From Antedon mediterranea (taxonomy: Eukaryota > Echinodermata > Crinoidea > Comatulida > Antedonidae), in contig NC_092673.1 in NCBI RefSeq assembly GCF_964355755.1, positions 21,333,001-21,397,000 of the forward strand: a stretch of DNA of 64,000 nucleotides, given 5' to 3'. Below, piece after piece: positions 1-64,000 of this stretch (positions within the stretch are counted from its first letter, which is position 1; each line of letters opens with the position of its first letter). The translations under genes and the position numbers were made by a program. A model generated the notes under the pieces. The model saw nothing but the letters and a program-made list of their open reading frames with translations, was not told where the DNA came from and searched no databases.

Positions 1-160
1 CTGACTTAGATTTATTGTGCTAACTTAAGTGCACAGTGCTGACTTAGGTGTACTGTGCTGACTTAAGTGTACTGTGCTGACTTAAGTGTACTGTGCTGAC
101 TTAAGTGTATAGTGCTGACTCAAGTGTACTGCACTGAACCTACTGTACTGACTAATAGTG
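1..160. repeat. 19-bp tandem repeat
   Basis: A unit around GTGCTGACTTAAGTGTACT recurs with its GTGCTG core at 36, 55, 74, 93 and 112, so the period is 19 bp. It decays on both sides and continues toward the left edge. It would lie in the intron before the candidate exon at 203-291. Confidence 0.85.
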
Positions 161-202
161 TGTATGCCCAATTGAACATTTTTTCTTATGTGTCGTTAAC
201 AG

Positions 203-291
203 GATTGTTGTATGATGGGATTGCCATAGAGGATGAAATACAGAATGCATTGAACACAACAGAAGAAGTTATCAGTACAACACTCATATGA
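203..291 (+). CDS. Candidate terminal exon of a gene entering from the left
   Basis: A pyrimidine-rich stretch ending in gttaacAG precedes 89 nt. In the only sensible frame (two leading bases, then codons) it encodes about 28 residues, LLYDGIAIEDEI and onward, ending TTLI before a TGA at 289-291. The acidic, helix-like composition and good acceptor favour a real last coding exon. The rest of the gene is outside the window. I do not recognise the protein family. Confidence 0.4.
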
Positions 292-430
292 AGTGTACAC
301 TTAAGTATTTACTAATTCATTTTAATCAAACTATTTGTTTTACGGGTGATCTTTTTCAAAATGTGTAGTAGAAAGATGTGGGTTCTTTGGTTGTAGCAAC
401 AATTTAATAGTTTAGAAAACTTTAATAATG

Positions 431-556
431 TTGATTTTTATGTATATTTTGTTAGCCTTTTCTTGATTTTTATGTATATTTTGTTAATTTTTCTTGATTT
501 TTATGTATATTTTGTTAGCTTTTTCTTGATTTTTGTGTATATTTTGGTAGCTTTTT
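431..556. repeat. 31-32-bp AT-rich tandem repeat, four copies
   Basis: TTGATTTTTATGTATATTTT starts at 431, 463, 494 and 526 (last copy slightly diverged), each followed by GTTAG/GGTAG and a CTTTTTC tract. Confidence 0.8.
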
Positions 557-559
557 CTT

Positions 560-1560
560 GATATATGAAATGAATTTCAATATCCAAAATAAGTAATCTA
601 AACTGAATGCATTCAAGATTCAGCTAGGAATTATACCTCATTAATACACACAAAAACTTGTTGGTATTTGTGCATAACGGGAGTTATATTATACAGAAAG
701 ACCCAGACTCGATTCCCGACAACTCTCAGTCCACTTGGCTGTAAATGAGTACCTGGTTGAAAAATACTAGAGGGAATAATGCAGCGTGGAAAGGAAATGA
801 TCATACTATAGCATAACGCTGAGCTCCTAATTAATTCCCCTATTATGCACTTGTCAATTATATGACAACCCCGGGAGAGGTGATCATGAGTGCGCTATTT
901 ACAAATAATTAATGACACAGGGGTGCGTCAAAATCCTAAATGGTACGTTACCGCAATGAACAGTGGTGTGTCAATGTCCGTTACCACAAAAGGACAGTCT
1001 TAGCGCGTCCTTTTTCTCTAAAAGGTTCATCAATAATTCTAACATGGGTGCGTCATTTTCACATAAAGGTAAGTAAATTTTGTGACGCATGGGTGCGTCA
1101 TGGTATGTATAAGGTATGACGCACATCATGTAAATGACGCACCTTTCCCGAGGATTGTATAGTGGGTCATACAATTGACAAATGCATTATGTTCAGAGTA
1201 AATACGGGGCTAGGATGTGTATAACAGTGGATATCTTAACCTAGATGTGTGTAATGTGAAGTCTTATCATGGATTTATTGCAACACTCTGAATAGTACTA
1301 ATAATGAATGTTCCAAAATCTTGCCAATATTCTGGTTATTTTTGTATTTTTACCTGAAGCATTATTATTATATTTTTGTAAATTACCTTATAAGGCAATT
1401 TGAATTTCAAAGTCCACCACTACTGTATTTTGTTTTTATCAAATTGAAATTAATGTCTTTAATTATTAATCATATCTTTCTACAGTACAACTATGTGTAT
1501 TTTTTTGTATAAGAATTTTATAAAAAATGTTTTTATTGTTTGAAGGTTTGAACGAAGAAA
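560..1560. other. Gene-free stretch
   Basis: No convincing exon. Around 660-790 there is a tRNA-like B-box (GACTCGATTCCCGAC) in a SINE-like context. At 900-1150 the phrase GGTGCGTCA recurs several times at irregular spacing. Confidence 0.4.
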
Positions 1561-1565
1561 TCAAA

Positions 1566-1824
1566 AGTTTGCGGTACACCACATATATTAGTTCTGAGAA
1601 ACTCAACAGTTCTTTTCAGAACTAATTTTGCGGTACACCACATATATTAGTTCTGAAAAACTCAACAGTTCTTTTCAGAACTAATTTTGCGGTACACCAC
1701 ATATATTAGTTCTATAAAACTCAACAGTTCTTTTCAGAACTAATTTTGCGGTACACCACATATATTAGTTCTGAAAAACTCAACAGTTCTTTTCAGAACT
1801 AATATACGGGGTGTACCGCAAACT
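1566..1824. repeat. 59-bp tandem array closed by an inverted repeat
   Basis: GCGGTACACC begins at 1571, 1630, 1689 and 1748, a strict 59-bp period. Each unit holds its own hairpin, TTAGTTCTGA against TCAGAACTAA. The block opens with AGTTTGCGGTACACC (1566-1580) and closes with the exact complement GGTGTACCGCAAACT (1810-1824), so it resembles a MITE whose inside has been amplified. The end sequence GTGTACCGCAAACTT reappears alone near 53541. Confidence 0.85.
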
Positions 1825-2308
1825 TCATATCAAAAAAATGTTTTTGTCATGTAAATTGTGTTATTTTATATTAATTTTGTTTTTATCTACTATAACCAGA
1901 ATTGAATCTTATCAATAAAATTGTTTGCTTAATTTTAATCTTATTATCAATGAGATTGATGATTAATTTTAATTTTTAATTTAATTTTGTTATTTTATAT
2001 TGATTTTGCTTTTATCTACTATAACCAGAATCAAATATTATTATCAGTGAAAGTGTTTGCTTAATTTTAATTTTAGTATCAATGAAATTTTTTGCTTAAT
2101 TTTAATTTTTTAAAGATTAATTATGGATTGATATCAAAGCTCTGGAATGTGTAAATAGTGAAACTTAATACTTTACCAGAAATGTTTCTTAAATTCTTGG
2201 TAATAACTTAACAGTTGTTAATGTTTTATATTAAATGACGCAAACACTAGTATCTGATGAAAATACACTACCTTTGATTTCCATTTGACACGTGTGTGAT
2301 GTGTTAGT

Positions 2309-2637
2309 TTAAAGATATATTGTCCCCCTGAAAAAATTAATTTTTCAATTTTGTTTGTTGAATATGTCATTTTAATGTCACATAATAGTTATCCACTTTG
2401 AACAAAAATTGAATTTAACCAAATTTATTTGCCTGAAAAAAACTGTAATGTAAAGCAAAAAATAGTATGATTTTTGGTTGAATTTGTCCATTTATTTGTC
2501 ATTTTATATGAGAAACATTAGTTATTTTATTTTTTTTACGGAAGGGATTAACCTTTTAAAACTACAAAATAACCTATTCAAAGTCTGATTTAATTAATCT
2601 TCATTTTTCATGTTTTTTGGGGACAATACATTTTTAA
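2309..2637. mobile_element. MITE family C (TTAAAGATGTATTGTCCCCC ends), copy 1
   Basis: The left end reads TTTAAAGATATATTGTCCCC and the right end GGGGACAATACATTTTTAAA, so the element is an imperfect palindrome of about 330 bp. Internal sequence matches the copies at 38536 and 56143. No coding capacity. The terminal TTAA could be a target site. Confidence 0.75.
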
Positions 2638-3053
2638 ACTATATTTTTGTGAATATTGCATTAATCAAAGAAATGATACCATCCTTTTTCCCGTTTATGT
2701 ATTCCTGTGTTTATTTAATTTAAACTGTTATTAAAATTAATGTATAAATGAAATATCTGAATGAATGAATCCTGTTATGTCAATTGTTGACATATTTTAA
2801 CATTGTACAGTATATACACTTACTACATACAGTTTAATACTGATAAAAAGCAGTTAAACTGTATGTCATATTTTTTAAATATGTTCTTTTATATATATAA
2901 TAATTTGAACTAATTGTAAAATTATAAATGATGATTATTATAATAATAATATAAAATATTAGGCTAATTATGAAAATGCATGTTGATTGTAAATTTATTT
3001 TTAACATAATGGTTTGAGAACACATTTATGGAATAGTTTTGTTGCCCGGAATA

Positions 3054-3145
3054 CAGTTTGGTTCCCCTTTGGACGCAACGCAAGCGAGTTGACCAATCAC
3101 AAGTGATAGTTTGGATGATCTATCGCTTTGTACTGATTGGTCAAA
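3054..3145. mobile_element. MITE family A, degenerate copy
   Basis: It carries the family phrases GGACGCAACGCAAGCGAGTT, GACCAATCACAAGTGATAG and GATTGGTCAA, but the outer ends are lost. Confidence 0.6.
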
Positions 3146-3924
3146 TAAATAATGTATATTATTCTAATTTGCATTTATACAGGTGGAATGCTTTTATTGT
3201 TTCTTCCTTATTTCTCTCTGTCCTGATATGTACAGCATTACTGTAGTATGCTAACCTATTATCCGATGCTGTATCCACCAATGGTATTTATCAGTCAATT
3301 TCCGTGATACAGTGTACATGTATATCACATGTGACGTCTGTACGGATAAAGCTAAGAATTAGTGAGTTAATACAATAATAGTGTATAGTTGTTGTATTTA
3401 CAGTATTACTTGATAATATTGTATGATAATGTGAAAAGATGTTTATCCATCTTAATAACAAGGCAGGGTTAATTTACTATAGAGTATTATACTGTATTTA
3501 TTGGTGAAATTAAACTAATATGACATTTTATATTGATAAATAAGTTAGAATTATAATTAATATGTATCATAAAAATGTTGAAACATAATGCAATGTTGCA
3601 TAGTACTTGTGTACCATCTGTGTTACGTAATTATTTTGACAACATTAGCCATGTGCGAATGTAAGTCAACATTGATTAAGTTGTGCGCATGTCAACCTTA
3701 AAGGTGCGTTCACACCGGTGGCCGGATAAACAATTTTGAAAAAAGTTCACACGAACTCATTGCGGATTAATTTCGTATATATATATATATATCTAGCCCG
3801 GAGTTTTCTTCGAATCAGGGCTCAGTGTGTGGAAATACTTTCTCACAATTGGACCAGGGAGTTGTCTAATGAACAACTCTCTGATCCCTGATAATTGAAC
3901 GCAACACAACGACTTGGTTAAAGC

Positions 3925-4030
3925 TATGTCTCCACTATCAAACTTTATGTGACAAAAAAATGTGATGTGCCCATATATGGACACGATGATGTCATATCAC
4001 TACTATATTTGGGCACAGCACCTTTTTTGC
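3925..4030. mobile_element. MITE family B (TGTCTACACTATCAAACTTT), copy 1
   Basis: It contains CCACTATCAAACTTTATGTG, a run of A, GTGATGTGCCCATATATGG, GATGATGTCATATCACT and TTGGGCACA. The same order, or its reverse complement, appears at 7692, 53028 and 63849. Just before it, at 3855-3890, is a hairpin with arms AGGGAGTTGT/ACAACTCTCT. Confidence 0.65.
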
Positions 4031-4039
4031 CAATTAGTT

Positions 4040-4143
4040 TCCAATAGAGACGTAACGCAAGCGAGTTCACCAATGAAAAGCGGCAATTCGAATAAACTGA
4101 CTCTTGTTATTGGTCAATAACGAGTCTCTAGTGGGAACCACTA
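4040..4143. mobile_element. MITE family A, short copy
   Basis: Starts TTTCCAATAGAGACGTAACG and ends CTCTAGTGGGAACCACT, with ACCAATGAAAAGC and TTATTGGTCAA between. The right inverted terminus is intact. Confidence 0.65.
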
Positions 4144-4865
4144 AGAACGTTTTTTTACAGTACTTCAATAGGAAGAATGCCAATAAAGTTTGTTATTTTT
4201 TTATAATTTATTGTACGTGCGTATGCCCTTATAAAACTGTAAACCCTTTGTATAGTAACCATAGTAACCATCCAAATACTGTACAGTATTAGATCAAATG
4301 TTTTTACAAGATTTTATACTCGGATTCATAATATCGTATATTAGTTTATTTACCTCGCATTTTGTACAAATATATAGAGATATGTAATTAAGTTGTATGT
4401 GGTCATTTCGGCCTCATAAATCGGTGGAAAATAATCGTAAAGAAATGATTAAATAAACATGGTTAAACTGTTAGTGTATACAGTAGATTCGGGTAGAATT
4501 CTGAATTTGTTACATCATAAATCATGTAAAAATATTTTGTCAATACAAGAAATAATAAAGAAGTAAATTATCTCTGATGATGTGTAGTTATTTTGGAATA
4601 TTTGCTATATTCGATTATTGTTAATGGCATTTCGGGTGACCGAGTAAAGTGTACCTATGATGCCCTTGGGTAAAAGTGTATTATCTATTGAGGGTTCATT
4701 ATGATGCCACATTAATCATATCGATTTGATAACGCTTTATTATACATCTCCTTTCGACCAAGATTGAAATTAACTTTTTTTTTGGCAATATTTTTTTTCG
4801 TAATTGTTGTAATTGGTACAAAACCAGTAGGCCTACGAGAATTTACGTTTTGATGACAACTTACA

Positions 4866-5047
4866 TAAAGCGTGGTTCCCACTAGAACGCAACGTATCGG
4901 CGCAAGGTATTGCGTAATCACAAGTGAGAACCGACGACACAATAGTGCTGCCAAACATCACAAGTTTGATTTCACGCAGGCGGAGGCGAACACAGTTATT
5001 AGAAGGGCATTTTCTTACGTTGCGTCGCTAGTGGGAACCAAGCTTTA
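4866..5047. mobile_element. MITE family A, full-length copy
   Basis: The left end is TAAAGCGTGGTTCCCACTAG and the right end is CTAGTGGGAACCAAGCTTTA, near-perfect terminal inverted repeats. About 180 bp, non-coding. A fragment of another copy follows at 5053-5105. Confidence 0.85.
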
Positions 5048-5140
5048 GAAGGCATTTACTTACGTTGCGTAGATTGCGTTACGTTGCGTCGCTAGTCGCC
5101 ACCACGTACTACAGTATTCCTTGACAATTGCTTCAGAATT

Positions 5141-6935
5141 CGGCAAATCGCGCGTTATTTCTAGAATGTTTACTCGATGGTATATAAAGTTGGTTCGCAC
5201 TTTCGGTACTGATTTAAAACCACCTGATGTAACCCTGTTTACTAATTAAAATGAGTTCGATAATTAGTTATTAACAAATAAACGAATTTAGGTTCAACGA
5301 TTTGCCCAAATAGGGGTGTTTTCCGATCGTGGTATACACTGTCTAATGGATGTCCATTTTGAAAAATACCTGTACACAATAATACGAGGATGCTTTGGAT
5401 TTTCCTATTTCCTCATACGATAATTGTTTTTAATGACTGAAAACCGGTTGAACAGCTCGAGTACAGCATCATAATGTTGAAAACAGGCCGATTTTCTTTA
5501 AAAAAATACTATTTTGATAAATTTGATATACGTTTATTCAAATGTATTGATTTGCGATGAATGGAACATTCCAAATGATTTGGTTTAACCATGGAGGTAT
5601 ACCTCCATGGTTTAACCATGGAGGAAATATATATTTCCTCCATGGTTTAACACAAGTAGGTAAATGTATGGGCCCTTAGAGAATAGAATTAAAACCTTAA
5701 GATATAGTATTGCAATACTATACAATACTGTAACTACTTATTATTATTAACCACTTTTAGTCACCATTTGAATATACAAATAAACTGTATTACTGTTAGT
5801 GTGGGAGGCCCTACTGTTAGATTATAAATACATAACATATAAATAAACTATATTACTGAAAGTTGCTTCTCAATATTTGTATTAATTAATAATTACAAAA
5901 CGAATATAAACGTCGCACTGGTGTATCGTCACATGTACTTTACTATTTCAATCGACTATGGCAGTGTCAGTTTTAACCAGAAAGCCACTCCGAGAGTGCA
6001 TACCTCCGCCTACTGTAAAATTCTTCTACATCAGATTTAGTCACCGGAAAGTGTGTGTCTTAATGCTGTGTGTGATTTTGGCTAATTTCACTACAAGCAT
6101 GTGTATGAGTTTGGTGTAAAGGTTATGTAACCCACCTTTCAACTAACAATAGCTTCAGCCGACTAACAATAGAACAGAAACGCGAAAAACAAACGAGTGA
6201 ATTTGAAAATGAATAGGGTTTTTGCTACAGTACTTGCATAACAAAACTTGTACTTTAAATATAATTATGTTTTAAAATTACAAATCACAAAATATAATTA
6301 TTGCCTCTTGTACAAAAATGTTTTTTGGACAAGTAGTTCTCGAGAAAATGCAATTTTAGTATACTTGTTACTTTATGACTGCTCACCGGCTTTTGAAATT
6401 TCTGTCCTATCTTTTAATACTAGCAGGTTTGAAAATAATTTTTAAAAGTAGTCCAGAATTGGGACCGTTGTCCGGATTGCCTCCAAAAATGGGAGTGGTC
6501 ATTGACTACATATCTATCTGTATTTTCATTTTGGGAAATATCTTGTAATTATTTTTTGGGTAATCCTGCTAACAAACAAACAATTATCGATTACATATAC
6601 CTCCTTGGCGGAGGTAAAGAAAGTATTAAATGTTTTACTGTATTTAGTAGTATATTTTGTATAGGCCTAAAACATGAAAACAATATTTCGTTGCTGAGTG
6701 GATAAAGAATATATTTCAAAATGGTTCTTTGTCCCTTCCCTCAACCTTAATGTTACATACAAAACGCAAATTGAGTTTGTTTAAATGAGTCCAAAAATCA
6801 AAAGTTTGGTTTCTCTTTCGGAAGTACTTCCCAGGGTGCTAATTTTAGTTGACTACATAAATCATCGTGTCTATTCGTTTCTGAAAACGAAAATAGTCCT
6901 AAGATACGTACATTTCAAATCGCCTTCTTTTTACG
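5141..6935. repeat. Segmental duplication, copy A
   Basis: 5141-5976 matches 10511-11167 over most of its length (for example GCGTTATTTCTAGAATGTTT, CCTGATGTAACCCTGTTTAC, GTGGTATACACTGTCTAATG). 6621-6935 matches 11168-11520. Copy A carries about 640 bp (5979-6620) that copy B lacks. That extra piece has TACCTCCGCC near its left end (6001) and GGCGGAGGTA near its right end (6606), so it looks like an inserted element. Confidence 0.8.
5587..5647. repeat. Two adjoining perfect palindromes
   Basis: 5587-5612 is a 26-bp perfect palindrome (half-site AACCATGGAGGTA). 5614-5647 is a 34-bp perfect palindrome (half-site AACCATGGAGGAAATAT). They share the CCATGGAGG arm and are absent from the duplicated copy at 10.7-10.9 kb. 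Confidence 0.9.
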
Positions 6936-7453
6936 CTGAAATTACTGTGTATTCGAGAACGTCAATCTAGTATACACAATTACTGATTCTCACTATTTGT
7001 TAGAATTCAATTTTTTTTTTAATCATATGAAATGTTAATTTGTAAATATTTATTAATTTTTGTTGAAAATACTTTCCTGGTTTAATTAATGTTCGGATTA
7101 AGATAACCATTTATTTCTTCTTTCTCTCAATGCGTAAAAAAGTGTTTATAAAGTAAAAGGCAGACACCGTAGTTTATGATATGGTAATGAATCGCATACT
7201 CTCAATATCAACATGATTTTAAAGGAAAAACATAATATTTTGAACTTTCATTCCAAGGACAAGTGAGTGTATGCATTAGAGACATGACTATTGATTAAAG
7301 TATTCTTGATTGGTTCTGATTGAGTGAATTTTAGAAAGACGTCACGTACTATATGAGATGTGGGTTTTGTTAGCATGCCTTTCCCCTCTCTAATCGATCT
7401 GTCACCGACGCAATCGGCCGGAGCGCTCCTAGATTCGTTCACGACGACAGTTG

Positions 7454-7623
7454 AAGCTTGGTTCCCACTAGCGACGCAACCTACGCAACGTAAGAAAATG
7501 CCCTTCCAATATAATATTGTGTTTGCCCCCGCCTGCGTGAAATAAAACCTGCGATATTTGCAGCTTACGTCGATACGTCGTAGCGTTGCGTTACGTTGCG
7601 TCGCTAGTGGGAACCACGCTTTA
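7454..7623. mobile_element. MITE family A, full-length copy
   Basis: It runs from AAGCTTGGTTCCCACTAGCG to TCGCTAGTGGGAACCACGCT. Long open frames across it on both strands come from its palindromic, stop-poor sequence and are not genes. Confidence 0.8.
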
Positions 7624-7646
7624 TCGCGGTATAATGTACGTACAAT

Positions 7647-7682
7647 CATAGAGATATTATAGTGAACTATATTATCTCTATG
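7647..7682. repeat. Short hairpin, CATAGAGATA family
   Basis: Arms CATAGAGATATTATAGT and ACTATATTATCTCTATG are complementary with one mismatch and a 2-nt loop. A shortened relative lies at 51272-51300. Confidence 0.8.
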
Positions 7683-7691
7683 GTACAATAT

Positions 7692-7746
7692 ATGAGCATA
7701 TCACATTTTTTTGTCACTTAAAGTTTGATAGTGTAGACAGAGCTTA
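7692..7746. mobile_element. MITE family B, terminal fragment
   Basis: GAGCATATCACATTTTTTTG followed by TCACTTAAAGTTTGATAGTG and TAGACAGAGCTTAA is the reverse complement of the end of copy 1. Confidence 0.6.
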
Positions 7747-7749
7747 AGA

Positions 7750-9720
7750 AGAAGTCTTTATATTTTGCATGTATAATAATATAGTAATCATTTATATCGA
7801 ACTTTTCTTGGCGACGTCGGTCACCAAAACTGCCAAGTTACATTTATCAATTAATGTCAGCACTGTAATTCTATAAAACGTCTCGTCGTACATTACCCTC
7901 TCGTGTTGTTTTCAACATCAACATAGTTTAATATCATTGAGAAAACAAAATGATAATAATGATTGTTATTCAATTTGATTGTACACTCTGTCTCGGGTGT
8001 ATAGCATAGTTCAAAGCGTTCCTTAGCGCATATGGACTTACTTCTATGCTTTTGTATGTTATAGAATTTCCATTTGACATAGCTAACGAATTAAAATTGA
8101 TTGATAAGAAAGAGTTGGCATAATGTTTGTGCAGTCACCTTTGTATCACGATGCTACTTGCCTTTAAGGATAGTTAATTCTACCCACTTTACTGTCTACT
8201 AGAAAAACATCATTTGCAAATCAAAATGAATGTCTAACGCCAACGTATCGTTGTCTGTGAGACGTGCACGATATGTTATGATGGGGGTATATTTCTACTG
8301 AGAATTAAAATGGATATCAACATGTTTGTTTGAATGATCCCCAGGGAAATTTATGAATAGAAAAATAACGTTTACCAAATACATGCAATGATTTAATACT
8401 AATAAAACACAATATTAAAGTGGTAAATCTTGTGTTGAGCAGTGCTTACTATCTGTCATTAAATATGTGAATGTCTACACCAAGAACCGTACACAGTCCT
8501 AAACTGTAAACAACATACCACAACTATACCATACAGATCCAGCCTTTTCAGTCTTTGGTGCTGGTTTGGAAGATGTTTTATACTATAATAACTAAATAAA
8601 AAATAATCGAAATCCACTTTTTAAAACTTATTTTACGCCAATATATATACAGTATAGGCCTGCTTTGCGTTATAGAACCACGATGTATCGATTTATAAAA
8701 GAACCGAAATTTGTCATTTTTCGACACAAGCTCCATTAAACAAATTCAAAATCACCAAAAATAAGAACGTTTTATGCAAATTGTAGTATACACCTGTATA
8801 TATCATAAGTGCTTTAGTACGAAAATCGTATCAAAATAATAATTAAGACTAAAAATGCAAGATTAGATGCTAACCTTGATTCTATAGCTAGCAACGGCAC
8901 TAGAAGAAGTCATTGATCTCAACCGCTGTCAAGCTACCGACAAAACTACATTCCTCTTTGCAGAATGCCGATATTCTTCTTTTGACTATCGCAGTGATCG
9001 CTCTACCATGCGCAATGACGTCATATGACTAGGTGAGCGCGTATAAGTTACGTCATACGCGTCATGTTTTCTTGTTTTTATAATATTCTTGATCTCATGA
9101 TCTGAAATGGAATCGTATCGTATCGTATATCGTTGATATTAGAGCAAAACAATTAACATCGAAATTATTTATTTTAGTTTGGCGGGAAACGTACAAATAC
9201 GCAACAACATGTCAATACTAATTGAGATTATCTTCTAAATCCCAAGAACTGGATTTACATCCTCATTTTACAGTGTCAATATTATCAATCAATTTACTTG
9301 GGCATCTTGAGAATAAAATAACATGATTGTCAATATATCATTCAACAGATTCATTCTGTGATTTTAATACATTATGAAATTGCCGGTGCTACACCAACGG
9401 TAATCAACGTGAATGGTAATCAATGTGATTTTTATAATTAAACGTACTTGGGCAGACTGTGAATTAACAGTATTAATCACAAAGCATAAAACTGTATTCC
9501 ACCTTGACAAAATTCACAATATCATTTTTGTAATAATTTATATATACAGTACAGTTTAATTAATTAATTAATGTTTTCTAATCTAGCCTTTCATTTAAAT
9601 GCAAAATTAGTATTAGTTCAATATTTGTCAATCCATAAAGAGACGCGATATATCGTTCGTATGCGGTAAAAATCATTGATGACTTTTGTAAGCGCTTGTC
9701 ACGTTTTAAGTTTTGTTCTC
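7750..9720. other. Gene-free stretch
   Basis: AT-rich sequence with no exon I can support. A perfect TGACGTCA (CRE-type) octamer is at 9016-9023. At 9119-9130 CGTATCGTATCGTATATCG is a small degenerate repeat. Confidence 0.4.
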
Positions 9721-9722
9721 AC

Positions 9723-9986
9723 TAAAGCGTGGTTCCCACTAGCGACGCAACGCAAGGACGTAACGCAATACGTAGGCCCAACGCAGTGAGTTGACCAATC
9801 ATAAGCGATAGTTTGGATGATCCGTCGCGTCGTGATTGGTCGAATCGATCGCGGTGCGCGTACGTCTTAGCGTTGCGTACGAGAGTGGCACCCATTCTTA
9901 AAGCTGTGTTCTCACTAGAGGACGCAACACATGCACCATCGCTTGTGATTGGTCAAATTACTTGCGTTGCGCTTACGACGGCTTAA
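9723..9986. mobile_element. MITE family A, two copies in tandem
   Basis: The first copy starts TAAAGCGTGGTTCCCACTAG at 9723 and ends about 9902 in GAGTGGCACCCATTCTTAAAG. A second, diverged copy begins at 9898 (AAAGCTGTGTTCTCACTAGA) and fades at about 9986. Confidence 0.75.
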
Positions 9987-10510
9987 GCCTATGGATTATT
10001 CAAACTCGCATCAAAATACAATATAACACTTCCAACATATTTAATAAGTAAACTAAACTAAACAGTGGTAACATAAACAACACACTAGCAGTTGTCGTAG
10101 ACAGCTGCGTGCTGAAGATTGTACTGTTTTGACGATTGTTATTCTATCTTCCAGGCTATTAACACCGCATTTAACCCATCTCTTGGATGCCTGACATAAA
10201 TCAAGGGACCGAGTGGGCCAGCGAACAACACCTCTGCACTTAGAGATAAATATGATAGAAGAATGGTTCCGTAATGTAATTATGAGGCAGGCACCCCACA
10301 CTGTCAGCTGGCAAAGGGTCGAGATTCTTTCAATATAGTAATATTAGTTCATGTTCTTAAACTAATCTATCGCATAATCTGGAAAGCTTTACTCTTACGT
10401 CATGCATGTTTGCTTAAGGGAGTCGGACTGGATCTTGAGTCGGGCCTGCTGAGACAAGGTACGGGGAAAACTAATCTAAGGCCTATATATACATTTACGT
10501 AAGGGCAAAA

Positions 10511-11520
10511 TTTGGTAAATCGTGCGTTATTTCTAGAATGTTTACTCAATTTTATATAAAGTTGGTTCGTACTTTCGGTACTGATTTTACCACCTGATGT
10601 AACCCTGTTTACTAATTAAATTGAGTTCGATAATTAGTTATTGACAATTAAAACGAATTTAGGTTCAACGATTTGCCACAAATAGGGGTGTTTTCCAATA
10701 GTGGTATACACTGTCTAATGGATGTCCATCTTGAAAAATACCCGCACACAATAATACAAGGATGCTTCGCATTTTCCTATCTCCTCCTACGATAATTGTT
10801 TTTAGTTTAATAATAATTGTATAGGTTATGCCCTTAGAGAATAAACTAAAAACCTTAAGATATAGTATTGCAATAAAATACAATACTTTAAATACCTATT
10901 AACCCCTTTTGGTCACCATTTGAATCGCAAATTTCTTACTGTGAGTGTTAATATAAACAAATATACAAATAGAACTGTATTACTGTGAGTGTGGGAGGCC
11001 CTACTGTTAGATTATAAACACATAATAAACAAATAAACTATATTACTGACAGTTGCTTCTCAACGTTTGTATTAATTAATAATTACAAAACAAATATAAA
11101 TGTCGTACTGGTGTATCGTCACATGTACTTTACTATTTCGATCGACTATGGCAGTGACAGTTTTAACAAAGTATTAAATCGAAAATGTTTTACTGTATTT
11201 AGTGGTATATTATTTATAGGCCTATTAACCCTTTAACAAAATATTTCGTTGCTGAGTGGATAAAGAATATATTTAAAAATTGTTCCTCTTTGTACCTTCC
11301 CTCAACCTTAATGTTACATACAAAACTCAAATATGGTTTGTTTAAATGAGTCCAAATCAAAAATTTGGACTCATTTTGTGACAACTTTCTCTTTCGGAAG
11401 TAATTCACAGGGTGATAATTTTAGTTGACTACATAAATCATCGTGTCTATTTATTCGTTTCTGTAAACGACAATGTATTATAGTCCTGCGGTAGTACATT
11501 TGAAATCGCCAGTTTTTACT
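10511..11520. repeat. Segmental duplication, copy B
   Basis: This is the shorter partner of 5141-6935 in the same orientation, 5.4 kb away. The two matching parts meet at TTTTAAC|AAAGTATTAAA near 11167. The 640-bp extra piece of copy A and its palindromes are missing here. Confidence 0.8.
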
Positions 11521-12351
11521 CTAGGACTCGCCCATCTTCTCCTCTTCTTCTTCCATCTGGACAATATTGAGTCAACTTTCAAGTTCTACTAGTTTTTTAC
11601 GCGTTGTCTGACGGCTTTGAAACATGGCATGCATATACTAGGGTAATAGGTGAACAAAGCTATAGAGAGAAAATATTCGTACTTCAACCGAATGCAGATG
11701 ATGTCATAAACATGGTACCATTCGAAAAAATTTCGATTTATAAAGTACTACTCCTCCCTTATTCATTGTAGTATTGAGCTGGGATTTGACATGTCCTCAA
11801 AGCTAAGAGCCGGATTTTTTAATTTCAAACCGGATACAGCCATATGACGTCTCGAAGATAGTACCTTGGTGCCAAACGATTTTCGTCTTAATATAGCCGT
11901 GTTTGGTGTCATTTCAAAGGTCTTGAGAATAAAAATATATACAGTAAAACCTATTGATGATATTGTGACGTCACTTTTGCTCCCGGAAATAGCAAAAAAT
12001 CCCATAAGATTATTTTTTAAATTGCGCTTTATATTGTTTCAACGCAAACTAAGTTACTATGTATGATTAAAAATACAATTCTTTCATATATGACATATTC
12101 GTTTTTGTTGTGAGTTTGTTGTTTTTTAATACCGCACCAAACAGTTCTAAACTGGATGCGTTGAAGTGTATGCTACTGAGAAACAATTGAGTGGCTAGTT
12201 CGTGGTTCAACAACACTCAAGAATATTGTTATGTAAGCCGTATGCATGCTGATTATATATCACCATATCATCTTCCTCATCGTCTCCTGCAATTCATCAT
12301 CTCATTAGTAACATTTATTTGGCCATTTTTCGTATTTTTTTCTCCCGAAAA

Positions 12352-12660
12352 AATTACAAAAATATCCACTTTTAAAATTCAATAATTATGCCATAATATT
12401 GCCATATATTGTGTTATCATCCTGTAGAGTCATAGAAACTAGTTATGTCAAAAATTAAAAGGGTCGAAATGTGTAAATTTTTCGAAAATTTCCCAAAGTA
12501 TCCACTTTTTAAAATTCAATAATTATGCGATAATATTTCCATATATGGGCATATATTGTGTTATCATCTTATAGACATAGTAACTATTTATGTCAACAAA
12601 TAAAAGGGTCATAATTTGCCCATTTTTTTAAGATTGGCCAAAATATTCACTTTTTAAAAT
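12352..12660. repeat. Diverged tandem repeat, about 140 bp, 2.3 copies
   Basis: ATCCACTTTTAAAATTCAAT, AATTATGC and then ATATTGTGTTATCATC recur near 12363, 12490 and (partly) 12645, with TAAAAGGGTC near the end of each unit. Confidence 0.75.
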
Positions 12661-12670
12661 ATGTATTTAG

Positions 12671-12712
12671 GTAACATGCGCAGACCACATTATGTGATTC
12701 TGCGCATGTTAC
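12671..12712. repeat. Inverted repeat, 14-bp arms
   Basis: GTAACATGCGCAGA and TCTGCGCATGTTAC are exact complements separated by 14 nt. A half copy (TCTGCGCATGTCAC) follows near 12752. Confidence 0.8.
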
Positions 12713-12789
12713 ATGATATTATCTAGTTGTGTCAATGCGCACACTATGTGATTCTGCGCATGTCACATTATGATATAGTAACAGTGTAA

Positions 12790-14990
12790 AACAGCGTTCC
12801 ATACTTGTGATTACGTGTACTGTCTTTCAAGAAACGACGCATTTAAGTTTGTTTATTTTCATCCTCTACGTCTACATCTGACTTCATTTGGGTAAGGCTG
12901 TGTATATATTATTCTTTCACATTGATGACAGACTAAACTCATCACATGGACTTTTAGAGCACAAGGCTTTTAACGCGATATTGTTACTATAGTATGGAGA
13001 TTTGGCGGGCTGTTGGTTGTACAATGCGTTGACAATGAACGCGTTTCAACTATGTTAATGTTCACAATCAAATCAATCCATCAATACAATTATCTTGCCA
13101 AATAAAATACACAAAATAACAATTTAAAAGGAATTTAAATATCTGTAGACATTTGTTTCTTGTTATGATGCGAACATGACATATTTTATTGTTTGTTTGG
13201 TTTCTTTTTAGGAATAATATAAACGCAATGAATGCTTACAAAAAACTACAAAACCTGTAACGCGTTAAACAAATTTGTAACGAAAATGTAAGCCAAAGTT
13301 GACATAATACAGGCCTACACAGAATCATCAGAAAATCTACAAAACAAATGTTACCAAATACCTCTTCTGTGACAATGGTGTGTGCAAGTAGCAACCAAGT
13401 TGAGAAAACGGCTCTAGATTTGAGGAAACTAAACTTAAGTAAGTGACCTTTGACATACTCCGGTTAAATAAATTAAGAAATATTAAACATTGAATATATT
13501 TAGCAATATTAAATAAACAATTAAAATAATATATTATTATTATTTACAATCAACATAATAAATTACTGTAAAACGTATTTCCAACTTAAATTATCTGATC
13601 TCATTAGGAAGCCCAAAACTAAGCATTTATTATACAGTATACATGTATAACTGTAAAACAATGTAACATTACGTCTAAATTTTAAATATCACACACACGC
13701 TGCTTCTTAAATAAAATTATAATACAAATTAATTATCCATTTAATAGTGTCTAACATTTATATATTTTACATATTCATATTTTACAATTCGATCAATATT
13801 GGTAGTGAAAATCATAAATGTTTGAATTAATCTTTTGGTCAGTCAGTCGGTCGGTCAGGCCGTTTAGTAGAGCACGTAGTTGCAGTCATTCAATTTAAAT
13901 GAGAGTACTGTACTGTAAGTCTGTCGTCAGTTGGTCTAAGTTAGGTCAGTGTTGTCAGCCAGTTGTTGAGTTTGGTGGTAGTCAGTCGATGTTCGGTCGT
14001 CATTAGGGACTTTACGAAACAGGACGGTTAGGGTAGGACGACGGACATCCTATGTTCGCTAGAGCGTAAAATCATATAAAGTCAGTCGACATAGCCGTTT
14101 TATTACGACGACGAACGGCAGTATCTCTCTCCCTCTCCCATGTCTTGCAGCGTGGGGTCCTTTTGAATCGCTTGGCTCTGGTGGTACAGGATGTAGGCAT
14201 ACCTTTCTAGCTAGGTGCCTTGCATTCAAAATATTTAGAGTTTTGAAAATGGCAATTGTATCGTCCTCAAAAAGTTAAGACGACAGAATGCTAAGCTCCG
14301 CCCACAAAAGTTTATGCATACATTATTCACGAGCACCGTCCTGTGGCTTCCCGTCCTGTCTCATAAAGTCCCTAATTACGAGTCGACGGTTTTCTTACAC
14401 AATATAAAAGTAAGTTGGTCAGTTGGTCGCCTGGTCAGTTGGTCAGTTAAACTATAATAATCAGTCAGTCACCTTACGGACAGCAAGTCTGTCAGTCAAT
14501 GACGATATAGCTACTTCATTACAAAGTCTAGATACGGTTTTAAAATTTAAAAAAGTCATGAGTTCGATACTTGTGTCTGATACTGTGATGTACAACATCT
14601 ATGTATAAACAATGGATGACAATTATACTTTGCGAATATCACTTTGTGCATTATAATTTAGGCTTAATCTACTATTATAATAACAATTTTATGGACAACG
14701 TACTATTCATCTCAGGTATCAAATTATGTTTGGTGGTATACAGGTTTGATTACAGTGGAATGCAATTTACAAATTAGTCTTAAAATCAAATAATCCTGTT
14801 GAGAAATCAGTTCAGTATTGTTATACAAAGTTGAATATAAATCAACCGTAAGAATCTTTTAAGTGATTCGTAAATGCATCCATCTAGTTGTCAGATTTTC
14901 TTGTAATTACGGCAACTGCACAATTTTCCCGCGTTGTAGTCTCGTCCTGCGTTCGGTAAATTGACGTCATCAACACTTACATTCGTCATC
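12790..14990. other. Gene-free stretch downstream of the amine receptor
   Basis: No exon recognised. 13838-14520 is rich in imperfect GGTCAGT/CAGTTGGTC phrases, a low-complexity repeat. 14962-14969 is a TGACGTCA octamer. The part next to 14996 presumably holds the 3' UTR of the minus-strand receptor. Confidence 0.4.
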
Positions 14991-14995
14991 ATTCA

Positions 14996-16372
14996 TCATA
15001 ATGTTGTTATTCGCTCAAGAACCACCGTTGGTGACTCGTTATGATTAAATAAATCATCTTCTTTTAATCTATCTCCACTTCCATTCATCACCGTATTTCC
15101 TCTTTTTGCTAGAAGGGGTTGCCTAGCAACTGGTAAAGCAGCAAACCTGTTGTAACTTTTCTTGATAGGAGGAAGGGTTATGCTCCCCGAACAATGCTTT
15201 TTAATGGCTATTGGACCCGCCATCGTTACAAACGTTTTTGAGCGTTTGTGCCTTGCATTCATGCATTCCAAACGCAGTATACTTTTAAATGCGAATCTAA
15301 AATCCTTGTTGAATATACCATAAATAATTGGATTTAGCGTTGAGTTGCAATAGCCAAGCCAAGTTAAAAGACTAAATAAGACGGGCGACGAACATTCCGG
15401 ACAGAATGATGAAACCACGTTTACAGTAAAAAATGGAACCCAACAAAATAGAAACACACCCATAATGATACCGAGCGTCACTGCGGCTTTGTGGTCGCGT
15501 ACTGCGTTTGGCGAATGGTAACCGGATTCGCGGGAGTCGTGATTTCCGATACGTCCTTGTTTTGCGTTACGCACGTGTTCACGTACCGCAACAAAAATTC
15601 TTGAATAAATTGACGTCATTACAAAGCAAGGTAAAACAAAACTAACAAAAGAAGAGAGAGTTGCGTAAATTAGATTGATATCTTCCAATGTACACACGTT
15701 CTCGTCGTCATCCTCTTGTACAACGTCGGTGGAGTTATTCCCTTCGTGCCAACCGAGTTGGATCGGCATAAATGATATCAAAGCAGACATTATCCAAACA
15801 AAAGAAATAGTAACAAGAGCTCTTGTTGTCGTCATCCATTGATAGTAATGTAATGGTTTCTTAATATGCATATATCTATCAACACTAATTGCACATAAAT
15901 TCAATATAGACGCTGTTGAAAACATGACATCAAACGATATCCATATAGTGCAGAATGGTTTACCAAACGACCAATACCCTCGAATGTCATTTGATGCGGC
16001 GAACGTCATGACTAAAATAGACACGAGGAGGTCTGCCATAGCTAGCGATACAATAAAACTGTTTGCCGTTTTTCGTAGCTTCGGGTAGGTGGCAACCGCC
16101 AGGCAAACTAAAATATTTCCGACAATTGAAGCTACAATGATTGTGCCTAAAATAAGCAACATTGCTATCCTCGTCGCTGGCGTAAAACTCCCGTCATCCG
16201 AGTCGTCTTCGTCGTCGGTTCCATTCTCCGGAATCGTCGTGTTGTCGTACGACCAAGTAGTCGTAAACATTATACATGTGCCTGTTGGTCGTTCAAAATT
16301 GTCTATGCTAGCTGATGATCCCTGTACGACACTTTCTTGTATACGGACACTTGCTCGATCGGATCGGTACAT
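14996..16372 (-). CDS. Biogenic-amine GPCR, D1-dopamine / beta-octopamine-like
   Basis: An uninterrupted 458-codon frame encodes a complete class A receptor of typical length. Seen: GN in TM1 (85-86), LAMAD in TM2 (110-114), Cys141 and Cys227 for the extracellular disulfide, Asp148 in TM3 (amine counter-ion), DRY at 165-167, Trp193 in TM4, serines 240, 241 and 244 in TM5 (catechol contacts in the family), CWVPFF at 310-315 in TM6 and NPIIY at 347-351 in TM7. Cys370 could be palmitoylated. The TM3 segment around FSTASILNLC matches D1-like receptors closely. N-glycosylation sites NTT and NGT lie in an acidic N-terminus. Met35 (codon at 16268-16270), just before that segment, is an alternative start. 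The residue after DRY is Met where most amine receptors have Trp. No intron interrupts the frame. Gs coupling is expected from the family. Dopamine versus octopamine/tyramine/adrenergic preference cannot be decided here. Confidence 0.88.
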   Translation of the reverse strand: MYRSDRASVRIQESVVQGSSASIDNFERPTGTCIMFTTTWSYDNTTIPENGTDDEDDSDDGSFTPATRIAMLLILGTIIVASIVGNILVCLAVATYPKLRKTANSFIVSLAMADLLVSILVMTFAASNDIRGYWSFGKPFCTIWISFDVMFSTASILNLCAISVDRYMHIKKPLHYYQWMTTTRALVTISFVWIMSALISFMPIQLGWHEGNNSTDVVQEDDDENVCTLEDINLIYATLSSFVSFVLPCFVMTSIYSRIFVAVREHVRNAKQGRIGNHDSRESGYHSPNAVRDHKAAVTLGIIMGVFLFCWVPFFTVNVVSSFCPECSSPVLFSLLTWLGYCNSTLNPIIYGIFNKDFRFAFKSILRLECMNARHKRSKTFVTMAGPIAIKKHCSGSITLPPIKKSYNRFAALPVARQPLLAKRGNTVMNGSGDRLKEDDLFNHNESPTVVLERITTL

Positions 16373-16479
16373 TAGTTACATTACTTTGAACGTGTTTGCT
16401 TTTCTTCAAGTACACATACTGCGTCGACGATTCCTCAATGGCACGAGTTTATTCTCAGATGGGTTGTAGCCGACAGATT

Positions 16480-19400
16480 ATCCTATTAGTATCTTCCTGA
16501 TAAATGAGTATTAATCAATAGCTTATACGTTGATTGAATGGTTAAACCCACGGTTACTTTGCGTTCGTTAAGAAGTATTTAAGTCAATTGTCGATCATCT
16601 TATCAACGAGATTCTAATTAGGTGATCGGCGAGTTCCTTCGTATGACATTCTCGTGTTGATAGACACTAACGTGTCATCAATTTAAAGCCGGATACTGTT
16701 ACCTCCTGCAAGATAGAATATATCCATTTAAATGTACATAGAAGTATACCAAATTTGTATAAAAATCACATAATATTTAATCATGAAATCCAACATACTA
16801 AGTTCATCATCAAAATAATTACAATGTCATTTCCTCCTCGGTTCTTCTTCGGTGCGTTTAATTTCATAGTTAATTTTGTTCGGAAATTGACCAGATACGT
16901 ATTATGTCAGATATTTATAATTATGTATGAGAAAGATAAAAAAAAAAGGTCCCATTGGGTTTGTAACAAACGCCTCGCGATTGATATGAAACCAGTCTTA
17001 CAACTATAGACATCCAGTCTATGATGAAACATGCCCCAGGTAATGCTAACTATAGCGGCAAGTTTGCGTCATGAACCGACGTGCGATTCGAACCTACGAC
17101 CCCTTATTTACAGAGAAAACGTATTAGTTCTCGCAGGAATTGAGGAGGTTTGAAGCAGGTGAAATTATCGCCAAATACGGTATGTTTCATCTGGCAGTAT
17201 ATATCAGATTTGGTCGATAAAATTGCTCAAATTTAATGAAATAAAACTCAATTTCTCTTTTGAAAATAGTTAATATTTTAATACGAGACAGGTGTCTGTG
17301 GAAGATTACATAAAGATGCCAAGCAAATAAATATTTTTTTATGTTTTTCAATAATCAGCCTTTTTCCACACTTAATTATCTTAGACCACAACATCGTGAA
17401 AATGAAAACTTGAACAAACGCCCAATGTAAAACGCAGCCGGTTTTCGGTACTGTACCTATTTCGGAAGTATCATATGAATCACATGTGTTTCAAAGTATC
17501 TAGTAGTAACCTAACCCGTAACCTAACCGTATACGTGATACAGGCACCACATGTGATATTATAAATGAGATGCTGTATTACCAAATATTCAGCAATTTGG
17601 AAATATTCCAAGCAATTGGAATTGGAATATTTTGATACTTTGGAAATAGATAGGTATGTGCAGGAGAAACACAGTTGAAATCGGGTGTAAAAATGTGTGT
17701 TTGACTTGAATAACAAAGGTAATTTGCTTTCTTTCATTATTTGAATGATCCAAGAGAACATTTATTTGATATGGCCTAATTAATCTGTTTGTTTCCGAAT
17801 AGACAAATTACTATATAGTTTTAATATGACGTCATGTCAGGGAAAGCACTACACATTACTTAAAATTGAAACCAAAGAAACGATTGGAATTCAAATTGCT
17901 AGCCTAAACAGTTACATCTATCAACCTCGTTTTCGATATCCACCAAAGTAGGATTCTTTCTTTTAATGAATAATTCATGTTATTTGCAGTATATTATTTT
18001 GTGGTCATATAAATGCAAAAGACTCTTATTATGGTAACATAATCCTCTGTATATTATTCCAAATATCATGAAATTTGCACATAAATGCAAAACATAACTT
18101 GTGTACGAGTCTCAAATTCTAAATGTTACTCAAAATGGCTAAAACCGTGCCGAAATGATTGTTCTGCTGAAATTGGTTTTCTTTGATGAACTTCGTTTAA
18201 AAACAAAACTCAACGTCTGTAATTGCATTTGGGATTTAAAAGGATCGATATCAATCAGGAATGGGTCCAAATTACTCTTTTAATAATTTAGTTTGTTAAT
18301 CTTTCTACTTTCCATTCTTTATGGTACCCAGAGTAATGGAATGTGCTCTATGCATGATGTAGGCCTAAAGTTCAATTCTTAATTTTAACATTTGTGAAAT
18401 CCTTGCCGAAATAAATGGAAAAGAGATGCGAGACGGGATCTTTATACAATTTGTGGCTGATTCTTCAACATCGTAAAAACGAACATTGCCTAGATACAGA
18501 ACATTAGAGTTAAAGTAAATGAAACTAATATAAATCCAAACTAGTTCCAACAACAATTCATATCACGTACATTGCTGAAACAAAAGAACAATGTCTAGAG
18601 TGTGCAGACCTTTTGAATGCTTACGGTTAATTAAATGCAACCTTATTCAATTAATTTGAATCGGATTTTAATTGCATGTTAACCAGAATTTAATTGTTTT
18701 ATCTTTTATTATATTCTCCATTTTTGTTCAATTACGATTGAGCGAAATTACAAAACGTGTGCACATTTCACGTAATACGCGAACCTATACAGTAGTTGCT
18801 ATAAAACTGCACCAACAATATTAGTTTCCACTTGGACGCAACGCAAAAACATAACTGAAAGTTGGCCAAACTACTATTTATATTTAATTATTAGCACTCT
18901 AACTGTAATTGTTTGTCTTTATGATTCATTTGTCATGCTATCCGACGAGACGTTTTAAAACAAACTGACTGATGTGTTCAATTATTATTCTAAGAATGAT
19001 GGTGATTAATGTGTCTCTATTTTCTTTCTGGTTCTGTCGTTTATTAGTATTTTCGCTATGTGTGTATGTTTTTTTTAAATAAGCAACATTTTCGTATACT
19101 TTTAACTTTAGTTCTAATATTCAACTGTAGGCCTACTGAGCTGCTGTATGAACAAAACACACACACATACAAAACAATAATACCTCGTGTGCAACATTCC
19201 GCCGGTAATGAAAGGTCAATGGGTCTACGTCTTGCTTGGATTCGTATCTATAAAGAACATGGTAATGACAAAGGACTCTGCCCATGTCTGTTATGCATAC
19301 ATTTGATTCGTTAATTTAACCACTTAGATAGGCCTAAACATAAAATATTCACGTTTAGTTTCTGGAAAGAAGTTATTAAAAACCACATTATTTTTGCAAT

Positions 19401-21480
19401 TTGATAACAATTTTTATTACTGATACTTATAAAACATGTCATTTAATGATTAATTGATTTGAGGGCTCACGATGGAAAATTTCCCTTGATTAGAAATGTA
19501 AGCCAATTAAAATATAATTATTTCATTTGACCTCCACAAAATGAATAACAATACATTAATACGACCAGTAGAAACGGAATCATTTGAAAATAAATAGTGG
19601 ACCGTTCGGTTTTTAAAATTGTCAACAACTATCTTTAATTTGGCATACATAAAATACATTTTTTTTCATTTATTCACAACATAGTTATCCAGGATTTTAC
19701 AATCAAGTAAAAGAAAACCCGTTTTGTGGTTCTGTCTTTGATACGACAGATTGAAAAAAAGTTTTATTTTTGTGAAAAGAAGTGAGGCTTTAAGGGTAAA
19801 TGTTGATGAATATTCAATTTCAGTTGGTAAGATATTCCATTTACAACATAGAATCAATATTACAAATCTACTACTGAAAAAAATAATTAACAATGCTGAA
19901 CATAAGTGGTTGGATCTCAATGCAGATACAAATAAAATAAGCACTGAAAAAATGACGGTGCTGTGGGTATTAGTGGCTGAATCTCAATGGAGATACAAAT
20001 AAAACTAGACATGAAACTCGTCACTTTGACGAGTTAGTTATCCGCACCACGACAAACGCCACGTGCACGTCTTACGTTGGAATATTGCACACAGATAATG
20101 ATTATGGCATTATGACAAGAACTGAAGAATATGATATGCTGTTAGTGCTGAATTCTGTCAATTTTGTGTCATATAGTATATACATGCAAACAGTATAATC
20201 TGTATACATATTACATACAGTGTAGAATAGGTGAAATTACGGGACCCGCCATTTATTCAAATTTTTAACATGGCGACGGTATCAAAATGAAACACTTAGA
20301 TAGCACTTTCAGAAGGAAATTATCTCAGGAACAACATATTAACGTGTAGAAGAAATTTGAATACGTAAAATATAGATGCGCACCCTTTTAAATGTGATGA
20401 ACTATTACGCAAAATATGAAAATACGACTTTTTTTATTCAACTGGCCATATGATGACGTCACAACATCCGATTGGCAAAATGTTTACATGAATTCGTATC
20501 TACAATCCAATAGCTTCCATAAAACGTTTTAATCGTGATTATCACATTTTATTCTTACGAGCTATTACAGATTAAAATTTACTGTAAAGATGAAATTAAT
20601 GACCCACGTAATTAAAATTTTTTGGCATGATGACGTCATAAAAATTAAAATATTTTTATCTCATGCTAAAGAAAGTTGATTGACCTACACAATATATAAA
20701 TGTAGGAGAAAAAGGAATACAGATAAGCGTGATGCGCTCCATTGAATGTGATGAGCAATAACGAAAGAGACAAAAATCCTATATTTTACATTCGTGTGGC
20801 CATACGATGACGTCACAATGTTTTTTTAGCCTTATCGATGCATGATCCGATATCTACAACTCATCAACTTCTAGATTTTGTAATAAAAATAAACGGTTCA
20901 CGGTTTACTTTAGAAACTATGACTGTTTAAAAAAAGACATAATTTTGACGATTTTTTAAGCTTTTTCATAAAAAACGCGCATGAAATGTTTAATTCAACG
21001 TGTTCGTATGGCGTTATTTAAATTGGAAAAGGTCTAAATTGTTTTCAAAATTACTAGGAAAGGCTTGAAAAATATGATTCAAGAGAAAAAAATATGTTTT
21101 TAACGCTACGTGCGCACCGCGTGCGTAAAAAATTGCGCGCCCGTGGGAATTTTTGACATGCTCAAAATTACAAGAAACGCATAAAAAGTTGATTAGAAAT
21201 TAATTTTGCGCATTTTGAAATTTTAAATGTGCGTGCGCGCGTAACTTCTTGTGAAACATGCCATTTTTAATCCGTAGAAAGTTTGCCCCTGATATGACTT
21301 AAATTTTGTCAAAGTGTCAATACTAAATGACTTAGTTTTTAATCTATGATCAATCATTGAAATTCATAAAATTGCGCGTAAGTTACGTTGCGCAACTATG
21401 ACGTCATTCAAAAATAGGAGGTGCACAACTTCACGTAAATGCCCATATGTTGTCAAAGTTATGAAATGTTATTTTTACAC
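16480..21480. other. Gene-poor stretch upstream of the amine receptor
   Basis: I see no supportable exon; any 5' UTR or promoter of the receptor would be at the left end. On the minus strand, 17075-17110 has a tRNA-like B-box (GTCGTAGGTTCGAATCGCAC) without an A-box, a probable SINE relic. 18825-18870 is a fragment of MITE family A. Confidence 0.4.
20396..20880. repeat. Diverged repeat containing TGACGTCA
   Basis: AATGTGATGA followed 50-60 nt later by TGGCCATA, TGACGTCACAA and then TATCTACAA occurs near 20396-20510 and again near 20738-20860. A third TGACGTCA lies between at 20631. Confidence 0.6.
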
Positions 21481-21566
21481 ATTTTAGAGAAACGCGATCC
21501 ACAAAAAGGAAGGATGGAAAGAAGAATAATACAGAAAAAAACTGTTGATCTCATACAATAACAAGG

Positions 21567-21598
21567 AGTTATCCGCTTGGTATACCAAGCGGATAACT
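21567..21598. repeat. 32-bp perfect palindrome
   Basis: The half-site AGTTATCCGCTTGGTA is followed directly by its exact reverse complement. The centre GGTATACC is the same as in the palindrome at 5587. Confidence 0.9.
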
Positions 21599-21914
21599 AA
21601 TAAGCACTGAAAAATTGACGATGCTGTGGATATTAATTGTTGAATCTCAATAGAGTTACAAATAAAATAAGCACTGAAAACATGGCAATGACTGGATCTC
21701 AATGGAGATACAAAATAAAATAAGCAAAAAGCTAAATCAAAGCGACAAATTCTCATTTACTTTTCAATAAGCCTGTTTGTAAATTTTACGGTGAAAAATT
21801 TAAAAACAATTTTGACCCAAATAATACATGCACGTGGATATCACGTTGCCGATGTTCCCGTTGCAGGCATCAATAGTTCAGTTGGTATGTTTGTTTGTAT
21901 GTATTTTTGTTACT

Positions 21915-22470
21915 GTTATGTAATGTTAAGGGGGGATGTGGATAGAGGTGCTTGTCACCTGTTATGTAATGTTAAGGGGTGATGTGGATAGAGGTGCTTG
22001 TCACCTGTTATGTAATGTTAAGGGGGGATGTGGATAGAGGTGCTTGTCACCTGTTATGTAATGTTAAGGGGGGATGTGGATAGAGGTGCTTGTCACCTGT
22101 TATGTAATGTTAAGGGGTGATGTGGATAGAGGTGCTTGTCACCTGTTATGTAATGTTAAGGGGTGATGAGGATAGAGGTGCTTGTCACCTGTTATGTAAT
22201 GTTAAGGGGTGATGAGGATAGAGGTGCTTGTCACCTGTTATGTAATGTTAAGGGGTGATGAGGATAGAGGTGCTTGTCACCTGTTATGTAATGTTAAGGA
22301 GGAATGTGGATAGAGGTGCTTGTCACCTGTTATGTATATGTTAAGGGGGGATGTGGATAGAGGTGCTTGTCACCTGTTATGTAATGTTAAGGGGTGATGA
22401 GGATAGAGGTGCTTGTCACCTGTTATGTAATGTTAAGGAGGAATGTGGATAGAGGTGCTTGTCACCTGTT
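21915..22470. repeat. 46-bp minisatellite, about 12 copies
   Basis: The unit runs TTATGTAATGTTAAGG, GGTGATGTGGATAG, AGGTGCTTGTCACCTG. Copies vary mainly at GGGGGGATGTGG, GGGGTGATGAGG and GGAGGAATGTGG; one carries an extra base (TATGTATATG). Every unit contains a small hairpin, AGGTG/CACCT with a CTTGT loop. The array ends abruptly at 22470 before CATCCCTTTC. Confidence 0.92.
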
Positions 22471-22479
22471 CATCCCTTT

Positions 22480-24950
22480 CTTTTAGCTGTTTTTGTATGC
22501 AGTGATAAAGTTTAATAAATAAAAAAAAATAAATAAAGAATCCCTTCCTCAGATTCTATAGAATCAATTACAGTTTGCAATGTTAAACACGGAGCTACCT
22601 TTTAATCACAAACTTATGGAACAAGTTGCGACTTCTAAATACCACATCAAATTTGCTTCAACTACCGTAAAATGTCATACATAACAGTACCTTATACTCA
22701 CACACGATTCCACCATAAGTATCCAACTTAGACAACATGCATGCAGGTCTAAAGTCTGTCATGTCTTCAAAGTCATCACGAGGTTATGGCTTTGTTTTAA
22801 ACTTCTGATATTTGCAAACATTACGTAAAGTAAATACAGTATGTGGTTATACTTTTATATTTTTTAAATCTTTCTAATCGCTAAGTAAATACATGAAAGT
22901 AAATACATGAAAGTAAAAAAAATGATAGTTGTGCAGGAACAAAGTACGATGCCTGCTGAAACCAAAACCGACAAGCTACTTCTCCACTGTTCGTCGCTTT
23001 GTAAACTTTGTCTGAATGTCAAATGTATTTTAAACGGGTTCTTATATTTCAAACCATACATACATAATGCTTTTGTGTAACTCAATGCGTTATACAATAT
23101 GCATGTAATGTAATGAAAATATCGTATTCTTGGGTTTAATTATCGTAAGAAATGACAGGCCTATAATAAGATTATCCAAAGATCCCAAGATAATCGTTGC
23201 GAGTTTGAATCTGATCGTTGACGCCATTGTATGTCTTCACATTACGTTGCACCTGCCCACGTGCAACGATGGCGTAGAAAACGTATATAGCCGTATTGAT
23301 GTTCAGATAAGATATGTACAATACTGTAGTCATTTACAGGTACATTAAGTAGGTTAGGGTCGGTATTTACCCTTTACCGTCGTAATTGGAAATAAGGTTT
23401 CTGATTTTCTAGAAAGAGAGTTAATCGTTACGTACGGTGTATACCAGCTGTCTCTCACAAATATCACTGTGGGCATGTATAAGTTCCCTTCGATTTCGAG
23501 TGCAGTGCGCGCAATATAGCACGTAATTTTAAAAGTAACAGAAAGTAATAAATAGATTGGATTGGTCAAATGACGCTAAAGAAAACCATTTTGTTTTTCA
23601 TTTCACGTTATCTAATTTCAATAATAAATCTCACGCAATATAAATATGAATATAGCCTACTTGTGGTAGGCCTATATTATTGATAAGAAATAAATACATT
23701 ATTTGCGGTAGTTTTGAAGGCTCAATATATGGTATGTGTTTATTTTTAAATTACATCATCATACAACACAATTTGGAATGCCGCTAGACATTATATACTG
23801 TTTCCATTTGATTGTCATTAAGATAAGTCATATAATCAGTAAAATCACGTGATTGTTCTCTACACTTTATAAATGCCTGCGAATGAAAATGAGAAACACG
23901 CGTGACCCCTGACCTCATGGCGATGAGAAGAGAAGATGGAAGTTGATGTTAGATGTATCAGAAGATGAAGCGAAATGGTTATCGAGCATTGATCTTAATT
24001 GGTGATTTAATGAGTTGTGTTAATCCTATGATGATAGCAAGGGGATGATTATGATTTCCCTGAGTGAACTATGGCCATAGGGATAGTTATTGGTGGTAAA
24101 CATCACATTCGTGTTAACCTAGATATAGTAATTGTTATGTTCACAGTAGCACAACTATAATGTCATTAATACAGTCTATAATAAGTGGCAGTGACGTCAC
24201 TTACGTGGAGTTACTCGTTCTTTTGTTGGCGATCTACGTAGAACATATCCAGCTTCTGTAAAATAAAAGAAAAAATAAACATTCAAAGATAACTTATATC
24301 TGTGTGTGTTACTTGTTGTACGGATATTCTGCAGTTGGATTTCTATCGTATGAGATATTCGTTTTTCGTTAAACGTAGATTTTGTTGTGTTGTTTAAAGA
24401 AGTAATTAATTTATTTATTTAGATTTATTCTAGTACTGTATGCCTCTTTATAATACAGGTTATCAAATATACTAAAAAACAAGACGCAACATTGCGCGTC
24501 AAAATAATGATGCAAATAATTACGATATTTGTACGCGCGCGTTACGTGGAAGATTAGTATTTAACCAACCGCAAGTGGTGTAATATCTGCCAACCATTCT
24601 ACCGTACTTCACTTAGAAATATAAACGGCAAAACATTTTGAAAATGCATTTAATACGTAACTACACACTCGCAGAGCAAGCAAACGATGTCATATTATAT
24701 TTATTTATTTAAATTATGAAATTGAATGACATTTAATTGAGATTCAATTGAATTCAAACGTGCCTGCAAGTTCATTGTATGGTCATCTTCAATTATATTT
24801 GCCGTCACTTCAGCATAATGTTTTTTTTTCTTACATTCTAATATATGTGGTACCGTATTCATGGAAAGAATTTATGCTGTTAGTATACAGTTAGTCAAGG
24901 AGAATTTTATAATAACTATGGTGACTTATGTGTGATTATGAAAATTAATA
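22480..24950. other. Gene-poor stretch
   Basis: Apart from a small exon-like piece at 24205-24255 I can support no gene. 24192-24199 is a perfect TGACGTCA octamer inside that candidate's 3' flank. Confidence 0.35.
24205..24255 (-). CDS. Candidate 51-nt exon, unassigned
   Basis: On the minus strand TTTTATTTTACAG precedes 51 nt that end at CCAC|GTAAGTGACG, a strong acceptor and donor. One of three frames is open (AGYVLRRSPTKERVTP), entered after one base; the other two have stops. No partner exon was found that joins it in frame, and the family is unknown. Confidence 0.25.
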
Positions 24951-24958
24951 AATTTAAA

Positions 24959-25155
24959 TTAAAGATGCATTGTCCCCCTGAATTTTTTATTTTTTTTAAT
25001 ATGCCATTTCACATATTAGTTAATCACTTTGACCAAAAATTGGACCAAAAAAAAATTATTTACTTAAAAAAAACTGTAATTTAAGACAAAATAGTCAAAT
25101 CGGTTGCCCGCCAATGGGTTTTGGTTGAATTTAACCGTTTAGTTTGTCGTGTTTT
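24959..25155. mobile_element. MITE family C, truncated copy
   Basis: Starts TTAAAGATGCATTGTCCCCC and follows the internal sequence of the family (CACTTTGACCAAAAATTGGA, GCCAATGGGTTTTGGTTGAA). The right end is missing. Confidence 0.7.
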
Positions 25156-25159
25156 GTGA

Positions 25160-27640
25160 TGTTGCAATTCTGATAAGGATGATGTCAATGATTCGGTAAA
25201 TTAGATAATAAAAAAGATAATAATGATCATTGCAATTGATGAAATTAGTATTATTGATTTAGGACATGATAATGACGACATTAATGAAGGTAATGATCAA
25301 CTGTTATGATGATGATGATGATGATAAGATTTCAATTTATAACCATTCTTCTAACTAATAAGATATTACCAGGAAAGAGTAAAATTACACTCTTCCCTGA
25401 TGTTACAGACCGGCAGCATATTATTATTAGTCAACGAACATTTTCTGATTGAATTGTAACTCAATACAAGGCGTAACAGGCCAACCTTTATGTCTTACAC
25501 AATTAAATACTAGTCAATTAATGTCCCATGAGGCATATAATTTGATTAATGGTCCAACAATTCATCGTAAATTCTTTCTTAATTATTCATTCTTCAATCA
25601 AAGTTGGTATTACTCACTTAGCATTATGTAACCCTCAATTATCGGTAATGGCTGACTGCTATTACTACATAGTTGTTGTATACATTACTTATAACGAGAA
25701 GAGTGTGTCCAACATACAAATATTATCTAATGGGAACAACGGAACATTGTAAGTAGTAACCTTTAATGTTCGTGATTCATTTAAACAAATGTGTTAGGCC
25801 TACAGTACTATATTTCTGAAAACTTGCCAATTGAATGTGAGGATGCAGACATCGCCAAAACCACAGAGTTAAAACTAATGAAGGGCAATTGCTACTGAAT
25901 ACCACTTAGTCCGGTTTAAGCATGAAGGAATTAGGTCGAATCTTCCAAGAATGTCGTATATTTAGTAATAGTGGGTGTACAGTACATGAATATGGAGGCA
26001 CATATGTTAGTCCACCCATAAGGTCCATGTTCCACCGGTCGGGCGTTAGTATACGTATGAAACGCCATGTTTGCCAATTACTAATACTAAGTCGAAACAC
26101 GGTCTAGAAATGGACTATTTAAGTCTCAATTTAACTACAAGCTCGTTATGTTAATATATCTGGTAAAATGCTTTAATGATTCTTTAAGGGGTCTACATAC
26201 ATTAACTTGTTATTTAAAGACGATCTAATATACCTTCTTGCTTCAATGGAATCAACAGTGTTTCTCTTTAAAAGCTATCGATTGCCACGGTTTATATATT
26301 ATTTACAAACACGTAATCATCAGTAATGTGATTTTTTTTAACCATAATTCATATATTCCAGTTAATATCCAATTAGTACGGGTGTCACTGTGATTAAAAG
26401 AGTATTAAGTAGTTCGTTATTGATACTTTTGTCCAATAGATAACCTAATATTAGTTAAATTTATAACACAAATAATACCATTCCTTTGTATGTTATTTTT
26501 AGATTATTTTTCTAACAAAACTTGCACCGGGGCTTTCAAGCTATTAGTGTAAGCCATCCTTATCTGTGTAAATTTAGTTATTAACAAATGTTGTATACTG
26601 TACTTGCTAAATAAGACGAAAAATATTCAATAATGAAAAAGGAGTACTGTACAACCTTCTTAGTTGTTTTATCTATAGGAACAAGCATTAGACCGAAGTA
26701 AATGTTCGGGCATGCTCAGAGGAAAACATGACCTGTGGTAGTACCTATACTCGACAAAGTATTGCTTTTGATGAAGTAATGTTACTGGTTCCCACTTGAA
26801 CGCAACGTAAGGACGTAAACGCAACGCAAGCGAGTTGACCAATCACGAAGTCCCTTGTGAATATTCAACTCACGTGCGTTGAATTATTCCGGGGTTGAAT
26901 CATGGATTAACGAATAGAAATCTACGTTAAATCTACGTCGTCGTGTTGTGTTACGTAATTTTATAATTTTGAATAATCTTTCAGTAATTTTGTATATTGG
27001 ATGATGTTAAAAGGGTCAACAGACAACAAATAGCTGAATTCCATGCACCATACTGTCGCCATGACAACGACTTATAGTGAACAACCCCGACAACAAAGAA
27101 TGTCATTGGTTAATTCACTTTAATAGCTCTATTTTTTTTACGATTTATTTAATTAGTGTACTCAGTTGGAAGAATTGTCACGTGGTATAAAACCACTGCT
27201 GGAGATGTTTGACAAATGTTTAACCATTTGGTTAAGAACAGGGTTAGAGTTATATATAAACTTTATTTAGACACGAGACTGATGTGCAGTACAACTCGTT
27301 CAATCAATATTGATTGTTTTTACACAAGTTCGTGATACTGTATTACAAAACAAAACAAAAAAATCAACACCATATAAATACAACAGAAACGAAAAAAATT
27401 TTTTTTTTGAAAAGAAAAAAAATTACAGCAGAGTCCCCTTCATCTGACACCTCTATTTAGGGTACACCATACTGGTACTTCCCGTGTAAACGGAAACCCT
27501 TATCGAAGTGTAGAATTCATGGGGATTCAACTGTAATACATAATAAATCTTTTGGATTTCATTTACCTTAAAATAATAGTGATAAAACACACATTTTACA
27601 TAGTATTTAGCCATTTTAAAAGTTGGATGTAGATCGTAGA
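25160..27640. other. Gene-poor stretch
   Basis: Low-complexity GAT repeats at 25305-25325; a hairpin with arms AGGAAAGAGT/ACTCTTCCCT at 25371-25396; AGTATACGTATGAAACGCCA at about 26047, part of the dispersed repeat also at 33580; and a MITE family A fragment at 26786-26885 (GGTTCCCACTTGAACGCAAC). No exon recognised. Confidence 0.4.
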
Positions 27641-27658
27641 TTACCATACCATTATGTT

Positions 27659-28690
27659 TTACAATGCATTTTTCAGATACGTTTTAAACAACTTAACTGA
27701 ATTTGGAAGGGTATCAACATTGAGACTATTCCATATAATTGCTCCACGATAAGACAGACTTCGTTTTTTAAAATCGGTTTTTGGCTTTGGGATGAATAGA
27801 TGTGTATCACTGTGCCTTGGATTATAATTTATATCATTGAATGTAAATACATTATTTAGGTAAGGTGGGGCATTATCTGTCAAAACCTTATATATAACCA
27901 TACAACATTCATATCTATCTTGATAAAATAAAGGTGACCAATTAATTTGCCTTAGTGCCTCACTACTAGGTGTGTCCCATGTTAGACCACACACGATTCG
28001 AGCTGTTCTGTTTTGTATAGTTTGAACTCTTTTCATTAGAGTTTGACTACTATTTCCCCAAATTATGTTACAATAGCTCAAGTAAGGTATTACAATAGAG
28101 TTTGCAATATGTTTTAATATGTTTTGTGGAAAATAATAGCTACATCGTCTAAGCATACCCAATCCATTTAGAGCTTTACCTCGAATGTATTCAATCTGAT
28201 TTTTCCATGATAAATGTTCGTCTATTATGATACCGAGGTGTTTGCAATATCGAACGCGTAGTACAACATCGTTATCTATATTAACTGATCTATTTTTTTC
28301 TTTGGTGGTTGCCAATCGGTTTGTCGATCCGATCAACATGAACTCGGATTTAGAGACATTTAGACTCAATTTATTATTTTTTAACCAATCGTCGATTTGT
28401 ATAAGTTCTTCATTTAGCCTATACTTTGGTATATTTCATTTTCATTTTACAACAATAAATTATAGTATCGTCAGCATACATACTTATTTTACATTTGTTT
28501 ACAACTTTCGATAGGTCATTTATATATAAGAGGAAAGCAAGTGGGCCCACGATTGACCCCTGAGGCACTCCACATTGGATGTGTGTATAGTCAGACAATG
28601 TATTATTTACATTTGTGAATTGCTTTCGCTCAGACAGATAGCTCTCGAACCATTTTAAAACATATTTTAAAAGTTGATATCATCCCGACA
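27659..28690 (-). pseudogene. Broken non-LTR retrotransposon, reverse transcriptase C-terminal part (CR1/Jockey-like)
   Basis: Minus strand from about 28690: WFESYLSERKQF, then CGVPQGSIVGPL (RT motif B region), then MYADDTIIY with the catalytic YADD. A frame change near 28420-28435, after a stop, separates this from the next open part (27659-28369), which has DDWLKNNKLSLN, YLGIIID-type HLGIIIDEHLSWKNQI, the post-RT region, and a C-terminus with RGAIIWNSL typical of this group. The 5' part, including any endonuclease, is missing. It is a 5'-truncated, frameshifted copy and cannot make an active enzyme. Confidence 0.85.
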
Positions 28691-28699
28691 ATTTTGGGA

Positions 28700-29620
28700 T
28701 TTAGGGTTTGGAGAATCCTTTACATAACTAACTTTTTACATCATGTTTTTATGACAGGCAGCATTGAAAATGGCGATGTACAGTATCACAAGAAAATAGT
28801 AATGTGTGTTGACTCAAAATAAAACGGTGTTTGCTTTATTTGTGTTAAGGTCCATGTGTACATCATCATAATGAAAGTTGATTGAAGAGACTTTATTATT
28901 AACTTCCCATACAAATAACAAACGGATTATACAACTAACTAGATGATGGATGTTAATAATAATAATAATAATGACGTATAATGATTATGTTTATATTCAT
29001 ACTAGAATGATCACTCACTTTTAACAATTATTAGTTGCCTTTTGACGCAGTCGAGGTTTCTATGTTAATTCTATTTAAACCCGGATTATGTGCATGGCAA
29101 CGGAGGTACATTTGAAAGAATGTTCCTTTAACACTACTACATATCCTTTGAGAACAATGAACAATTTCACTTTAAAAGCAATCTATAAGAGGGTTAGTAT
29201 AAGTAAATTATAACCTTCAAAAATAACCATGGGCTTTTTGCCGAATAGAAACCCATTTCTTTGTAAGGATGGCATTCGCTGATTGCATCATGAAAATAAA
29301 TCTTCGATTAAAATAGTAACCTCGAACAGGAACAACTTGAAAAGAAGCACAGTCAAATGTATGTAGTTATTGTGGTCTTCCTGAACAGTATTGAAACTAG
29401 GCTCAAATTGTCTATGATTTGAAAAAGACATTTCAGTACAAAACTGAATTGCGTCCAATAACATCAATAGAAAAATACATATAACCATGAAAATAGAATT
29501 TTAAAAACATATAGGCCTACATATATGGAATCAAGCAAAATTGCACAAAAACATCAAATATAAACATAGGCCCCTATAAAATGTATTAAAAAATAAAGCA
29601 TATAACATAATAAAATCAGT
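28700..29620. other. Gene-free stretch
   Basis: Nothing recognisable beyond an AAT microsatellite at about 28950-28970. Confidence 0.4.
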
Positions 29621-29628
29621 AGATACCT

Positions 29629-29795
29629 ATTTATAAAATTCCAGGGGCCTATTTATAAAATTCCAGGGGCCTATTTATAAAATTCCAGGGGCCTATTTAT
29701 AAAATCCCAGGGGCCTATTTATAAAATTCCAGGGGCCTATTTATAAAATTCCAGGGGCCTATTTATAAAATTCCAGGGCCCATTTATAAAAGATT
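29629..29795. repeat. 22-bp tandem repeat, seven to eight copies
   Basis: The unit CCTATTTATAAAATTCCAGG (plus GG) repeats almost perfectly with one C/T variant. The last unit is shortened (CCAGGGCCCATTTATAAAAG). Confidence 0.9.
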
Positions 29796-29799
29796 TAAC

Positions 29800-32150
29800 A
29801 AACATTCATTATTCTATAAATAAGGTTGAACAGTAATAAAACAGGATCAAATTGTCTGTTATCGTTTAGAAAAATAAAGATATTAAAAGACATGATTTGA
29901 CTGCCTTTTGAAGCTTGTTATAATGCTTGTGATAAACTATATAAACTACAACAATCCAACAACACAATAGTACAAGTCGTTATTATTTGCATTAATTAGG
30001 GTCTACAAATCTGAAGGTCCTTCTATTCTGTCCACGAAGGAATGTTTTTATACATGCAACTGATTCAGACTAATATATTGTCATTAATTACCGTACTATT
30101 AGTTCTATTTAAATTAACTAATAGTAATACACATGCATATTATGTGGGAGTGTGTGAGCAGGGAGTTGTAAACAACTCCCTGGTGGTGTGAGTGTGTGTC
30201 GTCAGAATATACAGTTGCTCAACCTTAGCTTATTGCACTTAGTGTGAAATGCACTAAACAAAAGGCAATCAATAGAAAAATGTTGGTAATATACATACAC
30301 TAATTACTCGTGTAATGTATGTGTAAAATGGACACAACCAATTAGGCTCACTACAACAATCAATGTGTTAATTAAGGAATATCGATCAACGCAGATCATT
30401 AATCAGTACTTATATTGTAAAAATACTAGTTAAAGCAGTATTAATCAGTTATCAATAACAGTCAAACTATTGTGCAGCATCGTTAACAATTTTACAACTA
30501 TTGAACATTGTACATTATCTGACAACTTTAAGTGGCTTCCCATTGAATATATGCCAACTACAAGAAGAATTGATAAATATTTTAGCTTTAGAACATAAAG
30601 GGTTGACATTAATATAATTGCATGATATATCTTCGTTTTTCTAGTCATTATTTTGCTGAAAGCTTGTTGTCAGAATTGTACAGGCAACACTACGATGATG
30701 TCTTGTTTATTAACAGCATACAATTCATACATTATTAATTCAAGAAGTGGGGACAGCGTTGTGTCACATTTTTAACATTATGGGTAGAATTGCCAGACAA
30801 CAAGATACATCCATTCATTCCACTCAAAATTCACTGAACAACAGAAAGCATAATGCCGATTGACATTTCGATCCAGCGAGCAAGAATTCATTCAAATCCT
30901 TGTTAGAATTTGGAGTGACGTCCCAATCAGATGGACACACGCGCGTACAAAAAAACGTTATCGTCGATAGAAGACACGCGCCCTTACAACTGTACTTAAG
31001 GATGGGATTAATTGGGTGGTTCAATATCATGAGCAAGATATAACGTTTATTTAAAAAATAATCAGACTAGTCACTGACCCTAAAATCGGATTATCGCATC
31101 GGATAAAGTAATACGATACACATATCTTATGGCGGATTCATTCTGATTGGCAATTTAATTTCATTTTGATGAAATATTAATAAGCGCGATGCATCTACAC
31201 AGGACCAGTACATTATTGATATGGCAAATTAGTGAACTAAATAGGTATGGAAATTTCGTTTGTCAATGTCATACTAATAATCAAGCGTCTATGAACATTA
31301 TGTGCTTTCAAGGTCGAGTCAGAATATAGTGTGTGATGATAGGGAGTGGGTAATAACCATGTATACAACCATGGCTGTAACACTTTATGCATATTAAGTA
31401 CAGTACCATATGCACTTTAAATTTCAACTTCCACTGTTTTGAACTTCCACTGTTTTGAACAATAATAATAAATAAATAATAAATTGGGATAAAAGTAATT
31501 TTTTAGCCCAGTATTTATTTTATTTTGTATCAAGTGTGACGTTGGCTATGGTTGGCTATCTAGTCGTTGATCCTCTATATATATAAATAAATATATGTTT
31601 GTTTTTTTGTGACAGTCCTTTATTACAAAACTGTTATGCTGTGGGCCTATTGGACTGCGGGGGTACGATCAAAACTGATAGTTTGTTTAGACGAATCGTG
31701 TGTACATGTAACTTTGGTAGGATAAATAATATCAAAGAAATATCACACGTATTTAAATTCAAACAGTTTCACGTTGTTGGACAATCATCAAAAATGTATT
31801 TGAATTAATATTATTTATAATTAAATTTGATATAGCTTGCGATTTAGTTGAATGACTAAACACAGCACAGCCACTGTGTATGATATTGCATGAATGCTTG
31901 ACAGACCATATATATCAGATGAAATTGTATAAAAATTCAATCAATTCGTTATAAAGTATGAAATTAAATTTGACAGTTGAATAGATAAATTACATGGTCA
32001 GACTTTGCCCTTTGAAACCTAATAAAATTAGATAATGCTGTCTTATGAAGCTAGTTCAAATCCTTTGTGATTTCATTTTTAGGCCTAAGATAACTTTGGT
32101 GGAGAATACCGTGACCTGGTTATCTGTGCGCTTATATCCATTCCCTTCCG
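29800..32150. other. Gene-free stretch
   Basis: No exon supported. 30159-30182 is a hairpin with 11-bp arms CAGGGAGTTGT/ACAACTCCCTG and a 2-nt loop. 31424-31460 is a direct duplication of AACTTCCACTGTTTTG. Confidence 0.4.
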
Positions 32151-32162
32151 TTTAGCTCAATA

Positions 32163-32366
32163 CAGTGGCGTAACGGTTATAGGGCCCACTGGCTAAATCC
32201 AGGGCCCCTAAGCTTACGGGGCCCCTGAGCAGTGCTCAGAGGAAAAACATGCATTGAAGAATACCGAAATGGCTAAAAACACTCGAGGCCTCCAGCGGTG
32301 GAAGTTGGAGGGCCACTTTTAATGTTTCCTAAACCAGGGGCCTCGGGCCTCTGCGTTACCCTACTG
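32163..32366. mobile_element. hAT-type non-autonomous element (MITE), 204 bp
   Basis: Left end CAGTGGCGTAACG and right end CGTTACCCTACTG are inverted with two mismatches; CAGTGGCG is a common hAT terminus. The flanks are GCTCAATA (32155-32162) and GTTCAATA (32367-32374), an 8-bp target duplication with one difference, as expected for hAT. The element is GC-rich against AT-rich flanks and has no transposase. A related piece lies inverted near 56670-56727. Confidence 0.75.
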
Positions 32367-32987
32367 GTTCAATACCGTAGTTTCCCCATTGTTCAGAACA
32401 ATGTGTGGACGAACGAATTCTCAGTCACATGTATGTGCCCTACCCCTACCTAGTAGAGATATTGGTCAAGTAATCGATGGACTTATAAGATTTTGCTTCT
32501 AGTCTCTACACCAAAGTAAATTAGGGGTTTACCGTAGAATTTCATAAAATCACTGACAAACATACCCGTTTTATTGATGACTTGTGGTAGTATTATAGTG
32601 ATGGTATTTTGGTGTTGGCGGCGGAATAGAATTAAGAGGAAACTTCCTCATTTAGAATTCCGACAAAGAGATTATATGTTTGTTTTTATATTGTATTTTT
32701 ACATAGTACTGTATATAACGAGCTTTATTTATGTTTATTATATATACACTTGTTACGAAATAAAAAAATTCGTGACAAGATGTAATCTTGCGCCTATTTC
32801 TTTCTAAAGTATAGATCCTCCTGCCGCTACCAGTTTTTTTCGATTTTACTCAAAATACACGAATGACATCAAAGTTTTTGTGTTCACATGAGGGAAAATC
32901 TAAGTCACAATAAGTGTATTAGTAAGCAAGGAGATGTAGATGTAAGTTTGTAATAAAAATGGAAAAATTTAAAAAAGGATCACTTAC

Positions 32988-33058
32988 CATAAGTTGATAA
33001 TCCACTGTGATCTTGCTTTATTTAACGTATAATTACGACAATCCAAATTGTCTTCATG
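32988..33058 (-). CDS. Candidate exon 2 of an unassigned minus-strand gene
   Basis: A GTTTTAG acceptor precedes 71 nt ending TTATG|GTAAGTGA. The frame in phase with the exon at 33194-33247 is open and reads HEDNLDCRNYTLNKARSQWI and on, ending with two bases of a split codon. I do not recognise the family. Confidence 0.3.
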
Positions 33059-33193
33059 CTAAAACTGTCAAATTAGAAATTAATAACACTACTGTAACTC
33101 CTTATATTAATGTAACATGTTTACTGCTGTGAGGTATTAGGTATCAGTATTAAGCTACGGTATCATGCATTGAAATCAAACCACAGTCCTTAC

Positions 33194-33247
33194 CCTATCG
33201 TTTGTGATCATAGCAACCTTTACTCGACGTAACAAACTGAAATACAT
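33194..33247 (-). CDS. Candidate exon 1 of an unassigned minus-strand gene
   Basis: TTTATTTCTCAG precedes 54 nt ending GATAGG|GTAAGG. One frame is open (MYFSLLRRVKVAMITNDR) and it joins in phase 0 to the exon at 32988-33058. Whether its first codon ATG is a start or internal is unknown. Confidence 0.3.
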
Positions 33248-33259
33248 CTGAGAAATAAA

Positions 33260-36200
33260 ACAGTTACAAATAAGCTCCAAGGAATATTGACATTTTGAGG
33301 TAATCTTGTTTAATGGTTTATCGCGTGGTTGGTTCCTTAAGTATGATTGGTTTGAATTGGATCTCTCTCAGCCAATCGTCTTCCACTTGAAAACTTCAGC
33401 TGGAAAATAAAAACAGATTTGGGTGGATCAGTAAGTGTTGCTTTTATCTTCGGACGTTAGGGGCGCCCTGTGCCAAAGGCGAGTTGAATAATAGCCTCTG
33501 ACGTAGACTTGCCCCAAGTCTGTATTCATTGTTTGTTTGTTTGTTTTTTTTTATTTCGATTTTTGTCTGAAAATAACCAAACTTAAGTAGTATACGTATG
33601 AAACGCCATATGTGCCAAAATATTTTTCTTTTTATTAATTAAAACAAAACTCCGTCTGGAACCCAGACTACCTCTGGCGGCACAATGTTGAAACCAAGAT
33701 ACTACAACAAAAAAAGCTTTCTATCAACTTTTTACAATTTAGCGCCAAAAATGTTGGTATAGCACGTAATGAAAATAATGTATTGTCACTGTCAAACAGT
33801 AGGACTAGGAAACATATTTTAGTAGGCCTACAGTGATATTTATTTTTACAATGAAGTGAAATATGAACACGTTCAGACGGTTGATATGTTGTACGGTAAA
33901 TGTTACTTTAGCGCCAAAGCAAACACAACAAGGACTGCCATACAATAAACGCTGTTACAATTAAATATTTTTATTATCTCTCTGGCTTTCATTACAAATT
34001 GAATGTTTGATAACTTGTTTTTATAGCCATCAGCGTTCCTCGATCTTTTCATACAAATGAAAAAGGTTGAACTGTTTATACATAAGACGTTGAATTGATT
34101 TAGCTTTATGATATTTAGTACATGACACAACTGAGAATTGTGTTAAGGTCATATAAATAAGACTTATTATTTAAGCTCCTATTATGCTTCTACTGGTTGT
34201 GTAATATTTAACATAATTACATCATTTAGATGTGTAGTAATACCCTCATATTATTAGTAATAATGTTATGATACAGTAAATCTATTTATTCAATCCTGTA
34301 TTATTATAGATTAAAGTTTAAAATTTGAAAAAAAACGTATCATTGCTCTATGTAGGACCCGAACTCCAGATCTCCAAATAATTATTTCAAACATTTTTAT
34401 TCAATAACATAAAATGTAAATTATAAGAAATTTAAAAAAAAGTCTTGGGGAAAAAGCAAGAACTAGACTAGCTTAAGTGGAATAGCAAGGCATAGGAATC
34501 TTAAGATAATACATTATGCCTATTGCCTTTTAGGACAAGAATATTAAAATTTGAGGTACCGTACTCTTTTCATCAATATATTTTCCAGTTGCTATTTTAA
34601 AATTGTAACTTGCTTAACCAGGTATATAATTAGTATGACTTTGGTTTACATAGTAGACCTAGGTATGATTATACTGTACCAGGGCGTACATGTAGATCTA
34701 GTATACGAACTGGCCTCATTGTCGTCACAAACTAGTAATACTAATATTAAATGTACAATATATATATATGCACATTTCAAACCAACAATAGTTGGAATAA
34801 TAATAATGCCAAGTTATTGGTTCGAAATTGTATACAAACTACATACAGCTTTTAATTAGTAAAGTACTAATAGATACGTGTATTAATTAGTTGATAAAAC
34901 GTTTAGAATGTGTAGCACAATACTAGAGTGTATTCCAGTAGTTTATACGTTACTAACTCAATATTTACAGTTGTACTTAAACAAAGAATCGTTGAAATGA
35001 GTGCGATTGATTGGGGTCCATCTTGGCATACATGCCGTGTTAAAAGCAGGACACTATGTCTCTACACCAGGATTAAATAATCGACTGACGTCACCAATGG
35101 TGAACAGATGGACGATGTATAGAATAACCACCAGGATTTTTTTTGTAAATATTTTTATATGATAAAAACAGTCACGTCAAATGGGGCCTTATATAAGGCG
35201 CGCTTAGGCCTATATATTTTTAGATATTTTATAAGATCGTTAAAATTATCATATCTCGCCTCGTTTCAGAATAGATTATTTTATAATTAAAAGTAAAACA
35301 TTTGTTACAGATAAGTAAATGTTATGTTGCTTTAGTCATTAGGATGCACGGTAAAATATATTTAAGACATTACATAAAACGCACGATGAGAAACGCTTAA
35401 TGCTGAAGAATGTGAACTTTAATCGTATAACATTAATATCACACTGTTAACCAATTCACAATGTTTATAAAATATGTAAACCACTAAACATCTGTATGCA
35501 TAATGACTTTGAAAACTCCCATAGTTTGACCATGGTGTAAAGAATGAATGATTTCATGACGAAGTTGCCGAAACCCGGGCCGCAACCATGAAAGCATAAA
35601 TAATCTCACTCTTACACGTCGGAACATAATCCTTTATAAAGTCCTTTACCTTTAATACCGCCGCGTGTTTTATCATATTTTCAAATTGTAAATAATATGA
35701 AAACTGTACAGAAACATTTATTATATAGAGCCTATCCTTCACCGTTGTAGGATATTTGTAGTAAAGGCCAATCTACACACACGAGCGGTAACCGTAAGCG
35801 GAAATCGCGTAGCTTGTCACACGTAGAATCAGTACCCCTCCCGGAGCGGAAACCGCCCGTCCGCTCCGCGTTGTGTGTAAATAGTCAAAAGGAATAACAT
35901 AGATTCTATATTTTTATTACCGTTACCGCTCGTCTATGTAAATTTGCATTGACTATAGGATGTTAATCGCGTTTTTATGATTCATTGTTATTTATTATGT
36001 GAAGGCTACTTTAAGTTAAATATTCGACTAGGCCCTACAGGTCCAGAGGTTCAAGCGCCCAGCTGGTCAGGCAAGGATACTTCAAACGTATTGCAAGCCT
36101 ATACAACAAATCTGATTAGCCTCTGACCGTGAATCGACAAGGGTTTTTATTGGCCAGAATATAGTATTTCAAATTGTCGATGTAATATTAAGTCGTGTTT

Positions 36201-39200
36201 ATTATGGCCATGGAGTGACGCGGTCAGGGGTTATTAGGATAATCGTGTACGTTTTCGAGAATTACTTATATGATAACAAAAAAGCGTCTAAAAGCGGAAC
36301 ACTAAGCTTGGCCATTATGAGGAACATTATGTTTGACATTTTGATTATGTTTTTACGGTAATTGTTGCATCAATTCTCACATTACCGCTGCGTGGCAGAC
36401 GATGTGGGAATCGCATTAAATGATTTGGCTTATATACGTTTTTCGCAGCTAACTTCTAATTGAAATTGACACAAGTTATGCTGGAACGACAACAAGTGGC
36501 AACTTAAAATTTATATTGTTTAACTACGTGGTAATTAAACAATTCTTGCAGACTGCTGTGAAGACGGTCACTTGTTGCAGATCCATTAATGTATCAGAGA
36601 CAAACGTTCTCCTTCTCTAAACCTAACAAGGAATTTCCTTTCCTTGTGAGGCACCAAACACATTACATCATGTATACTTAAGTCATCTAGATGACTTTAG
36701 TATAATAATAGATGTATACTTAAATCATCTTTTATTATACAGATGGCATTTGGTTGAAATCGAACACAAACCATACACATTTAATGTGCCGTATACACCG
36801 GTATTATTTATGTTATAGTTTAATGCACCTTCAATGTAGCACAATGTATCAATGTAATGTATCGCCACTGTTAACTAATGATCCGTAGTAGAGTGTAATG
36901 AAGACAATATCGTGGAAGAAACAACGATTCTTCCATGATAATTGTGGCATCATGACGTACATCAATAACAATTACCGACTATATGGAACATTACCGAAAG
37001 GAAATGAGTTTTATTGTTATTATAAAAGTAACCATAAACAGTTATTATAAAGTTAATCGGAAAATCAGATCTATATTTAAAAACTTTGGAGAAATCGATA
37101 TCAATGTTGTCATGTCCTGTTCTGGCATATTTTATACTTCACTCATTGAAAGAGTGTGCTCTTATTTTCTTCATTCCCTTCATTCCTCTACTAAAGAGTC
37201 AAAGTACATTATATTATATCATTTGTTTAATTAATTTGATGTATCTTTGTTACATAATATGTATTAATTAATCGTTATGCGTAGCAGATGGAGTCTTATT
37301 GTCCATAAATTATGCATATATATACAGTACGGTATAATTTTACAATGTGCTATAATCGGTTCACATATTTTTAAACATTCATTTACATAAAATTAGTTGA
37401 ATTATTAACTTAAAACGTGTGACGTGAAGGGGTAAAAGTTTTGCTCAGTTTAAGCCGGTCACATCATTCTTATTGTTCAAAGCTTGACAATTCGTTGTTC
37501 TTTTTTCTTTTAATATCAAACAAATCTATTTACAGTTGTTAACAGCCGATACACACATGAATACGCTTATTGATCAAAGTCCCCATAATGTGATATTCTG
37601 ACATGACATTATAACATTATCACCAAAGTTAGTACTAAGTTTATATAGACAATGTTTACACGTTAATATCGTGGTGTTTTTTCGTCTAAATAAACAAAAA
37701 TGTTTGAGATTTCCATCAAAAGTTCAAATATTGTTATAAGGAATATTACGTAGATACGAAGCCATAAAAATCAATTCAGTCGATAACATTTTTTAACTTA
37801 AATAAATAAAATAAATACAGACATAGCACTTACCGATAGCGTTAACATTACCAGTTAATACACAACATTTACGTATATAACTGTACAGCCTCTGTAGGAT
37901 TTCTGCTACCATAATACGCGTGGTCCTGTTTTGATAGATATAACGTAGTCTAAGTATAGTTCACGTATAAAACGTATATCTGAATACTGCCACCACACGG
38001 TGGTTATACTTTTTTCACATAAAAAGTAGTCAAAATAAGTCTTAATAGAATGAAAACTCAAAGAAAATGAGTCTTCTAAACTCATTTTGACTTGACAAAT
38101 ATTAATGTTCAACTTTTAGTTGGATTACATTCATCGTTTTCATACATTATTGTTTTCCAGGTAACTGCCGAAGGAGACCGATTGTAGAGGGCGTAGTAAC
38201 GTATTTTCCAATATTAGTTTCCTGTATCTCGATAGGAATTTTTTAAAGATAATATTCAGTTTTCAGCTGTTATTTAATATTATAATATCGAATGTGTATG
38301 TCGCCCTCTCTTTTAATCGCAAGACCTAACAAACTAATGCCAAAATTGTGTGACGATAATTGAAAACCTAAAATAGGTACTGCATCTGAAAAGAGAAGAA
38401 AATATCGCCTAAAAGATGTTTTAGTATGCAACAACCGGGTACACACTAGTAACATTGAAACAACCTATGCAGCATCGCGATGTCAGCTGAAAAATATATT
38501 CATTTAAAAAAAAGTCTAGTTATGTATAATTTCTATTAAAGATGTATTGTCCCCCAAAAACATGAAAAATGAAGATTAATTAAATCAGACTATGAATAAT
38601 ATTTTATAGTTTTCATAAAGTTAATCACTTCCGCAGAAAAAAAACAAACAAAAAATGTTTTTACTTATAAAATGACAACATAAATGGTTAGATTCAACCA
38701 AAAACCCATTGGCTGGCAGCCAATTTGACCATTTTTTGCTTTAAATTACATTTTTTAAAGTTAAATACTTTTTATTTTATCCAATTTTTGGTCAAAGTGG
38801 ATAACTATTATGTTACATTAAAATGGAATATTCAACAAAAATGTTGTTAAAAAATATTTTTTCAGGGGGACAATATGTCTTTAATGTCACACAATAGATA
38901 TTCCCTTTGACCAAAAATTGGATTGGAAACAAAATTATTTACCTGAAAAAACTGTAATTTAAAGCAAAAAATAGTCAAATTGGTTTCCAGCCAATGGGTT
39001 TGGTTGGATTAAATCGGGTTTTTTTCCTACGGAATTGATGAACTTGTAAAACTACAAAATGGCCTAGTGAGAGTCTGATTTTATTAATCTTTATTTGTCA
39101 ATGTTTTTGGTCTTTAACAGACAGAAGTAAAACAATTGACAACATACACCTTAAATATTAGAGAAACAAGCCTCTCTGCCTACTGCTGTGCGTACTGGTC

Positions 39201-40100
39201 ATGCTCAGTTCATTTTCCAGTATTTCTTGTTTTCGTCACAGCAGTCAAATATATATCGGTGCTAATTGATTCGTTTGAAAGGCATGAAGAACATGGGTCA
39301 CCTTGAGAGCAAACGCTTATTATCAGACCAGTCAAAATTGATGACCTGAAAAAAAAGAGTTAATTCATGATTTTATTATTGGCCTATAAAGGTATTAGAA
39401 AAATTATTGAGAGGGCATCTTGGAAGACACAATAGAGATGATTCCTTCATGTCGAAGCATATTAACACGTCACAACATCATTTATACAATAAAACATATT
39501 GTCAAAAACGATATAACTGTAAAATCATGGAACGATAAATTAGATGTCCACAGTAAAACATGTTTTTATAAAATAAATTCTGTAATTTAAGTGCGGTTTT
39601 ACATTATAGCCTAATTTGTTTTTGTCTGTGGATTTAATATTATAAAAGCCATATTTTATAAGTAAAGACAAACTCTTGACGGTGGGGCTACTTCCTGTCA
39701 TTCAGGTAAAATCGTCTGCAATTTCAGGAATAACCACCAACCGTCTGTGAAATCCCACGTTATTGTACTCGTCTCATCAAAAATCGTCTGGGATGCCGTG
39801 TACATATAGCGATCCAATAATGCATCTTAAAATATCACGTACCATGTATAATAAAAGGCCTTTATCTACCAGCCGACCTTTATAGGTAGCGGCAAGAAAT
39901 GTATAATGGTGCCGAATTACTATCCCAGTGTGGTCCCACTTACCGGTATAATTGCTATTCAATATCTAGGCCTCAGTTGTCTGTATAAATACCTGCAATA
40001 TGGTTTAGAATCATTAATATTGCTCGGACAGAAAGGAATTGGCGTAGACTAGCTAGAAGTACATTTTTACCACCAGTCTTCACATATTCTTTTTATGTTT
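33260..40100. other. Gene-poor stretch
   Basis: 33580-33672 is a dispersed repeat (AGTATACGTATGAAACGCCA to CTCCGTCTGGAACCCAGACT) that returns inverted at 56889-56990. At 35762-35880 a GC-rich piece with TCTACACACACGAGCGG and CCGCTCCGCGTTGTGTGTA looks like another small palindromic element. 36683-36700 is the palindrome AAGTCATCTAGATGACTT. On the minus strand 35580-35710 has an acceptor-like CTGTACAG and an open stretch (SYYLQFENMIKHAAVLKV), too weak to call. Confidence 0.35.
38536..39118. mobile_element. MITE family C, complete copy plus adjoining partial copy
   Basis: 38536-38884 runs from TTAAAGATGTATTGTCCCCC to GGGGGACAATATGTCTTTAA, complete and palindromic. Directly after it, 38885-39118 repeats the inner family sequence (CTTTGACCAAAAATTGGAT, GCCAATGGGTTTGGTTGGAT) without a left terminus, so two copies are joined head to tail or one is inserted in another. 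Confidence 0.8.
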
Positions 40101-40111
40101 TATTAGCTGAG

Positions 40112-43100
40112 ATGCATTTTATACGTAAATCATTGCTGTTATTCCTTGTTGCATCAGTACTCTCTTTAAGTGAATCATTAGACAGTTCGGTCTACTATCG
40201 GGTAACTTTTATCGCAAACTGGTCCCAGGGACGCTTCCCAAAACATTACCCCCTTTATAGGAAACACGCCCAGTGGTCACCGATGATCGGTAAGTAATGT
40301 TAATTTGTTAATACGTCTATTTTCAGTTGGCGCAGTTGTTGGGAGGATAAGCACCCTATTTAAGGGGTAGCAAAATGTCTATCTGTAATATCAAACTTTC
40401 AAAATTGTTTGCGTAAAAATTGCTATTTCTTCAATAATTAATTTAAGACTTATGTAATTGTTATTACTATTGTTATTATTATTAAAGCTCGGGTACAAGC
40501 ATGACGTTTAAATGTAATATTTGGTTAAATGCACATAAAACAAAATGTGTCACAGAAGCGATGACAAAATACACAATTTGCCCAAATTCTGCTATAAAAA
40601 CCAGACAGACTATTTTATAGTAAATAACAAATGTAATATCATATAGGCCTACGGTGACTATAGGTGCCAATAAGTGCCAATAATGTTGAAAAATCTGAAG
40701 TTGAATAAAAAAACCAGAAACGTCAAATTCATGTCATCTGATAATATATTTTACCACACAGTTTATTTCTAATTGTTTAAAAATGCCTCTAACATTTTGT
40801 GTTAACAAGGAATAGGGATTTTACTGTGTAATTTCAACTATCCCTCTACTGAGATAAGAAAGTGCTTATTTTCAACAAAATAGTGAAGCACAATAAAAAA
40901 TCCCAAAAATAATTATTAGAATGTTTGATTAATATAATTTCTTTGCCCGCACCTGGCCTATAAAGTGGGTTTGCTTTTTTATTTACCTTGAATTGAATAC
41001 TGTAGAAAAATGATCTGTTTGCGATATCGATATATTAGAGCAGTGTGCCAAAACATATTTTTTGTATTTATGTACAATGTAAATTATAGCAATTTATAAA
41101 CCGACGCCCATATTAATGGAAATGTATGTTGAAACGCGTTTTAGAGGGTTCATTCATTGAGTCTGAACGAGTTTCAGTGGGTTTATTCATTCATTGAGTA
41201 GCTGAACGCGTTTCAGTGGGTTTGAGACGCGTTTCAGTGTGTTCATTCATTGAGTAGCTGAACGCGTTTCAGTGGGTTTGAGACGCGTTTCAGTGGGTTC
41301 ATTCATTGAGTAGCACACAGCGTGTAACGCAAAGAGAGTAATTCAGTTAAGTTACTGTTGTCGTTTTCTCAATGGGACTGGTGTATTTTAATATAAATAA
41401 AATAATGTGACCTTAAAATTACCTGTGGTATTTTTACACACGAGTTATTTTTAGTCGCGCTTCTCTGTTACTCAATTAATAATAAACTAAATCTATTGTT
41501 TTATCAAAATGTATGGAATCCTGGGCGTATCATTTTGACGTGTTTCCTTATATGGGTTTTGAATCAATTTAAATGTCTGGAATCTCACTTAATATAAAAT
41601 ATTAAATATTGTATCCATTCAAAATCAAGCTACTATCTTTTTTGATACTGAACAACTTGATGCGCGCATTAAAGTTGATGCGCGTATTAAAGTTGATGCG
41701 CGTATTAAAGTTGACGCGAGCACTAAAGTTGATGAAAATACGCATACGTATTTTGTTACGCGTTGTAACACATTTCACTAATTTGTGAATTAACACATGC
41801 AATAAAAAGAATTAAAATATCTCGCCACTCGAAAAGATCTTAAAAACAGACCTACACCAATATCTCAAGGCATCTGCAAATGCATTCCCAAAAGATTAAC
41901 CGACCTTAATTAAAAAGAAACAAACTGATGGTAAAGGGAAGTTTGAATGCGAAAAATAATAAAACTGATAATAAAAACTGGGATTCTATCAATGAATTCA
42001 TTATAATCGTGACTTCTGGCTATGTTCGCCTTTGGTACCGTATTCATTATAAATAATGTGATGATAGGGTTGATGGCCTAAATCTTCGAACCTCATAAAA
42101 CATCCACTGTGATTTTAACCAATTATTATTGATTGAAAAATTGTTTCGTATCTGTAACAATGTTGCCTCATAGGTGGGCTTAATCTATCAGAGCGGCGTC
42201 TCATTATTATGTTCTGAGGTACAAAAAATAACCGGCTTATAATTTGTTGTCAAATTGACGGAGATAGGCCTAAGCCCGTAGGTCGTACTTAGGCATTTCA
42301 CTGTGGGAATCCTAGTAAGGTGATACTTTTACATAGATGCAATAAAACAACTATTCCCTGTTGGTGACCTATGATATGATGATACAGCGATTGAACCATT
42401 CCTCAAATAGATAATATAAATTATGTAATTGAAGATGGCATGTTTGCTACCGGCTATACGTGAAGTGAAGAATATTAAAATCGTGTTAGAAATGATATTT
42501 TGTGATTTAAATTTCGGAATCAGATTATACTTGAGCAAAGAAATAGGCCTAAATGAAGTAATTGTGAAATAAAATGACAATGAAATCATACCGAAATTTT
42601 ATTCGAAAATGTATCATTAATTATCAATTTATATCAATAGTAATCAATCGATATCTTGGCAGGTGCAACACACACGGATAACTTCCATATGTGGCATTTA
42701 GGTCAATACGCTACAAAAGGTTTGCAGAGTTTTGCAGAGGACGGGTTAACTTCACATCTTACCGACGAACTTTCTCAAAACTCGGCAATCTCGTCAATAT
42801 TTGGAGCTAACGCGTTGTCCGAGGGAACAGGTACAGCGTCATCAGTGTTGGCTATGCATTCTACATCCACAAAGGTGAGAAGGGATCGTTTGATACACAC
42901 AATAAAACGCGTCATGAACGCATTAAAAATGGCATAAATTGGCTTCAATGCGTTACATATTAATTGAAAATGTGTGTGGAAGTACTTGGCAAAACAGTCA
43001 CATTGCCTCAGGATCAATTGTCCTACGGGCCGATGTTTGAAACTAAAAATGTTTTAAAAAAATACGATTTCTTTCAGATATCAATTGTAATCAAGATAAT

Positions 43101-43922
43101 CCCTAGTCCAGATTGGTTTGTAGGCGTAGATGGCATCAGCCTCCACGACGGTCTAAAATGGGTAAAAGCCGCGTCTTTCGAACTATATCCAATAGACGCA
43201 GGCACCGACAAGGGCCTGACTTTCACATCTCCAAATTTTGCCGAATCTCCTGCTAAGTCTATCTCCCGGATTTACTGGAATCGACCTTCACATCCGGCGG
43301 CGTCATTCCAGTACCCTGGCGGAGGACTACCATCGCTAGGTCGGCTTACGTTTACCCAAATTTCAACTAACGAATTTCAAAGACTAACAACGGGTCAGAA
43401 ATATATACTCAATTCAATTGTCAAGACGGACAAGTGGAATGATTTATCGAAGGAAAACTCAAAAATAGATTTAACCAAACTTGCTGGTATTCTAGGGGAG
43501 AAAAAGCTGACAGTACTCGCTGACCAACCGCAGGGTAAGTGCAGTTCCTGTATACATTTATATCTCCGAAACTAAATCGGCAAGTGGCCTTAATCTGTCT
43601 TTTTTGTGTGTTTTTAACAATTTACACAATATTTTCAGATCTTCCAACGGATTGTAGAGTATCGTCGTGGGGCGACTGGAAATGTGACAGACAACGATGT
43701 GGTGTCGGAATTCTTAAGCGGTATAGATATATACGCGTAGCTCCAAAATATGGCGGGAAAATTTGCCCAGTATTAGTTGAGATGAAACCATATAGTCTGC
43801 ATGGACTCAACAGCAAACGCCGTAATTGCATAAAAAGGAAACTTGAAAAAGAAACTCGAAAATTTACTAAGCAGCAACGAAAACGAGTAGGTTACAAATT
43901 CAAGTCGGTGAAGAATATTTGA
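40112..43922 (+). CDS. spon2-like: Spondin-2 / mindin-like secreted matrix protein, four exons
   Basis: Exons: 40112-40289, 42663-42874, 43078-43534 and 43639-43922; total 1131 nt, 376 residues, all junctions in frame with GT-AG borders. Residues 1-22 are a signal peptide (MHFIRKSLLLFLVASVLS). A spondin domain follows: YRVTFIANWSQGRFPKHYP, then HMWHLGQYATKG, then IIPSPDWFVGVD (about 137-148), DAGTDKGLTFTSPNF and PSHPAASFQYP, all diagnostic of the family. One thrombospondin type-1 repeat is in the last exon (CRVSSWGDWKCDRQRCGVG; the tryptophans could be C-mannosylated). The C-terminus is strongly basic (KRKLEKETRKFTKQQRKR), suggesting heparin or matrix binding. Vertebrate spondin-2 has the same signal, spondin, single-TSP1 order and similar length. 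It is an extracellular protein that in vertebrates binds integrins and microbial surfaces; that role here is inferred. Intron 1 is 2.4 kb. The gene is convergent with the receptor ending at 44856. Confidence 0.92.
41140..41320. repeat. GC-rich tandem repeat in spondin intron 1
   Basis: ACGCGTTTCAGTGGGTT with TTCATTCATTGAGTAGCTGA recurs four to five times with unit lengths near 20-66 bp (nested periods). Confidence 0.8.
41659..41735. repeat. 20-bp tandem repeat, four copies
   Basis: TTGATGCGCGTATTAAAG repeats with small changes (GCGCGCATT, GACGCGAGCACT). It lies in spondin intron 1. Confidence 0.85.
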
Positions 43923-44855
43923 GTGGTTTTGTTAGGTGGGTTAGTGGAGGTATAGGACATGATAGAATGCAGGTTTAGCTTTTGATTTATTATTGTACAT
44001 TCAGAGTAACTATAAGTAAAGCAGCTAACTGTGAAGAAGGATTCATTTGAATGTGTACCATATTATGAAACGATTTGTAAGACTCGATCATATTTTGATC
44101 TTTTTAAATCATCACAAACGCTGAACGTCTTGCAACATGGCGCATTTAACAAGACTTCTCCAAACAGAGAAAGTTCAAAAGTGTGCATAGACTTGTCTAT
44201 TTTTCTGTTCGTATCATTTTCTATAATTTTTATCCATGTGGTTTTGGGTCGTCTCTTGACTTTTCTTATTGATTTGGATAGAGTACTTTGCGCTGGGATA
44301 TCATAGTATAGACGAAGAAGGTACCCACACCATGTGAATCGTCACCTCTTTATCACTTTTTGGGTATAAAAGTGTTAATTTAATCATCAGAGGACCAGTC
44401 TGTTGATGGTAATGTTTTTATTAAGGTACGTTTGCTCAGAAGTACGAGGAATTCCATCATTAGGCATGTGTTTATAATCATATCCCTGTAATCAAACACA
44501 AACAAGTTAAAACATGATGGAATTATCAATTATTAATTTATTTTAAATACTATCAAGTATAACATACTTAAGCAACGAATACGACATGTAATCGAATTAC
44601 ATTTTTAGTCGTTGTTGAGCCACTTCTATGTAATTATAAGTGGTCCTTATTACTAGCAGATTGTAACAAATTGGACGAATAAATATATCTTATCTAAAAA
44701 ATATAGGCCTAGGTAAAAATTTAATGTCAACAACCAATCATAGGCTACTGTTTATAATTGCACATTATGTTAAAACGATACATACAAAAGCGTAAAACGT
44801 TATACTACACAATAAAACGGAAAAGGTGCAAAAACATATCTAAAAAGTACAATAA

Positions 44856-45473
44856 TTAGTTTATTTTAGAGCGTCTTAATTTGTCTACAAGATTGTTAAG
44901 TTGTTCAAAATCTTGTTCAGGTGAGACGCCCTCTGTAGTATTGGTAGTTGATGTTGAGGCAACAATAAGAAAAGCCCGCTTGTTTGCCTATTAAATAAAA
45001 GAAAACAAATAATAACAAAAAATAAATAATCTCTTCATATTAATGATGAATACAATGTTTTATATTATATAAAAGAGCAGCAAGTTTAAGTACTAGTATC
45101 TATGATTTCTATAGTCTAAGGAGACACATTTCTAAAGCCTATAGGCCTAGTAGTTTTATTAGAGTAAATGGCAATAAACGTTGATACGCTACCTTGTCTG
45201 TTTGAATGATCACGTGTTCTTCTGAGATTGTACCATGAGTGAACTTGCTACGATGAAGGAACTGCAAAGCCTTCGTTAAATCAGTTTCAATCTGAGTAAT
45301 TTCTTCATTTGTAAAAAGTGGTCCTGTAGTAAGGTTTTCGGTAACCTTCTTTGTGTGAGTAGCTAATATTGAAGATAAGAGGTACGGGCGAGAGGTTGCT
45401 AAGCTGAGCAAAGGTAGAACACGGTTTCTTTCAAGATCTTGCTTAACTTTGTCAAGTAATGTTACTTCGGTTT
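44856..45473 (-). CDS. Kinase-like cytoplasmic tail of the receptor (two last exons)
   Basis: Exon 45473-45193 joins the 7TM exon as CAA A|AA ACC and exon 44987-44856 joins it in phase 0 (ACA GAC AAG|GCA AAC), ending LRRSKIN and TAA. About 137 residues follow the 7TM part. The pattern resembles the middle of a protein kinase: a helix with [16 protein letters not shown] (like helix C), then LLPLL-type strands as [19 protein letters not shown], then [18 protein letters not shown] (like helix E) and [11 protein letters not shown] at the catalytic loop. HRD is HGT, the loop Asn is His, and the DFG site reads VAS. A glycine loop and VAIK lysine are not seen and the C-lobe is very short. If kinase-derived it is a dead, trimmed pseudokinase. 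The exons are well supported; the kinase relationship is an inference. Confidence 0.65.
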
Positions 45474-48400
45474 CTAAAATAAGTCAAAAATTAATATGTA
45501 AAAACGTTACAATCTGGTCTAAGGTTTAAGCACAACTATACTAACTAAAAAGTATAGTAAATTCACTCAAAATATGGATAATTTTAGAAACAAAAAAAAT
45601 CAATAAACATACTGCAGTGTCCTACTATCCCAATTCTACAATATCAACTTGTTACCTAAAGCGTGGTTCCCGCTAGTGACGCAACGCAAGGACGTAAGTG
45701 CAACGCAACCAAATTGACCAATGGCAATTGTGACAGTTGGGATAATCCATCGCTTGTGATTGATCAAGTTACTTACGTTGCGTCCTCGTGCTTCCCACTA
45801 GCGACACAATGGAGTGTTGCGTAATCACAAAAAGTGAGAACCACGCATACGATTACTTAAGATTTTACTCACTTTGTGTTTCACTCATCATAATAGACGC
45901 ACATGTTCCTTTTTTCGCTAATTTCTTCCGCTTCCTTGCATCCTTGATATAGGGAATTGTGTAAAGATACGGGTTCAGGGATGAGTTTATTGGCATGATC
46001 AATGTCGCCGACCATACATAAATTTCTACAGGAATCTGCCAAGCTCCAGCCTGAGAAACAATTCCCATCAAAATAATTGGGAACCAGCAGCAGAAATCAG
46101 TAAAAACGATTATTGCCATTTTCGTTGCCATTTTAAACTCTTTAGTTTTCGACTGACTTTTATTTACAGAGGCTCCAGCTTGTTTAACAACAACATAGAT
46201 GTATGTATAACTGACAGCGATAATAACAAACCCTAAGAGATTGAATCCTAGAAAAATAGCGACTGAATATTCCCAACCATCGAGACGATCTCCTGTAAGT
46301 GGCAATGCAAGACATACGCTAGGTCGCCCATAATAGCTTTCTCCAAAATACGGTATGTTAAACATTGGTAGAAAACTGATAACGATCATAGTCAACCAAG
46401 CTATTGCGAGCATAATAAGACACTTTTTACGATTTAGTCGAGCGGTGCTAAATGGAAATCCGACAGATACCGCACGATCCACACTCATAACAACTAATAT
46501 AAACACTGAAAATTCACTAGATAAAGTCGATATAGCTCCGGCAAAATTGCACAAAAAACTCGATTTCCAATCTTCTGCAACTCGAGCGTAACGCCCTCTA
46601 TAATATAAATCTGCCCCAGCGATAATTATCATGTAAAGACCCATTAAGAAATCCGAAGTGGCAAGATTTGTGATAAGTATTGACTGAACATTGCGATAGT
46701 CCTTCGAATACAAGCGCCATACAATGACGATGACATTGCCTAATAGCGCGCTCACTCCAAGAATCCACATCAGTACTCGTAAGAATTCATTTTTCATAAG
46801 ATCCTCACAAGAGGAGAATTGATCCGCAGGGGGGTGACAATGTTCAATGTCACCAACAATGTCATTTATCATACAACAGAAAAGGAAATCATCTGTTGAC
46901 CTAAAAGAAACAATACATTTGTGAAATGCGTTATCTAAAAAAAAAAATTTCTGTAGCTCTTGTTTGAGCTCTGTTGGTGCAGTACCCTCTGCCTACTTGG
47001 GATCGAATCTAACCCCTAGCCATCAGCGCAAGCTCAGTGGTCTAGACGTATTAACGCCAGCTTATGATCTTGAGGTCGTGCTTGGAGTTCCACACCCGAG
47101 AATTATTCTCAATGTACTTGAATTTTCAGTTTTAAAAAGGTTATAATTAAAATGGATCAAAACTTACAATGATTTTAGTTCATATAAACCATCAAATACA
47201 TCTTCTTGGAATTCAGTTAACATGTTTTCTTGTAAATATCTGTAAAACCGTAAATAATTCAAAACCATATTTATATTTTTGTAAACGGTAGGCCTAAGTG
47301 TTAGATAAAAATCTTTTACAAATGTACTCAAATATAAAGTTGAATGAAATGAAAGCTATTATGCGTCATAGAATGATCTCATAATTTAAACTACTCCACA
47401 ACTCACTACGCCTCAAATTAGTCTTAATTGGTAAGTAAAGTTGTTTATACGATTTTAATTCACATTACTTACAGGTTTTGCAGTACACTTAAAACTGAAA
47501 ACACTCCAGAATCTACTGATATTAAACCGTTATAGTCTATGTACCTAAAATTATAGAAATAAGTCATTTAAAACAAAGTAAATAAACCGGTTATTGCTCA
47601 TGTTGTGATGAGATATGATGCATGTGCGGAAAGTAACTATTTAGTAAAAAAAAACATGTTTATTAGAATCATTGAAGCACAGTAAAAACGTTGGTCAATC
47701 AGAACCATCGTTTTTTTAAAACATTGATCTCAATTGAACTCAAAACTGTGTTACTAATGTTCGAGATAAAATTCACTTACAGAAATTGAAGATTGCTCAA
47801 ACCATTAAATGCCCCTTTTTCCAAATGTTTTATCTCGTTATTTGACAGTACCCTATAAATAATAAAATTGTTTCACATGTAAATATGCATTTTATTAAAA
47901 GTTAAGTTATTTAGAAAGTGGTTATTATTACTCACAATATCTGCAAATTTACTTGCTGACCAAATGTGTTTGGTAAAATCTCTTCTATTCCATTACTTGA
48001 AAAATCACTAAAACAAACAAAAAAGTTTAAATGCGTAATAAACAACTTCTTTAAATTTGTGTAAAGACGAATTGTCCAAAAAAGATTGAATAAAAATAAG
48101 AACGCTACGAAACCAAATACCAAATATGTATATATATTATACATTATTTGTAAATTAAATTCCACTTTTTTGTAGAGGTAATACCTAAAAATAGTGTGTG
48201 CATCAATACACAAAACGCTAACATCATTCGCACATTCATTGATCAACATATCTTTGATTTACTCATATGAATATATTATCAAAATGAAATGGTGTACATT
48301 ATGAACTTACGCTTTTATAAGTAAAGAAAATTGATCAATGTCAAGAAGTAAAGAATCTTTAAGAGTGACACCTCTAGTTGACCTTCTGTTCACAGAGTTT

Positions 48401-51400
48401 CTACTAAGATTTGTTAGGTTTCTGTAGAAAAAAAAAACATTTTAATTAACCTTTGACCCGTGTTGTAAATGTGTAACGTTTTACTGACCATGAAAGCTAT
48501 GTCTATTCTGTCATGTATTGCTTGCCAAATTGACAACAGCCAATAGTTTCCATTTCCCGCCTAAGTTCTGTTTTGCTGGGACTTCAGTGCCCCATCAACT
48601 TTGAGATTACCCGTTTCAACGTGAATAAGAACTCATAAGAACTTATAAGACCTCCTTTTATAGAAGTTAATTCAAATAACACAGAAAACGTTAAATAAAA
48701 ACTAAACTTACAAATATCTTGCTGATGAGAGAATGATTGATGCTAAGGTTTCATTCCATGCAATCCCATGACATGCGACCTCAAGCCCTCTGCAAGAACA
48801 TTCAGGTGCGGGGCAACCATCGTCTAAAAAAAGAGTAAATATTTGTCACCATTACCATCAACAATTACATTTATTTTCATTCCCTTTTTACTCCTTATAA
48901 ACCGATTTTGAAAACATGAAAGTACATGCTCATGACTCAACATCAAACACAAAAATTGCTAATTACTTACCACAAAATAATTCGTCATCTCCTTCTGGAC
49001 AATTCTTAACTCCATTACACCTGTCGTTATGTGCTATGCAAATTATACTGTTTCTACATTTATACGAATTTGGACAGACGTATGAATCTGTGAAAAAAAA
49101 ATCGAGAAGAGAATGTATTTTTTTACAGGTCTATTCAATGCAGTGAGCCTGCAGATACATATTGCCTTATTTGTATTGAACATTTTTAATGAGGGTAATC
49201 CAAAACCACTTACCCTGACAATCAGGGGACTCTCACAAACACACCAAACATAAAACACAAACATAAAACAAAAACATCACAAAACATATTCTCGTCAGGA
49301 TTAAGTATTTCGACATTACTAGTTATCAGAAATGATGACTAAACCAACGATGACGAAACATGGACAAAATAGAGAAAAATGTAAGAAAACAATTACCACA
49401 CTCTCTTTCGTCTTCTCCATTTGGACAATCCCATACTGCATTGCAACGTAATCTCTCTGCAATACAGTACGACGATGGACATTTAAAGGTGTCTTCCAGG
49501 CAATTATAATCATCTGAAATAAAATATTGATAAAATATACTAAAAAGGAATATTATAATTAGAATTGTCCAATCTATGTTCATTTAGCTTTAGTAAACTT
49601 GGTCAGGCCTAGATGATCGTAGTAGGCCGGGGCCTTTGGCATTGAGACGTTTAAAACTTACCACATTGTTCAAGGTGCGACATATCCCGGCATCCTTTCT
49701 GAATATGGTATTCATCTAAGTCATAAAGGCATCTGAACCGTTTTGGTGAACATTCCTTGTTCTTGCACACCATTGTATCGGCTGGACATGTTGCGTTTAT
49801 CCAATAATCTATGGAAAGAAAGATGTTGGTTTGTAGACATTTTGAAAGAATCTATATTATACATTTCAATTAAAAAAAATATTCTAATTGTATGTTACTA
49901 TAAATAATATAAATTGCTACGATAATATAAAATATAAAGATAAGTAGAGAAGGAAATAATTGAATGTTGAGTACATACCGCAATTTATTTCGTCCTCTAC
50001 TGTGTCACCAGGACAGTCGTTGGTGGCGTCACATACGGCTCGTAATGGTAAACAGGATCCATCATAGCACTGAAATCCAGAGGAACAGAAATCTAAAAGA
50101 GATGTGTGCATCGATTGTGTCGTAAGCACGAACAAAAACACGTCATTACATTACATAACGTATATTGTTTTAAATACACATTCTACCCCATATGCAATCC
50201 GGTTCGTCACCTATGTGTGTGACTGCGATCAACTCAATTCAGATTTATTTAGCTCAGTGGCGGTTCCTCCTTAGCTTGATTTCGCGAGGAACTTTATTGA
50301 ACAATGCATGATGGAAAGGGTTTGGGAGGAAACGTCACGACGCGTACGTACAAACAACAAATCACGTACGTACGCGTCGTGCCCCCAAAAAAAACGTATA
50401 TACAAACAAACATTTACAAATAAATAAAAATGATCAACTAATACAATTCAATGTTAATTTCGTTTTTAATTGTCATTTGATGTAGGGCCATTCTCACCAC
50501 AATCCTTTTCATCGGATCCGTCTGTACACTGTATTAATAAATCACAGTGTTGATTAGAATCTATACATTGACCATTATCACATGTAAACTCCTCTGATGT
50601 GCAGTTTGGATAATCTTGAAAAAACAAAACGTTAAAATGTTGTAAGTCAATTATCAATGGGAGTCTCATTAAGTCAAAATATTAAGACAATTTAAAATAT
50701 TACATTAGCAACACATTGTTAGATCAATATTTACTCTATTTACTAATAAATGTTTTCAAAACATTTCTGTTAATTACTACTATTTTCTGAAGTTAAATAT
50801 AATTCTTATAATAATAGTTCTTATATAAGACGTCCAATTAGGAACCAGGCTTCTAAGATCATACACAAATTTAAATCTTTTGACAGTAGAGAGATGACTC
50901 AATCACTTTTTTTCATTTCTTTTAGTAAACTATTATTTAATTTGTTGTAATGCAGTATACGTACAACATTCGATTTCATCAGACATATCAATGCATTGTG
51001 GGATGAAGTCGCAAACAAATGATACAGGTATGCATTGTTTGTCTTTACACTGGAAGTCCCCATATTCACATTCGCCTGGAAAAGAAGTCACAATACAATA
51101 GTGATAGTGTGGTTCCTACTAGGACGCAATGCGACAACGTACGCGCAATTTGACCAATCACAAGTAAAATTCGGATAGTCCTTTGCTTCCAATCGGCGTT
51201 GTGTTGCGTCCTATAGGAATCAATTGGCTTCAAGAGTAAAAAAAAAGAAAAGAATAGGTTCTATCAGCAATCATAGAGATATAACTATAATATCTCTATG
51301 CAGAAATTGAAACTGCAATGTTCTATCAGTAATTGAAACTGCAATTTTATATTTTCCTGCAACATTGTATTTGTAAATACCAGGTTTCTCTCAATTAGCA

Positions 51401-54400
51401 TACATTTGTATTCATCTATTTGTTACTAGATATTATTGGCCTAGATAAACATACAGTAATGTGAGTTGATGTTATTAAGTTACCAACCCATTCCATAAAA
51501 GCAATGACAAATTTAATGTACCGTAATAATTGCATAAAGATTTCTACTAATGTTATTATATTACTTTCACAATTGAATTCGTCGCTTCCATCTCGACAGT
51601 CTGTTTTTCCATCGCAAACGAATAGTTGATGAATGCATTCTTGGTTATTACATTGATAGTCTTCCCTGTAACACCCTTTACAAAATCGAAAATACAATTG
51701 AAATTTAGTTTTTAGAAACAGTTTTCTCCTTTTATTTTGTCTCCCCTCTAACACTCTTTGCCATTAAAAAAAACTCATTAGTGTTTAGTTTTAAACACTA
51801 ATTTTGGTTGAATTTGATTTGATTTTGTAATGTAGAATATGAAGTAAAGAGTAGCTACAGAAGAAAAACAAATAAATAAATTATAAAACAGTTGACAGAC
51901 GTTTGTTTTTATTAATCTCCTAATGCATTCCAAATCTTTGTTTGAAATGATCAATTTGATTTTGTAAATCAAAAATAAATTCCTGGAACGTCTTGATAAA
52001 TCTTAGTTTAATTTGTGTTATCAGCGAATAGTTACATTAGTTTAATTGCATATGACCTCCAAAAGTTAAAGATCGATAATTAATCTTTTACTTGAGTCAA
52101 CAGCAATTGTTGTAAGTTCAAATATAGTACACGGCAAATATCTTTTATGAATAATATTTCATGCCAACTTCTATATTAGATATTGGAAATCGTTTCCTTT
52201 AAATCAAAATAAACAAATATCTCTTTTAAAATGTATTATAGTTTAATTGCTGTAAATGACCTCCAGAAGATCAATAATTAATCTTCTACTTGATTCAACA
52301 GCAATTGTTCAAATAACAATAAGTTCAAATATAGTCCCCGGCAAATATTTTATATGAATAATATTTCATGCCAACTTCTATATTGGATATTGGAAATCGC
52401 TCCCTTTAAATCAAAATAAACATATATTTCTTTTTAAATGTATTTACATCTTTCGAGAAACAAATGATTTAGTCATAAAATCTTGTAGAAACAAAAATTT
52501 GAAATATTTTACATCAAATTTAGAAATTCTTACCTTTGAACGACTTCTCAACCTGCTCCACTGTTGTCGTTACATTAAGATACATATCTGTCAAAAGGTA
52601 GTAGATTTCAGTTTCTTTCATTCATGGCTATATTTGCTGTTAATGTGTACTACTAACATTCGCATATAATTTCTATTCAAACTTACACTTATAACTATTG
52701 TCTTATTAGTAAGAGATAATTAAGATACTTCGTTATTGTCATGACCCCAAAAATAGACTCATAATATGCATGTATGTGTCTGAAACTGCAGAAATCACAT
52801 GGCCTACATAATTATATAAATGCATAAACTGAATTATCTTTGAAAATGAAGAGTCTGGTACATTTTGATGCATGTTTCAGATTTTTTTTTTACATAAATT
52901 TTAAAAGAGAAAATCTTCTGATTTGACAACTGCAAATTCATCAGTTTAATAATAAATTTCCATTATTTTTTTAATGTAACTAAGACTCTATATAAATCAT
53001 CAATGACATCTATTCCTATTAAGCTCTGCCAATGTGATGTGCTATCTGGACATGATGATGTCATATCACTTCCATATTTGGGCGTATCAGTACCACTGTA
53101 TTTTGGCACATCACACCTTTTTGTCAAATTAGTTTGACAGTCTAGACAGAGTTTTTTGATCTTGAGATAAAATGAATAATGAACGAATGAAATGAATACC
53201 TAGTTGATATTTGCAGATGTACTGCGATGTTGTAGGAAACTCGCAAGCTACCTCATTCCATTGTTCAAGAGAATGGAAGTTGTCCAATCTTATTAGAGTA
53301 CACTGCTCCAAATCACCAGCTTTTGGTTGGTTCTTAGCTACATTTTCTTTTCTAAATGATGTTTAAAAAATGTAGTTGAATTTAAACTTTTTAAATCAAA
53401 GGAAAAATGCCACAACTAGTCTTTAGAATTTATATTATTTATAGTTTCATTGTGATGAAAGTTAACAGTAGGCCAGTATCTTATTCTTCTTGTTAAACTA
53501 GATTAGAGTATGAAAAGAATGATCCCTTTTCAAAAGTTAGTGTACCGCAAACTTATCTTTACTAGTAATAATAAATGAAGTTATTACCCGTCTTGCATAT
53601 ACCAGGCTGTGTAGCTCATTGGACTTCCATTGCTCCACGATAACAAACCATTGGAACTTAACCTGTCAGACAATCCTGAAAAATAACCTCACCAGTATAA
53701 AAAGAAATGTCACTTGCCAACACAAATACAACATGTCCATATAATGTTTTCTAATATAAACGCTGCGCAGTCGCAAACACAAAATCGGGATCGCTCTCCA
53801 ATTTATCGCAAGCAAATCATAGTTAACCTTCACTAAAGAGCCCAGAAGCATTTCTATATGAAATCACACAACGCATTACGTACATATCTATAATGTATAG
53901 AAATATACAGCTTACCTATATAAACCTCTGTGTGCTCAGAATTCCAGAAATGAGTCAACATGTAGTGAATGAATTCCATTTCTAGTTCTGTTGATACGAA
54001 CACAAGATGTGCATTCATTTGCTCACATTCCCACTTTGCATCTGTCCAGGTAATGTACTGCATATTCGAAAAGTTTCTATAGCAAGCGTTGCCATAGAAT
54101 ATCCACTCGGGACTACATTTATCTATAATGATAATAATGATAAAGAGTATCAAATGTATATTAAGTTACAATTGGAATAATTCATGTATTTCAAAACAAT
54201 TTGTTATGAAAAATAATAATAATTGTTTATGTGAATTTGAATGAAATACACGCCGTATTGTAAAACAGTTTAAATAGTTGGGAGGAAAATGCATAGTTAC
54301 TTGAATTGAAATCGGCTCCATCGCTCACGATCGATTCCGACGTATAGCTGGCCTGGAATCCATGGCCACTCACAGTGCTATCCGAGTAAAAGACCAAACT

Positions 54401-57400
54401 CATTTTGGTTCGACTACTGATCACATACTCGGGTGGTCTATTGTAATTACAGAATTCTCCGATTATGTCATCACTCTCTACTTCTCCATCGTAGACGATT
54501 ATTGTGTCAGATTGACACAACGCATCACTTGGTATATCAAAGTCCAGAAAAGTGAGTCGAATAAAACTAGAGCTTGATGGACTTTCGATGTACCAGGTGC
54601 AACGACTGCCGGGTGAATAGTCAAATGGATAATTGAACGTAGAAAATGTGGCATCAGCAAGATTGCATTCGACGTTTGATTCGTAAGTTATAACATGACA
54701 ACCGGGTGTTTCTGTAAAATATAAATTTGAAGCAATGCCTTATATTATATGAACTCCAATTTTATGATTGATTTTATAAATAATTTATCATAAAACTTTC
54801 TAGAAAATTCCAAATTGGAATTGTGCAACATGTTTCAGCTTCTGTGTAGTTGTTAAAATAACAGCCCTTAAACGAAATCTTAGTACTTACTTACTTTCGT
54901 TTTTATTTTACAATGCATTAACTTGATTACAGATTAATTTAAAGAATTAAATAAAAGATGCAAAGCCTAGACCAAAAGACCAAATAAGCTCAAGAGAGCT
55001 TTAAACCTGGTTTCACCAGAACAAAATAATTACTAATAATAATTGTATCAAATAATAACAATACATAGATTTAAGTAAATAAGGTCAGACAAGTAGTAGT
55101 AATAATATAAAAATATAAACATATAAGAAAAAACAGTGTTTAGTACAGTAAATAGTTTAGGAGCGATTGGGAAAATTGCGTTTGCTTTATTGAGAACCAA
55201 TCGTAAACGTGTTTCTTTAGAGGGAACCGGTCATAGAGGATCTGTGCTTACCGCAGTTTCTTTCGTCTCGTTCATCTGAACAATCGTAATTACCATCACA
55301 ATGACGGGATATTTGCACAACAGTAGCATCACCACATGTTACTAAATCATTACAAGAATAAATTAAATAAAATTAAAGTAATAATTATATATTTCCTGAA
55401 AAAAATAATAATGTTATTCACTGCGAAATGGGTCTTAATCAATGGTATTAAACGCAATTGTACTTAAAATACCATAAAAATATTCTTAAATAAAGATTTT
55501 TTGTAATGCAAATAATAAAATGGCAATCTAATAATATGGCAATATATTTTGTATATGAACCATAAAAGTTGTAATAATTAATAAGCAGTAAATTCAGCTT
55601 TACCAAGTGCTCGATAAAATGAGCGGTATCACGTCTACCTACCAAAACAACCTGCAGTATTGCGTCTTCTGACAGTAATCTTCATCCCATGTGATAGTTT
55701 AGTAGAGTAAGATATTATTTAGAGGGTTAGGTTAAGTTAATATTTAGGAGTTATGTGCTATCGTATGGGCCTGTTGCCGTCATCAGACACGATACTGTGG
55801 GATGTATATTGACACTAGACATGGTATCATACGAGGATCGACTGTATCTTAAAAATAGACTGAAGTATGTCAACATAAAGACAAGCTTTAAGTTAGACTT
55901 TTCTCGATAAAAATAACACAAAATAATGTTACCACAGTTGCCCTCATCTTGCCCATCTTTACAGTCCAAAATATGATCACATACTTGTGCTGAAGGCAGA
56001 CATCGGCCATCATCCGTGCACTGATATTCGTTCTCTCCACAAGCTATATTGAACCATATATTGGTTGTAATGTATACATTTTAAACTCTAATAGCACAAC
56101 GTAAGAACTAAAATAAGGAAACTACAAGTTACGGCTTCCAGTTAAAGATGTATTGTCCCCCAAAAAATCAGACTTTGAATAGTCAATTTTGCAGATTTAA
56201 TCAAGTTAATCACTTGTAAAAAGATCAAATAAACGGTTAAACTTAACCAAAAAATTATTGATTTGATAATTTGACTATTTTTTGCTTTTAATTTTAGTTT
56301 TTTAAGGTATATATATATATTTTTTTTTTTTTCGATCCCCATTTTTTTGGTAAAAGTGAATAACTATTATGTAGGCCTAACAATAAAATTGCATATTCAA
56401 CAAAAACATGTAAAACAATTATTTTTTCAGAGGGACAATACATCTTTAATGTATACATGTAAAATTAGTATTATCTATAAGCATAACGTTTGAACGACAA
56501 GGTCAATATAGAAAACAAAAATGAACGGCTGCCGATGGATAATTTGCTTTGCTAATTCTTACGGAAAGTTAAAGACAAGTTGGCAAAAACTATACCTGGA
56601 TTGGAAACATAAGCATCCTCCCACACGCTCTCACTAACTCCCTTATCTACCTACTTAACTTTAAATCAGTGTAAAGTCTATAAGCACTCACTGGCTAAAC
56701 CCAGTGGCCTCGTTTACGCCACTGCTTGAAATACTGACTTACCACAACTTGCAATTTCATCAGAATAGTCTGGACAGTTACCAAAGCCGTCACACACAAA
56801 TCGTGCTGCAACACAGTAACTTCCACCAGATTCGACACACAGTGTATCGTTAACACTGGAACATTCTACGATGTGATACATTAAGAATTAGTCTGGGTTC
56901 CAAACGGAGATTTGACTTAATATTAGTAAAAAGATAAATATTTTGGCATATATGGCGTTTCATACGTATACTACTTAAAACTTTTAAACATCGAAACGTT
57001 GATAATTAAATTAAATAATCGCGTGAAATTTAGTGCGCGTTATCATATAACTTTTTTTTAATGATTTTATCTTTTGCCGTTCAGATTTTTCGTAAGCCGG
57101 TTGGTGCCGGTTTTGTTTTTAAATTGTCATTGTGTTATTTATTGGAGTAGAAGGCTCTTCTACAGTTACCCGTATTAAAGTTTTAAATATTTATAAATGT
57201 TATCATTATTACTATTATTACACTCGCAGTATCATGAGGAAAAAATTACCATAACAGTGGCGGCTCCATGATTTATATTAAACTATAGCAAATAAAATTC
57301 ATAATTACCACATGAATATTCATCACTTGCGTCACCACAATTGTCATACATATTGCATCGGTACGTCATTGGAATACAGCGACCATTATTGCATTTGAAC

Positions 57401-58875
57401 ATCGACTCGTCACACACTATCAAAATCAAATACAACAATCGATCGATGCTATTTAATTTCCATTCAAACGTAAATAAAAGAAATTATAGGTTCAATCATG
57501 ATTTTACGCGGGTAGTAATTTAAAACTGAAATATTGGAAATGGCAAGATAATGTTGCAAATTTTATTCTTGGCGAAATAGAATTTTAATTTTTCTTTTTC
57601 CTTCATAGATAGCCTATTGCAAAGAGACACCGTCAATGCGCGCGTAGGTCGATGCTTGTTGCGCTTCAATCGCCATCTTGGTTGCTCAAATCTTTAATTT
57701 ATTTAATATAAGTTCCACAGTTCCCCTGTTATTACAGGCATCCATGATAACAGAATAACTTTAATTTAATTTATAACCAAGAAACCAACAACAAATACTT
57801 ACTACATGATGGCCATTCGAAATTTGGAATAGAACAGTCGGTAGCAGGGATATCACATGGTCCAGGGGAGTAACTACAGTCTACAGTCGTTTCAGGACTT
57901 GATATTAAATCTAAGAACAATGACAAAACATTCCTGAATAAATGATACGCGTACAGAAAACATGTTTTTATTTATGTATAAATGGTAAATGTATTATCTT
58001 TGACATGAGAACGAATTTAATATCGAGTGGTTAAGGTACAGTACGCAATACAGGTGTAATGAATTACCATTCCTAACACAGTATCATAGTGTCTACATGA
58101 TGCATTCTAGAATAAGATGTTTTGATTTAAGAAACCATGTATAATTAATAAGAACAATCAGGAACATTCCAGAAACGCTATTAATAGAAACTGTAATCCA
58201 ATAGAATTAAGAAGTATAAAGAACGATCTAGAAGGATAGGAATATCTTGTATATAAAACTTAAAAGGATGTAAAACTATTGTAAGGTTGTTGGATATTAT
58301 AGATTGTAAAGGTTATTGTGAAGCTGTTGTTTAAAGTGCTTACTGGATTGTTGAAAGTTGATTGAAATTAATGCTTTGTTTTGGAGTTATTTTACAACTT
58401 TGTGGATTTTGTGTGTATACTTTTATGTCACAAGGGAGTTCCTAAAGTATTTTCAACCGCTCGGAAACATACGTAAGAGGAGTTCGTGACAACAGGAACG
58501 ACGTAAGCGCTACTCAAGTAATTGCCCAATTATCATCAGATCATCAGAACTGTCGCCTTTGATTGGTCAACCCACTTGAGTTGCGCCTATCGTTGTTGCG
58601 TTGCGCTTTAATTTACTGTACAATATATCAATATAACACTTACTAATTCCAAAAACTTCCACTTCACATAACGTAAGATATTCGTTTCTACCAACAACAC
58701 ACACAGACACATAACGTCCATACATGAGTTCGTTGCACTCTACCCGGATGTTTGTACTAAGTAAAATACTTTCAGCCGACACAGTTGAACCACATCTTGG
58801 ATTCACCGAATGAGGAGTTGGGTTCATGCCGATATGAACGACAGCATTAGTCAGGCGCTCGGCTAAAATTGAACG

Positions 58876-58913
<38 letters not shown>

Positions 58914-61900
58914 AAATATAACTAAATAAACGTACTAAATAAACAATTATGACATCGATACATTAATAGAAGTAGTATGGGTCCAAATCACCTAACTAAA
59001 GGACGACGAAAAATACTGAAGCAGCACTTTTGCGATACGGTGCAGTTAGTAGGAGGCCTAGTTATATGGAAGAAAGACTAACAAAAAGGCTATTTTGTGA
59101 CGATTTAAAGGAAAATAGATCACTCGAACATCGTAATAATATTCATTTAGAAAGTAAAAACTCGCGTGTAGTCATGAATTTAGGCCGTGTTTCGCCGATA
59201 ATTAACCGATAAAAATTAACCGTTAAACTGCCTACGGAAACGGGGTTTAACCGATTCCCACCGATTAATAACCGATAATTATCTCATTCAAATCAAATAA
59301 TAATAATCGGATAAAATGCGATAATTGTTAACCTTTGACCTGAAGGACAGATCTGATTGGGTCTCTGGTTGTTTGATAATGCCTAAATCATGCGCACTTT
59401 AATTAACCGATAAACTGCCTGTGGAAACATGGTTAAACTGATTTCCACTAGAGAAAAATTAACCGATAATTATCTCATTCAGATAATTATCGGATAAAAT
59501 GCGATAATTTGTAACATTTGACCTGAAGAACAAATTGTTGCGATGTGATGGGCTCCCTGTTATTTTTTTATAATGACTGATTATGCGCACTCTATTGGTT
59601 GAAAAATTAACCGATAATTTATTTCTTGGCTGCGGAAACACGCCCTCTGATGATCAGAATGTCTTAATCAGAGAAAACATCAATACAAATTGATTTGTTA
59701 TTACAATTAGAATTGTTAATCTCAAATTACAATGCGTGTTGGATCTCAATTTCAATAATGCTTGTAAAATACTTACTTTCTAACGATCTAGATATGATAC
59801 TAATTAGTAATAAATAATACCTGCACTTTCTCGATTAACAATATCGACAAATTGCACTGCATATGCCTTTTCCAAATCAACAGTCCACCAAGGCTCAAAA
59901 TCGTTATCTGTTTAATTATCAAAGAATAGCAAATCTCAAAAGACATTCTTTGGTAGTTTATTTAGGTCTACGTTTCTCGCTGCTGCTTTAGCCAGCTACA
60001 TCTCCAGAGGATTACTCATTCAGAAGCTATATCAAGCAGCAAGTTATAGTTTTAGAGGCTGACGTTTTTGATAATTTGTGAACTAGGACAGGTTATGCTC
60101 AAATTACAAACCCCAAAGCCCGTCTGGGAGAAGAGAGTATACAGTATTACTGTATATAGATGCATGTAGACGGTAATCTGTAAAATCTTGTTCAATAAAT
60201 AATGACTTTATTCTTGTTGTCAACCTAGGCCAGTATTTATAATAATTCACTGTCAAATAATCAAAACATTATTTTGGCTGTTTAGGCTGGTATTTACAAT
60301 GAGTCCCATTTGACTGTCAATCTAGACCGATATTATAATACTGTAATTCGCTGTCAGATAATCATTGAATTATTATTTGTTTAATTCGGGGTAGGCATTT
60401 ATTCTAATACAAACTAGCTATCAAGTTTGGTTGCCTCTTGCACATAGGCGCAACGCAAGTGCCAGCTGACCAATCCAAAGCGAAAGTTCGGACGATCGTG
60501 GTTTGTTCAACATACGTCCTTGTGTTGTGCCCTAGTGTGAACTAAGCTTAAAACAAGATAGCAATTACGTACGTGTGTGCGTACACGAACCAGAGTTGAA
60601 GAATGGATTTGGATCGCCGTCTACAGCCAGGTCTGAGCCTCTAGGATCCCCTGCCACTACAAGTACACTGCTCTGTTTCGTAGGCTTACCACGAGATACC
60701 AACTCTTATTGATAAATTGAAAATAAGAAACGCGGTATATAGGTAATATATGAAATGCAAGTATTGTGACATACTATAACCTTTAAATTATTACTATATA
60801 CTATAATATAACAAGTTGGATGTACGAAGTTAATTTACTTACATATATAAATAAAAAAATTGTAATGCGCAATGTGAGTAACCAATGGCCAATAAAATAA
60901 AAATACAATTTGAAAAAAAAGGCAATATGGCTCTCTGAAGATGCGATTTAATGGTTATATGATATGCATTAAAATACACAATACAGTACCTTTAATTAAT
61001 GTAACGTGCGCTTATTAAACCCAAGGCGTAGATTTAAACATTTTTAAACAGGGTAAGTAATAATCATGGAGTATTAATTAATGGTATAATTATACAAAAC
61101 TAACTTACCCACTGCTCTCCATATAAGATGGAATCCTTTTCCGGATAAATTTGAATCAGACACGAACATTAACAACATAGAATTGGCTTCCGATAGCAAT
61201 GTGTAATAATTACTGCCGCATAGTCTATATGGATTTAAAAAACGAAATTAATTCATAATCAAACTATTTTAAATTAGGTGTATTAGATATATTAATGGTT
61301 CCTTATTTAATTTGTTTATTCAAGCATTAGCTACTGCTATAGAATTAATAACTGAGAGATAAAATGGTGGTACGGATATATTACACAGAATTGTTGATAT
61401 ATTTGAGGTTAATGATTTTGGGCCTATTTTTTCTATATAAAATGTAGGTAAATATTTGCATTTGGCGTCATCGTTTTCATACAGTCTCCTGTACCATTTA
61501 AGTTGGAAAGATATTAGTAAGTCTGTTAATAAACAATGATGTAATTCATATGCAAACTTATTCAGCAACCCCACCTCTCCAAGAGGCCAATTATGTTGGA
61601 GTTATTGGTCCTAATAATTTGCACCAGCCTATTTCAAATCAAGTCAGCAGAATTAAGTACAATAATTGTTATGGAAATAAAATAAAATAAATACAATACA
61701 ATTAATAGTACAATCAACAGATTCATTCAAGGATAACCTTCATTAAATAACATTATTTATTAGTTTACATGATTTTAATTACAAAATTATAAATAGACCA
61801 GGAGATGTAAGTATATTATAAATAAACCGTCTATTGCCACGTGCTGCGATTCATTTTATGATACCATCATTTTTATTGTAATTAATCGTACCAAAAACAA

Positions 61901-63806
61901 TAATGACATTGATACAATATGTTAAGTTCAAGGTATTATAAATCTTCACCAATCATAAATGATGAGCACTCAAATTACACATTTAAACTTGATCAAAAAG
62001 GTCAATCGACTCCTTTCTACGTCGACATAATAAACTGCAAGAACCACTTCTTATTTATCAGCATCGACATGTTACGTAACTATTATGATTAAACTGACGA
62101 ATTTATATTAGGATTTGTCTAAGTAACAGGCCTTAACTGTTTCTGAAAATAGAAATATAGTATATTCATGGATGTATAAGATCCATTCTAAGTTGTTATT
62201 ATTGACCACCGTGTACCCGTATGTAATGACATGGTTCTTGTCCGAATGCCCAATCGCCTATAAGCTTACGGTAGCTTCTTACTGTAATTACTGCCATTAA
62301 TATGTAACTTTATTCACAATAGACTACAGTACTTGACTACAACCAATGTTTTTACTTACTAATTAAACGTGTAATTCTTTCTCCTAAAACGGTCAATTAA
62401 CTTTTAAGCGACCCAACTACTGCCGTTCTTTTTCGTGGTCGAGTAGATTATTCAAATTTAAACAAATGTGCTTCATTGCAGGAATTACGCATGCATTTGA
62501 TCCAGTCGTCAAAACACGATTGTTCGAAACGCGTTTTCATACTATTTATTTTATAGTTTACTTAAATTGCGTTTCATTCATGTTAATTACAATTGTATGG
62601 TATATAATATGTCGAATTTTAGTTTTTGCAGTAAAAATTTAGTGGGTCTAAACGCATTCATAAAGATTGAAATGAATTTGTGTGTAATTCTCCGATATTC
62701 TTAATTTGTTATAATAATTGATTTAAAACATATTTATACAGTATAACATAATTCAGAAATATTGATCAATCATCGAAATGTATTTCTTTTTTTTACTGTT
62801 ATGCAATATGTGCAATTGATTGTTTTGAAAAAAATATAATTTAACGTCGTCAACATCATCAACGTCTTCAACGTCTTTAACGTCATCAACGTCGTCAACT
62901 TCATCAACATCGTCAACGTCTTCGGCATCTTCAACGCCTTTAACGTCATCAACGTCTTCAACATCGTCAACGTCATCAACGTATTCAACGTCATCAACGT
63001 ATTCAACGTCATCAACGTCATCAACATCATCTCCACGTCATCGACGACATCAACGTCTTCAACGTCATCAACGTCTTCAACATTGTCAACGTCTTCGGCG
63101 TCTTCAACGTCTTCAACGTCTTTAACGTCATCAACATCGTCAACGTCTTCAACGTCTTCAACGCCTTTGACGTCATCAACATCGTCTCCACGTCATCGAC
63201 GACATCAACGTCTTCAACATTGTCAACGTCTTCGGCGTCTTCAACGTCTTTAACGTCATCAACGTCTTCAACGTCATCAACGTCTTCAACATCGTCAACG
63301 TCTTCAACGTCATCAACGTCTTCAACATTGTCAACGTCTTCAACGTCTTCAACGTCATCAACGTCTTCACCGTCAACAATTATAATTATTATCTTTCTCT
63401 TGACGTATGGAATAGTTAAGCGTGGTTCCCACTAGCGACGCAACACAAGGACGTAACGCAACGCAAGTGAATTGACCAATCACAAGCGATGGCTTATTCG
63501 CTTGTCATTGCTAACTGTCTATAACTTCGCTTGTCATTGGTTAAAACGCTTGCGTTGCGTTTACGTCCTTGCGTTACGTTCTAGTGGGAACCAAGCTTTA
63601 CTGGTCAGTTTACTTGAGTTTGTTGCTTTTGAGTATTATATTCGTTGATTTAATTGATTAATTTGAAACGGTTCTAGAAAAAGCAGGCTTACTTACCGGT
63701 CATGCACTTCGTCACCTGTGCCATCTAAATAAATTTCAAGATAATCATGCGGACAATAAAAATCAAAGGAACGAAATTTAACCGAAACACGACTTTCTTC
63801 TGGAAC
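44856..63806 (-). CDS. Giant composite LDLa/LRR GPCR (GRL101/relaxin-receptor group) with lectin ectodomain and kinase-like tail; 5' part outside window
   Basis: I traced 31 exons: 63806-63697, 61224-61109, 60704-60573, 59907-59821, 58862-58644, 57910-57803, 57416-57309, 56865-56743, 56043-55933, 55341-55252, 54711-54301, 54122-53916, 53675-53588, 53351-53200, 52587-52534, 51675-51565, 51075-50965, 50614-50498, 50092-49979, 49808-49662, 49513-49397, 49087-48971, 48823-48712, 48421-48311, 48007-47936, 47852-47781, 47544-47473, 47239-47168, 46900-45873, 45473-45193 and 44987-44856 (stop TAA). Every junction has AG/GT borders and keeps frame; the sum is 4902 nt, 1633 residues. Order: CUB, FTP, linker, 4 LDLa, CUB, C-type lectin, linker, 7 LDLa, LRR cap, LRRs, hinge, 7TM, kinase-like tail. 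The LDLa/LRR/hinge/7TM core is that of GRL101-type (type C) LGRs. Signal peptide and start of the first CUB lie beyond 64000. Expected at the plasma membrane as a G-protein-coupled sensor; ligand unknown. The domain entries below give details. Confidence 0.88.
45657..45849. mobile_element. MITE family A copy in the intron between 7TM and tail exons
   Basis: TAAAGCGTGGTTCCCGCTAG at the left, GTGAGAACCACGC at the right, with GACCAATGGCAATTGTG and GATTGATCAAGTTACTT between. It fills about half of the 399-nt intron 45474-45872. Confidence 0.8.
45873..46900 (-). CDS. Hinge and 7TM exon of the receptor
   Basis: The exon begins [13 protein letters not shown] and continues to [16 protein letters not shown] then LRVLMWILG, the hallmark hinge of relaxin-receptor/GRL101-type LGRs. 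Seven hydrophobic segments follow: [10 protein letters not shown] (TM1), [12 protein letters not shown] (TM2), [12 protein letters not shown] at the TM3 end, [15 protein letters not shown] (TM4), [16 protein letters not shown] (TM5), [19 protein letters not shown] (TM6) and [11 protein letters not shown] (TM7). The DRY motif is DRA, and NPxxY is NPYLY. The exon ends ATGATGAGTGAAACACAAA|GTGAGT. If this intron is retained, a stop follows two codons later, giving a receptor without the kinase-like tail. Confidence 0.93.
46985..47105 (+). repeat. Probable tRNA-derived SINE fragment in an intron
   Basis: AAGCTCAGTGGTCTAGACG resembles a pol III A-box and CTTGAGGTCGTGCTTGGAGT the degenerate B-box region. 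A second B-box-like GGGATCGAATCTAAC is at about 47000. Confidence 0.35.
47168..48823 (-). CDS. LRR cap and leucine-rich repeats of the receptor (six exons)
   Basis: 48823-48712 encodes an N-terminal Cys cap ([19 protein letters not shown]). 48421-48311 is an irregular first repeat ([17 protein letters not shown] and on). Then four exons of exactly 72 nt (48007-47936, 47852-47781, 47544-47473, 47239-47168) each encode one 24-residue LRR, for example [20 protein letters not shown] and [20 protein letters not shown]. All LRR exon borders are phase 2. This is the canonical one-repeat-per-exon LGR arrangement and positions the ligand-binding arc directly before the hinge. Confidence 0.92.
48971..51675 (-). 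CDS. Second LDLa cluster of the receptor, seven modules
   Basis: Seven exons, each one LDL-receptor class A module bordered by phase-1 introns: 51675-51565 ([19 protein letters not shown]), 51075-50965, 50614-50498 ([18 protein letters not shown]), 50092-49979 ([14 protein letters not shown]), 49808-49662, 49513-49397 and 49087-48971. Most keep six cysteines and an acidic DxSDE or related Ca-binding end ([23 protein letters not shown]). 49808-49662 is longer (48 residues) and lacks the acidic end, so it may not bind calcium; 51075-50965 has DMSDEIEC. Confidence 0.93.
51108..51225. mobile_element. MITE family A copy, intronic
   Basis: GTGGTTCCTACTAGGACGCA at the left, GCGTCCTATAGGAATCAA at the right, ACCAATCACAAGTAAAAT between. 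It is in the intron between two LDLa exons. Confidence 0.7.
51272..51300. repeat. Short hairpin, CATAGAGATA family
   Basis: Arms CATAGAGATAT and ATATCTCTATG with a 7-nt loop. It looks like a shortened relative of the hairpin at 7647. Confidence 0.75.
52036..52441. repeat. Tandem duplication of about 200 bp, intronic
   Basis: Phrases such as CAACAGCAATTGTT, GTTCAAATATAGT, CATGCCAACTTCTATATT and GATATTGGAAATCG occur in the same order at 52036-52234 and 52239-52441. Confidence 0.9.
52534..52587 (-). CDS. 54-nt linker exon of the receptor
   Basis: ACAG|AT ATG TAT through TTC AAA G|GTAAGA gives [17 protein letters not shown] between the C-type lectin and the second LDLa cluster. Both borders are phase 1, so it can be skipped without frame loss. 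NVT and TTT make it a possible glycosylated spacer. Confidence 0.7.
53028..53155. mobile_element. MITE family B copy, intronic
   Basis: Contains GATGATGTCATATCACTTCC, ATATTTGGGC, TTTTGGCACATCACA and GACAGTCTAGACAGAG, matching the copies at 3925 and 63849. Confidence 0.7.
53200..54122 (-). CDS. C-type lectin domain of the receptor (three exons)
   Basis: Exons 54122-53916, 53675-53588 and 53351-53200. The fold is recognised by [15 protein letters not shown], then [17 protein letters not shown] (WxxAxxxC), [21 protein letters not shown], and WNEVACEF with the final YICKY. The usual EPN or QPD sugar-selecting tripeptide is not clear; the nearest is QPK in [11 protein letters not shown], with Lys in place of Asp, so calcium-dependent sugar binding is doubtful. 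Domain length (about 145 residues) is normal. Confidence 0.88.
54301..54711 (-). CDS. Second CUB domain of the receptor (single exon)
   Basis: One 411-nt exon with phase-1 borders encodes [24 protein letters not shown]-type [55 protein letters not shown] and QASYTSE. The four CUB cysteines and the acidic DTIIVYDG Ca-site strand are present. Confidence 0.93.
55252..57416 (-). CDS. First LDLa cluster of the receptor, four modules
   Basis: 57416-57309 ([20 protein letters not shown]), 56865-56743, 56043-55933 ([18 protein letters not shown]) and 55341-55252. All borders are phase 1. The last module is only 30 residues, [20 protein letters not shown] then SDERDERNC; it lacks the first part with one Cys pair, so it is a trimmed or degenerate LDLa. 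Confidence 0.9.
56143..56449. mobile_element. MITE family C, complete copy, intronic
   Basis: TTAAAGATGTATTGTCCCCC at the left and GAGGGACAATACATCTTTAA at the right enclose about 270 bp of family sequence. It lies in the intron between two LDLa exons. Confidence 0.85.
57803..57910 (-). CDS. Cys-rich linker exon of the receptor
   Basis: 36 codons with phase-1 borders give [20 protein letters not shown] and [15 protein letters not shown]. Four cysteines; I recognise no domain. It separates the FTP domain from the first LDLa cluster. Confidence 0.75.
58495..58611. mobile_element. MITE family A, diverged copy, intronic
   Basis: GGAACGACGTAAGCGC at the left and TTGATTGGTCAACCC, GTTGCGTTGCGCTTTA at the right are family phrases; the left terminus is poor. 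Confidence 0.5.
58644..60704 (-). CDS. FTP / fucolectin-type (F5/8C-like) domain of the receptor (three exons)
   Basis: Exons 60704-60573, 59907-59821 and 58862-58644 encode [90 protein letters not shown] and [10 protein letters not shown]. These are the conserved blocks of the eel-fucolectin/tachylectin-4 family, where the fold binds fucose with a calcium ion. The set of blocks is complete. Binding residues cannot be confirmed without an alignment. Confidence 0.9.
58879..58911. repeat. (AT)n microsatellite
   Basis: About 16 AT units just upstream of the last FTP exon (58862), next to its acceptor. Confidence 0.9.
60428..60552. mobile_element. MITE family A, diverged copy, intronic
   Basis: GGTTGCCTCTTGCACATAGG at the left, GTGTGAACTAAGCTTAA at the right, GACCAATCCAAAGCG between. 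Confidence 0.6.
61109..63806 (-). CDS. First CUB domain of the receptor, C-terminal part (two exons)
   Basis: 63806-63697 encodes [18 protein letters not shown] and [13 protein letters not shown]; 61224-61109 continues through [18 protein letters not shown] to [19 protein letters not shown]. The CG|A split codon (Arg) joins them. The first half of the CUB and the signal peptide are beyond the right edge. The 2.5-kb intron between holds a LINE fragment, a satellite and a MITE. Confidence 0.88.
61320..61600 (-). pseudogene. Fragment of an L1/Tx1-like LINE ORF2, intronic
   Basis: Minus strand: [34 protein letters not shown] and [11 protein letters not shown] follow the 'LK-W-RLL, W-L-FYL-K-G, PPFY--IL' pattern found between the RT and C-terminus of L1-like elements. 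Only about 90 codons survive. Confidence 0.5.
62842..63378. repeat. 9-bp satellite TCAACGTCW with higher-order structure, intronic
   Basis: TCAACGTCT and TCAACGTCA alternate for about 530 bp. A divergent phrase, ATCTCCACGTCATCGACGA, marks the array near 63028 and near 63184, so a unit of about 156 bp was duplicated. Ser/Thr-rich (plus) and Met/Leu/Thr-rich (minus) open frames across it are artefacts. Confidence 0.9.
63416..63600. mobile_element. MITE family A, best-preserved copy, intronic
   Basis: Left AAGCGTGGTTCCCACTAGCG, right TTCTAGTGGGAACCAAGCTT, with CGCAACACAAGGACGTAACG and the mirrored CTTGCGTTGCGTTTACGTCC inside. It nearly abuts the satellite. Confidence 0.85.
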
Positions 63807-63848
63807 CTGAAAATAAAATTAATATTTATTGGTTGTCGTTTCTTAAGC

Positions 63849-64000
63849 GTTGTCTACACCTATCAAACTAGTTTGAAGGAAAAAGTGTGATATGCCCAAA
63901 TATGGTAGTGATATGCCAAAATATGGTAGTGATATGACATCATCATGTTCATATGGGCACATCACATTTTTTTGTCACATAAAGCTTGATAGTGTAGACA
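63849..64000. mobile_element. MITE family B copy, reaching the window edge
   Basis: TTGTCTACACCTATCAAACT at the left and AAGCTTGATAGTGTAGACA at the right edge are inverted ends. GATATGCCAAAATATGG is duplicated inside, and GATATGACATCATCATG marks the centre. Confidence 0.8.

Follow-up and report, generated by a model that had tools for sequence, protein, structure and literature searches.

A single-gene model for an LGR-type receptor with a predicted CUB and lectin head in the crinoid Antedon mediterranea

Introduction

Animal lectins are best known as soluble proteins or as single-pass receptors acting through other signalling routes. The locus described here raises the question of whether one gene can join such recognition modules to a seven-transmembrane (7TM) domain: on the minus strand of the window (the whole 64,000-nucleotide stretch analysed, C4:21333001-21397000, where C1-C11 denote contigs of one genome), two CUB domains, an F-type lectin (FTP, or fucolectin) domain and a C-type-lectin-like domain (CTLD) precede the LDLa, leucine-rich repeat (LRR) and 7TM parts of an LGR-type receptor. 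If the lectin head is indeed fixed on an LGR, glycan recognition would be coupled directly to G-protein signalling, and the orphan-ligand question of GRL101-like receptors would become testable. In snails, according to the available text of PMC12297450, CTLD-bearing GRL101-like receptors are already suspected of a part in parasite resistance.

Results

The first-pass annotation had assembled 31 exons between 63806 and 44856 (minus strand) into a single reading frame of 4902 nt, all borders being GT-AG, and an independent rebuild agrees, giving 1633 residues and a stop in an unbroken reading frame. The window end falls inside the first CUB domain (CUB1). Extended into the flanking DNA, where coordinates past 64000 continue the window numbering, the full model comprises 33 exons and an ORF of 5058 nt from Met to stop (1685 residues; coding region 65586 to 44856, minus strand), with GT-AG borders at 32 of 32 junctions and not a single N in window or flank. 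The annotation had taken the N-terminus to be missing and had allowed for extra modules there; a signal peptide and the first third of CUB1 complete it, and no extra module was found. Scanning 69900-64214 for exons with a Met, hydrophobic residues and a phase-1 donor yielded only the exon-1 ORF, in three variants, and no further module is expected from the sequence beyond signal peptide and CUB1.

The upstream neighbour, at about 70171-69926 on the minus strand, is an exon of a LIM-domain-binding (LDB) protein, whose LIM interaction domain (50.7 bits) places this LDB-like gene at about 70171-70085. Downstream, plus-strand positions 42964-43919 match Spondin_N (94 bits), in frames convergent with the receptor gene, and the same region scores 38.6 bits for a spondin-type TSP1, just below the cut-off of 41. 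Two further minus-strand open frames lie at 16375-14999 (459 residues; strong 7tm_1 match of 238 bits, aminergic-looking by eye) and 28435-27662 (258 residues; by eye a LINE reverse-transcriptase fragment).

The modules can be read off the minus-strand exons in the order signal peptide, CUB1, FTP, four LDLa, CUB2, CTLD, seven LDLa, LRR, 7TM and tail. Exon 1 (65586-65535), which ends in a phase-1 donor, encodes the signal peptide MYVLRVFSIFVIFIAVEG, and exon 2 (64214-64111) starts CUB1, as an in-frame Pfam CUB match; both lie beyond the window end. The rest of CUB1 occupies exons 3-4 (63806-63697 and 61224-61109), and the FTP domain, matched by Pfam and PDB sequences, spans exons 5-7 (60704-60573, 59907-59821 and 58862-58644). 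Exon 8 (57910-57803) is a linker with a cysteine and has counterparts in C1 and C5; exons 9-12 (57416-55252) encode LDLa 1-4, and exon 13 (54711-54301) CUB2, each by Pfam. The CTLD (exons 14-16, 54122-53200; Pfam Lectin_C and PDB) is followed by the weakest exon of the model, the 54-nt linker exon 17 (52587-52534), whose C1 counterpart is equal in length and phase and poorly conserved. Exons 18-24 (51675-48971) encode LDLa 5-11 (Pfam), exons 25-30 (48823-47168) the LRR N-cap and leucine-rich repeats, the final four of these exons measuring 72 nt each, and exon 31 (46900-45873) the hinge and 7TM domain (Pfam; RXFP1 in PDB). Exons 32-33 (45473-44856) carry the cytosolic tail, which resembles a truncated kinase lobe, and the stop codon. 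Within the introns, a long degenerate minus-strand repeat built of units resembling GTTGAAGACGTTGATGAC was noted by eye in CUB1 (63400-62840), and recurring palindrome-like elements, MITE-like by eye, lie at 51210-51120, 45830-45660, 63600-63400 and 60550-60450.

Profile and structure-sequence searches bear out the domain list of the first-pass annotation. In the 1685-residue product Pfam matched CUB (159.5 bits, two stretches), Ldl_recept_a (209 bits, 10 matched stretches), 7tm_1 (109 bits), LRR_8 (61 bits) and the FTP-like family F5_F8_type_C_2 (53.6 bits). Lectin_C is absent from the whole-protein scan, but the CTLD by itself reaches 51.7 bits for this family against a cut-off of 22.6; the CTLDs of the C1 and C5 paralogs score 49.5 and 50.9 bits. 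Among PDB sequences, lymphocyte antigen 75 and mannose-receptor-type domains rank first for the CTLD, and the FTP domain matches FBP32 (3cqo, 9.1e-48) and eel fucolectin (1k12, 2.3e-17). The LRR and 7TM parts together match RXFP1 best (7tmw, 1.1e-71), then TSHR, LGR4 and LHCGR. The gene is an LGR by its LRR_8 and 7tm_1 matches in a single ORF, with an FCC hinge read by eye, and a type-C LGR by the seven LDLa-type exons that adjoin the LRRs, of which LDL9 is atypical by eye.

To evaluate the join between head and receptor independently of the model, the 1685-residue product was aligned to the loci on C1, C5, C7 and C11 with a protein-to-genome aligner blind to the introns of the window. Because several small exons look false (C7 N-terminal, C5 linker, C11 last exon), the lengths and identities given for these alignments are approximations. 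C1 (20.2 Mb) carries identical modules in the same order and strand, with 63% identity over 1658 aligned residues; C5 (14.47 Mb) aligns from the FTP domain on, with 48% identity over 1491 residues and order and strand as in the window; C7 and C11 both show 39% identity, over 1339 and 1214 residues. The alignment scores of 5417, 3424, 2177 and 1978 (C1, C5, C7 and C11) compare with 67, 85, 112 and 54 on the opposite strand, and because sense scores lie so far above opposite-strand scores at four loci, the layout is beyond chance. The head alone (residues 1-757) scores 2114, 1194, 459 and 345 against 61, 68, 96 and 48 antisense. Introns fall at the position (within 2 residues) and in the phase of those in the window for 31/34 in C1, 26/28 in C5, 17/25 in C7 and 17/19 in C11. 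In the FTP region of C1 the tiny aligner exons were taken as false, and the raw DNA suggests, by eye, a GC-AG intron.

Single-domain searches agree: the top matches for CUB2 and CTLD beyond the window, like the top FTP match, fall in order on one strand in C1 and C5. In C1 these are FTP at 20204413 and 20204739, CUB2 at 20215516 and CTLD at 20216367-20217688, followed by 7TM at 20224590 and tail at 20226166; in C5, FTP at 14491929 (weak) and 14491289, CUB2 at 14480183, CTLD at 14479673-14478982 and 7TM at 14467118. C7 matches CUB2 at 14110560, the first CTLD exon at 14110008, 7TM at 14076344 and tail at 14074836. No CUB1 of C5 was found over 18 kb, and it may lie farther off or be lost; the scan for a C1 signal peptide settled none. 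In 10 of 11 segments compared between the window and C1, nonsynonymous change is lower than synonymous change (pN 0.12-0.37, pS 0.68-0.81), the ratios being rough because synonymous sites are near saturation. LDLa 1-4, CUB2 and CTLD show pN of 0.20-0.22 against 0.23 for the LRR part, FTP (0.29) and CUB1 (0.37) change faster, and linker exon 17 (18 codons; pN 0.50, pS 0.52) shows no clear constraint. The equal layout of the paralogs supports the chimeric LGR-type gene (CUB, FTP, LDLa, CUB, CTLD, LDLa, LRR, 7TM) that the annotation had proposed. Because sister genes in the genome share this layout, the gene very probably encodes a real receptor.

That conclusion has to be weighed against the improbable reading that two adjacent genes were wrongly joined, namely a secreted CUB-FTP-LDLa-CUB-CTLD lectin and a downstream LDLa-LRR-7TM receptor. 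Such a boundary would fall where linker exon 17 is just 54 nt long and poorly conserved and where 53200-51675 contains seven AATAAA/ATTAAA hexamers, but AT-rich introns yield polyA-like hexamers by chance (a qualitative argument), and phases agree across the joint. Signal-peptide-like starts with a phase-1 donor occur in the CTLD-LRR interval of the window at 50413 and 49287, in C1 at 20218183 (in frame through the linker exon), in C7 at one place and in C11 at three; they differ in place between loci, however, and C5 has none. C11 has an intron of just 224 nt separating its CTLD from the linker/LDLa exon, which leaves little space to fit a 3′ end plus a promoter, and the module order is conserved in five further loci, with 39-63% identity in the four that were modelled. 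Read-through of the CTLD donor would add 23 residues before a stop, so a shorter soluble isoform is possible. A separate origin of the lectin domains was rejected on the conserved order, the matching phases at the joint and the short C11 intron, and we prefer the one-gene reading, because the paralogous loci (C1, C5, C7, C11 and a second C5 locus, C5b) keep the module join; a single transcript would then span head and 7TM.

It is more improbable still, by a wide measure, that the locus is a pseudogene or an assembly join. The family has many copies, and nine of the 68 best 7TM matches contain stops (hand count), but the 1685 residues of the window gene run without stop or frame break, neither window nor flank contains an N, its evolution is constrained, and the equal layout recurs on other contigs. 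A pseudogene was rejected on the intact frame, the constraint against C1 and the repetition of the layout elsewhere.

The two lectin-type domains differ in how well their sugar-binding sites are kept. The fucose-binding pattern of F-type lectins is an H...R...R triad, and in the window FTP domain CTH is followed after 26 residues by an R and then by a second R in NRESAAER, which aligns to NRDSFEKR of FBP32 domain 2 with the binding loop ungapped. The H-X26-R spacing and the second R are kept in all three copies read by eye (window, C1 and C5, that of C1 from raw DNA). Of the eel motif, the window FTP domain lacks the D and the CC pair, and so does FBP32 domain 2. The domain is an F-type lectin by its sequence and its H...R...R pattern, and sugar binding is its predicted activity. 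Sugar-binding C-type lectins carry EPN or QPD with a WND calcium site; the corresponding residues, read by eye, are QPK/WNE in the window, EPK/WKE in C1, QPL/WFE in C5, QPE/WLA in C11 and QPD/WHD in C7. The CTLD of the window gene belongs to the Lectin_C family and lacks the canonical EPN/QPD plus WND site, and it has probably lost canonical calcium-dependent sugar binding. Because the FTP pattern is kept and the CTLD motif is degenerate, sugar binding would likelier proceed through FTP than through the CTLD, and glycan sensing by the receptor is plausible.

Besides the window, the analysis covered five loci of the lectin type (C1, C5, C7, C11 and C5b), and six others were sampled upstream of the 7TM domain (C3, C8, C9, C7b, C10 and C4b). 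By the aligner, C7 and C11 are without residues 128-453 of the window protein, that is FTP, linker and LDLa 1-4, and their layout is CUB, CUB, CTLD, LDLa, LRR, 7TM. Pfam CUB scores 44.6 bits for the first CUB of C7 and 62.6 and 49.9 bits for both of C11; the second CUB of C7 was detected by the aligner and a local profile. C5b (C5:28.44 Mb) reads CUB, CUB, CTLD, LDLa, LRR by local profile; single-sequence searches miss such divergent copies, C5b being absent from the CUB2 and CTLD searches, and its first CTLD exon, scanned by itself, gives no Pfam match at 0.001, with 19.9 bits against a cut-off of 21.4 for its second CUB. At the single C3 locus sampled, LDLa and LRR are present, and the 6.6 kb separating it from the preceding copy gave no confident match to CUB or CTLD. 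C8, C9, C7b, C10 and C4b have LRR exons only before the 7TM domain. Reading upstream as far as the preceding copy (C8, C7b) or across 18 kb (C4b, C10) gave no confident CUB, CTLD or LDLa match; the highest LDLa score, 10.4 bits (E 0.004), came from C4b. For C9 the upstream read covered 5.3 kb, about one tandem spacing.

In all, at least 68 loci on C1-C11, many in tandem (hand count), match the 7TM domain at E <= 3.5e-89 with 46-100% identity, a lower bound since 119 of 335 candidates were scored; internal stops occur in nine of these matches. In a midpoint-rooted tree of 31 rows chosen from the 7TM matches of this genome, 20 rows fall into a single clade (100/100), the five LRR-only samples all among them; this clade groups with the window and C1 (99/95) and then with C5 (100/99). 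The window and C1 pair with support of 92/85, the place of C7 is left unsettled, and the root falls between the rest and the distant loci C10:16091504 and C7:9844316 (32-35% identity). Read most simply, the tree and layouts suggest that the lectin head predates the LRR-only group, which would have lost it. As part of this reading, FTP and LDLa 1-4 would have been inserted between two CUB domains before the split of C5, C1 and the window; this extra block (residues 128-453) is flanked by phase-1 introns. The series from CUB-CUB-CTLD-LDLa, through insertion of FTP and LDLa, to loss of the head in LRR-only copies lets exon shuffling be traced step by step.

The 137-residue tail (45473-44856 in the window) matches in sequence in three loci at E 0.001 (window, C1:20226161-20226679 and C7:14075157-14074555) and weakly, by the aligner, in C5 (14466777-14465502). 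A profile of the four tails matched 343 distinct PDB sequences at E up to 1, the best 60 of which carry protein-kinase names, led by VRK3 (2.1e-5), and the kinase alignments cover the helix and catalytic-loop region; titin, with two rows among the matches, is presumably matched by its kinase domain. Single tails score below the Pfam cut-off (Pkinase 18.4 against 31.7 bits for the C1 tail), and the predicted structure of tail exon 32 alone has low confidence (mean pLDDT 58.6). A complete protein kinase was rejected: 137 residues hold no N-lobe and no DFG, with HGT where HRD is expected. At most, the tail would be a kinase-like remnant. Fusions of GPCRs with tyrosine kinases are described, in the available text of PMC12716839, from choanoflagellates and sponges and not from other metazoans; the literature consulted, mostly on other questions, showed no kinase-like tail on a bilaterian-type LGR.

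Discussion

On balance we favour, with some reserve, a single gene for a type-C (relaxin-receptor/GRL101-like) LRR GPCR whose CUB-FTP-LDLa-CUB-CTLD segment serves as a capture head. Presumably displayed at the cell surface, the head would bind a multivalent surface ligand; the likeliest is a fucosylated glycan or glycoprotein held by FTP, with CUB and CTLD adding protein contacts. Binding would reposition the LDLa-LRR-hinge segment, and the hinge would drive the 7TM bundle into its active state and so elicit G-protein signalling; in RXFP1 the LDLa/LRR module drives 7TM activation. The receptor may in this manner couple recognition of surface molecules to G-protein signalling. We infer a role in immune or environmental recognition rather than that of a classical hormone receptor, and recognition of pathogens or glycans by the head is suggested by its predicted domains.

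The strongest rival, which we consider unlikely, is a peptide-hormone LGR in which an insulin/relaxin-like peptide binds the LRRs and the CUB/FTP/CTLD head merely anchors the receptor in matrix or modulates its affinity. The related relaxin receptors bind peptides, so a peptide may still be what the 7TM domain of the window gene responds to; among solved structures RXFP1 matches LRR and 7TM best, the CTLD sugar site is degenerate in the window gene, and Veenstra, in the available text of PMC8286064, proposes GRL101 as an IGF receptor. However, in the comparison with C1, LDLa 1-4, CUB2 and CTLD show constraint equal to that of the LRR part (FTP and CUB1 changing faster), the FTP pattern is intact in the three copies read, and retention of the lectin head in several copies would be left without explanation. 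A broader proposal extends the recognition receptor to a lectin-headed pattern-recognition LGR clade, relaying glycan binding to G proteins with the degenerate kinase-like tail as a scaffold, one branch of which lost the lectin/LDLa head and grew to perhaps fifty LRR-only receptors (a figure taken from the 7TM match list, with five sampled and twenty tree rows); we offer it tentatively, as doubtful in its entirety.

Across LRR, hinge and 7TM the best solved match to the window gene is RXFP1, a type-C1 LGR, which has one LDLa repeat and, to our knowledge, no CUB, FTP or CTLD. The F-type lectins FBP32 and eel agglutinin share the FTP sequence match and the binding pattern; we know of none fused to a GPCR. 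The Lymnaea GRL101 and type-C2 LGRs share multiple LDLa, an LRR block and an LGR-type 7TM, and lectin or CUB modules go unmentioned in the available text of PMC8286064, PMC11863921 and PMC4079206. One GRL101 ortholog is reported for each ambulacrarian species studied (available text of PMC8286064), in contrast to the at least 68 close 7TM matches here. A GRL101 with six LDLa motifs is described, in the text consulted, from the sensory tentacles of crown-of-thorns (PMC6267866), in whose main text the word "lectin" is absent.

GRL101, to which the first-pass annotation had compared the gene, gives way as the nearest precedent to receptors with CTLD, LDLa, LRR and 7TM published from Biomphalaria. 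In Biomphalaria sudanica ten CTLD-LDL-LRR-7TM receptors lie in a region associated with schistosome resistance, and pathogen sensing is suggested (PMC12297450, available text). Like the window gene, these SudRes2 receptors combine CTLD, LDLa, LRR and 7TM in each gene, a likeness of domain content alone, and like this family they are locally multi-copy, with a proposed role in recognition; no CUB or FTP is described for the mollusc receptors in that portion of PMC12297450. A CUB or FTP domain on an LGR-type receptor was not found in the open-access literature among the matches listed, including sources available in part. CTLD-LDLa-LRR-7TM receptors are thus already known, and the addition of CUB and FTP to such a receptor, which did not appear in literature searches, is apparently new. 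A parallel exists in amphioxus, where, in the available text of PMC2246102, Lectin-C, CUB, LDLa and discoidin domains were likewise shuffled onto GPCR ectodomains, those module-bearing receptors belonging to the Adhesion family, whereas the window gene belongs to the LGR/rhodopsin family.
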